Positions 1-38,998 of a stretch of 38,998 nucleotides of DNA are shown in pieces (positions within the stretch are counted from its first letter, which is position 1; each line of letters opens with the position of its first letter). The DNA lies in contig JAHFUS010000040.1 of NCBI GenBank assembly GCA_023264975.1, forward strand, positions 1 through 38,998, written 5' to 3'. The stretch is from Actinomycetes bacterium. GTDB lineage: Bacteria > Actinomycetota > Acidimicrobiia > Acidimicrobiales > GCA-2861595. Under the pieces are notes generated by a model. That model saw only the letters and a list, made by a program, of their open reading frames with translations. It made no database searches and had not been told where the DNA came from. The position numbers and the translations under genes are program-made.

Positions 1-115
1 CGACGAACTCACCGCCGCCGAGGCGCACATGCTCGGTGATCCGAGGCCGATCATCTACCGGATCGCGCCCTGATGACTTCAACAGTCACTCACGACCGAC
101 TTCCGGAGGTCTGAG
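1..115. repeat. Terminal inverted repeat, left copy
   Basis: Base i pairs with base 38997-i without mismatch over 115 bp, so this is an exact inverted copy of 38882-38996. Identity stops abruptly at 115/116. It contains the 3' end of a reading frame and about 40 bp beyond its stop. The sharp outer boundary and the gene end inside it suggest the end of a repeated mobile element such as an insertion sequence, present in two opposite copies. The alternative is an assembly break at a repeat. Confidence 0.95.
2..73 (+). CDS. 3' end of an unidentified gene (partial)
   Basis: The frame opens before the window and encodes the last 23 residues of a protein, ending ...IIYRIAP followed by TGA. The same 23 residues are encoded on the opposite strand at the other end of the window. 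If the repeat is an insertion element, this would be its transposase or recombinase C-terminus, but 23 residues are too few for me to recognise a family. I give no function. Confidence 0.5.
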   Translation, partial: DELTAAEAHMLGDPRPIIYRIAP

Positions 116-630
116 TCTTCGAAGCGATGTCGCCCGAAAGCGAAGAGCACGCGCAGTCTAGGCAGCTGTTGAAGAAGTACAGCTCGGTCGGTGGGGGAAG
201 CGGTCTCGATGTCGTCGTGAACACAGACCTGGTCCTCATCGCTATCGATGCGCTCGAGATCCTCGACTTGGGGTCTGAGGCGCACCACGTTGCCCTTCCA
301 CCGGGTCGGCCAGCGTGAAGCGAATATCGGCCCCTCGACGGAGCGTTCGATGCAGCGATGATCGCTTAGGCCGTCGAGGGGGTCGAACGGCGACCGGTGT
401 GAACTCACGTAGCCAGGTTGCCACGTAAAGCGGCCACCCTGCGCTCGTCACTGATGGCAACCTTCTGCCTGACGGGCAGGAAGGGAGAAGGGCCCCAACC
501 GTTCGGCGCATCCCAGAGGGTGCCGCGTGAACGGACCGATGGGCCAACTCGACGGATGGAACCGCCTTAGCTTAGGAAGCGTTCCACTCCCGCCCGACAG
601 GTTTGCGGCTCCGGCGGAGTGCCGTTGGCG
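116..630. other. Stretch without a supported gene
   Basis: The sequence between the terminal repeat and the stop codon of the 1029-aa gene is visibly lower in GC than the DISARM genes. A minus-strand frame from 408 down to 79 is open for 109 codons and runs into the terminal repeat, and a plus-strand frame at 127-318 is open for 63 codons. Neither has a convincing ribosome-binding site or a recognisable motif, and each lies opposite the other. I see no promoter or strong terminator. Confidence 0.4.
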
Positions 631-3600
631 TTAGACAAAGGGGTCGTCGTGCGGGATGTCGTCGCTCCAGTAGGCGTACCGTTCGGCAAGGAAGTGCTCG
701 ATCGCGGGAAGGTCTGGCGTCCCCTGGTGAACATCCAATCCGACTCCCTTCAGGAATACAACGAGTCCGAAGACACGATTGTACTCCAGATTCTCCAGTG
801 AGAACACGGCCAGCGGAACCCCCTTGAGCATCGCCGTCTCAGGTTCGAACGCAAGCATCTGAAAGGTCATTCGCGCCTCGTCCCCCTTCGGTCCCGGATC
901 GCTGACGTAGCGATCGAGTCCGAGCATTTGCATCCGGTGGTTCGTCGCCGCACTCGCAATGCAGTTGAGAATGTGCCAGTCGCGCCAACCCCGTCGACGA
1001 AGCTCGTCGACCGTGGTGGCGAACTCTGGGCTTGCCATCAGTCGGGCCAACGTGAACGGGAAGAGTTCAGCGACACGCTCGTAGCGTCGCCGAATAGCAT
1101 CCATCGCCTCGCCTTGGTCGTAGGTAGGCCCCGGACCGTCCTGCCAAGCAAGCTCCGGCGCGGTCGCCGGGATGTACCTCGCTTCCTGTACAGCGATAGG
1201 AAGGGCTATCCCGGGTCGAAGCCCCTCATAGCCATCGTGGGCGATCCAGTACAACAACTCGTCGAATAGTGGCCCAAACCCGATCTTGTGACTCAGCCCT
1301 CGCTTGAATGCCTCCTCGATCCGTGCCATGAACTGCTCAACCGGAAGAACTGAGGCCTCGGCGAGTATCGACGACAGCACAGCCAGAAGTTCCACGCGAA
1401 CCGGCTCTTCGCTTCCGCTGACGGAGTCGGACCATGGAGTGAGCAGCACCTTCCAGTGACGCCCTTCGTTCGAAGGCAATGGATGAGCTCGCTCACCGCT
1501 GGTAGCGCCAAGGGCGACGCTGACATGGATGTCGGTGTTCAGAAGCGCGAGGTCGTCGCTGGCGAGCTCTGCGAGAAGAACTTCTGCAGCCGCTGCGAGT
1601 CGTTGGATTGCGCGCGCAGTTATGGGTTCGTTCGCGCCGATGATTGTCCAAGTCGTACCGAGTCCGGCGAACGAGATCCGCCACTCGTCTTTCACGTCGC
1701 CCATCCATTCGCCGAACAGCTGGGCACGAACGACATCGATCCACTCGTCGGCTTCGCGCGGTGCAGTCTCGGCGATGATGCCCTGCACCTCGTTCCACAT
1801 GCCCGCAAGCTCGAGGAGGTGCTTGACCTTTGTCGCGAGTATCGGAATAAGGTCTCGGGACGCGAGGTAGATCCACATCAGCTCATACATCATTCGCTCG
1901 ACTCGGTGATCATCGAGATCGAGAGTTGAGACAAGGTTGGAGTGAAGTATCAGGCCTGCCTCGGCGGCGGCCGCGCTGGAGAACCAACTACCCAGCCCGT
2001 AATCCATGTGGGCAGCGATTGATACTCCCTGCGCAAACAGGTCTTGAAGATCATCGTCGTTGGAGTTCGCAGCGACTCGGGCGGCGAGAAGAACCGACTG
2101 CTTGGCCGCATGCAGAAAGCCAAGCTGCTCGTAACAGTCTGCGATCAAGAACATCGCGAGAAGCGAGCCACGAATCGAATCACCCGACCACCATCCGACT
2201 TTCGCCCGGTGGAACTCGCGTAACGCGGCGACGTACTTGTCTGACCGCCGGAGCGCAATTGCTCGATCCCTGCATCGGGCTGCTGCCGCAGCCCGGCCGG
2301 CGGTCTTCTCGACCTGTTCGTCGACGGCGTCGGCGAGCGCTCGATACAACGGGTGGTCGACGATTAGCGGAGTGAGGATGCTGAGGAGGTCAGCAAGGCG
2401 CTCGACGGGGAACAGCGCCGCCTGTTCGAACAAGCTGGTGAGCTCGAGCCAGAGGCTCATGCCCGCGTCGACGTCCACCATCACGTCCTCTGCCGACACA
2501 CCGACGTCGTCCATCTCGAGGTTCAGGTCACCTTCCTCGTCGACGAGGTGGGCGACGTCGGGCACCGGTTCATCGGTGACCTCAATGCGAAAGGCGTCAG
2601 GCTGCATGTTGAGGTGGCCGAGAATTTGGAGCAGGACGGCCCGTCGGTTCGGGGTCGGTCCGGTATCGAGCAGGCCGCTCACTCGATGACGCAAGCGATC
2701 GTTCCATTCGGCCAAGCACTCGGCCGTGAGCGTGGTCTTGCCTCGCATGAAGGCGCCGAGGCAGTACATGAGTAGGACGCTTCCGTCCTCCAGCTCGAAG
2801 GGATCGTCCGCTTCGCAGGAATGCTCTACGAACTCAGCGGCAAGTGCATCCGCCGGAGTGAGATCGCCCGTGCCGCGAAGAGTCGCGACGGCAACCTCGT
2901 ACCTCGCTCGCCAATGGAGATCGTCGTCGAACTCGTCACCGAGGAAGAGGCGCATGTGACCTAGCCAGAAGGGAAGATCGGGCCGCTCGGGTAGATGGAA
3001 CGTCGCTCGCCGCAGCCCGCTCTTGATTGCGAGAAGATCCGCGAGAGTGTTCACTGGCTCTCGCTCTCGCCACGCATCCCGTAGTTCGCCGTACCACTCC
3101 GGCGAGCCGTCCTCCCTCGCAGGTGGCGCAAGTTCTGCCGGCAGGGATAGATACCGAGCCGCTATCCAGAAGGTGTCGCTCTGCGCCAGCTCCTGCGCGA
3201 CGGCACGTGAGTCCAGTACGTCCAACGTGACGCCGTGCGCCTCTTGGACGTCTGTCTGAAGCTGGTGCCGCGGGCCGACCGGCAGCTCGCCGCCGACTAC
3301 AGCAACGATGTGATCGACCTTCGATCCGCTCCCCATGATCTTGTCGACGTCCGCCCTGATCTTCGTCGTTAGCCCGTCCTGCTGAAGGGTGCAAGCAAAG
3401 ACGATCGTGTCCTCAGACGAGCGCGCGAGGAACGCCCCGTGAGCACCCAACTCACTTGCCAGGTAGGTGCGGAAGGTCTCAAGATCCCGGCCCTGATCAC
3501 CACCCGCTCCGACTGGGCCAGTTGCCGGAACAACGTTGGTGACGATCCGTGCTCGAGCGAGGTGTCGTGCTAGCTCCTCGAACTCGTGATGTCCGTTGCG

Positions 3601-3720
3601 CCCAGTGAGCTCGTTGAGAGCAAACCGAATCATACCGGCAACTTCTTCGGGCGAAGCCACGCCCACATCGTGCCCCCGCTCACTTCGGTCTGCACGCGCT
3701 TGTCCCGGCGAATCATTCAC
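631..3720 (-). CDS. Restriction-endonuclease-like / helical-repeat protein, candidate defence effector
   Basis: This encodes 1029 residues from a GTG start. Residues about 28-195 look like a PD-(D/E)xK-type nuclease domain. There is a glycine-rich GGDQGRDLETF segment (acidic residues 75, 79 and 81), then a beta strand FACTLQQDG near 108-116 with a lysine at 120, which is the usual order of such active sites. The remaining 800 or so residues are predominantly helical and include TPR-like stretches around 500-620. No ATPase motif is visible. Local GC is near 60%, against more than 70% in the DISARM genes, which suggests separate acquisition. It abuts conjugation relics on the opposite strand and lies about 1.5 kb from drmC. 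Nuclease plus helical-repeat architectures are common in anti-phage and abortive proteins, so a defence role is my inference. The domain assignment is by eye and needs a profile or structure search. Confidence 0.6.
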   Translation of the reverse strand: MNDSPGQARADRSERGHDVGVASPEEVAGMIRFALNELTGRNGHHEFEELARHLARARIVTNVVPATGPVGAGGDQGRDLETFRTYLASELGAHGAFLARSSEDTIVFACTLQQDGLTTKIRADVDKIMGSGSKVDHIVAVVGGELPVGPRHQLQTDVQEAHGVTLDVLDSRAVAQELAQSDTFWIAARYLSLPAELAPPAREDGSPEWYGELRDAWREREPVNTLADLLAIKSGLRRATFHLPERPDLPFWLGHMRLFLGDEFDDDLHWRARYEVAVATLRGTGDLTPADALAAEFVEHSCEADDPFELEDGSVLLMYCLGAFMRGKTTLTAECLAEWNDRLRHRVSGLLDTGPTPNRRAVLLQILGHLNMQPDAFRIEVTDEPVPDVAHLVDEEGDLNLEMDDVGVSAEDVMVDVDAGMSLWLELTSLFEQAALFPVERLADLLSILTPLIVDHPLYRALADAVDEQVEKTAGRAAAAARCRDRAIALRRSDKYVAALREFHRAKVGWWSGDSIRGSLLAMFLIADCYEQLGFLHAAKQSVLLAARVAANSNDDDLQDLFAQGVSIAAHMDYGLGSWFSSAAAAEAGLILHSNLVSTLDLDDHRVERMMYELMWIYLASRDLIPILATKVKHLLELAGMWNEVQGIIAETAPREADEWIDVVRAQLFGEWMGDVKDEWRISFAGLGTTWTIIGANEPITARAIQRLAAAAEVLLAELASDDLALLNTDIHVSVALGATSGERAHPLPSNEGRHWKVLLTPWSDSVSGSEEPVRVELLAVLSSILAEASVLPVEQFMARIEEAFKRGLSHKIGFGPLFDELLYWIAHDGYEGLRPGIALPIAVQEARYIPATAPELAWQDGPGPTYDQGEAMDAIRRRYERVAELFPFTLARLMASPEFATTVDELRRRGWRDWHILNCIASAATNHRMQMLGLDRYVSDPGPKGDEARMTFQMLAFEPETAMLKGVPLAVFSLENLEYNRVFGLVVFLKGVGLDVHQGTPDLPAIEHFLAERYAYWSDDIPHDDPFV

Positions 3721-4143
3721 TGGGTCACCAGACGTTCGGGGCCGACGTCCAGCTCGATGCCCGGCGGCTCGGGCGCTTCCGTGCCCCAGGTGCCGCCGTC
3801 ACGCTCTCAGCGCCGCATCGATCGCGACGCGACGCACCTGGCCGCCGACGAGAAGCAGCGCGTGCGAGCCAGCTTCCGAGTCGGCGCCCGTCACCAGCGG
3901 GCGAGAAGCGCGGTGCGGGAGAGGGAGAGCGAGCTGGTGGCCGGCTACTCCGAGCTGGAGTACGCCGGGTTCCTCACTATCAGCGCGGAGGACCCGGTCA
4001 AGCTGGCCCGGTCCTGCACGGAACACGAGCAGGTGGCCGCCCAGGCGGGCCTGGAGCTGCGGGCCCTCGACGGCCGCCACGAGCTCGGCGTGGTGTGCGC
4101 GCTGCCCGTCGGACGAGGTCTGTCGAGGAGGAGGTTCTCGTGA
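3721..4143 (+). pseudogene. SCO6880-family conjugation protein, C-terminal fragment
   Basis: From about 3775 the frame reads like the C-terminus of the actinobacterial SCO6880 family. That family is encoded next to PrgI-like and VirB4-like proteins in conjugative type IV secretion loci. A charged helical region is followed by an ELEYAGFLTISA-like segment and a C-terminal LELRALDGRHELG segment. The 5' part of the gene is missing: just upstream lies the start codon of the oppositely oriented 1029-aa gene, so the break is near 3721-3775. The stop TGA overlaps the next gene's GTG start (GTGA), the spacing expected of an intact operon before decay. Confidence 0.65.
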
Positions 4144-4997
4144 GGGGCCTGTTCCAGCGGTTGCGCCTGCCCCGCCACCGGGCGACCACCGCACACCTGT
4201 GCTCTGCCTAGCCATTCGCGGCCGAGGCCAGGCTGGGGTCGGCCAGCGTCTACCTCGGGACCGACGTACTCACCGGCGGTGGCGGGTTCGCCTATGACCC
4301 GTTCGGGGCGTGCCGCAGCCGCCTGGTCAACAACCCGAACGTGCGTATAGCCGGTGAGCCTGGTACCGGGAAGTCGGCTACGGCCAAGTGCCTGATCTAC
4401 CGGGCCTGCGGGGTGTTCGGCCGGTGGGTGGCAATCGCCGACCCCAAGGGCGAGTACCTCCCCCTCGCCGACGCCCTCGGCTTGTCAGTGGTGAAGCTCC
4501 ACCCCGGCGGCCGGTCCCGGGTCAATCCCCTCGACCCCGGCCCGGGTGCGGAGGTCGAGGGTGCCGAGGAGACGACCCGCCGTCAGGCCGCGCTGGTGTC
4601 CGCGCTGCTCGGGACGGTGCTACGCCGCGACCTCACGCCGGTCGAGGACGCCGTGCTCGGCTGGTCCACCCTGCACCTGGCGCGGGCGGCGCACGCCGCG
4701 GACCCGCCGACGCTGGCCGACCTGGCTGGAGTCATGGTTGACCCGCCGGATTCGATGGCGACCAGGGCCCGGGCGTCGACGACGGACCTGGCCCGGTCCG
4801 TCGAGTCGCCGTCTACGGCCTCGGCAAGCTGCGTGACCGCTCGCTGCGGGGCATGTTCGACGGGCAGACCAACGTCTTCGTCGACTGGTCGGGGCCGGGC
4901 CTGGTGCTCGACCTGTCGGCCGTGCACCACGAACCCGAGGCGCTCCGGCTCGAACTCTTGGCGACAACGGCGTGGCTCCAAGCCGTGCTGGCGAAGC
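4140..4997 (+). pseudogene. VirB4/TraC-like conjugation ATPase, broken and truncated
   Basis: A GTG start overlaps the stop of the SCO6880 relic. After 23 codons there is an in-frame TAG (about 4209) where relatives have a tyrosine or similar residue. The frame then continues with Walker A GEPGTGKSATAK (near 4354-4389) and a DPKGEY segment typical of VirB4-like ATP-binding proteins of actinobacterial conjugation systems. Near 4812 the frame shifts by one base: the continuation LRDRSLRGMFDGQTNVFVDW is in another frame. Family-like sequence ends at about LAKP (4997), after which no Walker B region appears. The gene therefore has a nonsense codon, a frameshift and a lost 3' half. Its break marks one edge of the DISARM insertion. 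Confidence 0.75.
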
Positions 4998-5258
4998 CGA
5001 TCGAAACCGCGCGACTCCGCATCAGACCCATCGAACCACCCATCAAAGCGGCGATGAGATGGTTCGATCGGCCCTGGTTCCCTGGACTTGCCGGCACGGT
5101 GGGTCATGACGGCCCTCATGAGCGATCAGGAGTAGGCGAGCGACGCATCTCTATGCGGATCCAGCTGGTCTCCCGCTCGGGACTCGTCTCAGTTTGCGGG
5201 CCTTCTCTGTGTCGTGCAGGAACGCCGAAGGGCCGAGCCACGGGCCCGGGCCAGCACG
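4998..5258. other. Junction spacer between conjugation relic and drmC
   Basis: No gene is supported here. The sequence joins the broken VirB4-like gene to the 3' end of drmC. A GC-rich palindrome, CGGGCCCGGGCC around 5240-5251, lies just downstream of the drmC stop and could be part of a terminator, but no T run follows it on the minus strand. Confidence 0.4.
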
Positions 5259-6008
5259 CTACGGGTCGACGGCTCGGAGTACGCCGCGGGAGATGAGGGC
5301 GTCGAAGTGACGCTGCACCTGCGCGGCGACGCCACCGCCGTGGCACAGGACGCCGAGCTCGATGTTGCGGTCGTACGCGGCGCTGGTCATGTTGGCACTC
5401 GTCAAGAGCACGTCGTGGCTGTCGACGATGACGGCCTTGGCGTGGAGCTTGGCGTCCGCGGGCTCCCGCTCGTCGACCGGCCACTCGTAGACGCGGTAGC
5501 TCGCGTAGGCGTGGGCTCCTCCTCCGCCGTCGAGCATCTGCGCAGACTCTAGGATCAGGTTGACGTGAACGCCTCGATCGACGGCGGCGTCGAGCGCGGC
5601 CATCACCGGTCCGATCCGATACGCGGCGAAGCTCACCATGGTCACCCGCTCTGACGCGCTGTCGATGAGTTGGCGCACGACTTCGGAGGTGAGGCGCACC
5701 GGGGCGGCCGGCGAGTCGGGCCCGGTGACGACGACCTCCACCGAGACGCCGTCATGGCTGCCTCGTGCCGCCTCGACCGCCTCGAATGCCATGGTGAGGG
5801 CAGAACCGGGTAAATCGGGCTCGTCGGCCCATGCCCGGTTCACGCAGTCGACCTCTCGCTGATGGAGCGCCGGCACCGTTGTCCTCGCCCGAGCCGCGTG
5901 GGCGTCGGTGAACCGGTCGGCCGGCCGGTATGCCTCCGCCAACGCTCTTGCATGGGCGGCGCTGAGCGAACGGGCCGCCGCAGCGACAGCCGCTGCTACC
6001 TCGCTCAC
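5259..6008 (-). CDS. drmC: DISARM protein DrmC, phospholipase D-like
   Basis: This is a 249-residue protein with one PLD (HKD) motif: H189, K191 and D196 in LHAKAVIVD, followed by LLTSANMTSAAYDRNIELG, the usual S/N-containing extension. Single-HKD proteins of this size at the end of drmA-drmB operons are DrmC, a PLD-family accessory component of DISARM. The GTG start overlaps the drmB stop (GTGA), showing tight translational coupling. It is the last gene of the operon. In published DISARM work DrmC is dispensable for at least some phages, so loss here would not necessarily disable the system. The reading frame is intact. Confidence 0.9.
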   Translation of the reverse strand: MSEVAAAVAAAARSLSAAHARALAEAYRPADRFTDAHAARARTTVPALHQREVDCVNRAWADEPDLPGSALTMAFEAVEAARGSHDGVSVEVVVTGPDSPAAPVRLTSEVVRQLIDSASERVTMVSFAAYRIGPVMAALDAAVDRGVHVNLILESAQMLDGGGGAHAYASYRVYEWPVDEREPADAKLHAKAVIVDSHDVLLTSANMTSAAYDRNIELGVLCHGGGVAAQVQRHFDALISRGVLRAVDP

Positions 6009-7846
6009 CCGAAGAACCCGAGGCCGGCATGACGGAAGGTGTCGACCAGCACCGACCGGTCGAGGTAGCGGTTGCCGCGCTCACAGCTGGTCTCGGCGAC
6101 GAGAAGGCAGGCGTGGCAGGCGGCGCCATGGATGGCGCTCGTCGCCGCTGCCGGCTCATGGTCGGCGCAGAGGGGATCGGAGCTGCACAGGCCGGCCCGT
6201 TCGAGCACCCGTCCGAGGATCGGCCCCAGCTCCGACGCCTGCCCGAGGTGCACCAGCCCGCCGAGCGTGCCCTCGGCGTCGGGCGCCGATGTGTACAGAA
6301 GGATCCCGGCCATCGGCGTCGGCCCTTCGTGCGGTCCCCGGCCGTAAATCCGCTCGCTGATCGACGCGGAGGAGTAGCCGCACTCGATGGCCAGCTCATT
6401 GATCAGCGCGTGGGACAAGGAGTGCAGGAGCACGAACCGCTCGCCGGGCCAACCCTCGCTGGGGTCGAGGCCTCTGGCTTGCCGCCACTCCCGGTGGGCC
6501 CGGCGCATGGCGACGAAGAGCGGGTTGTCGAAGGCGGTCGACTCCCATGCCTGGACGGCGGCTTCGTGGAGGCGCACCAGGATCCCCTCGCCGCGGTTCT
6601 CCACCACGGGCACCCACGTCGGTGCACCCTTGGCCTCGAGGCGGACGACGGCCCGACCGTCCCCGGGCTCACCGGCGCTGATCCGTGTGAAGCCGTACAG
6701 GGCCGTGACCACCCGGAGCCGATGGGCGAGCGTGACACCAGCCAGCGTTGAGGACAGTTCGGTCGGCGCGACGATGGGTTCGGCCTCGAAATGAGGGGAC
6801 GTCTGGCCCTGGGAGCCGGCCGTGAGCGCGGCCCATTCCGGAGCACGCACGTCGACCCCCGACGGCGGCGCCGAGCCGGCTCGGCGCGCTTCGACGGCGT
6901 CCCAGACCTCGTCGAGGCCATAGCCGGCAAAGGCAGCCGCCAGCGATCGGTCGGACGAGAGTGCGTAGGTGAGGACCTCCTTCACCGGCATCTTGGCGAA
7001 GGCCGCCCAGTAGTCGTAGACGAGCTGGCCGAGCGAGCCTCCGCCGGCGGGCAGTGACAGCACCGACACGCTGGCGTTGAACCAGAGGTTCGACGCCCCC
7101 AGCACCATGGTCCTGAGCTGCTCGGTACAGGGCTCGGTGGCCAAACCGAGGTGGGGGTGGCGGCCCCGGCACTGGGGCATCATCTCCGTGGCCACCGGCC
7201 CGAACGCCTTGGCCAAAGTCGACCCTGCATCGCACGTCAGGCAGGTGACTCGAAGGTCGGTGGCGCGACCGCCGGAGCCCGTGTCGTTGACCCGCAGGAC
7301 CGGGTTGGAACACGTCGGCTTCCCGTCATGGGCGAACTTCACCCAAGGGAACTCGTCGAGGTGCCCCTCGGCGCACCCGGCCACGAACCGGGCGGGCACC
7401 GCTGGCGGAGGGCGCTTCGCCCGGTCGCAGTTCGGGTGGGTGTAGCGGGTCCAGTCGATCCGGTACGGGTTGTGGTCGAGCTTGAGCGCGCCCGATGACA
7501 CTGGAAATAGCCGGTTGCAGGCGGTGCAGCGGAGCCATCTCGGGAACACGGTGACCGGGACGCCGACGCGGGCCCAGTCGTCGTATGGGTTGTTCGTGGT
7601 CTGAGGTTCGGCGGGTAGCGCCCGGAGGACCTCGACCTGCGGCCCGACACGCGCCCGCACGGCATCGAGCAGGCGGTCCTCGGTGACCACCGCCTGGCGG
7701 GTGATATCCCAGCGGTCGAGGCCGCCGACCATGACGCTGAGGCTGGGAAGGTCGATGAGCGAGCCCACGCCGTAAGAGTGGACGGCCTGGCTCGGGCGGA
7801 TCGAACCAACCCGCACCGGTCCGTCGTAGGCGCCGGTCCGGGTCAC
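6005..7846 (-). CDS. drmB: DISARM protein DrmB, DUF1998
   Basis: This is a 613-residue protein. The N-terminus (VRVGSIRPSQAVHSYGVGS) is typical of DrmB. Cysteine pairs (C107/C110 in LRCTACN, then CLTCD and later CHAC near the C-terminus) suggest metal binding. Residues about 465-535 carry the DUF1998 signature: LLHSLSHALINELA, then SERIYG and GILLYTSAPDAEGTLGGL. DrmB partners the DrmA helicase, and the DrmAB complex is the core shared by all DISARM classes. The GTG start overlaps the drmA stop by 4 nt, and its own stop overlaps drmC. The frame is intact across its whole length. Confidence 0.93.
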   Translation of the reverse strand: MTRTGAYDGPVRVGSIRPSQAVHSYGVGSLIDLPSLSVMVGGLDRWDITRQAVVTEDRLLDAVRARVGPQVEVLRALPAEPQTTNNPYDDWARVGVPVTVFPRWLRCTACNRLFPVSSGALKLDHNPYRIDWTRYTHPNCDRAKRPPPAVPARFVAGCAEGHLDEFPWVKFAHDGKPTCSNPVLRVNDTGSGGRATDLRVTCLTCDAGSTLAKAFGPVATEMMPQCRGRHPHLGLATEPCTEQLRTMVLGASNLWFNASVSVLSLPAGGGSLGQLVYDYWAAFAKMPVKEVLTYALSSDRSLAAAFAGYGLDEVWDAVEARRAGSAPPSGVDVRAPEWAALTAGSQGQTSPHFEAEPIVAPTELSSTLAGVTLAHRLRVVTALYGFTRISAGEPGDGRAVVRLEAKGAPTWVPVVENRGEGILVRLHEAAVQAWESTAFDNPLFVAMRRAHREWRQARGLDPSEGWPGERFVLLHSLSHALINELAIECGYSSASISERIYGRGPHEGPTPMAGILLYTSAPDAEGTLGGLVHLGQASELGPILGRVLERAGLCSSDPLCADHEPAAATSAIHGAACHACLLVAETSCERGNRYLDRSVLVDTFRHAGLGFFG

Positions 7847-10800
7847 TGCACCTCCGGGTCGGGCAGCGGCGAAGCGAGATCGGCCAGGTCGGCGTCGTCG
7901 GCCGCCTGCGGCACCTCCGCAGCTCCCTCGACCGGTGACGGTGGGTCAGGGTAGCCGGCCGTGGGGTCGTCCGAAGGGTCGTCCTCGCGCAATAGCAGGT
8001 TCGACCCCACCTCCACCTCGCGCAGCGAGTTGGGCGCGGTGAAGTCGGTCCATGGCCCCGACTCCGGTGAGTGCAGCAGGTTGATGGCATCTCCACGGCC
8101 GCGGGCATAGGCCAGCGTGACGCCGGGAGCCCTCTGCTGCTTCGACCACTTGTCCCGCCGGGTGGCGAGCAGCTGGTCGACCTCGGCTGCCGCCGCCGAC
8201 TTGGCTACCAACGCGGCCCGCCGGTGAAGCGACGCGGCGATCGGGTCGAACTCGGGCTGGTTGACGGGAACGATCTGGGCCGCGCCCTTCGGATTCCAGT
8301 CGGCCCGGGTGTGGCGGGCCTGCGCCACCATCAGCGCGGTGAGGCCCCGGTCGAGGGCCCGACGGGCGAACGGGGTGACCGACAGGGCTTCGACCTGGCG
8401 GTAGTAGGTCTGGTGGTAATGCTCGAAGGTCTCGTAGTGCGAAAGGTCGCGCGGGCGGGCCCAGTTGTAGAGGGTGACCACCAGGCCCGGCCCGGACAGG
8501 TCACGGCCGACGCGGCTGGTGGCCTGGATGTACTCGGCCGTGGTCTTCGGCTGGCCAGCGCAGATCATCAGGCCGAGGCGGGGCACGTCGACGCCCACCG
8601 AAATCATGTTGGTGGCCAGCACCACGTCAACCGGCCACCGCTCGCCCTTGGCCGGCTTGGCACCGGTGAAGCGGACTCCGAGCTGGTCGAGCGTGGCCGG
8701 GATGTCACTGGAGTTGATCCGCGACGTCAGCTCCTTGGTCTCGTTCAGGTACCGGCCGGCCAGGCCCCGGCGCTCGGCTCGGCGCAGCCGGTTGGTGACC
8801 TCGTCGTCGAGCATGCGGCGCATGCCACCCAGCTCCCGCAGGGCGTTGAAGTAGCCGACCGTGGTCATCCAGGGATCGGCGGCGGCACCGTGGCGCTCGT
8901 AGAGGACCTGGGCGGCCGCCATCACGGTGGTGTACACGCGGGTGGCCACGGACTTGAAACGCTGCCCCATCCCGCACACGCCCAGGTAAAGGCGGCCGGG
9001 GGCCTCGGCGAGCGGGCGCTCGACGGCGAAGAACGAGTCGCCGGCGTCGATCAGCTGGGGCGGGAACACGGCCAGACGGCGGCAGAACAGGTTGTAGGTC
9101 TGGTGCTCGGCCCGGCGGATGGTGGCCGTGCTGGCCACCACCTTCGGCCGCGACGGCTTGCCGTCGACCTCCCACGCTGCGATCTCGTCGATCGCCGCCT
9201 CGTAGAGTCCGAAGAGAGAACCGAGCGGGCCGGCGATCAGGTGCAGCTCGTCCTGGATGATGAGGTCGGGCGGGCGGCGGGGCGGGCACGGGGTGGTCGA
9301 CGCCGCCGGGAGGTCGCCCGCCTTGGGATGGGTGTCGGCCTCCTTGTGGTCCCCGGTCACGTCGAGGTCGGCGCTGCGGAACCCATGCCGTGAGCACCGC
9401 TGGGTGACCCGGCCGAACAGGGCACCGGTGGCGCCTTGCCAGGGAAGCTGGGCGAACTTGTCGGCGGTGGCGATGACCAGGTCGGGCAGGAGGCGGTAGA
9501 TCTCCTCGTCGACGCTGACAACCGGGATGCCCTCGCCCCCGGAGCGTCTGGCCGTGAACGGGCAGCGACCCCTCGCGTCGCCGCAGGTGATGAGGGTCCG
9601 CCAGCGCTGGGCGTCGACCTTGGCGTCACGCTTGAGGTCCAGGGCCTCGCCGCACCACGGGCAGGCGACCAGCGACGTCGGCCCTGCGCCCCTGACCCAA
9701 CCCGTGTCCTTCAGGTCGTCGAGGCTGCGGGCGACGTCCTGGGTCTTGTTGGCGCTCACCGACCCGCCCACCCACATGCCGATGCGGAACGGCGTCGTGC
9801 CCCACCGCTCGTCGCTAGCGGCGACCAGCTCCCGGCGGCGCACCTCGCAGGCGCAGATCAGCGTGGCCGCCCGCTGGAACTGCTGGGACGTCAAGAGCCG
9901 CAGGGTGTAGCGCATCAACACGCCGACCCCGCCCTCGCCGGAGTGGCCCCCGACCGTGCCCTGGCCGCACAGCGAGGGTGAAGGCGGTGAGCCCGAGGTA
10001 GGCCTCGGTCTTTCCGCCGCCGGTGGGGAAGAACAGCAGGTCGGCGGTGCCGGTGTCGAGCTGGCGCTCGGGATGGGTGGGGTCGGCCAGCGCGGCCAGG
10101 TTCACCAGCACGAAGGCGAGCTGGAACGGCCGCCACGACCAGTCTGGGTTCGCAGTGACCCGAGCCTCGGCGTCGGCCAGACCGAGCGATGGATCCTCCC
10201 TCCTAGCGCCGGCGACAAGGGTGTGGAGCCGCTGCTGCCACATGGTGTGGTTGGCGAAGGCGAAGGCCTCGGCGGCCACGGTGTCGGTGCCCAGCAGGTC
10301 GATGCCGATCCGCAGACGGGCGGCCACCGCCCGGGCTGCCACGAGTGCCGCACGGGCCGCCTCGGCGTCGTCCCCGGCCAGCTCGCCGATCCGGTCGGCC
10401 TGGCGACCCAGCCAGCGCTCGTAGGCCTCGGCCAGCGGAGCAAGCGAGCGGGTGACGGCCGGACCGTCGAGCCGGGAGAGCGCCTCCATGTCGAAGGCGA
10501 CCGCGCCGAGCAGCGCCCGCTCGGCGGCGTCGAGCGCTGGGTCGTCGGGCCCGGGCGCCTCCACCTTGGCCACCTCGGAGCGCGGGATGACGGCGGTGCG
10601 GACCGAAGTGGCCCGGTGGGGATTCTCCGGCGCAACCTCGGCGTATACGCCGATGCCGTGGCCGACGGCGAACTCCACCTTCTCCCGGTACAACAGGTCG
10701 AGGTGGGCGAGCTCCCGGTCGGTGGGCCCACGTCCGGTGGGCAGCGCGACCTGGCGGCCCACAAAAGCCGCCGACCCGTCGGCCGGCGCCGCTGACAGCT

Positions 10801-11395
10801 CCACCTGGAACAGCCATCGCTCGTCTACGTTCTTGCGCACCGGGAGCTGCTCGTTGACCAGGAACAGGGTGACCAGCCAGCAGTTCGCGGTGCGGCGGCA
10901 GCGTCCCCGGACCACGACCTCTGGCTGGGTGGGGTCAGGCTTGAAAGGCCCGACGTCGCCGTCGGTCAGCGTCAGCGTAATCGGGCCGCCGGCCGGGTGG
11001 CGCTGCCACAGCCTCTCGTTGGCGCCGGTCGCGGTGGGGTCGGGATTGGGGATCTTCTCGTAGCGACCCCACGAAGCGGTGACCGTCAACGAGGTACAGC
11101 CTGACTCCACTGCGGCGGTGAAGCCGACGGACGCTGGGAACAGCACCACCTTGGCCGGCCGGTCGTCGGGGCCCGGCGGCCCGCCCTCGTCGCCGTCCTG
11201 AAGGTCGTCGCCGTCAGCCCGACTCGGGTCGACGATCGTGCCCTTCGGGGCCAGCATGCCCACCAGGTACCACTCCTGCACGGGCGAGCGGATGCCGGGT
11301 AGCTGTTCGTGGGGGTCGGCCGGCCCGAGCAGGTCGGTCAGCACCAGCCGCTCAAGTTCGGACCGCAGCTCCGCCGGCGACGCGCCCTCAGTCAT
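7843..11395 (-). CDS. drmA: DISARM helicase DrmA, one frame break
   Basis: Restored, this is about 1184 residues. The first part (ATG at 11395) runs to the Walker A motif FFPTGGGKTEAYLG (about residue 455) and shortly after changes frame at 9957-9970. The remainder continues as GEGGVGVLMRYTLRLL. It carries QDELHLIAGPLGSLFG (DExH box, near 716), a VASTATIRRA motif III and NMISVGVDVPRLG...QATSRVGR motifs V/VI. This is the superfamily 2 helicase DrmA, which binds DNA and works with DrmB. The break needs one base removed or two added. If real it would separate motif I from the rest and inactivate DrmA; if a sequencing error the gene is whole. The start overlaps the stop of the upstream small gene by 8 nt. 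Confidence 0.9.
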
Positions 11396-11705
11396 CGGGA
11401 TCCTCGGCGATCAGGTCCCAGTAGCCGGGGTCGAGCTCGTACGCCGCCAGCTCGACGACTCCAGGCTCGATCCTCACACCGACGAAAACGACCGGCCCGA
11501 ACACCGGGTCGACCACGTGGAGGCTGCGGACAGCGGGATGCCGGTCGTACCGGAAGGTGTCGAAGTCACGAAAAGCCACCACTGCGGCGGCGAGTGGCCC
11601 GCTCCAGAAGTCCCACTCCGATGGCCACCCCCCGGGCGAGCGCTCGGGTCCGTACTCCCGGGCGATGGCAGCGGCGAGGAGCGCGCCAACCCGGACCTCG
11701 ACCAT
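11388..11705 (-). CDS. Small protein between the Panacea gene and drmA, possible toxin
   Basis: This is a 105-residue protein starting 9 nt after the Panacea-domain gene and overlapping drmA by 8 nt, so it is translated with the DISARM genes. It has no signal peptide or membrane segment. The C-terminal half is strand-rich (VFGPVVFVGVRIEPG then ELDPGYWDLI) and very acidic at the end. I do not recognise a family. Panacea-domain antitoxins are known to pair with diverse small toxins encoded next to them, so a toxin role is a position-based inference only. It could equally be a DISARM accessory protein. Confidence 0.65.
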   Translation of the reverse strand: MVEVRVGALLAAAIAREYGPERSPGGWPSEWDFWSGPLAAAVVAFRDFDTFRYDRHPAVRSLHVVDPVFGPVVFVGVRIEPGVVELAAYELDPGYWDLIAEDPDD

Positions 11706-11714
11706 CAGCCGGCA

Positions 11715-12317
11715 TCAAACAAAGCCATACCGCTCGGCGACGTCGGACTCCAGGCGGGCGCTCACCTCGGTGACGACCTGGGGGAAGTCGAGGAATGCTG
11801 TCGCGAAGGGGATGGTCTCCCCGACCTCGGTGAGCCGCCACCCCGGCTCCTGGTGCGAAAGCTCGCTGACCTGCGTGCCCGTCATGCCCTCGAGCTGTTC
11901 GAGCACGTCGCCGACGCTGGCCAGCTCTACCTCGGTAAACAGGCTCATGACAGCGGGCCGCCGGGGCACGAGGCGCTGCTGCGGACGCCCCAGGAAGTCC
12001 TCCTCGACCAGCTCGGCCTCACCCGCGGCGAGCAGCCGCCGGCGGACCGGGAGGAGCTGGCGAGGCGCGGGGCCGTGCGGCAGCTTCTGGAACTCACAGC
12101 CCGAGATGACGGCGTGGTGGCGGCGCAGGTGGGTGAACTCGGCGAAGAACAGCACCTTGTTGAGCTTGGTGGCCCCGCCGGCCCGATCACCCCGGAGCCT
12201 GTCGGCCACGTAGACCAGCAACTCGGTGAACTTGGCCTCGTCGTAGTGAACGTCCACGGCCCCGATGCTACGAGGGGGGTGTGACATTTCGGCGGAGCCC
12301 CCTCCCGCCTGGCTCAT
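11715..12317 (-). CDS. Panacea-domain (SocA-like, DUF4065) protein
   Basis: This is a 200-residue protein. KFTELLVYVADRL, TKLNKVLFFAEF and FQKLPHGPAPRQLLPVRR are characteristic of the Panacea/DUF4065 family, whose members include the SocA antitoxin and many antitoxins paired with unrelated toxins. The chosen ATG overlaps the drmMI stop (ATGA) and has AGGAG 8 nt upstream. ATG at 12287 and GTG at 12257 are possible alternatives. It lies inside the DISARM operon, in the same direction, and is followed by a small unknown gene. This suggests either an embedded toxin-antitoxin unit guarding the operon or an accessory regulator. Its exact role here is unknown. Confidence 0.8.
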   Translation of the reverse strand: MSQAGGGSAEMSHPPRSIGAVDVHYDEAKFTELLVYVADRLRGDRAGGATKLNKVLFFAEFTHLRRHHAVISGCEFQKLPHGPAPRQLLPVRRRLLAAGEAELVEEDFLGRPQQRLVPRRPAVMSLFTEVELASVGDVLEQLEGMTGTQVSELSHQEPGWRLTEVGETIPFATAFLDFPQVVTEVSARLESDVAERYGFV

Positions 12318-15300
12318 AGGAGCGACTCCTGGCCGCCGCCGCCCTTGGCCGAGCGCCTCGCCGGCGCCTTCTTGGCCTTCTTGGCGTGGAGGCCTGCCGC
12401 CACCTCCGCCGCGTACCGCTCGTGGTTCAGCTCCAACAGCCGGTCGAGGAGCTCGTCCTTGGCCGCGGGGCTCACGGTGAACCGCATGCCCTGCGGCGTG
12501 TCCCAGTGGTGGTGGTCGAGCCCCAGGTCGCTCCACCCGTAGGCGTCCCGCACCGCGTGGTCGAGGACGACGTGCAACTCCCGCAGGCGGACGATGTCGA
12601 GATGCTGCTCGTCGGGATTGTGGACCCGGTTGTAGGTCTTGGTGAGCCCGAGATTGGTCCGGATCATCAGGTCAGCCCGAAACTCGTTGAGCTCCCGGCC
12701 GGCGGCGTCGATCGCCTCCCACCTCGGCCCCGCCTGCGGCTCGGGCTGCGCAAACGCCTCGAACACGTCCGACGGCGTGTAGCGGAGATTGCCGAGTCCA
12801 CCCAGTGTTGACGATCGCGTGGCTGCCCACCACCAGTGGAAACCACTCGACAGCAACCCGAAACTTGCATCGTCGGTGTACGCGAGACATACGGTCGCGT
12901 CCGAATAGACCGTGCCACAGGCGACGAACTGCACCTGAACAGTGGGAGTGTGGCGAGTCAAGACCAGCACTCGCTCGAAGTCAGCTATCGCGGCGTACAT
13001 CTCGGTACGGGGACGCCAGAACTGCCACCACCTCTCGGCCCACCCCGGGTAGCCAGTCTTCCCGTGGATCTCGTCGCGGACCCGTCGCTCGAGCTCTTTG
13101 AACGGCCCCGGGTACCGCTCCGCTCGCTCGGCGGGCCAGTCGGCGAAGTCGATGACCCACCGGCTCGCTTCCTGGGTGGGGTGGTCGTTCAGGTCCTGAC
13201 CGTTCAGGTATGGCTTGACCACGTCACGGCTGGACGGCTCGGCCGTCCTCAGGGCAGCAGCCTCGTTCGGGGACAAGATGAACGCCGGAGAGGCGAGGAT
13301 GCAACCCTGGAAGGAGCGATTCGCATTGACGGCGAGCCTCTCGGGCAGCCCCGCGACACGCCGCATCGCGTCAAGGGCGGTGTCGATGCCCGGCACGGGA
13401 GCGCTGCCCAGAACGGTCGACCCTGTCCACCTCGCCGACCACAGCCAGACCTTGGCGATCTCCAGATTGGCCTCGTTGGGCCAGGGCTCAGACTTCACGG
13501 CGCGATGGATCGTCCACCCGACGGACGTCAACCGATCCAGCCCGACCTCCCGTGTGTCGCCCTGGCTGATGGTGTTCGTGGCCAAGGTGCCCACCGAGCC
13601 GGACAGCTCGCACATCCGCAGCAGGAAGTAGGTGACCAGGTCGGCGTTGCCGGTTACGCCAGTGGCGATGGCCGCGACCAGGTGCTCCCGGTAGGCCACG
13701 CCATTCGCCCCGGAGATGCGCTTGCCACCCAAAAACGGCGGGTTGGCGACGATGGCGTCGAAGCCAGTCCGGCCCTCGGTCAGGAATACCTCAGGGAACG
13801 CCAGCGGCCAATGCAGGCATTGGCGGTCCCACGGCATCGGGGGTTCGTCGGGGAGGTCGGTGCGCAACCACCCGGTCGAGACGCCGTGGAGCACGGCCAA
13901 TGCCGCCTCCCGCTCGATGGCCGCCCGGTCGTCGTCGAGGGCGGTGCGGATGCGCTCCAGTTGCACGTCGAGTCTCGCCTCGACCGAGCCGCCACGCTTG
14001 CCCGCCGTGCTCAGCGCCGCACCGACGACCGCGTCGGCCACTACGGACAGGTCGGCCAGCCTGCCTCGCAGCTCCTCATGGAGCCGTTGCTTCTCGGCGG
14101 CGTCGCGCACCGTGACCACCGACAGCTCCTGGAGCCGGCGCGCCAGGTCGGAGGCCTCCTTGATGCGGATGTCGAGGGCCAGCGTGGTGAAACGTGCGGC
14201 GCCCTTGCGCTCGGCGGGGTCGAGGTGGAGCCAGCGGAGCTGCTCCATGTCGGTGATGCCGAGCAGGGAGTCGCCGACCTGGATGGCGTGGTCGAGGAAG
14301 GTGAAGGGCCTTTCCTTGGCCATGGTGGTGAGCCACAGAGAGAGCTTGGCCATCTCGGCCGCCACCGGGTTCTTGTCGACGCCGTAGAGGCAGTGGTCGA
14401 CCACCTCGCGCCGGGCCAGCACGGTCTGCTCATCGGCCGGGGCGGCGGCCAGGTCGGCCAACCGGCCGGCGAACGGACCCTGGCCCGGGCCGTGCTCGAC
14501 GACGGACTCGAGCAGGCGGTCGGCCAGGTACCGGCCGGCGGCGGTGAGGATGGCTCCGGAGCCCACCGCCGGGTCGCAGGTGCGCAGGTCGAGGATCTCC
14601 GCCGGGGTGCGAAGCTGCCAGCGCTCAGGGTCGGCCTCATTCTGGGGGCCGGGCTCATAGACCAGGGGCTCCAGGGCGTAGCGGACCACCTCTTCGGCCA
14701 AGGCTCTGGTGGTGTACTGCGCGCCCGTGTTGCGGCGGGTCGACGTCTGGGTGACGAACATCGACCCGGGCAGGATCACGACCGGGAGGCCGCGCAGGTC
14801 GGGCCGGATCAGGCCCCAGAAACCCAGCACCCGGGCAACGGTGTCATCGTCGTGCCCGCACGCCACCCGCAGGCGGGCCAACTCGACCCCCTCGGGCTGC
14901 CGGCCCAGCTCCTTCGTCAGCGCCGACGCCGTCTTGTTGCAACGCTCCTTGGCCGCCAGCCACTCGCACAGGGTGCCAGCGGCAGCGTGGCGTTCGAGGT
15001 CGGCGATCGAGATCTCGGGTTCGGCGCCCTCGGGGCCGACGAGCCCAAGGGCCAGGACATCGACCCGAGAGCAGCCGTGGTCGAGCAGACCCTCGTAACA
15101 GTGGCCGATCTGCTCGACGTCGAGGGCCTTGTAGCTGACCCGCTGGGCCACCGTCGACCGACCGGAGCGCACCTCGACCGTCAGTAGGGCGTCGAGGATG
15201 GCCAGCACCGTGCGGTCGTCAACGGCCACCGGACGGCCCGTCCCGAGAGCTGCATCGGCGGTCGGGTGACGGCGGCCTTCGAGGAAGGGGAACCGGTCGG

Positions 15301-16405
15301 GGTCGAACAGGCTCCCCCCGTAGGCGGGCAGGGTGAGGCGGTCGTGGTTGGCGCCGCCGTGCACGGCCCGGAAAGTGGCGAGGAGCCGGTGCCACGCCGT
15401 GGACCGTCGCTCGAGGGCGTCCTCGCCGTCGCGGGCGGCCGACACCCGCAGGTCGTCGCGCAAGCTGAGGACGGAGTAGGACTCGGCCCACAGTTGGTCC
15501 TCGGCGGGCAGGAGCCGGCGTTCCTCAGCGAACAGCAGGAACACCAGGCGCATGAGCACGGTGACGGCCGACTCGTAGACCTCGGTGGCGGCGACGTCGC
15601 CGAGCACCCCGCCGTGGTTGGCGACGTCATCCCGGGAGATGGCGGCCACCAGTAGCTCCACCGATCGCCGCACCGACCGCCCGAGGCCCTTGGTGATCTC
15701 GGCCTCGGCGTCGGCAGCCCGTTCGAACAGCCGCTCCAGCGTCTGGCCGGCCTCGACGGCGAAGAACCGGCGGGCGCCGAGCAGGGACACGAGGCCGGCC
15801 TGGAGGATGCGCTCGTCGGCCAGGTCGGCGAGCCGCCACCGGCACGAGGCCGCCGGCGCGCCCCTGGGCGCCCATACGAGTACCCACTGGTCGTCGTCGG
15901 TCACGACCGCAAGGGGCACGCCACCTTCCCGGCACCAGGTCTCGGCGCGCTGCACGGGGCTGGCCGGCCAGGTGTCGCCGGCCACCGCAATATCGGGCCG
16001 CCGGTCGAGGCGGGTGCCGAGCGGCCAGGCGAAGAGGCCGACGCGCACACTGGAAGGGTCATCGCCGTCGAGCAGGGCCTGGGCCGGCCGCAGCGTCACC
16101 CCCGGCTCGGCCGCCCGAACCACGGCTGTGGCGGGGATCCGCTGGTCCGAGGCCAGCAGGTCGCTCCACTCCAGCGCGTCGGCCAGCAGCCACCGGCGCA
16201 GGTCGGCATGGGCCATCGGGTCGCCGTCGAGGGATGCGACCCGGGCGCGCAGATCGGTGCGCAGCTCGGCGGGCATCGGGTCGAAGCCGTGGGGGAAGGT
16301 GGCGGTCAGCTCGGTGGTGGTGAGGAACGCTCCGTCGGGGTCGACGAGGTTCAGCCAGTCACCCAGGGCGGCCTTGGGATTGGCCTGCGGGCCGCGCCCT
16401 CTCAC
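12314..16405 (-). CDS. drmMI: DISARM N6-adenine methyltransferase DrmMI
   Basis: This is about 1363 residues. The SAM-binding motif DPAVGSGAILTAAG lies near residue 610 and the catalytic motif IV ANPPFLGGK near 886, as in large Eco57I/PglX-like adenine methylases. The C-terminal region holds the target-recognition part. The start is a GTG that overlaps the drmD stop (GTGA). The continuous frame through drmD to this gene exists only because drmD carries a frameshift, and the arginine-rich stretch upstream of this GTG is out-of-frame translation. DrmMI marks host DNA so that DISARM spares it. Part of the recognition region (about 12780-13560) is markedly lower in GC than the rest of the gene. 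The frame is intact. Confidence 0.92.
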   Translation of the reverse strand: MRGRGPQANPKAALGDWLNLVDPDGAFLTTTELTATFPHGFDPMPAELRTDLRARVASLDGDPMAHADLRRWLLADALEWSDLLASDQRIPATAVVRAAEPGVTLRPAQALLDGDDPSSVRVGLFAWPLGTRLDRRPDIAVAGDTWPASPVQRAETWCREGGVPLAVVTDDDQWVLVWAPRGAPAASCRWRLADLADERILQAGLVSLLGARRFFAVEAGQTLERLFERAADAEAEITKGLGRSVRRSVELLVAAISRDDVANHGGVLGDVAATEVYESAVTVLMRLVFLLFAEERRLLPAEDQLWAESYSVLSLRDDLRVSAARDGEDALERRSTAWHRLLATFRAVHGGANHDRLTLPAYGGSLFDPDRFPFLEGRRHPTADAALGTGRPVAVDDRTVLAILDALLTVEVRSGRSTVAQRVSYKALDVEQIGHCYEGLLDHGCSRVDVLALGLVGPEGAEPEISIADLERHAAAGTLCEWLAAKERCNKTASALTKELGRQPEGVELARLRVACGHDDDTVARVLGFWGLIRPDLRGLPVVILPGSMFVTQTSTRRNTGAQYTTRALAEEVVRYALEPLVYEPGPQNEADPERWQLRTPAEILDLRTCDPAVGSGAILTAAGRYLADRLLESVVEHGPGQGPFAGRLADLAAAPADEQTVLARREVVDHCLYGVDKNPVAAEMAKLSLWLTTMAKERPFTFLDHAIQVGDSLLGITDMEQLRWLHLDPAERKGAARFTTLALDIRIKEASDLARRLQELSVVTVRDAAEKQRLHEELRGRLADLSVVADAVVGAALSTAGKRGGSVEARLDVQLERIRTALDDDRAAIEREAALAVLHGVSTGWLRTDLPDEPPMPWDRQCLHWPLAFPEVFLTEGRTGFDAIVANPPFLGGKRISGANGVAYREHLVAAIATGVTGNADLVTYFLLRMCELSGSVGTLATNTISQGDTREVGLDRLTSVGWTIHRAVKSEPWPNEANLEIAKVWLWSARWTGSTVLGSAPVPGIDTALDAMRRVAGLPERLAVNANRSFQGCILASPAFILSPNEAAALRTAEPSSRDVVKPYLNGQDLNDHPTQEASRWVIDFADWPAERAERYPGPFKELERRVRDEIHGKTGYPGWAERWWQFWRPRTEMYAAIADFERVLVLTRHTPTVQVQFVACGTVYSDATVCLAYTDDASFGLLSSGFHWWWAATRSSTLGGLGNLRYTPSDVFEAFAQPEPQAGPRWEAIDAAGRELNEFRADLMIRTNLGLTKTYNRVHNPDEQHLDIVRLRELHVVLDHAVRDAYGWSDLGLDHHHWDTPQGMRFTVSPAAKDELLDRLLELNHERYAAEVAAGLHAKKAKKAPARRSAKGGGGQESLL

Positions 16406-19400
16406 GCCGGTTCCTCGGGGACGAGGATGGTCACGGCAGCCGGGAAGATGTGGCTCTCGGGGTCGGTGAAGCGCCGGCGGACGGCGGCCACCTCGCGCTC
16501 GATCTCGTCGGGGATCTCGCCGAGGCGCCGGCGCAGGGCGTCGAGGTCGCGCTGGGACTGCTCCCGTTCGGGCTCGTTGAACAGGGTGAGCTGCTCGGCG
16601 CGCTCGGCGTCCAGCCGGTCGAGGTCGGCGGTGATCTGGGCGGCGAAGCTCGTCCAGCACGGTGCGGATGGCCTCGGCCTCGGCCTCGGCCCGCTCGGCC
16701 AACTCCCGCTGCTTCGACTCCTGGACAGCCTCGGACCGGCGCTCCAGTGCCCGGGCCAGACCCGGCTCGACCACCCGGTCCCACCACTGGACGACCTCGT
16801 CTGTGCCCTGGGCCCCGTAGGGGACCCCGCCGGCGGACCGCAGGAGGGCATCGAGGTCACGCAACGTGTCGATCCGGGCGAAGCGCCCGGCCCGCAACCG
16901 GCCGCCGGCGACGACCAGCTCCTCGTGGAGGCGGTGCCCGTCGGCCCCGGTGATCACCAAGCGGGCGTGGCAGACCAGGCCGACGTCGCCGATCTCCAGC
17001 ACCTCGGCCCTCGGTGGGACCGTGCGAGCGGTCACCCGCGCCAGGTGCTGGCGGGCGCCCGTGGCCCAGACCTCCGAGCGCAACAGGCGCAGGGACTGGG
17101 CCACGAGGCGGTGGCCGAGGTGGCAGAAGACCACGTCGTCGCGTCCCTCCGCGCTCTTGCCGTCGAACGTGAAGGGCAGTTCGTCGCCCGAGAGGCGGTC
17201 GACCATCCCCTCCGACGTCCGCTGCCACGACCCGCTGAGCGGGGGCAGGCGGAACTCGCCGGCCGCGGCGGTGGGGACGAGCGCCGGCTGGTTGGCCACG
17301 TCGAGGGCGGTGGCGACCACCCGCTCCAGGCGTTGCGGCGTCAGGTCGAGGTCCTTGATCGACTCCTGGAGCCGCTCGTGGCAACGGGCCAGGCCCTCCC
17401 GGAGCTTGCGTTCGACCTGGAGCACCTTTGTGGCGGGCCGGCTGCGGGCCCGGTCGATGGAGTCGTCATCGATGGTGGTGCGCCGGCCGAGCATGGCGTC
17501 GCCCACCTGGTCGGCCAGCACGGCGCCGACCGAGCCGAGGTCGTCACGGATCTGCTCGACCTTGAACGCCACCTTCGAGAGGAACCCGAGCTCGGTGGCG
17601 AACGCGGACGCGTCGTCCTCCCAACCCTTGGGGACGAAGTGGCGAATCTCCACGAAGGGGTGTGGCTGGCCGTGGCGGTCGACCCGGCCGTTGCGCTGCT
17701 CCAGCCGGGACGGGTTCCACGGGATCTCCCAGTGGAGCATCCGCCAGCAGTGCCGCTGGAGGTCGATTCCCTCCGAGGCGGCGTCGGTGGCCACCAGGAT
17801 CCGCACCGGCGACCGGGACGGATGGGCCTGGAACTCGGCCTTGGTGCGCTCCCGGTCGTCGGAGTCCATGCCGCCGTGGATGGTGGCGATCCGCTCGCCC
17901 CCGTCGCCGCCGAAACCGTTGGTGAGGAGGAGGTCGACCAGCCACTTCTGGGTGTCCCGGTACTCGGTGAAGACGATGACCCGCTCGTCGTTCCAGGCGC
18001 CTCCCGGGGCGCGGCAGGTGGCGTCGAGCCACGCGAGGAGCACGTCGGCCCGCGCGTCGCGGCGGTGGCGGCGCGCCTCGACCCAGCTACCGAGGCGGTC
18101 GAGGATGTCCTTCTCTTCGGCGGTGAGCGGCTCCTGGCCCCGTGACGCCGTCGTCAGCACCTCGGCCACGACCTCGCCGGACTCGTCGTCGACCGCCTCG
18201 TCGCTGCTGCGGTCCCAGGCTGCCTGCATCTGCGCCTCGCTGGTGGGCGCTTGCCTCGTCGAGTGGTGGCGGTCGAGTGTGGTGCGGTGCTGGGCGAGCG
18301 TGTTGGCGAAGGCGACCGGCGACGACAGCAGGCGCTTCTTCAGCAGCAGCGTCACGAAGTCGGCGGCCGAGCGCTTTGATCCCTGGTCGTGGTGAGACCG
18401 GCGCAGATCGGCATAGCGCTCCAGCAGCGCGTGCGCATCCCGCTCGTCGGCCGGGTAGTCGACCGCCATCGCCTCCACCCGGCGAACCGGGAAGCGGGGA
18501 GTGCCGTCGGGGTTGGGAGGAAGCTCCTCACGCAGCTCCCGCTTGAGCCGGCGCACCAGCACCCGCGCCAGCTGCTCGGGGTTCGGAGGGATGTTTCGTT
18601 GGAAGCGCTGGGGGTCGAGGAGCTCGAGAAGGGCACCGAAGCTCTCCGGGTACCCGTTGTGGGGTGTGGCCGACAGGAAGAGGCGGTGCTCGCAGTGGGG
18701 GGCCAGGCGTTGAATCGCCCTGGTGCGCAGGGAGTCGACGGCGTAGCGTCCCCGGCCCGACGGCGCCGCCGAGTGGACCTCGTCGACGATCAGCAGGTCA
18801 AAGGTGCGAGGCGCCCGCCGGTGGTCGACCCCCGACAGCACCTCGTCGAGGAGGGACTGCGCCCGGCGGTCCTTGAGCCAGTCGATCGACACGATCAGTC
18901 GGGGGAACGAGGTGAACAGGTTGGCACCGACGCCGCGGTCCCGGCGAAGTTGCCGTACGGCGTCGGTGTTGATGATCCGGAACTCCAGGCCGAAGCGGTC
19001 GCGCATCTCCTCCTGCCACTTCACGCACAGGCCGGCGGGGCACACGACGAGCACCGTGCGGGCGCGGTGGCGCAGGAGGAGCTCCTGGACCACCAGACCG
19101 GCCTCGATCGTCTTGCCGAGACCGACGTCGTCGGCGATCAGCAAGTTGGCCCTCGGCATGCTCAGGGCCCGGACGACCGGGTCGAGCTGGTAGTCCTCGA
19201 TGGTGATGCCCGACCGGAACGGGGCCTGGAGGGCCCTGGAGTCGGCCGTCGCCACCGCCCCCCATCGGACGGCGTCGAGGAACGCCTCCAGCCGCTCCGG
19301 GGGATCGAGCCGGCCGGCGTGCGGCCTCGGCAGTTCCTGGTGCGGGATCACCTGGGTGCCCGACTCGAGCTCCCAGATCACCGCCAGCTCATCGCCGAAG

Positions 19401-19603
19401 CCGTCGTCCTCGAGCGACGACATGCGCACCAGATGCTGCGGGCGGGTTCCCGCGATCGGGTCGGGCGGGAGGGAAGACGGCGCGACCTCGTTGACCGCCC
19501 AGATCCGGTCGCGGCAGCGCACGACCTGGCCCAACTCGGGAACACCGATCTCCGCCGCTACGGCCGTCGTGCCTCCCAAGTGCTCAGGTCCTCCCGGCAA
19601 CAA
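16402..19603 (-). CDS. drmD: DISARM SNF2-like helicase DrmD, one frame break
   Basis: Restored, this is about 1067 residues. Visible motifs are Walker A DDVGLGKTIEAG (about 158-169), DEVH at 274-277, LSATPHNG near 310, FTEYRDTQKWL near 545, ATDAASEGIDLQ near 605 and EQRNGRVDRHGQ at 635-646, a full SNF2/superfamily 2 set. DrmD defines class 1 DISARM. Near 16647-16651 the frame shifts: after TVLDEL the true continuation is FAAQITADLDRLDAERAEQL in another frame, ending VPEEPA and TGA. One base must be removed or two added. All helicase motifs precede the break, so a truncated protein would lack only the last 80 or so residues. The start is uncertain: TTG at 19603 is the longest option, and a GGGAGG lies just inside it. 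Confidence 0.9.
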
Positions 19604-19716
19604 ACCGGCTGCACGAACCGTACGCCAGTGGACAGAACGGGGCGCCGTGCTGCCGGGGTTTGAGCCGGCCGCTCTCGATGGCTGGTTGGGCCGCAGGTCC
19701 AGGCATGCTTCGGGAA

Positions 19717-20121
19717 CTATTGGTGGAGCGCTAGCCCGGCGACGCCGCCGAAGACGGAGTCCGCCGTCAGCAGGGGCGCCATGATGTGGATGGCGGAGGC
19801 GGCGATCCAGAGGTCGTTGGCATGGACCCGGTCATGGAGGGCGTGACCGGCGAGCCGACAGGCGTGACGGAGTTCGGCGACCTCGGTGAGCAGCGTGTCG
19901 CTGACTGGCACGACCGTTGTCGCCCCGATGGTCTGCTCCAACCGGCGACGACGCTCGTCACCCCAGCCCGCGACCAGGGCGCCGTAGCGAAGCTCGGCAA
20001 CGGTGACCCCTGCGAGGAAGACCTGATGCCCGGCCATGAGCCCGACATGCGAATCGAACCGGGCACGCCGACGCCGGCTGATCGACGCGCTGAAGACGCC
20101 CGTGTCGACGAGGATCTTCAC
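19717..20121 (-). CDS. vapC: PIN-domain toxin, VapC-like
   Basis: This is a 134-residue protein. PIN-domain acidic residues are visible: D6 in KILVDTGVFS, E in VAELRYGA (about 43), D in HANDLWIAASA (about 102) and D in LLTADSVFG (about 119). These coordinate the metal in this ribonuclease family, whose members usually cleave tRNA or rRNA. The GTG start overlaps the stop of the upstream antitoxin gene by 4 nt (GTGA). The pair sits immediately upstream of the DISARM operon in the same direction, with a gap of about 110 bp, and may stabilise the mobile element. Confidence 0.88.
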   Translation of the reverse strand: MKILVDTGVFSASISRRRRARFDSHVGLMAGHQVFLAGVTVAELRYGALVAGWGDERRRRLEQTIGATTVVPVSDTLLTEVAELRHACRLAGHALHDRVHANDLWIAASAIHIMAPLLTADSVFGGVAGLALHQ

Positions 20122-20294
20122 GACTCAAGGGCAGTGGCGAACGCGTCGTCCTCGTCGTCGGACAGGTTCTCGATCAATAGGGCGTCAATCGATGCCAGTA
20201 CCGGGGCGGCCGCTAGCTGATCGTCGGTGAGATCGGCCGGCAGCAACGACGTTCCGTGCGGAGCCTGGCCCGAGTGTTGGACGGCGTCGCTCAC
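20118..20294 (-). CDS. Probable antitoxin of the VapC-like toxin
   Basis: This is a 58-residue acidic protein from a GTG start (VSDAVQHS...), ending in an aspartate/glutamate-rich tail, LSDDEDDAFATALES. Size, charge and the 4-nt overlap with the PIN-domain gene are those expected of a cognate antitoxin. I see no clear ribbon-helix-helix or AbrB DNA-binding motif at the N-terminus, so the antitoxin subfamily is not assigned. Longer in-frame starts exist upstream, but the extension is arginine- and glycine-rich and looks non-coding. Confidence 0.7.
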   Translation of the reverse strand: MSDAVQHSGQAPHGTSLLPADLTDDQLAAAPVLASIDALLIENLSDDEDDAFATALES

Positions 20295-20436
20295 GCCACC
20301 ATCGTACGCCCCGGTGGTGCATCGGCTCCAGCGTCGACCGGAGCGCGATGGGGGGTCCGGCTCGCTGGCTGAGCCCTCCGCTTCCCCGTGGCTCCCTACC
20401 TCGCCGGCGCTCACACCCCTTCCTGGTGGGCGCCGC

Positions 20437-20454
20437 ACGGGACTTCAGTCCCGT
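20437..20454. promoter_or_regulatory. 18-bp perfect palindrome
   Basis: ACGGGACTTCAGTCCCGT is an 8-bp inverted repeat around a 2-bp centre. It lies in the divergent spacer between the antitoxin gene and the 20733 gene. It could be an operator or a short hairpin. There is no direct evidence for a binding protein. Confidence 0.45.
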
Positions 20455-20658
20455 CAGCGACACCCGGGCTGCCCCCTCCTCAAGCATGACCTACGGGTGG
20501 CGAACCTTTCGGACGCGGGCGCCGTCGTCGCTCCCTCTCGGTTCGGCGCTGCCAGTCCCCCTTGTGTTGACCCCGCCAGGTGGGGCGACCGAACGCCCGG
20601 AGCGCCATCTGCCTCACCTGACGGTGCTCCCGAAATTCTTGCACCGTCGCGCCCTGGA

Positions 20659-20689
20659 CGGGAGTACGCCAGGGAGTGAACCCGGGAGT
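20659..20689 (+). repeat. Three GGGAGT repeats at 12-bp spacing
   Basis: CGGGAGT, AGGGAGT and CGGGAGT start at 20659, 20671 and 20683, exactly 12 bp apart, ending about 45 bp before the ATG at 20733. The same heptamer recurs five times at 23927-24011. This position fits an operator or a small iteron set upstream of the maintenance operon. Confidence 0.6.
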
Positions 20690-20732
20690 AGCGGTCCCCA
20701 CAGTCGCGTCTATCCCTACCGAGGAGGACGCG

Positions 20733-21434
20733 ATGCCGTCGGTGTTCGACAAGTTGGAACAGGAGTGGGCTCGTCTTGCTCCCCGCTTCCCAGGCCAGGA
20801 CCTGGAAGCCATCTGCGCTGTGGTCGGTGCGACCACCCTTGGCGAACTCCACGCCTGGGTCCGCTCCGCCGACCGGTCCGAAGCCGACCGGGTGATGGCC
20901 CCCCTGGCGGAGCGGGCGGCCGCAGGGTCCGAGTCCGCGGCCCGGGTCCTCCTACAGCTCCTACTTCCCGGCACATGTCGGTTGGCCGCCTCGTGGTGGG
21001 CGCTCGGCGACGCCGAGGAGCGGGCGTCGGCCGCCGTGACCGCCGTCTACCAGCGGATCCGGAACTATCCCATCGATCGCCGGCCCACGAAGGTGGCCGC
21101 CAACATCCTGCTCGACGCCGGCCAGGACCTGTGGCGGGCAGCGAAGAAGCTCAACGCCGAGCGGACCCGGGTTGTGTGCGTCGACCCCGGCGCAGTCATG
21201 GCCCCCCGGCGCCACGTCGAGCCCCACCCGGCCGACGAGCTGGCGGAGGCCATCCACGACGCGGTGGCCGCCGGCCACATCGCTGCCGGCGACGCCGAGC
21301 TGATCGTGGCCACCCGCATCGAGGGTCGGCGCCTGGCTGACCTCGCCATCGAGCGCGGCGCCAAGCTGCGGACGCTGCAGTGGCGCCGCCAGGTCGCCGA
21401 GGCGGTCTTGGCCAGGACGGGGAGCGCGGCGTGA
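20733..21434 (+). CDS. Sigma-like / helix-turn-helix protein of the plasmid module
   Basis: This is a 233-residue protein from an ATG with GAGGAGG upstream. The central part (LLLPGTCRLAASWWALGDAEERASAAVTAVYQRI) resembles the helical region-2-like core of sigma-factor-like proteins found on actinobacterial plasmids. The C-terminal segment DAELIVATRIEGRRLADLAIERG, then LRTLQWRRQVAEAVL, looks like a region-4-type helix-turn-helix. A regulatory, DNA-binding role is inferred and no catalytic motif is present. Its stop overlaps the GTG of the next gene by 4 nt, so the two are co-translated. The upstream GGGAGT repeats may be its own or its partner's binding sites. Confidence 0.6.
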   Translation: MPSVFDKLEQEWARLAPRFPGQDLEAICAVVGATTLGELHAWVRSADRSEADRVMAPLAERAAAGSESAARVLLQLLLPGTCRLAASWWALGDAEERASAAVTAVYQRIRNYPIDRRPTKVAANILLDAGQDLWRAAKKLNAERTRVVCVDPGAVMAPRRHVEPHPADELAEAIHDAVAAGHIAAGDAELIVATRIEGRRLADLAIERGAKLRTLQWRRQVAEAVLARTGSAA

Positions 21435-21859
21435 GCGTCGGTCGGTCCCTGCGGGTCGTCGCCGCCCGTGCCGGGACTCCCCGCCACCCGCCGGGACGTT
21501 TCGGGCCCGACGACTGCTACCCGGTGGCCGTGTGGCTGCCGGTCCTCGGGCCAGCCGCCTTCGAGGGCTGGCGACATCTGGCGGGGCGGCTTGCCCACCA
21601 CCCCGAGGGCGTCACCGTCTCGCTTGCCGGCCTGGCCGTCGACCTGGGCCTCGGCTCGCCTCACGGCAGCCAGTCCGTCGTGCAGCGCACGCTGCGTCGC
21701 CTCGAGCGCTTCGGTCTGCTGCGGTGGGCGGGCGAAGACTGTGTCGTGGTCAGCGCACGACTCCCCTTCGTCTCCCCGGCCCAGCTGGCCCGGCTGGCCC
21801 CGACGGTGCAGGCCCGCCACCGGGTGCTGCACGAGCGCGCCACCAGCCAGGCGTGCTGA
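21431..21859 (+). CDS. Winged-helix protein, paralogue of the 24272 product
   Basis: This is a 142-residue protein. The WLPVLGPAAFEGWRHLAGRL segment is followed by a helix-turn-helix-like LAGLAVDLGL...VVQRTLRRLERFGLLR and a small beta wing (CVVVSARLPFVSP). The same order of segments appears in the gene at 24272, so the two are paralogues. Such small winged-helix proteins are frequent on actinobacterial plasmids and integrative elements, usually without known function. A role in replication control or copy number is possible given the iteron-like repeats nearby. The start is a GTG overlapping the upstream stop (GTGA). Confidence 0.65.
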   Translation: MSVGRSLRVVAARAGTPRHPPGRFGPDDCYPVAVWLPVLGPAAFEGWRHLAGRLAHHPEGVTVSLAGLAVDLGLGSPHGSQSVVQRTLRRLERFGLLRWAGEDCVVVSARLPFVSPAQLARLAPTVQARHRVLHERATSQAC

Positions 21860-22235
21860 GCCTCGGCGGGATGGCTGGCGACCACGACGATCACGCGCCG
21901 CACCACATGCTGGGTGGCCGCCTCGGGAGTGCGCGGAAGGAGTCCCGATCAGCGGCGCTGACGTCCGGCTGGTCGTCGGTCGTGCTCCCTCGCAGGGCTT
22001 CTCTGCCGGCGGGTAGGTGGTCGTCGGCTTTCGGGCGCCCACACTCCCACGGCCCCGCGCCGCGTCAACCGGACGGCTCGACCCACTCCCTCGCTGCGCC
22101 TCGCTCGCTAGGGCCGCTGCGCTCTCGCCTCGCCTGGGGCGCCGGTTGACCCGGCGCTTTCGGCCGTGGCGGTCGGGCTTCGCAGCCGACGGACCTCCCG
22201 CCGGCAGCAACCACCAAACGAAAGGAGCAACACCA
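21860..22235. other. Spacer before ssb with a long structured repeat
   Basis: No gene is supported. It holds one CGGGAGT heptamer (21924-21930) and a degenerate neighbour (21937-21943), the first copy of the duplicated approximately 80-bp sequence, and the ssb ribosome-binding site AAAGGAG at 22221-22227. Confidence 0.5.
22063..22150. repeat. Duplicated structured intergenic element, copy A
   Basis: About 80 bp beginning CGTCAACCGGACGGCTCG are nearly identical to 24089-24167, in the same orientation. In this copy the ends are inverted: GTCAACCGG (22064-22072) and CCGGTTGAC (22142-22150) can form a long hairpin. Both copies lie 85-110 bp upstream of a gene start in the replication module. The interior is rich in CTCGCTGCGCC-type words that recur in other spacers nearby. 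Confidence 0.75.
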
Positions 22236-22574
22236 ATGACCAACCTATGGATCGGCGTCGGGCGACTGACCCGGGATCCCGAACTCCGCTACGCCGAGTC
22301 GGGCCGGGCGGTGGCCCCCATGCGGGTCGCCGTGCCCCGCTCGGGCGACGACGGCGCCGACTTCTTCGACGTGGTCGCCTTCGGCACCCTGGCCGAGGCG
22401 TGCGCCGAGCACCTGGCCAAGGGCCGTCGGGTCCTGGTCGAGGGCAGCCTGCGCCACAACACCTGGAACGATACCGAGGGCGCCCAGCGCTCGAAGGTCG
22501 AGATCATCGCCAACCGGGTGCAGTTCCTCGACGCCCCCCGGCGCGACGCAGGTTCCGCCGAACCCGCAGCCTGA
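22236..22574 (+). CDS. ssb: Single-stranded DNA-binding protein
   Basis: This is a 112-residue OB-fold SSB. The N-terminus MTNLWIGVGRLTRDPELRY and the strands VAPMRVAVPRSG, DFFDVVAFGTLAEACAEHLAKGRRVLVEGSL and KVEIIANRVQFLD follow the bacterial SSB pattern. It is shorter than chromosomal SSBs and ends in EPAA without the acidic DDDIPF-like tip that recruits host repair proteins, so it is probably an element-encoded SSB for replication or conjugative transfer. AAAGGAG lies 9 nt before the ATG. It converges on the XseA-like gene, with a hairpin between them. Confidence 0.9.
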   Translation: MTNLWIGVGRLTRDPELRYAESGRAVAPMRVAVPRSGDDGADFFDVVAFGTLAEACAEHLAKGRRVLVEGSLRHNTWNDTEGAQRSKVEIIANRVQFLDAPRRDAGSAEPAA

Positions 22575-22584
22575 CGGCTCCAGC

Positions 22585-22614
22585 GCCGGGCGGTCCGAGG
22601 TCGGGCCGCCCGGC
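22585..22614. terminator. Hairpin between convergent genes
   Basis: GCCGGGCGG and CCGCCCGGC form a perfect 9-bp GC stem around a 12-nt loop. It lies between the stops of ssb (+) and the XseA-like gene (-), the right place for a two-way terminator. There is no T run, as is common in high-GC actinobacteria. Confidence 0.65.
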
Positions 22615-22622
22615 AGCCGGGG

Positions 22623-23696
22623 TCAGCGAAGCACCAGCGCGGCGAGCACGACGAGGGCCACGACGGCGAGGAGGGCAACCGTGCGGGCCCGGCGGGTGCG
22701 CGCCTCGGACGCCTGCATCCGCTCGGCATGGTCCTTGAGCACGAGTCGCTCGTGGCGGTGGTGCTCGAAGGCGCGCACCTGCTCGACCAGCGTGTGGGCG
22801 GCGGCCGAGGGAGTCGGGCAGCTTCGATTGGCCACCCGGTCGGCCACGGTGGCGTCGCTGGCGTGGCCGATGGCGGTCCACACCGGAACGGGGCACTCGG
22901 CGATGGCCCGGGCCACCACCTCGGCGTCGAAGCAGGCGAGCTCGCCCCGACCGCCTCCACCGCGGGCGATGAGGATGACGTCGGGCCGGGCCCGGCCCAG
23001 GTGCGCCAACGCGTTGGCCACCGCCGCGGGCGCGGCTGGACCGGCCATGGGCACCGACCGGCGCAGGACCCGCCACTCCAGGCCTGAGCCGTCGAGGACG
23101 GCGTCGAGGTCGGCGGCGGCTGCGGTGCCGGCGCCGGCGATGACACCGATGCGCACGGGCCGCCCCGGCACCACCAGGGCCGCCTGGGCGTCGAGGGCGC
23201 CGGCGGCGGCCAGCTCGGCCACCAGGGTGACGCGACGGGCGGCCACCTCGGCCTGCTCCTCGTGGGCCACCACGCTGCACCCGACGAGGCGGAACCCTCC
23301 CCATGGAGCGTCGAAAGACACCGCGCCGGTGACGCTCGCCCCCATCCCGTCGCGCAGCTCCCGCCCGTCGTCCGCCAGCGCCGCGTCCACCTCAGCCAGC
23401 ACGGAGGCGAACAGCACCACGCGCACGACCGCCACCGCCGTGTCGGCGCCATCGCGGTGCTCGGCCAGTTCGAAGCTGGCCCACCGGCCCCGCCGACGCA
23501 GGCCGGTCACCACCCCGGTGACGGCCACCGAGCGCAGGCCGGCGCGGCCCACGGCCGCCTCCAGGCGGGCGAATAGTTCCGTCGGGCTGCACGACAGCGT
23601 GTCGGCCTCGGCGGTGGCGCCGGGATCGAACAGCCAGATGACCCGGCCCTCGCCCCCATCGGCCTGGCCGGCCGGTCCGTTCGTGTGCGGTTCCAT
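22623..23696 (-). CDS. XseA-like protein with C-terminal membrane segment
   Basis: This is a 357-residue protein. An N-terminal OB-like region (VAVTGVVTGLRRRGRWASFELAE) precedes the exonuclease VII large-subunit core. ILIARGGGGRGELACFDAEVVARAIA, PVWTAIGHASDATVADRVA and TPSAAAHTLVEQVRAFE match XseA motifs in order, although XseA usually has GGGSxEDLxxFN. The long coiled-coil C-terminus of XseA is mostly missing. Instead the protein ends in a basic stretch and a hydrophobic helix (VALLAVVALVVLAALVL) that could anchor it in the membrane. No xseB is nearby. The start ATG has GAGGAGG 7 nt upstream; GTG at 23699 is an alternative. Nuclease activity is uncertain. A role in handling transferred single-stranded DNA is inference. 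Confidence 0.75.
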   Translation of the reverse strand: MEPHTNGPAGQADGGEGRVIWLFDPGATAEADTLSCSPTELFARLEAAVGRAGLRSVAVTGVVTGLRRRGRWASFELAEHRDGADTAVAVVRVVLFASVLAEVDAALADDGRELRDGMGASVTGAVSFDAPWGGFRLVGCSVVAHEEQAEVAARRVTLVAELAAAGALDAQAALVVPGRPVRIGVIAGAGTAAAADLDAVLDGSGLEWRVLRRSVPMAGPAAPAAVANALAHLGRARPDVILIARGGGGRGELACFDAEVVARAIAECPVPVWTAIGHASDATVADRVANRSCPTPSAAAHTLVEQVRAFEHHRHERLVLKDHAERMQASEARTRRARTVALLAVVALVVLAALVLR

Positions 23697-23926
23697 CACG
23701 CACCCTCCTCACCTTGCCCGGGGGACTGAGCCGCCCGGGAACGGGATGGACGCGATCAGCCCCGCGTCGAGGTCGGCCTCCATTGTACCGGGCGGGGCGC
23801 CGGCACCGGGGACCCGGACCACCTGCGCCCTAACGGCGCGGGAGGCGTCGCCGCGGGTCCACGGGCGACCGGCGTCAGGCCGTTTCCCATTCGGCTACGG
23901 CCCGTCCGATGAGGGCGCAGAGCGGA

Positions 23927-24011
23927 CGGGAGTGCCTCGGGAGTGGCGGAGCGGTCGCTCGGGAGTAGGCCATGACCCCGGTCGGGAGTGGCGGTGCGCT
24001 CCCTCGGGAGT
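23927..24011 (+). repeat. Iteron-like array of CGGGAGT, about 22-bp phasing
   Basis: Five exact CGGGAGT heptamers start at 23927, 23938, 23960, 23983 and 24005, so the spacings are 11, 22, 23 and 22 bp, close to one or two helical turns. Two copies extend to CGGGAGTGGCGG. Helically phased direct repeats of about 22 bp are typical of plasmid iterons bound by a replication initiator, and of some operators. Confidence 0.7.
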
Positions 24012-24088
24012 CCCCTCGCTCCGAGCGGGCATGTCGGAGGAGCCCTGGAGCTCGGCTGCTGCTCAACGCCTACCACGGCCCGTCGGGG

Positions 24089-24167
24089 CGTCAACCGGAC
24101 GGCTCGACCCACTCCCTCGGCTGCGCCTCACTCGCTAGGGCCCGCTTCGCTCTCGCCTCGCCTGCGG
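24089..24167. repeat. Duplicated structured intergenic element, copy B
   Basis: This is a near-identical direct copy of the element at 22063. It starts CGTCAACCGGACGGCTCG, with scattered substitutions and single-base indels in the interior. The outer inverted repeat is degenerate here (GGCGTCAACCG against CGGTGGACGCC). Confidence 0.75.
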
Positions 24168-24271
24168 CGTCGGTGGACGCCCCTTGCCCGGACCGTGGTC
24201 TTCGGCGCCTGCAGCCGAGCTTCCCGGGCCCCGGCCGCCACAGCACCGCCCGGGCGAAAGGACCTACTCCG

Positions 24272-24691
24272 ATGGAAGACACCGACATCCTCGCCTTCGA
24301 GGGCTGGCACGACCCGCTGCTCGACAGCTTCGGCCAGGACCCCGATGGCACCTACGCCCGCCTGGCGTGGCTGCCCATCATCGGGCCGAGTTCGTTCCTG
24401 GTGTGGGGCACGCTGGCCGCCCAACTGCGCCGGGAGCGCACGGTGACATGGCAGCTGGCCGACCTGGCCGCCGCCCACGGCCTGCAGCGAAGCTCGGGGC
24501 GCAACGGCATGGTGCGCCGGACGCTGGCCCGCCTGGTCCAGTTCCACCTCCTGGTCGAGTCCGACCCCGGGACCTGGCTGGTACACCTGTCCGCCCCGCC
24601 CGTCTCCCGTCGCCAGCTCGAGCGCCTCCCCGCCGTGGTGGCCGAGCTGCATCAGGCGGCGTTCCAGGCTCCCCACCGCCAGGTGGGGTAG
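24272..24691 (+). CDS. Winged-helix protein, paralogue of the 21431 product
   Basis: This is a 139-residue protein. WLPIIGPSSFLVWGTLAAQL, then LADLAAAHGL...MVRRTLARLVQFHLLVE and a short wing (WLVHLSAPPVSRRQLERLP), align segment by segment with the product of 21431-21859. The shared WLP(V/I)xGPxxF segment, predicted helix-turn-helix and C-terminal helix indicate a duplicated family. GAAAGGA lies about 10 nt before the ATG. Its upstream region contains the phased CGGGAGT array, so it is a candidate for the protein that binds it. That link is inferred from position only. Confidence 0.65.
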   Translation: MEDTDILAFEGWHDPLLDSFGQDPDGTYARLAWLPIIGPSSFLVWGTLAAQLRRERTVTWQLADLAAAHGLQRSSGRNGMVRRTLARLVQFHLLVESDPGTWLVHLSAPPVSRRQLERLPAVVAELHQAAFQAPHRQVG

Positions 24692-24697
24692 TCGGGT

Positions 24698-24732
24698 GGC
24701 CGGCCCGGTGTTTGGGGAAGCCCGGGCCGGCC
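24698..24732 (+). terminator. Strong hairpin after the winged-helix gene
   Basis: GGCCGGCCCGG and CCGGGCCGGCC form a perfect 11-bp stem with a 13-nt loop, starting 7 nt after the stop codon. It is probably a terminator or a transcript-stabilising hairpin. A second small stem, GCGCCCG-TG-CGGGCGC, follows at about 24767-24782. Confidence 0.6.
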
Positions 24733-24805
24733 GCTCGCATCTCGCTGCGCCTTCCCCTGCGACGACGCGCCCGTGCGGGCGCATCTCCCACCTGGAGGTC
24801 AACCG

Positions 24806-25669
24806 ATGGCGAACTTCTCATCCCTGAGCGCCCTGGCGCTGGCCCGCCGTGGCTGGCCGGTGCTCGCCTGCCACGACGGGCCGGTGTGCAGCTGCGGGCG
24901 AAACGGCTGTCCGAGCCCGGGCAAGCACCCCCGCACCCGGCGGGGCCTGTACGACGCCACCACCGACGCGGCCACCATCGCCCGCTGGTTTCAGCGCTGG
25001 CCGAGCGCCAACCTGGGCGTGCGGACCGGCGCCCGGCCTGACGGAGCGGGCCTGGTGGTGCTCGACGTCGACCCCGCCCACGGTGGCGAGGCGGCGCTGG
25101 CCGAGCTGGTGGGCCGCCACGGCGCACTGCCGGTCACCCTGGAGGTGGCCACCGGTGGCGGCGGGCGCCACCTCTACTTCGCCCACCCGGGCCGGGCGGT
25201 GGCCAACAGCGCCGGGCGCCTCGGTGCCGGCCTCGACGTGCGGGGTGACGGCGGGTTCGTGGTCGTGCCCCCGAGCCGGCACCCGAGCGGCGCCCGCTAC
25301 CGCTGGCGGCCGGCCCCGGTGGCCGACCTGCCCGGGTGGTTGCACACGCTGCTGCTCCCCGTCCCGGCGACGCCCCGGCCCGCACCGGTGACGGTGGCCC
25401 GGCCGAAGGCGTGGGCGGCGGCGGCGCTCGCCGACGAGGTGGCGAACGTGCGGGGCGCGGGCGAGGGTGTGCGGAACCACACACTGAACCGGGCCGCCTT
25501 CGCCCTCGGCCAACTCGTCGGCGGAGGGCACCTGCCCGAGGCCGACGTGGTGGCATGGCTGCTCGACGCCGCGCTGTCGTCGGGGCTGGGTGAGCACGAG
25601 GCGGCGGCCACCATCGGGAGCGGCCTGCGGGCCGGGGCCGGCCGCCCCCGCCACCCGGTGGCCCGGTGA
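24806..25669 (+). CDS. Bifunctional DNA primase/polymerase
   Basis: This is a 287-residue protein of the prim-pol family (PF09250-type). N-terminal cysteines lie in CSCGRNGC-PSPGKHPR (28-43), the typical CxC...C-PGKHP start. The catalytic acidic pair is D87 and D89 in VVLDVDPAHGG, and the conserved GGGGRHLYF strand follows near 127-135. The C-terminal helical region contains NHTLNRAAFALGQLV. Such enzymes prime replication of plasmids, phages and integrative elements, which fits the neighbouring SSB and iteron-like repeats. GGAGG lies 8 nt before the ATG. No C-terminal helicase domain is fused, so a helicase would have to come from elsewhere. Confidence 0.9.
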   Translation: MANFSSLSALALARRGWPVLACHDGPVCSCGRNGCPSPGKHPRTRRGLYDATTDAATIARWFQRWPSANLGVRTGARPDGAGLVVLDVDPAHGGEAALAELVGRHGALPVTLEVATGGGGRHLYFAHPGRAVANSAGRLGAGLDVRGDGGFVVVPPSRHPSGARYRWRPAPVADLPGWLHTLLLPVPATPRPAPVTVARPKAWAAAALADEVANVRGAGEGVRNHTLNRAAFALGQLVGGGHLPEADVVAWLLDAALSSGLGEHEAAATIGSGLRAGAGRPRHPVAR

Positions 25670-25720
25670 GCGCGCCGGCGCGGGCGCTGCCCGGTGCTCG
25701 CGCGTGCAGGTGGCAGCTCG

Positions 25721-25792
25721 GGCGGTGGCGGCACACGGTGGTGGCACGGCCGCCCGGCGGTGGCGGCACACGGCTGGTGGCACGGCCGCCCG
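25721..25792 (+). repeat. Tandem repeat, two units of about 36 bp
   Basis: Two consecutive units begin GGCGGTGGCGGCACACGG and end GGCACGGCCGCC, starting at 25721 and 25756. They differ by a 1-2 bp insertion. A partial third unit start follows. Confidence 0.7.
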
Positions 25793-25800
25793 GCGGCGGC

Positions 25801-25865
25801 GTCAAGGGCCGCTGCGAGCCTCCGCTGCGCTTCGGTTCTCGCTCGGCCTGCGGCCCTCCCTTGAC
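25801..25865. repeat. Inverted repeat spacer element
   Basis: GTCAAGGG (25801-25808) and CCCTTGAC (25858-25865) bracket an interior with CCGC/GCGG pairing and the words CGCTGCGCTTCG and CTCGCTCGG. The form, GTCAA...TTGAC around a CGCTGCGC-rich core, resembles the element at 22063. Confidence 0.55.
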
Positions 25866-25896
25866 CCCTCCGGCGGCCGTGCCCCCGGGCTATCAG

Positions 25897-25922
25897 GCCA
25901 GCAAGGCAGGGGCCTTGCTGGC
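25897..25922. terminator. Perfect 11-bp hairpin
   Basis: GCCAGCAAGGC and GCCTTGCTGGC pair perfectly around an AGGG loop, 28 bp before the ArdC-like start codon. It could be a terminator for the primase transcript or an operator for the gene that follows. Confidence 0.55.
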
Positions 25923-25950
25923 ATCGCCAACACAACGAGGAGCGTGAGAG

Positions 25951-26154
25951 ATGAACACCCCTGATCGACGGGCCGAGATCCACGACCGGCTGGTGGACGC
26001 CGTGGAGGCGATGGTGTCCGGAGCCGACTGGCAGCGGCTGTTGGACCTGGGACGGCGTTTCCACGCCTACTGGACCGGCGTAAGTGGCATATCCGAACTG
26101 TGTGAATGCAGTCGCCGACATCAGGCGGAGGGCTGGGAAGCATTGGTGAGGTAG
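25951..26154 (+). pseudogene. ArdC-like antirestriction protein, N-terminal fragment
   Basis: From an ATG with GAGGAG upstream, the first 41 residues (MNTPDRRAEIHDRLVDAVEA ... LLDLGRRFHAY) match the start of the ArdC-like ssDNA-binding domain found on actinobacterial plasmids and integrative elements. After FHAY (about 26072) family proteins continue with SxxNxxLI, but here the frame runs 26 unrelated codons to a stop. The rest of the gene, including the expected metallopeptidase part, is absent. The break marks the left edge of an inserted or substituted segment that carries the permease, crcB and the recombinase operon. Confidence 0.65.
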
Positions 26155-26219
26155 GCCGTTTCCAGCGTGACCACCTGCTGACCGAGGCAACACGCTGGCG
26201 ACGCCCGGGCTGGACGACC

Positions 26220-26993
26220 ATGGTGGGGGCCATGCTGACTTGGCCCACCGCCGTCCTGGCCGGCTGCTGTATCGGTCTTCTGATGGGCTTTTTCGGCGTG
26301 GGGGGTTCGTCGGTGGCCACCCCTGTTCTGTCGCTTCTCGGCGTCCCACCCTTGCTGGCGGTTGCGTCCCCGCTCCCGGCCACGATCCCCGCCGCGATGT
26401 TGGCCGCTTCCTCGTATGTCCGGAGGGGCGAAGCCCGACCACGCGCCGCTGCTTGGTCATTGCTCGGGGGCGTCCCGAGCACGATCGCAGGCGCTTTCGC
26501 GTCGCGATGGGTCGGTGGCCGGGCACTGTTGGTCACCTCTGGACTTGTGCTGGTCGTCGTCGGGGCCCGGGTTCTGCGCCCGGTCGACGAAGCTGCACGA
26601 GCCGCCGGGAACCGGCGAAGACTGAACCGGCCGGTGCTGGTAGCCGCCGCTGGTGGCGTTGGATTCTTCACCGGGCTACTCGCCAACGGGGGAGGCTTCC
26701 TGCTCGTTCCGCTCTACGTGCTGGTCTTCGGCCTTCGCATGCGACAAGCAGTTGGCACCAGCCTGGTGGTCGTGGCCGGTCTCTCCGTGCCGACGCTCGG
26801 TGTCCACTGGGCACTCGGCCATATCGACTGGGCCGTAGCCGTCCCCTTCGCAGCGGGCGTCCTGCCCGCCAGCCTCGGCGGCAGCGTTTTGGCCCAGCGC
26901 ATCCATGGTCCGGCCCTCCGACGAGCCTTCGGCTTGTTCCTCGTCGCCTTCGGCCTGTGCTTCACCCTCCTGCGTCTTGTCGGCGTGGCCTGA
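26220..26993 (+). CDS. TauE/SafE-family (TSUP) membrane permease
   Basis: This is a 257-residue integral membrane protein with about eight hydrophobic segments in two halves, each starting with a glycine-rich motif: LLMGFFGVGGSSVATPVL near the N-terminus and GFFTGLLANGGGFLLVPLYV in the middle. This duplicated GxGGG pattern is typical of the TSUP/TauE-SafE family, which exports sulfite, sulfoacetate or related anions. The substrate here is unknown. The start is ATG 26220 or 26232; no strong ribosome-binding site decides it. It converges on crcB with a small hairpin between them. As cargo beside a fluoride exporter it may belong to an anion-resistance pair. Confidence 0.85.
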   Translation: MVGAMLTWPTAVLAGCCIGLLMGFFGVGGSSVATPVLSLLGVPPLLAVASPLPATIPAAMLAASSYVRRGEARPRAAAWSLLGGVPSTIAGAFASRWVGGRALLVTSGLVLVVVGARVLRPVDEAARAAGNRRRLNRPVLVAAAGGVGFFTGLLANGGGFLLVPLYVLVFGLRMRQAVGTSLVVVAGLSVPTLGVHWALGHIDWAVAVPFAAGVLPASLGGSVLAQRIHGPALRRAFGLFLVAFGLCFTLLRLVGVA

Positions 26994-27005
26994 CAAGTGA
27001 GGCGC

Positions 27006-27031
27006 AAGCTTTCGGGAAAGACCGAGAGCTT
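27006..27031. terminator. Hairpin between convergent genes
   Basis: AAGCTTTCGG and CCGAGAGCTT pair at 9 of 10 positions around a 6-nt loop, between the stops of the permease (+) and crcB (-). It is a likely two-way terminator. Confidence 0.5.
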
Positions 27032-27102
27032 CAGCGACGGGTCGAAGCCTCGAAGACCTGAGGATCGAACCCCCGTTGGCCTCGGCGAAGTTGAGGCGAG
27101 CA

Positions 27103-27465
27103 CTACACAATGGCCCGGCCGGCCGCGTATCCGAGGGCGGTGCCGGCGAGCCCGCCGACGACCGAAAGGGCGACGTAGCTGACCGCCGCCGCCGCCTGCC
27201 CCGTCCGCAGCAGTGTGAATGTCTCGTAGCCGAACGTCGAGAACGTGGTGTACGCGCCGAGCAGCCCCACTGCGACAGCGGTCGTGGCCGTAACCGGCCA
27301 GCGAGAGGCCCCGGGGCCGGCGAGCACGAGGGCGAGCACGAAGCAGCCGGAGACGTTGATTCCGAGCGTTGCCCACGGAAACGAGCGCATCCCGACTGCA
27401 ACACCGATTCGGTAGCGAATGACAGCGCCGATCGCTCCGGCGATCGCCACCATGAGAGTGGGCAT
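27103..27465 (-). CDS. crcB: Fluoride exporter CrcB/Fluc
   Basis: This is a 120-residue, four-helix membrane protein. GAIGAVIRYRIG at the N-terminus, GINVSGCFVLALV, and TTFSTFGYETF in the third segment are the conserved Fluc motifs. The two phenylalanines and the asparagine region line the fluoride path in this family. Fluc proteins are dual-topology dimers, so one gene can suffice. GAGGAG lies 7 nt before the ATG. A fluoride riboswitch lies directly upstream on the same strand, which supports both the function and fluoride-inducible expression. Confidence 0.93.
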   Translation of the reverse strand: MPTLMVAIAGAIGAVIRYRIGVAVGMRSFPWATLGINVSGCFVLALVLAGPGASRWPVTATTAVAVGLLGAYTTFSTFGYETFTLLRTGQAAAAVSYVALSVVGGLAGTALGYAAGRAIV

Positions 27466-27484
27466 GCCGCGACTCCTCTCAGAT

Positions 27485-27539
27485 CGTAGGAGCCATCAGC
27501 CCACCGCGGGCGGTTTGGGGCGAGCCCCATCGCCGCCCG
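27485..27539 (-). ncRNA. Fluoride riboswitch (crcB motif)
   Basis: Read on the minus strand, the sequence has the conserved core GGCGATGGGGCTCGCC, then AAACCGCC, and the 3' GCTGATGGCTCCTAC that defines the fluoride riboswitch pseudoknot. It ends about 20 nt before the crcB start codon, so it can control translation or transcription into crcB when fluoride binds. Order and spacing match the known family. Confidence 0.93.
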
Positions 27540-27773
27540 ACAGCGTAAACGAGCCCTTTGGGCAGGGTGGAGCTAGAAACTCCGACACGGAGGGTCAGCG
27601 GCCCAGTCGAGCGGCGCTGACGTGATATTCGTTCCGCTGCTCCTCTTGGCAAGGGTGGGTTGGACGCTCTACTCGTCGGCGGTCCGCCCGGGGCGGCAGG
27701 CGCGATGCAACCGGTTGCCGGCCGTCAGGGAAGGCCGAGAGTCACCCCGCCCAGAGCGACGCCGGGCCTTGCG

Positions 27774-30158
27774 TCAGCGGTCGTCCAGGTCGGCCGGGTA
27801 GGCCATCCAGCTGCCACCACTCATCGCTGCCCAACGGGTGGCGGTATTGGCGTTGACACCGATGATCTCGCCCAGCATGGCCGGCGGGATCTCGCCCGCC
27901 AGCTGGGCCCGGGCGCTGTTGCGCATCAAGAGCGGCTCGATCCCGATAGCCCGCAGGCGCTCCCCGAGGATGACCGGCCCACAGTGGTGACCAGCGTGAC
28001 GGCCCGGGAACAGCCAGGGCGTGTCGAGCTGGTCGGACACGCCATTGCTGCGCCGGTGCGGGAGGAGGCCGATGAGGGTCGAGAACGGCTCGTGGATGGG
28101 AACGGGGTTGCCGGCCAAGTCGACGATGACGGTGCCGTCGAAGCTGCGATGGATGTCGCTCGACTTGAGCACGGCCACCCGGGCGAGGGGCTGGGCGTAG
28201 AGGACGACCAGGGCGCCGGCGACGCGGATGTCGACGCTGATGGTGTCGTCGCTCACCAGGCGTCGGGCGACGACCCAGCGTTGCTCGGCGTCGATGACCG
28301 GGCGCAGGGCCTGGGGTGGCGACGCGGGGACGGCCACGCCTTTGGCCAGATGCGAGCGTGCGGTGGCCCACACCAGGAACGGCCGGGCCAGCCAGCGGAT
28401 GGAGCCGCCGGCCCCAAACCAGCTGTCGAAGTCGACCTGGGTGCAGGTTCGCAACGTCCGGCCTTGGCCATGGACGCTGCCGAGGAGCAGGACAACCTGG
28501 CGAACGGAGCGACGTGCGTTGTTGGCGCTGTGCGCCATCGTCTTGCCGGCCTCGTCGCGGGCGCGAAGTCGGGGCAGGACCTGCCAGCGCAACCAGGCCC
28601 GCACCACGCTGCGGTCGGTGCTGTCGTCGATGAGCTCGACCTGCTCGCCGGCGAAGACCTCGAAGCGGTTGATGCTGCGGTCCTCGGCGGGCAAGGCGGC
28701 GACGGCGACCAGCAGCGAGCGCAGGTGCATGACGCTGTGATCAGCGCCGAAGGCGTCGAGGGCGGTGTGCGTGAGGGCCGTCTCGCCGGCGGCGACGCTG
28801 GCGAGGACCTTTCCGGCCGCGCTGTCGCGCAGCCAGCTGCGCACCTGGGTCGGGTTGTCGGCAGCCAGGATGGCGTCGCGCAGGACCACCAGCGGGGCCG
28901 CAAGCGCATCGGCCGGGCCCAGATGGCTGTCCAGGTCGACGGCCAGGGCGCAACGCTGGCAAACCCACCGTCCCAGTACCCAGGTGCGCGGCGCCTGGAT
29001 GTCGCATGCAGCACAGCGTCGCTCGACGCGTTCGCGACAGCCCCGGCACCGGCCGTTGGCGTCGCGGGGCCGATCCACCCGCCCGCAGTCGCCGCAGGTC
29101 CCGCGTGGCCCGCGCTCGCACCGGCCGCACCACGGCTTGGTCGGCTCCTTGGTTGTGCCGCCGCAGCCAGGGCAGCTTCTGGCACACGGCATGCACCGGA
29201 CCACGGAGCGATACGTCACCAACGGCTGCGCCGCCTCGCCGCAGTCGGTGCAGGTGGCGGCGGGTAGCACCGCCCCGGCCACGCGCAATGCGTCGAGGAG
29301 ACGCGCCACCGGGGCCAGGCGGTGGACACCGGCTGACAGCGGGGGGCCGGCTGCGAGCTGGCGGGCGATGAGGGCCCGCGCCGGCACGTTCGGGGCCAGC
29401 TTGTCGAGCACAGCCCCGATGTCGACGACGGCCACTGCGGGGTCGGCCCGGTGGACCACCCCGGCGATCTCGGCGGCGAGCTCGGCCAGGCGCCGCAGGC
29501 GCCGCTCGTGCTGCATGCAGCGCTCGCACACCGGGCGCCCGTCGGCGTCGCGATGGTTGACGCAGCGGGGCCGGGCGCACACCGAGCACGACTCCCGGTG
29601 CACGCGTGCCCAACACGACCCGCACTCCCCACCGGCGCCGACCCGGGCGTGCCAGCGGCGTTGTCGACCGCAGCGGCTGCAGATCGGGTCGATGGTGGCG
29701 ATGCGCGTCGAGCCGGCCGCCGCCAGGGCGATCGTGAAGCGGTCGACGACGGCCACGTTGCTGGTCGGCCCGATCGAGAACACCTCCGGGTGGGCGTCGA
29801 GGTGATCGGCGAGGCGGCGCAGGGTGGTCCTGGCACCGGCCGTTGCTTCCAGCGCCGCTTCGACCACCTCGGTGCCGAGCGATGGGTCGGCCTCGCCCAC
29901 CACGGCGATGATCCGCCAGCGGCGGGCGGCGTCGAGGGCTGCGCCTCGGTGGCTCAGTTTGCAGGGGACGCACCAGGCCAGCCCGTCGGGATCGCGACCG
30001 GCCACCCGGCGGTGCACACCGCAGTGCGCGCAGGTGGCCCGGTTGGCGGAAGTCATGCACGTGGCACAGATCCGACCCTGCGGACTTCGCCCCCACGGAC
30101 GCGCCGGCCGGCCACAGCGGGCGCACGGTGGCAGGTCCGCCCGGGGGGCGTCGGTCAC
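27774..30158 (-). CDS. Zinc-ribbon XerD-like protein of the recombinase operon
   Basis: This is a 794-residue protein. The first 420 or so residues contain at least sixteen CxxC pairs (for example CARC, CATC, CAHC, CSRC, CPGC, CAAC), an unusually dense series of zinc ribbons. The C-terminal 200 residues resemble a tyrosine-recombinase catalytic fold (AGALVVLYAQPLARVAVLKSSDI, then LRAIGIEPLLMRNSARAQLA and LGEIIGVNANTATRWAAM). The HxxR box is RNSAR-like and no clear nucleophilic tyrosine context is seen, so it may be a non-catalytic partner. Related proteins are annotated as recombinase XerD in actinobacteria. The GTG start overlaps the HTH gene stop (GTGA). It probably binds DNA at the element's recombination sites; this is inference. 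Confidence 0.7.
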   Translation of the reverse strand: MTDAPRADLPPCARCGRPARPWGRSPQGRICATCMTSANRATCAHCGVHRRVAGRDPDGLAWCVPCKLSHRGAALDAARRWRIIAVVGEADPSLGTEVVEAALEATAGARTTLRRLADHLDAHPEVFSIGPTSNVAVVDRFTIALAAAGSTRIATIDPICSRCGRQRRWHARVGAGGECGSCWARVHRESCSVCARPRCVNHRDADGRPVCERCMQHERRLRRLAELAAEIAGVVHRADPAVAVVDIGAVLDKLAPNVPARALIARQLAAGPPLSAGVHRLAPVARLLDALRVAGAVLPAATCTDCGEAAQPLVTYRSVVRCMPCARSCPGCGGTTKEPTKPWCGRCERGPRGTCGDCGRVDRPRDANGRCRGCRERVERRCAACDIQAPRTWVLGRWVCQRCALAVDLDSHLGPADALAAPLVVLRDAILAADNPTQVRSWLRDSAAGKVLASVAAGETALTHTALDAFGADHSVMHLRSLLVAVAALPAEDRSINRFEVFAGEQVELIDDSTDRSVVRAWLRWQVLPRLRARDEAGKTMAHSANNARRSVRQVVLLLGSVHGQGRTLRTCTQVDFDSWFGAGGSIRWLARPFLVWATARSHLAKGVAVPASPPQALRPVIDAEQRWVVARRLVSDDTISVDIRVAGALVVLYAQPLARVAVLKSSDIHRSFDGTVIVDLAGNPVPIHEPFSTLIGLLPHRRSNGVSDQLDTPWLFPGRHAGHHCGPVILGERLRAIGIEPLLMRNSARAQLAGEIPPAMLGEIIGVNANTATRWAAMSGGSWMAYPADLDDR

Positions 30159-30490
30159 GGCTTGGTGATCTCGGCCCGTCTCGGCCGGCGCTCCTTGAGC
30201 GACGAAACGGCCGCCTCACCGACGACGCCGGCTGCCGCCCGCTTCGTGCGGCTCTCCGTCACCGGCTCGATCAGGTCATTGGGGGTGCAGTCGAAGATGT
30301 CGCACAGGGCCATCAGCGTGCGCAGGCTCAAACGCTCCGGCATCTGGGTCACCAGCCGGTAGACCTGGGTGGACGACAACACCACGCCCCGCTCGGCCAG
30401 CAGCGGCACGAGATCGGTGGTGGCGAACATGGCGTGGCGGGCCATGACAAGTCGCAGGTTCCATTGGTAGGCGAGCTTTGCCCTTGCCAT
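30155..30490 (-). CDS. Xre-type helix-turn-helix regulator of the recombinase operon
   Basis: This is a 111-residue protein. Residues about 8-78 form a Cro/C1-type HTH: LVMARHAMFATTDLVPLLAE, then LSSTQVYRLVTQMPERLSL and TLMALCDIFDCTPNDLIEP, the YozG-like pattern. A basic tail follows. It starts 11 nt after the recombinase stop with GAGGAGG upstream, and its stop overlaps the zinc-ribbon gene. The order recombinase, HTH, zinc-ribbon protein points to one operon, with this protein as repressor or directionality factor. Confidence 0.85.
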   Translation of the reverse strand: MARAKLAYQWNLRLVMARHAMFATTDLVPLLAERGVVLSSTQVYRLVTQMPERLSLRTLMALCDIFDCTPNDLIEPVTESRTKRAAAGVVGEAAVSSLKERRPRRAEITKP

Positions 30491-30501
30491 CGTCGTCCTC
30501 C

Positions 30502-31635
30502 TCAGCGGTCCTCGGCGCCGGCGGCGCCGTCGGGTTGGTCGAACGCCGGACGCAGAGCCCGGGCCAGGGCGGCCTGCAGGTAGTCGCTGCCCACCTTGGT
30601 GTAGCCCGCCGTCGACGAGCCCCACCGGTGGCCGACCTGTTGCTGCACGAACAGCTGGTCGACACCGTCCTCGAGCTGGTGGGTGATGAACGAGTGCCGC
30701 AGGCAGTGCGGAGACAACGCCGCGTCCAAGCCGATGGCGTCGCGGTAGTCGGCGAAGCGGGCGTTGATGGCGCTCGACGCCACCCGGCTCCCACGCTCGG
30801 TGGGCCACAGCATCCCGGCCCTGCCGGTGGCGTAGGCGGGGCGGATCTCGCCAACCCACTCGGCCATCGCCTGAGACGCCCAGCCCATGACCGTGAGCAC
30901 GGTGCGCTGGCGGGGTGGGCCGCCCCGGCTGGCCTTGCCGTAGCGGACGTTCAGCACGCCGAAGCGCCCGAACTGCGGTGCTCGGGCGTTGGGGCCCCAG
31001 TCGGCCAGATCGAGCATGGCCGCCTCCCGCCGCCGCAGGCCCCACGCGTAGATGGTCTTGAACAACACCGCGTCGCGGTAAGCGGCCAGCCATCCTTTGC
31101 GGCCGCGGCCGGCGATGCGAGCCACCTGCTCATCTGCGTGGTCGAAGAAGGCCTGCAGCTCGTCGCGGCTCATGGGCCGACGGTCCGGCCGGGCCTCGGT
31201 CTCGCCACGGTGCACGGCCGTGTTCCACTCGTGGAACACCTGGGTGGGATGGGTGCCGAAACGCTGCTCGCACACCGATGCCCAGCCGTAGCGGGGGTCG
31301 CAGACGTAGGCCAGGAACGACGCCACCGATGCCTGGTAGCCACGGATGGTCGAGTGCGCCAAACCGTCGGCCACCAGCGACGACGTCCACTCCTCGGCAT
31401 CCGCCGGTCCCCATGACCACGGGTAGTCGTTGGTGAAGGCCACGAAGCGCTGCAGCGTCCAGCCCCGATTCTCCACCGTGGCCGCCGTCAGGAGGCGGGA
31501 GCGCTGCTGGGCGGCCCAGCCCTCCTGCATGGCGGCGAGCACGGCGTCCTCCGGCTGCAGGAACGCCACGCCGGCGGCCAGCACTGTCGCCGCCGAGCCG
31601 GCCATCTCGATCGGGTCGATCTGTCTCGAACCCAT
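30502..31635 (-). CDS. Tyrosine recombinase
   Basis: This is a 377-residue protein with an N-terminal SAM-like core-binding domain (about 45-145) and a full catalytic set: arginine 201 or 202 in WGLRRREAAML, K234, H310 and R313 in HCLRHSF, H336 in VGHRWGS, and the nucleophile Y345 in TAGYTKVG. It should catalyse site-specific recombination. It is the first gene of a three-gene operon with the HTH and zinc-ribbon proteins, so it likely drives mobility of the cargo segment. The ATG at 31635 has only a weak GAGAGG upstream. A pair of 12-bp repeats lies just upstream. Confidence 0.92.
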   Translation of the reverse strand: MGSRQIDPIEMAGSAATVLAAGVAFLQPEDAVLAAMQEGWAAQQRSRLLTAATVENRGWTLQRFVAFTNDYPWSWGPADAEEWTSSLVADGLAHSTIRGYQASVASFLAYVCDPRYGWASVCEQRFGTHPTQVFHEWNTAVHRGETEARPDRRPMSRDELQAFFDHADEQVARIAGRGRKGWLAAYRDAVLFKTIYAWGLRRREAAMLDLADWGPNARAPQFGRFGVLNVRYGKASRGGPPRQRTVLTVMGWASQAMAEWVGEIRPAYATGRAGMLWPTERGSRVASSAINARFADYRDAIGLDAALSPHCLRHSFITHQLEDGVDQLFVQQQVGHRWGSSTAGYTKVGSDYLQAALARALRPAFDQPDGAAGAEDR

Positions 31636-31679
31636 GCAACCGGCCTCTCGGAACCTCGACAACGGACGCACCCTTCTTA

Positions 31680-31811
31680 CATCAGATGCAAGAGGCGACG
31701 GCGAATACCTGGTCAGCGGGCCAAACCCGACTCGCCGAGCGGCCCTCGGGAGATGCCAAATGATGCTCGTGACGCCCACCCCAATGCCTCCGAATCCTTC
31801 ATCGGATGCAA
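31680..31811 (+). repeat. Two CATC(A/G)GATGCAA repeats 120 bp apart
   Basis: CATCAGATGCAA starts at 31680 and CATCGGATGCAA at 31800, with similar flanks (CTT before, a GxCGA word after). The pair lies between the recombinase start and the broken end of the methylase-helicase gene. A shorter GATGCAA occurs at 27704-27710, beyond the other end of the operon. They are candidate recombination sites or regulator sites. Confidence 0.5.
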
Positions 31812-31824
31812 TAGCCGAGCCTGA

Positions 31825-34800
31825 TTGCACAACTACGCCATCGTGAAGAGCCTCGACCTCACCCGGGTCGGTGGCCTGGTGGCGGTGCTCACCTCGCGGT
31901 ACACGGCCGACGCCCGCAACCCGGCTGCCCGCCGGGAGATCGACTCGCGCGCCGACCTCATCGGCGCGCTGCGCTTCCCGGCCGGCGCCTTCTCCGCCGC
32001 CGCCGGCACCGACGTGGTGGCGGACCTGGTGGTCCTGCGCCGCCGGGGCGGGGGCGACGAGCGCCGGGGACTGTCGTGGGCGTCCACCGTCACCGTGCCC
32101 GGCGACGACGCCGGGAGCGGCGAGCCGGTCTACGTGAACGAGCTGTTCGCCACCCGCCCCGACCTGGTGCTCGGCCACCTCGGCGTCGACCGTGGCATGT
32201 ACCGCGAGCGCGAGCTGACGGTGACTGCCACCGGCGACCTGCTGCCGGCCCTGGTGCGGGCGCTCGCCGACCTCGTGGCAGACGCCCGCCGCCGCCACCT
32301 GACATTCACGCCGAGGCCGGCCACGGTTGTTGCTCCGGCACCGGCGACGGCCGCCACGCCGGCCCTGTCGCCGATGACCCAGGAGTCGAGCTTCGTGGTG
32401 GTCGACGGGACGTTCGGGCGCGTCGAGGCCGGTCGCGTCCGCCCTTACAGCCCTCGCTACCGCTCCGACGAGTCCGAACTGCGCCGCCTGGTGCGCCTGC
32501 GCGACGAGGCACGGGCGGTGCTGGCCGCCCAGGTGGCCGGAGCGGACGATGCCGAGGTGGACGGCGCCCAGGTCCGTCTGCGCGCCGCCTACGACACCTA
32601 CGCCCGCGCCCACGGCCCACTCAACCGCTTCCGCACCGCCCGCACCGGCCGGGTCGATCCCGACACCGGCGAGGAGATCCTGCGCCGCATCCAACCGCGG
32701 ATGGGGGGCTTCCGTGACGACCCGGACTGGCCGCTGGTGGCCGCCCTGGAGCACTTCGACGACGACACCCAGGTCGCCCGTCCGGCCGCCATCTTCACCC
32801 AGCGCGTCGTCTCGCCACCGCCGTTGCGCGTCGGTGTGGACACGGCCGCCGAGGCGGTCGCGGTGTGCCTCGACGAGGCCGGGCGCCTCGACCTCGACCG
32901 GATCGCCGAGCTGCTCGGCACCGAAACACCGGCGGCGCGGGCCGAGGTGGCCGGCCTGGCGTTCGACGACCCGACGTCACACGAACTGGTGCCGGCCAGC
33001 GCCTATCTGTCGGGCAACGTCCGCACCAAGTTGGCCGCCGCCCGGGCGGCGGCGGCCACCGACACCCGCTACGAGGCCAACGTCGCCGCTCTCGACGAGG
33101 TGTTGCCCCGCCAACTCGAGCCGGGTGAGATCACCGCCGGCCTGGCGCCCCGTGGATCCCGCCGGCCGACGTCGAGGCGTTCTGCGCCGACGTCCTCGGC
33201 GCCGAGGTTGAGGTCGAGCGCCTGGCCGCCCTCGGGTCGTGGACAGTTCGGCTGCACTCGGGCGGGCGGGGTTCGGTGCGCCTGTCGTCGGAGTGGGGGA
33301 CGGCACGCGCCGATGCCATCGTGCTGCTCGACGCCGGCCTGAACCAGCGCCTCTACACCGTCTACGACGAGGACGCCGACGGCCGCCGCGTGCGCAACGA
33401 CGCCGAGACCCTGGCCGCCAGGGACAAGCAGGAGGCCGTCGCCGTGCGGTTCTCGGCGTGGGTGTGGGAGGAGCCGGCGCGGGCGGCCAGGCTGGCCGAG
33501 CGCTACAACGAGTTGTTCCGCAGCGTGGTGGTGCCGGCGCATGACGGCTCCCACCTCAGCCTTCCGGGGCTGGCCGACACCTTCACCCCCCATCCCCACC
33601 AGCGCGACGCGGTGGCCCGCATCCTCACCGACGGCCGGGCGCTGCTGGCGCACGCCGTGGGCGCCGGCAAGACGGCCACGATGATCATGTCCACCATGGA
33701 GTTGCGCCGCCTGGGTCTCGCCGCCAAGCCGGCCGTGGTGGTGCCCAACCACATGCTGGAGCAGTTCAGCCGTGAGTGGTTGCAGCTGTACCCGACGGCC
33801 AGGCTGCTCATCGCCGACCGGGACCGCCTGTCCCGCGAACGCCGCAAGGAGTTCGTGGCCCGCTGCGCCACCGGCGACTGGGACGGGGTGGTGTTCACCC
33901 ACGCCGGGTTCGCCCGCATCCCGCTCGGCCCGGACCTGTACAAGCGCTACCTCGAGGAGAACCTGGAGCGGTGCCGGGCGGCCCTGGCCGAATCCCGAGC
34001 CGGCAAGGGCCTGTCGGTCAAGCGCCTGGAGCGCCGCCTGGCCCAGCGGGAGGAGAGGCTGCGCGAGCTGCTGGCCGCCGAGACCAAGGACGACGGCGTG
34101 AGCTGGGTCGAGACCGGGATCGACCGGGTCACGATCGACGAGGCCCACTGCTTCAAGAACCGTCAGGTCGACTCGGCCATCGACGGCATCGCCACCCCCG
34201 GCTCGCGCCGGGCCCAGGACCTCGACGCCAAGCTGTGGGCCCTGCGCCGCATCCACGGCCCCCGGGTGGTCACCTTCGCCACCGCCACGCCGGTGGCCAA
34301 CTCCATCGCCGAGCTGTGGACCATGCAGTCCTACCTCCAGCCCGACGTCCTGGCCGAAGCCGACCTGTCCGCCTTCGACTCATGGGCGGCGACCTTCGCC
34401 CGCACCGTGACCGCCCTGGAGTTGGCGCCGGACGGGGGCAGCTACCGGATGAAGACCCGCTTCGCCCGCTTCCAGAACGTTCCCGAGCTGATCACGCTCT
34501 ACCGCCAGGTGGCCGACGTCCGCACGGCCGAGGACCTGGCTCTGCCCGTGCCGGCGCTCGGCGGAGGCCGCCCCGAGACGGTGGTCGTCCCCCCGTCGGT
34601 CGCCCTGCGCGCCTACGTCGCCGATCTGGCCTCCCGGGCCGAGCAGGTGCGCTCCCGATCGGTGCTACCGGACGAGGACAACATGTTGAAGATCACCGGC
34701 GACGGCCGCCGCGCCGCCCTCGACCTCCGCCTGGTCGGCGAGCGCCCCGATCCCACCGGCGGAAAGCTCGCTGCTGCCGCCGACCGCATCGCCGACATCC

Positions 34801-36110
34801 ACCGCTCGACCACCGGCCTTCGCTTCGTCGACGAATGTGGTCAACCGCATCCGAGGCCGGGCGCCCTTCAGCTGGTGTTCTGCGACGTCTCCACGCCTTC
34901 AGGGAGGGCCTGGAACGCCTACGACGAGCTGCGCGGCCTGCTCGTCGCGCGGGGCATGCCGGCAGAAGCCGTGCGCTTTGTGCATGAGGCCGCCACCGAC
35001 GAAGGCAAAGCCCGGCTGTTCGCGGCTTGCCGAGACGGGCGCGTCGCTGTGCTGGTCGGCTCCACCGACAAGATGGGCGTCGGCACCAACGTCCAGACCC
35101 GCGCCGTTGCCCTGCACCATCTCGACTGCCCGTGGCGCCCGGCTGACATCGAGCAGCGTGAGGGCCGCATCATCCGCCAGGGAAACCAGAACGCCGAGGT
35201 GTCGATCTTGCGCTACGCCACCGAGGCAAGTTTCGACATCTACATGTGGCAGACGGTGGAGCGCAAGGCCGCCTTCATCAACCAGGTGGCCACCGGCCGC
35301 TCCGTCGAGCGGGAGGTCGACGACATCGGCGACCAGGCCCTGTCCTTCGCCGAGATCAAGGCTCTGGCCACCGGCAATCCGCTGATCCTGGAGAAGGCCG
35401 GCCTCGACGCCGAGGTCGCCCGCCTCAGCCGCCTGCACCGCTCGCACCAGGACGACCAGCACCGCCTTCGGCGCGCTCTGTCCTCGGCGGAGACGCGGGC
35501 GGCGCGGCTCGGCCGCAGGATCGCCGAACTGGAGGCTGCTATCACCCAGCGGACCGACACGCGGGGCGAGCGGTTCGAGATGACCCTCGAGGGCTCCGGC
35601 CATCGTTCACGATCCGACGCGGGCCAGCACCTGCTGCAAGTTCTGGCATCGCGGCTGGCGAGTCCCGGCGGCAGCGGCGCAATTGGCATCGGAAGGCTGG
35701 GGGGCTTTGATGTGGTCGTCGGTCTCGACCGAGAGGCAGGCGAACTCGTCGTGTCCCTCGACGGGCTTGACGACCCGGTGGCGATCCCGGCGGATGAGCT
35801 GCTCCGGACCGACCCCCTGGGCCTGCTCCGCCGCCTGGAGTACCGAATCCAGGCCGTCGACACCAGCCTGGCCGGCGCAATCGACGAGCACCGGTCCGCC
35901 AGTCGGGAGGCCGAGCGAGCCCGGGACCGCCTCGGCGCCTCGTTCCCCTACGACGACGCGCTCAAAGCTGCTCGGCGCCGCCAGCACGAAGTCAACGAGC
36001 AGCTTCTGCAGGGCGCCGGCGAGGTCAATGCCGAGCAGACCCTGCCCGACCGCATGATCTCCCGCATGGCCGGCGTCACCCCGTCACCAGCGGGGCCCGT
36101 GCGTCGCTGA
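31825..36110 (+). pseudogene. Large methylase-helicase (SNF2-like), 5' truncated with one frame break
   Basis: About 1428 residues remain. The sequence begins inside an N6-methylase-type domain (HNYAIVKSLDLTRVGGLVAVLTSRYTADA, after the position where family members have NPPF/NPPY), so the N-terminus with the SAM and catalytic motifs is lost. Near 33142-33149 one G appears to be missing: the frame changes between GEITAGL and APWIPPADVEAF. The helicase half follows, with Walker A HAVGAGKTATMI, DEAH in TIDEAHCFKN, a TATPVANS motif III, MGVGTNVQTRA and QREGRIIRQGNQN. A coiled C-terminal region ends at VRR. Such very large proteins are carried by plasmids and integrative elements and are thought to protect or remodel incoming DNA. 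The TTG at 31825 is only the first possible start. Confidence 0.75.
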
Positions 36111-36205
36111 ATATGACCGGACGCCGGCCCGCGGTGGGGGAGCCGCCCGGCACGGCGCGTTCTGCGCCGTCCTCATCGCGCAGCGAGACGAGTCCTGCCC
36201 GAGCA

Positions 36206-36227
36206 TTATCGGGCGGTCCACCCGCCG
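36206..36227. repeat. Imperfect 22-bp repeat, left copy
   Basis: It starts TTATCGGGCGGTC and matches 38617-38638 in the same orientation at 19 of 22 positions. Its core GGCGG...CCGCC is palindromic. It lies outside the 15-bp inverted repeat that brackets the recombinase pair, so it may be an attachment site. Confidence 0.6.
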
Positions 36228-36237
36228 CACCGCGCAT

Positions 36238-36252
36238 GATATGTAGGTGATC
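36238..36252 (+). repeat. 15-bp terminal inverted repeat of recombinase pair, left
   Basis: GATATGTAGGTGATC is the perfect inverse of GATCACCTACATATC at 38597-38611. It lies 40 bp before the first recombinase start codon. Confidence 0.8.
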
Positions 36253-36291
36253 CATGAGGGGCCTCGGAGCTGCCCCAGAAGGAGGTCGCCC

Positions 36292-37317
36292 ATGCGGTGG
36301 GTACCGAGCGTCAGTCGTTCGTTGGGCGAAGCCGGCGGGTTGCGAGTGGCTGTTGGACATCCGCTCGTCGATGAATACCTGGAGTTCCTGACCGCTCGGG
36401 CCCGGCCCAACACCATCCTGGCCGTGGCATTCGATCTGAAGGTCTTCTTCTCCGTCGTCGACACGACGCCGGTGCGCGTCACGAGCGCTGACGTCATGGC
36501 GTTCATCCGCGCACAGCGCTCCAGCGACCACAAGGTGGTCCGCATCGACGGCCCCGGCGGGTTGTCGTCTCGCACCATCCGCCGTCGTCTGTCCTCGGTG
36601 TCGGGGCTCTACGCCTACCTACTCGCCCGGGGCGACACGTCCGTTGCCCGCAACCCGGTGCCCCAGGGACTCGTCACCCGGCGCGAGCGCGAGCGGCCCC
36701 GGGGGCGTCCGCTGGTGCGTGCCGTGGTCACGCTGCCCCGGGTGCTCAGCCCAACCGAGGTCGACGCCTTGGTCAAAGCGCTGCGCACCGAGCGGGACCG
36801 GGCCATGGTCGACGCCATGGTGCTGGGCGGGTTGCGCCGCTGCGAGGTGCTCGGCCTGCGCCTCGAAGACATCCGCCTGGCCGAGCGCCGGGTGTTCATC
36901 GCCGACGGCAAGGGAGGCCGCCAGCGGCTCATCCCGGTGTCGCCACGGTTCTTCGCCTCCTTGGCTCGCTACCTCGACGACGAACGCCCGCCGCAGGCAG
37001 CCACCGACTCTGTGTGCGTGGTGCTCAAGGGTCCGCGCCGCGGACAGCCCCTGTCGGCCTACGGACTCGACGAGGTCATGCGCGGCGCCCGAGGCCGGGC
37101 CGGGCTGTCGCGGGGAAGCTGCCACGAGTTGCGACACACCTGCCTCACCCGGCTGCGGGAGGCCGGCATGTCGCTCGAGGCCCTCCAGGCCCAGGCGGGC
37201 CACGCCTCCATCGAGACCACCCGTGTGTACCTGCACCTGGCCGACGACTGGCTGGCGGCGGAGTACCGCAAGGCAGCAGACGCCATCGAGGCACAAGCCG
37301 TGCGGACAGCGCCATGA
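36292..37317 (+). CDS. Tyrosine recombinase, first of tandem pair
   Basis: This is a 341-residue protein. The N-terminal SAM-like domain (about 22-112) includes LVDEYLEFLTARARPNTIL. The catalytic residues are all visible: R182 in GGLRRCEVLGL, K207, H278 and R281 in HELRHTC, H304 in AGHASIETT and Y313 in VYLHLAD. The chosen ATG has AAGGAGGT 6 nt upstream, a strong site that decides the start over an upstream frame extension. Its stop overlaps the ATG of the second recombinase (ATGA). Together with the flanking inverted repeats this looks like a compact recombinase-driven mobile element. Confidence 0.93.
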   Translation: MRWVPSVSRSLGEAGGLRVAVGHPLVDEYLEFLTARARPNTILAVAFDLKVFFSVVDTTPVRVTSADVMAFIRAQRSSDHKVVRIDGPGGLSSRTIRRRLSSVSGLYAYLLARGDTSVARNPVPQGLVTRRERERPRGRPLVRAVVTLPRVLSPTEVDALVKALRTERDRAMVDAMVLGGLRRCEVLGLRLEDIRLAERRVFIADGKGGRQRLIPVSPRFFASLARYLDDERPPQAATDSVCVVLKGPRRGQPLSAYGLDEVMRGARGRAGLSRGSCHELRHTCLTRLREAGMSLEALQAQAGHASIETTRVYLHLADDWLAAEYRKAADAIEAQAVRTAP

Positions 37318-38592
37318 GCCCCGGCGCTCTGCCCGCAGTCATCGCCGACGGCCCCGACGCGGTGCCGGTTCCGTGGCAGGCCGTGTATGCCGGTGCACCG
37401 CAGATGGCGACCACCATGGTCGCCTACGTGGCGCAGATGGGCGTGTCCATGCGGCCATCGACGGCCAGGGCCATCGACGCCGATCTGCGGATCTTCGCCG
37501 GGTTCTTGATCGACCACGATCCCGCCCTGTGCGCCGTGGTCGACATCGAGCGCCCCACATCGAGGCCTTCAAGCTGTGGCAGTGGGCCCAGCCCGGCACG
37601 TCGGGTCGGCTGAAGCCGGCGACGTTCCGCCGGCGGATGGGCCAGTTGCGCACGTTCTTCATGCGCATCATCGAGTGGGGCTGGGACGACGCCCCCAAGC
37701 GGGTGCCGATCTTCTTCGGTGACGTCCCCAAGCGCGATGAGCCACTGCCTCGGTTCTTGGACGACGCGCGCTTCGCCCAGTTCATGCGGGCCCTGGCCGC
37801 CGAGCCGGTGACCCGAAGGCGAGTGGCCATCGAGGTCCTGGCCCGCACCGGCATGCGCGTGGGTGAGCTGTGCGGCCTCGAAGCCGACGCCGTCACGATC
37901 ATCGGCGACGGCCACTGGCTGCGCGTCCTCTCGGCAAGCTCCACAACGACCGCTACGTCCCCCTGCACCCCCACCTCGTCGAGCTCCTCGCCGCCTACCG
38001 CAGCGTCTACGGCGTTCATGCCCATGGCCTGCTGCTGTCCGGCGAGCAGGGCCCGCTCAACCGATACGCCGTCCAGCGCTGGATCACCGCCGTCGCCCGC
38101 CGCGCCGGCATCGGCCACGTCCATCCCCACCAGCTCCGCCACACGGTCGCCACCCAGGCGATCAACCGAGGCATGTCCATCGAAGCCATCGCCGCCCTGC
38201 TCGGGCACCGGTCGTTGGACATGACGCTGCGCTACGCCCGCATCTCGAACCGGGTGGTCGCCGATGAGTACGACGCCGTGTCGGCCAAGGTGGAAGCCCT
38301 GTACTGCAATCCCGCCCTACCCGCCGATGCCGAGGGCCCGAACATGCGCCGTCTCCGTCAGGAGGTTCATCACCGCCTCCTTGGCAACGGCTGGTGCCGG
38401 CGCCCGTCGGTGCTCGATTGCCATTTCGAGTCGATCTGCGAGACCTGCACCCACTTCGCCACCGACACCACTTTCCAGCCCGTCCTATTGCGCCAGCGCG
38501 ACCACGCCGTAGACAACCGCCAAGACGCGCGGGCGGACATGTTCAACCGGCTCATCGAAACGCTGGACCTGAATCAGCAAGATCACCCTTGA
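37314..38592 (+). CDS. Tyrosine recombinase, second of tandem pair, two frame breaks
   Basis: Restored, this is about 426 residues. Reading from the ATG, one C is missing from the run at 37553-37556 (VVDIERP then HIEAFKLWQWA), and one C near 37927 (HWLRV then LGKLHNDRYVPLHP). With both restored the enzyme has arginine in RTGMRVGELCGL, the lysine hairpin, HQLRH, LGHRSLD and the nucleophile in TLRYARIS. A C-terminal extension with WCRRP, DCHF and CETCTHF cysteines follows, a feature of recombinases that work in pairs or trios. If the breaks are real the gene is dead. Since both are losses in C runs, sequencing error is plausible. Confidence 0.85.
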
Positions 38593-38596
38593 CAAA

Positions 38597-38611
38597 GATC
38601 ACCTACATATC
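38597..38611 (-). repeat. 15-bp terminal inverted repeat of recombinase pair, right
   Basis: GATCACCTACATATC is the exact inverse of the copy at 36238-36252. It begins 4 bp after the stop codon of the second recombinase. Confidence 0.8.
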
Positions 38612-38616
38612 GCCGG

Positions 38617-38638
38617 TTATCAGGCGGTCGACCGGCCG
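38617..38638. repeat. Imperfect 22-bp repeat, right copy
   Basis: It starts TTATCAGGCGGTCGACC and matches 36206-36227 at 19 of 22 positions in the same orientation. It contains the palindrome CGGTCGACCG. It is the probable partner attachment site. Confidence 0.6.
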
Positions 38639-38820
38639 GAGGGGACGATACCTGCCACCGCGCGCTGGTCTCGCACGCCCCGGAGCGCCGAGGGAGCGCG
38701 AAATCATGTCTGTCTGTCGCGCCCTGAAGCGCTCGGCGCGAATGGCCGGCGAGAGCGAAATGGCCCTCTGGGAGGCCTGCAGGTGAGATGATCGACCCTC
38801 CGTCCGCGTCAGGAGGTGAC

Positions 38821-38907
38821 GTGCCGATCCCGGATAACGAGGTGCTGGCCCTCGCTGATCTCGTCGAATACGCTGGCAAGCCTCAGACCTCCGGAAGTCG
38901 GTCGTGA
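38821..38907 (+). pseudogene. Start of an unknown gene cut by the terminal repeat
   Basis: A GTG with AGGAGGTG just upstream opens VPIPDNEVLALADLVEYAGK, which looks like a genuine protein start. The frame enters the terminal repeat at 38882 and stops nine codons later. The excellent ribosome-binding site and the abrupt loss at the repeat boundary suggest a gene interrupted by insertion of the repeated element. No family is recognisable from 20 residues. The spacing of GGAGG to GTG is short (4-5 nt), which is a caution. Confidence 0.4.
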
Positions 38908-38996
38908 GTGACTGTTGAAGTCATCAGGGCGCGATCCGGTAGATGATCGGCCTCGGATCACCGAGCATGTGCGCCTCGGCGGCGGTGAGTTCGTCG
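38882..38996. repeat. Terminal inverted repeat, right copy
   Basis: This is an exact inverted copy of bases 1-115. Two further bases continue to the end of the window. Its outer edge, reading inward from 38882, begins CTCAGACCTCCGGAAGTCGG. Confidence 0.95.
38924..38995 (-). CDS. 3' end of an unidentified gene (partial), second copy
   Basis: This encodes the same 23 C-terminal residues (ending IIYRIAP) as the frame at the left end of the window, on the opposite strand, and opens beyond the window. Two identical gene ends in opposite orientation indicate two copies of one element, or a single repeat reached from both sides by an assembler. Confidence 0.5.
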   Translation of the reverse strand, partial: DELTAAEAHMLGDPRPIIYRIAP

Positions 38997-38998
38997 GC

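Follow-up and report, generated by a model that had tools for sequence, protein, structure and literature searches.

A CGGGAGT repeat array between replication genes of an Acidimicrobiales genome: plasmid origin or distal operator of a sigma-like regulator?

What is the function of five identical heptamers in a non-coding gap between replication genes? The question is raised by a stretch of DNA of an Actinomycetes bacterium of the order Acidimicrobiales (contig JAHFUS010000040.1, positions 1 to 38,998; this whole stretch of 38,998 nucleotides is called the window below and all positions refer to it). The original prediction, made from the sequence alone, read the heptamers as plasmid iterons that mark a likely origin or, alternatively, as a master operator. 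The control of replication and transfer has hardly been studied in elements of these actinobacteria.

Results and discussion

Five heptamers in a gap between replication genes

The word CGGGAGT is present in five exact copies, all on the plus strand, that start at positions 23927, 23938, 23960, 23983 and 24005 (array B); the copies are spaced by 11, 22, 23 and 22 bp, exactly as had been predicted. The number of CGGGAGT words in the window is ordinary (14 copies, 10.45 expected), but in none of 150 dinucleotide shuffles of the window did a 7-mer attain five copies inside 85 bp. An imperfect duplication of 45 bp (30 nucleotides at 90%) underlies two of the 22/23-bp steps, and 7 bp are constant per 22. 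An origin of the array by chance, or by a recent duplication without function, would account for these two steps but is extremely improbable: it leaves unexplained the clustering, the match of the word to a promoter array elsewhere in the element and the recurrence of the layout in relatives (the last two described below).

Array B lies in a gap of 572 bp (23700-24271) between a gene for an XseA-like protein on the minus strand and gene 24272 on the plus strand, with a gene for a single-strand DNA-binding protein (SSB) on the left and a primase/polymerase gene on the right, and its description as a non-coding region flanked by replication genes is fair. The features are listed here, with genes named by their first position:

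23927..24011, plus strand: array B, five CGGGAGT, proposed distal operator, none of the copies followed by a -10-like element
21431..21859, plus strand: small protein, paralogue of 24272 (36% identical), overlaps the end of gene 20733
22236..22574, plus strand: single-strand DNA-binding protein (SSB)
22623..23699, minus strand: exonuclease VII large subunit-like (XseA-like) protein
24272..24691, plus strand: small protein, winged-helix-like (predicted, low confidence)
24806..25669, plus strand: bifunctional DNA primase/polymerase (prim-pol), 287 amino acids

The motif is oriented toward gene 24272, whose start codon is 261 bp away. Genes 24272 and 21431 belong to an unnamed family that is a core-genome gene: it is present in 89 of the 99 genomes of the order, and a further copy in this genome adjoins an ssb gene on another contig (C49). 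A structure model of 24272 from two sequences (pLDDT 58) has a winged-helix-like order of elements; searches with this model returned nothing significant, with the DnaB primosome protein and an MDR plasmid initiator as weak matches (E 0.3-0.9). A protein search of the genome contigs and viral contigs identified no relatives of the 24272 or the 20733 protein.

In iteron plasmids, a motif that is common to the origin and to the initiator promoter is typical. Array B could be such an origin, at which either the 20733 protein or the winged-helix protein 24272 would act as initiator, open the DNA and recruit the prim-pol, with the second array of the element (array A, see below) being autoregulatory. 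Like iteron origins with their autoregulated Rep proteins, the locus combines direct repeats in helical phase, located in non-coding DNA next to the genes for SSB and prim-pol, with a related site at the promoter of a regulator; the winged-helix-like model of 24272 with its weak primosome and initiator matches, and a plasmid record of Iamia without a recognisable Rep, fit as well. However, the GC content of 50-bp windows across 23700-24299 is 0.62-0.84, with no A+T-rich stretch beside the array, no consensus DnaA box is present anywhere in the window, and comparison of the module proteins with Pfam, NCBIfam and PHROGs produced no match to an iteron-type Rep. The constant part of the repeat is also short for an iteron (only 7 bp of each 22), relatives have their array B inside the coding sequence of a relaxase, and many family members of 20733 are chromosomal and have the same repeats but no replicon. 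The reading as plasmid iterons and likely origin was thus not borne out and we consider it unlikely; array B or 24272 may still have some part in replication initiation or partition. An RNA element is unlikely too, as single-strand folding of the arrays and leaders revealed no strong structure (z between -1.7 and 0.7).

The same word precedes a sigma-like gene

Across the 3.78-Mb assembly, the pattern CGGGAGT-N3-18-CGGGAGT is found at array B, in the region before gene 20733 and in one pair on contig C86, and nowhere else. The C86 pair was rejected as a further non-coding cluster because it sits inside a coding region, leaving the region before 20733 (array A) as the sole other non-coding CGGGAGT cluster of the genome. 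Array A consists of CGGGAGT at 20659, AGGGAGT at 20671 and CGGGAGT at 20683, in 12-bp steps and directly upstream of gene 20733; array B is 3.2 kb downstream of it. The last heptamer is followed after 9 bp by the hexamer CACAGT. The features of this region and the related sequences further downstream are:

20659..20689, plus strand: array A, CGGGAGT/AGGGAGT/CGGGAGT, upstream of the sigma-like gene
20699..20704, plus strand: -10-like CACAGT, at +13/+17 from the A of the last repeat (the fixed distance of the family)
20733..21434, plus strand: sigma-like protein, 233 amino acids, with an additional N-terminal part; candidate for binding both arrays
21924..21930, plus strand: single CGGGAGT upstream of ssb
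22044..22150, plus strand: shared block, copy in the ssb leader, contains a reverse-oriented AGGGAGT (89% identity to 24070-24178)
24070..24178, plus strand: shared block, second copy, between array B and gene 24272

The leaders of ssb and 24272 thus have a block of about 107 bp in common (89% identity). When the CGGGAGT pattern was searched in viral contigs, 34 loci were found, none of them with a 20733 homologue.

Gene 20733 founds a family related to ECF sigma factors

The 20733 protein has no Pfam match above the curated cut-off and no match in NCBIfam or PHROGs, and no phage record matches it. Of 98 genomes of the order, 14 were found to have homologues. A profile from an alignment of 14 sequences (A1) was used to search 395 genomes of the class and had matches in 98 of them, the weakest of which cover the sigma part only and resemble true ECF sigma factors. 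Individual family members are weak in Pfam, and the family profile matches ECF sigma factors of solved structure, CnrH (E=8e-7) and RpoE (E=4e-4), over positions 54-235. Because this alignment spans both sigma domains (region 2 and region 4), the family is, judged by its sequence profile, sigma-derived: it is related to ECF sigma factors but has diverged from them, and it has an additional N-terminal part. Gene 20733 is the founder of this unnamed family. Structure matches obtained with the single-sequence fold of 20733 were discarded as meaningless (pLDDT 48).

Family members have direct repeats followed by a -10-like element

For 72 members of the 20733 family, exact direct 6-mer repeats were counted in the upstream 160 bp. 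Repeats at a lag of 12 are present in 50 of the 72 regions, compared with a mean of 4.1 (maximum 11) in shuffled sequences and 4/72 in a coding control, although the family sequences are related by descent and the counts not independent. Lags of 11, 24 and 36 are likewise elevated; no other lag is, apart from a marginal rise of lag 23 at 7-mer length. By a stricter criterion, 17 of the 72 members have no clear repeat. Upstream of 24272 homologues, lag-12 repeats were found in 2/19 cases.

The repeated word differs between lineages (GGTGAG, GCTGAGG, GTTGAGG, GACAGGG, GGGGAAG, CGGGAGGT, CACGAC) and often has a G-A core. A motif sampler placed xAxxxT after the repeats, with the A in 56 and the T in 58 of the 72 regions (counts from an optimised alignment). 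When the register was set by the repeats alone, A at +13 and T at +17 were found in 17/42 regions, compared with 5 or fewer at any other offset; the window instance of this xAxxxT is CACAGT at 20699-20704. The repeats are found in changing gene neighbourhoods, and many members are on conserved chromosomal loci with no replicon.

In a search of 12 genomes for a regulon with GGTGAG pairs, the matches were mostly coding-looking. Among the GGTGAG pairs elsewhere in genomes of chromosomal members, none of the examined plus-strand loci had a -10. At the sequence level, a wider regulon was not seen for these members.

Two further observations concern the upstream regions. In several chromosomal members from genomes of family f7 (L087-L109), 6-7 bp separate the -10-like element from the start codon, which suggests leaderless transcripts. 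A short A+T-rich, palindrome-like word (AGAAATCT/GAAATTTC) is often found 10-30 bp upstream of the direct repeats: it was seen at many 20733 homologues, for example L060, L064 and L187, and in the window at 20640-20685.

Similarities to ECF and SARP promoters

The arrangement resembles two known types of promoter. The repeat core of the family, GGNGAG, may be loosely like the -35 boxes of ECF sigma factors, and the likeness of the proteins extends to both sigma domains aligned by the family profile. In contrast to ECF factors, the 20733 family has the extra N-terminal part and tandem sites instead of one -35, and the distance from the last repeat to the -10 is about 10 bp, while the gap between -35 and -10 of ECF promoters is 16-17 bp.

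The second type are SARP boxes, in which the direct repeats follow each other at 11 or 22 bp and the final one is separated by 8 bp from a weak -10, for example CACTGT (PMC10936776). Like array A, the SARP boxes of Streptomyces (the afs box of AfsR, those of DnrI/ActII-ORF4) are heptamer-like repeats over the -35, and the -10 of afsS, CACTGT, compares with CACAGT at array A (PMC10936776). Measured against the SARP spacing of 11/22, array B has 11, 22, 23 and 22 bp and array A 12 and 12. The differences are that the linked regulator here is sigma-like, whereas SARPs are OmpR-type with BTAD, that the spacing in the 20733 family is mostly 12 bp, and that array B has no -10.

Array B might accordingly be read as a conventional SARP-type or class II operator at a promoter for 24272 and prim-pol, to which the sigma-like protein or a SARP of the host would bind. 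Its 11/22-bp spacing is exactly as reported for SARP boxes (PMC10936776) and the motif is directed toward 24272, but a -10-like element at the family distance follows none of the five copies and the start codon of 24272 is far off (261 bp). In addition, no BTAD protein is encoded on the contig with the arrays: the three of the host are on other contigs (C69, C130, C136). We regard this reading as very unlikely.

Relatives on MobF elements have two arrays with the same word

Five relatives on MobF-type elements have two arrays each, one at the promoter of the regulator and one inside the relaxase gene. In 8 genomes searched for GGGAGGT-N5-GGGAGGT, 16 of 17 matches are in elements with the sigma gene or in the related relaxase region, while a reversed-pattern control had 1 match over all 8 genomes. 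In three genomes the pattern is almost exclusively found in two groups, A upstream of the sigma-like gene and B in a large gene, the product of which matches TrwC relaxase and an AAA helicase. Where the sigma-like gene adjoins the relaxase, the arrays are paired about 1.2-1.4 kb apart; a further G288 contig has retained the B array in a related relaxase region, and L188 has single GGGAGGT copies near 6680-6731. A sister lineage uses another word, with three copies of CACGAC at the promoter and about four of CACGAT/CACGAC inside the relaxase gene. This layout is found in a chromosome (L059) and in the complete 77-kb plasmid NZ_CP050949 of Iamia sp. SCSIO 61187 (mobF is HC251_RS24910, the sigma-like gene HC251_RS24925), whose record lists no recognisable Rep.

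In every relative with two arrays, the word of array A recurs in the array B of that element, in the orientation of the sigma-like gene. A -10 is absent after the B copies that were checked by eye (the last copies of L059 and L060 and one in L187). The spacing in relatives, on which the original prediction had made its reading depend, is kept at 12 bp and multiples.

In MobF elements, array B is about 0.5 kb into the relaxase gene, near an inverted repeat. This near-invariant inverted repeat, CAGCAGGTTTCCCGGAGGGAAACCTGCAAATGTGTGCGCGCCGG, is at the start of the MobF relaxase genes (L060:5170-5250, L064, L187 and L188; alignment A2) and is likely an oriT. It was searched in the window and not found.

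The 10-12 bp direct repeats of parC double as operator of the binding protein ParR. By analogy, array B could be the site of a partition or transfer complex, where the regulator coats two sets of repeats, as ParR does on parC, with autoregulation as a by-product. The repeats of 11-12 bp do form both a probable autoregulatory operator and a separate cluster, and the closeness of the B array of MobF elements to the oriT-like inverted repeat would suit a role in transfer. However, none of the module proteins scanned, a subset of the open reading frames, is ParA/ParM-like, and no partition ATPase (ParM, ParA, TubZ) was recognised among them; the regulator is of another family than ParR, the oriT-like repeat has no trace in the window and chromosomal family members have no such partners nearby. 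A partition or transfer site is therefore quite unlikely.

Array B as a proposed distal operator

Array B fits the second, non-promoter type of array of the relatives, which has no -10. As the same word is present in A and B and the arrangement matches the layout of the relatives, we read array B as a distal, non-promoter operator of the element's own sigma-like regulator 20733, an explanation that on sequence evidence has a somewhat better than even chance of being correct. That array B is a second docking site of 20733 is most likely when compared with a classic plasmid origin. Of the original alternatives, it is the master operator that gained support: the word also forms the promoter array of 20733, and relatives keep the two-array layout with lineage-specific words. 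Two features of the window argue for caution: the spacing in array B does not keep the strict 12 bp, and its position differs from that of the relatives' B, as it is 3.2 kb downstream of A, in front of 24272/prim-pol and outside any relaxase gene.

We infer that the 20733 protein is the binder of the arrays, because the word is linked to this gene across the class in changing neighbourhoods; the 24272 and 21431 proteins are also common to these elements and remain candidate binders. The 20733 protein would bind short direct repeats one or two helical turns apart. At array A, the repeats occupy the place expected for a -35 and are followed by the -10-like hexamer (20659-20704), and 20733 probably controls its own transcription in the fashion of a SARP activator or class II regulator. 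Array B would be a second foothold before 24272/prim-pol and behind the divergent exonuclease gene, on which 20733 may act, probably jointly with site A by looping or oligomerisation. Bound there, 20733 would make the expression of these replication genes depend on its own abundance; looping, a roadblock or co-regulation of replication genes are possible roles. The regulation may be activation or repression.

A more general model is tentative and, in our view, somewhat less probable than not: an ECF-sigma-derived family of proteins in Acidimicrobiia-type actinobacteria may no longer be ordinary sigma factors but regulators that bind direct repeats and that, on mobile elements, use a second array, even one within the reading frame of the relaxase, to link their own expression with transfer and replication. 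If true, such sigma-derived, repeat-binding control of transfer and replication has no description in the papers that could be searched. The distal-operator reading connects a repeat array without a name to a regulator family that is likewise unnamed and that up to a quarter of the genomes sampled from the class contain, and it predicts an operator code of lineage-specific word, 12-bp step and fixed -10. Arrays inside a relaxase gene that share the word of the regulator promoter are unusual; looping, roadblocking or relaxosome control would be predicted for these.

Other observations at these loci

At L062:2403-2555, four tandem repeats of 43 bp are located between divergent sigma-like and winged-helix-like genes. 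Upstream of array A, the window has a DISARM class 1 defence cluster on the minus strand (5259-19603) with DrmC (5259-6008), DrmB (6005-7846), DrmA divided between two frames that overlap (7843-9921 and 9815-11395) and DrmD and DrmMI both matched within a single long open frame (12314-19603). The division of DrmA and the junction between DrmD and DrmMI point to frameshifts, either real or assembly-derived. A PIN-domain protein with a small upstream partner (19717-20342, minus strand) is probably a toxin-antitoxin pair. Genes for a TauE/SafE exporter and a CrcB-like fluoride channel (26106-27465) are found near the integrase and are probably cargo.

Follow-up and report, generated by a model that had tools for sequence, protein, structure and literature searches.

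A probable Tsy-like integrative element of Actinomycetota with a catalytically degenerate TnsF-like protein

Results and discussion

The three-gene operon described here probably drives the transposition of a ~5.75-kb integrative element of Tsy type, lying at ~26,074–31,823 of the window (the entire 38,998-nucleotide stretch of contig JAHFUS010000040.1 that was analysed). This kind of module, YRec-HTH-TnsF, is already known from Tsy, and the branch to which the window belongs is a variant of it. What may be new is a branch in actinobacteria whose TnsF is catalytically degenerate, whose ends are defined and whose targets are specific to each lineage; the supplements of Faure et al. may already include actinobacterial members. 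The features of the window are as follows.

25951..26073, plus strand: 5’ piece of an ardC gene, forming the right flank (36 aa align at 53% identity with an intact ArdC of the same genome)
26085..26107, minus strand: right-end motif ATTCACACAGTTCGGATATGCCA (1 mismatch to the motif of the relatives; junction at ~26,074)
26106..26993, plus strand: cargo, TauE/SafE family exporter (PF01925, E 2e-43; start codon uncertain)
27103..27465, minus strand: cargo crcB, fluoride exporter family (PF02537, E 1e-23)
27774..30158, minus strand: TnsF-like protein, 794 aa, with a zinc-ribbon-like array of 16 CxxC and a catalytically degenerate tyrosine-recombinase fold (from predicted fold, TnsF profile homology and absent catalytic residues)
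30155..30490, minus strand: small Cro/C1-type HTH protein, 111 aa (PF13443, E 7.6e-14)
30502..31635, minus strand: YRec, a catalytically complete tyrosine recombinase, 377 aa (PF00589, E 8e-16; R-K-H-R-H-Y set)
31677..31691, minus strand: second palindrome-like sequence TTGCATCTGATGTAA, upstream of the recombinase start and 120 bp from the first
31797..31811, minus strand: first palindrome-like sequence TTGCATCCGATGAAG, at the left end
31809..31823, minus strand: left end of the element, CAGGC followed by TCGGCTATTG (comparison with relatives)
31824..31829, minus strand: putative 6-bp crossover region TGCAAT, derived from the target gene (from end-motif spacing in relatives)
31828..36110, plus strand: 3’ portion of a methylase-helicase gene, read in two frames and forming the left flank (helicase domains; an intact Iamia gene is 54% identical)

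A conserved three-gene operon

The three ORFs follow one another on the minus strand in the order recombinase, HTH protein, large protein, with short or overlapping junctions. The sequence-only reading had described an operon in which a full recombinase and an HTH protein accompany a 794-aa protein bearing sixteen CxxC motifs; the ORFs lie at these coordinates and the large protein has exactly 16 such motifs. All six catalytic residues of the recombinase are present (R201, K234, H310, R313, H336 and Y345), and they are kept in 15/15 aligned rows except for H336, which is kept in 14/15. Conserved linkage of the three genes, proposed as a check on that reading, was found: the trio occurs with conserved gene order in 77 of 80 related loci, and the three loci lacking a full trio (L102, L132, L145) each stop at a contig edge. 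The linkage exceeds chance by far. Each operon in the loci examined has one catalytic recombinase.

The small protein had been called a Xre regulator. The HTH assignment holds (PF13443). By analogy with Tsy, which transposed less well when YRec, HTH or TnsF was removed (PMC10293859), it is better taken as a likely essential component of transposition than as a mere regulator.

The third protein resembles TnsF and lacks the canonical catalytic residues

Pfam and NCBIfam searches with the 794-aa protein returned no match. Structure prediction of its C-terminus (residues 382–794; mean pLDDT 91.3) gives a tyrosine-recombinase fold that matches XerH (Z 14.1) and Tn1549 Int (Z 13.1), and the canonical catalytic residues are absent, in agreement with the degenerate recombinase-like C-terminus that had been claimed. 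The first catalytic Arg and both His positions are lost in 47/47 sequences and W, H or L stands in place of the canonical Tyr, while R746 (the second Arg) and Y787 are invariant in all 47. Invariance of these two residues would suit a protein that is both target selector and second strand-exchange enzyme, using a relocated Y787 together with R746, and ZooTsy needs catalysis by both YRec and TnsF (PMC10293859). Against this stands the loss of the first Arg, both His and the canonical Tyr in every sequence, and we regard a second enzyme as unlikely. Since those residues are missing here and catalysis by TnsF is essential in ZooTsy, the chemistry of the two systems cannot be identical.

A profile of the third protein matches TnsF-type proteins of Tn6022-like Tn7 elements (E 1.9e-26, 1.5e-18 and 1.8e-15), to which it is linked by a Variovorax trio protein. 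On this profile evidence the third protein is homologous to TnsF, the target selector of Tsy, a homology tested via Tn6022-type TnsF only. A combination of integrase, regulator and unrelated zinc protein was dropped on these grounds. Profile-profile comparison of the third protein with the recombinase was not significant, and the third-protein profile, run against PDB sequences, found weak, mostly cysteine-rich matches only, with TniQ among them (E ~0.01). Genomes commonly carry incomplete copies of the third gene.

The profile match also bears on the earlier proposal of a mechanism not previously described, which the literature does not support: Faure et al. (2023, Mol Cell, PMC10293859) have already reported this three-gene module, and reconstituted it, under the name of Tsy transposon. 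Among the matches listed in one of our literature searches, theirs is the only paper about Tsy.

Relatives define the ends and targets of the element

Near-identical trios in differing flanks define the left end. In a sister lineage both ends could be read for 31 relatives, and the target frame resumes beyond the element. In 24 of these 31, insertion is exactly one codon past the catalytic Tyr codon of another tyrosine recombinase gene, and the genes hit include those of related trios. The target of the window’s lineage is ardC, and a third lineage sits behind M23-peptidase genes. Lineages match targets in the tree: the RELHQ left-end group comprises 38 rows (100/100), the ardC lineage 19 rows including the window (100/100), and the peptidase lineage 21 rows (99/95). 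One genome has four left ends at different places. The earlier suggestion of a multi-protein recombination machine is supported: conserved linkage and a recombinase-like fold, the absence of either of which had been named as its refutation, were both found, and in the relatives both ends can be defined and interrupt the target gene at a precise point.

An SE-like 6-bp footprint was sought at the right end and none was seen; the last right-end bases are mostly ATTA or AGAG and are not copies of earlier left flanks. The 31-codon tail given to the interrupted recombinase was examined for selection on the protein: over 18 distinct tails pN/pS is 0.76 in frame and 0.92 and 1.24 out of frame, a difference too weak to establish such selection. 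A scan of viral_contigs with a single protein detected no relative, and a scan with the recombinase alignment detected 11, one of them close. Our search of the literature on insertion into integrase, tyrosine recombinase or ardC genes, with subscription journals and preprints largely outside its reach, returned no description of such targets. Insertion at the active-site codon of the integrase genes of other mobile elements appears not to have been described previously.

The window copy

Both ends of the window element bear motifs of the window’s lineage, with the ardC and methylase-helicase parts outside. The right end rests on one motif, other matches to which in the window have 3–4 mismatches. 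Placing the right end at the stop codon of the third gene proved wrong; nested cases show that cargo can follow this gene. The intact ArdC of the same genome matches PF08401, and a Pfam search with the ardC fragment alone gave no match. On the left, similarity begins within the intact Iamia methylase-helicase gene. The window copy may be immobile, because its genome holds no second copy and the two flanks derive from different genes. The simplest origin of these mismatched flanks would be recombination between two copies in the same orientation with loss of the intervening DNA.

The single copy and its mismatched flanks, together with the frequency of partial third-gene copies, could also indicate a domesticated or decayed remnant that no longer moves and whose genes are kept for plasmid dimer resolution or regulation. 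We consider this quite improbable for the operon: in the window each of the three ORFs is intact, as are the two end motifs; relatives are near-identical in unrelated contexts; and one genome has the four separately placed left ends.

Proposed mechanism and significance

We infer the following for movement and target selection. First, YRec would carry out strand exchange: it would cut the element out in circular form and join the circle to the target across the 6-bp crossover. Second, the TnsF-like protein, built of zinc ribbons and a dead recombinase, would bind DNA and guide YRec to its target. Third, the HTH protein would be an essential partner or a directionality or regulatory factor, and might recognise the TTGCATC-N-GATGNA palindromes found at the left end and at the promoter.

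A broader reading, which we offer tentatively and think somewhat short of even odds, is that this branch, a large one, lives mainly on other mobile DNA. Through its dead TnsF, every lineage would recognise a single conserved stretch of codons. For one lineage this would be the active-site Tyr codon of tyrosine recombinase genes, those of its own relatives included; after insertion there the catalytic Tyr would stay encoded with only the tail exchanged. TnsF would then serve a simple site-specific integrase as a selector that can be reprogrammed, its own chemistry lost or moved to a new tyrosine.

If these proposals are correct, small integrative elements of one family are common in actinobacteria, and a separate protein with a catalytically degenerate recombinase fold determines where they insert. 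The family would provide natural target swaps (tyrosine recombinase genes, ardC, peptidase genes and IS transposases) with precisely readable ends, so that how a dead recombinase selects DNA would become directly testable. The lineage that enters other integrase genes at their active-site codon would parasitise mobile DNA as a hyperparasite, and the catalytic TnsF of ZooTsy would not be a general requirement.

Comparison with known systems

SE and GInt likewise combine an active recombinase, a catalytically dead recombinase-fold partner (Tfp/GinC) and a small protein (Srap/GinD), and have a cargo region and circular forms (PMC10214605, PMC5385486, in the sections available). We nevertheless judge it very unlikely that the operon belongs to an SE/GInt-type element minus one of its two catalytic recombinases. 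SE and GInt have two active recombinases, whereas the loci seen here have one; the third protein has zinc-ribbon motifs and TnsF homology by profile, whereas those sections mention no zinc-finger array for SE and GInt; and SE homologues are reported there only from Gammaproteobacteria (PMC10214605).

Tn554, RIT and the gamma-mobile-trio also have multi-gene tyrosine-recombinase modules. However, Tn554 and RIT have two or three active recombinases according to the table of PMC10214605, and against the three catalytic recombinases of RIT the window has one catalytic recombinase, one degenerate and one HTH protein. The gamma-mobile-trio, for which NCBIfam listed GmtY/GmtZ, was rejected at 16.4 bits against a cut-off of 340 and 12.1 against 600.

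TnsF of Tn6022-type Tn7 transposons shares profile homology with the third protein and also has an inactivated recombinase domain behind a zinc-finger array. It works with TnsABC/TniQ in DDE transposition, whereas the protein here adjoins a catalytic tyrosine recombinase; beside the window trio lie target genes and cargo, with no TnsA/B/C or TniQ.

The closest likeness is to Tsy, as described by Faure et al. (PMC10293859). Both have an operon of YRec, HTH and a TnsF with N-terminal zinc fingers and a C-terminal recombinase domain, cargo downstream of tnsF, and a split target gene with its 5’ part upstream of YRec (here in the RELHQ lineage); circular intermediates were seen for Tsy. Unlike Tsy, the window’s branch comes from Actinomycetota, and its third protein, active in Tsy, is without the canonical catalytic residues. 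The Tsy target is comM, whereas here the targets are ardC, methylase-helicase, tyrosine recombinase or peptidase genes. The window has no GIY-YIG gene, which some Tsy relatives also lack, and its Pfam-matched ORFs between the third gene and the right end are CrcB and TauE/SafE. Finally, short inverted end motifs, none of which were detected in Tsy, are recognisable here.

Composition and linkage of the three-gene module

The window carries an operon of three tightly packed genes:

30502–31635, minus strand: tyrosine recombinase (PF00589, E 8e-16)
30155–30490, minus strand: small HTH protein (PF13443, E 7.6e-14)
27774–30158, minus strand: 794-aa third protein with CxxC motifs

The sequence-only reading had described a full tyrosine recombinase and a protein with sixteen CxxC motifs, and both descriptions are accurate: besides its PF00589 match, the recombinase has the complete catalytic set R201, K234, H310, R313, H336, and Y345, and the motif count is exactly 16. 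In the 15-row recombinase alignment, H336 is present in 14 rows and the other five positions are invariant. The 794-aa protein has no family match in Pfam or NCBIfam. Conserved linkage of the three genes, which that reading had proposed to check by co-occurrence, is borne out. A scan with the recombinase alignment of genomes from 84,980 species returned 344 relatives, 80 of which were kept; the trio is complete, in the same order and on the same strand, at 77 of these loci, and the other three (L102, L132, and L145) each stop at a contig end. Third-protein homologues are carried by 18 of the 198 genomes from the window's order and by 23 of the 396 sampled from its phylum, counting the window's own genome, and appear in 245 plasmid records. 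One trio, on a Variovorax plasmid, has a third protein homologous to the window's (E 7e-39), and remoter trios are present in Rhodococcus opacus 1CP and Peribacillus plasmids (third protein E 2e-9 and 1e-8). In the Peribacillus plasmid (L209, 4506–7648), the same gene order follows a JAB-domain gene; JAB is the domain of RadC, a known target of other elements.

The C-terminus of the third protein had been called recombinase-like, and structure prediction agrees. An AlphaFold model of residues 382–794, made from an alignment that includes 46 relatives (mean pLDDT 91.3, pTM 0.80), has tyrosine recombinases as its top rows in Foldseek and VIA-align: XerH (Z 14.1 over 267 residues, rmsd 5.2), Tn1549 Int (Z 13.1, rmsd 4.4), and Cre (Z 11.8, rmsd 5.5). 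The kinship rests on fold, since comparison of the third-protein profile with the recombinase alignment is not significant (Prob 0.1%). Across 47 aligned sequences, the second arginine is retained in 47/47, while the first arginine (replaced by A, S, T, V, N, or F), both histidine positions, and the tyrosine (W in 43, H in 3, L in 1) are each canonical in 0/47. By the canonical criterion, as read from sequence, the domain is catalytically dead. A tyrosine 11 residues past the canonical position (Y787 in the window) is present in 47/47 rows, and in 24/24 of another alignment of the family, and may conceivably be a relocated catalytic residue.

Insertion into tyrosine recombinase genes

Near-identical trios in differing contexts begin to diverge 170–190 bp upstream of the recombinase start. 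For RELHQ, the best sampled lineage and named for residues encoded by its left end, that end is (R)ACC-CTCGGGAATTGCATCAG and the right end ATTCGGACAGTTCCAATACCCGACTCCACC-ATTA. An inverted pair, TCGGGNATTG near the left end and CAATNCCCGA near the right, lies 5 and 11 bp from the respective junctions, a spacing that suggests a 6-bp crossover. Cargo lies between the third gene and the right end, and elements span 3.6–7.9 kb (37 end pairs listed, in which one left end, at L112, is entered with two candidate right ends).

Judged from its junctions, the site used by the RELHQ lineage is the active-site codon of tyrosine recombinase genes. From the loci at hand, 60 distinct left ends were gathered, with the module recombinase recognisable downstream in 48, absent in 7, and the stretch too short in 5. 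Thirty of these loci were found by an unbiased pattern scan, which matched 24 of the 394 genomes scanned in one family; a reversed control pattern gave zero matches. Upstream ORFs of at least 35 aa were available for 47 left ends (11 others were too short and 2 had ambiguous letters), and 27 match PF00589 at E ≤0.001, three 2'-5' RNA ligase, and one an ISL3 transposase; the other 16 match none of them. For the 31 elements with both ends readable, the target frame was read on both sides. In 24, the target is a tyrosine recombinase cut one codon past the catalytic Tyr (e.g. ...LGHAHIGVTATVYA / HVRLRLQRDAIDLLG); two targets look like ISL3 transposases (L103, L106), one resembles a recombinase, in a shifted frame (L109), one, with no Pfam match, looks by its motif like an IS3 transposase (L002), and three have no clear class (L123, L126, L128). 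The six left-junction target bases begin TAY in 29 of 31.

Trios are themselves targets. Three elements (L190, L191, L100) lie inside the recombinase gene of another trio, followed by the rest of that gene, its HTH gene, and its third gene. Four left ends (L160, L183, L188, L187) belong to a single genome: three of them interrupt three different readable recombinase genes, and the remaining one is at a contig edge. Locus L189 has two left ends 1199 bp apart (1445 and 2644), one element lying within another's recombinase gene, and the third gene after the nested insertion appears cut. The interrupted gene retains its Tyr codon and the element supplies a new tail, of 31 codons in 21 of the listed cases; selection on this tail was sought and could not be demonstrated.

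The window element and other lineages

The window element adjoins a methylase-helicase gene at its left end (~31,823) and has its right-end motif at 26,085–26,107, with one mismatch and as the only good match in the window; it thus spans ~5.75 kb, with crcB and a TauE/SafE exporter as cargo. Features near the left end are:

31,677–31,691 and 31,797–31,811: TTGCATC-N-GATG-type palindromes
31825–33342 and 33276–36110, plus strand: overlapping methylase-helicase ORFs in different frames

In an Iamia plasmid, the methylase-helicase gene is intact across the left-end point (SLHNYFLIKSL); given its two frames, the window copy probably has a frameshift in addition to the cut. Just outside the right end an ardC gene begins, which over 36 residues shares 53% identity with an intact ArdC elsewhere in the same genome; by itself, the 42-aa fragment gives no Pfam match. 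The flanks belong to two different genes, which would be most simply explained if two same-orientation copies, one inserted in ardC and the other in the methylase-helicase gene, had recombined with loss of the intervening DNA. The third gene is single-copy in this genome. Elsewhere in the window, G+C drops to 0.615 over 1–3000, against ~0.71 in the rest, and a 2429-aa ORF occupies 12314–19603 (minus strand).

The TTGCATC-N-GATG-type palindromes occupy two places, the left end and a site close to the recombinase promoter, and are candidate binding sites for the recombinase or HTH protein. In the full 250-bp upstream stretches of 78 loci, the core CATCNRATG occurs 59 times versus 0.3 expected from mononucleotide shuffles, at least once in 41 loci and twice in 18, with a median separation of 132 bp.

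Among 92 left flanks inspected (some very short, two empty), nine contain antisense ardC, with alignments starting at ArdC residue 46–51 and twice at 69. Another 21 contain the end of an M23-type peptidase gene, which is either a target or part of the element. These trios lie directly behind the gene's 3' end, which encodes H-x-DH-x-H:

L085, L086, L091, L093–L096, L098, L099, L101, L104, L105, L108
L114, L117, L118, L120, L122, L124, L130, L138

In the 88-row recombinase tree, in which target labels cover only part of each group's rows, support is 100/100 for RELHQ (38 rows), 99/95 for the peptidase group (21 rows, 20 labelled), and 100/100 for a 19-row group with the window and 8 of 9 ardC labels. 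L068 is sister to the window row (71% identity, support 100/99); this metagenome contig (1–4944) starts and stops at the element's two ends, like a collapsed repeat or a circle.

Comparison with Tsy transposons

According to the main text of Faure et al. (2023, PMC10293859), Tsy comprises a tyrosine recombinase, a small HTH protein, and TnsF, with N-terminal zinc fingers and a recombinase domain; it is inserted in comM, one branch adds a GIY-YIG gene, loss of any of the three proteins impaired transposition, and circles were observed. Our third-protein profile matches TnsF-type proteins next to TnsA/B/C genes in Acidovorax (E 1.9e-26) and Methylobacter (1.5e-18), and the corresponding protein of an Acinetobacter Tn6022-type element (E 1.8e-15); gene names at locus L211 are our own reading of unannotated ORFs. 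The Variovorax third protein bridges those of Acinetobacter (E 4e-26) and Rhodococcus (5e-10). These matches, this link, and the shared three-gene composition make the window module Tsy-like. However, Tsy has an active recombinase-domain TnsF and a comM target whereas the window module, when examined for both, has neither, and we therefore do not file it as Tsy in the strict sense. In the open-access literature, Tsy was found only in the Faure paper (main text), and no description was found of such an element inserting into tyrosine recombinase genes or ardC. These two targets are apparently new; the architecture of the module is already known from Tsy.
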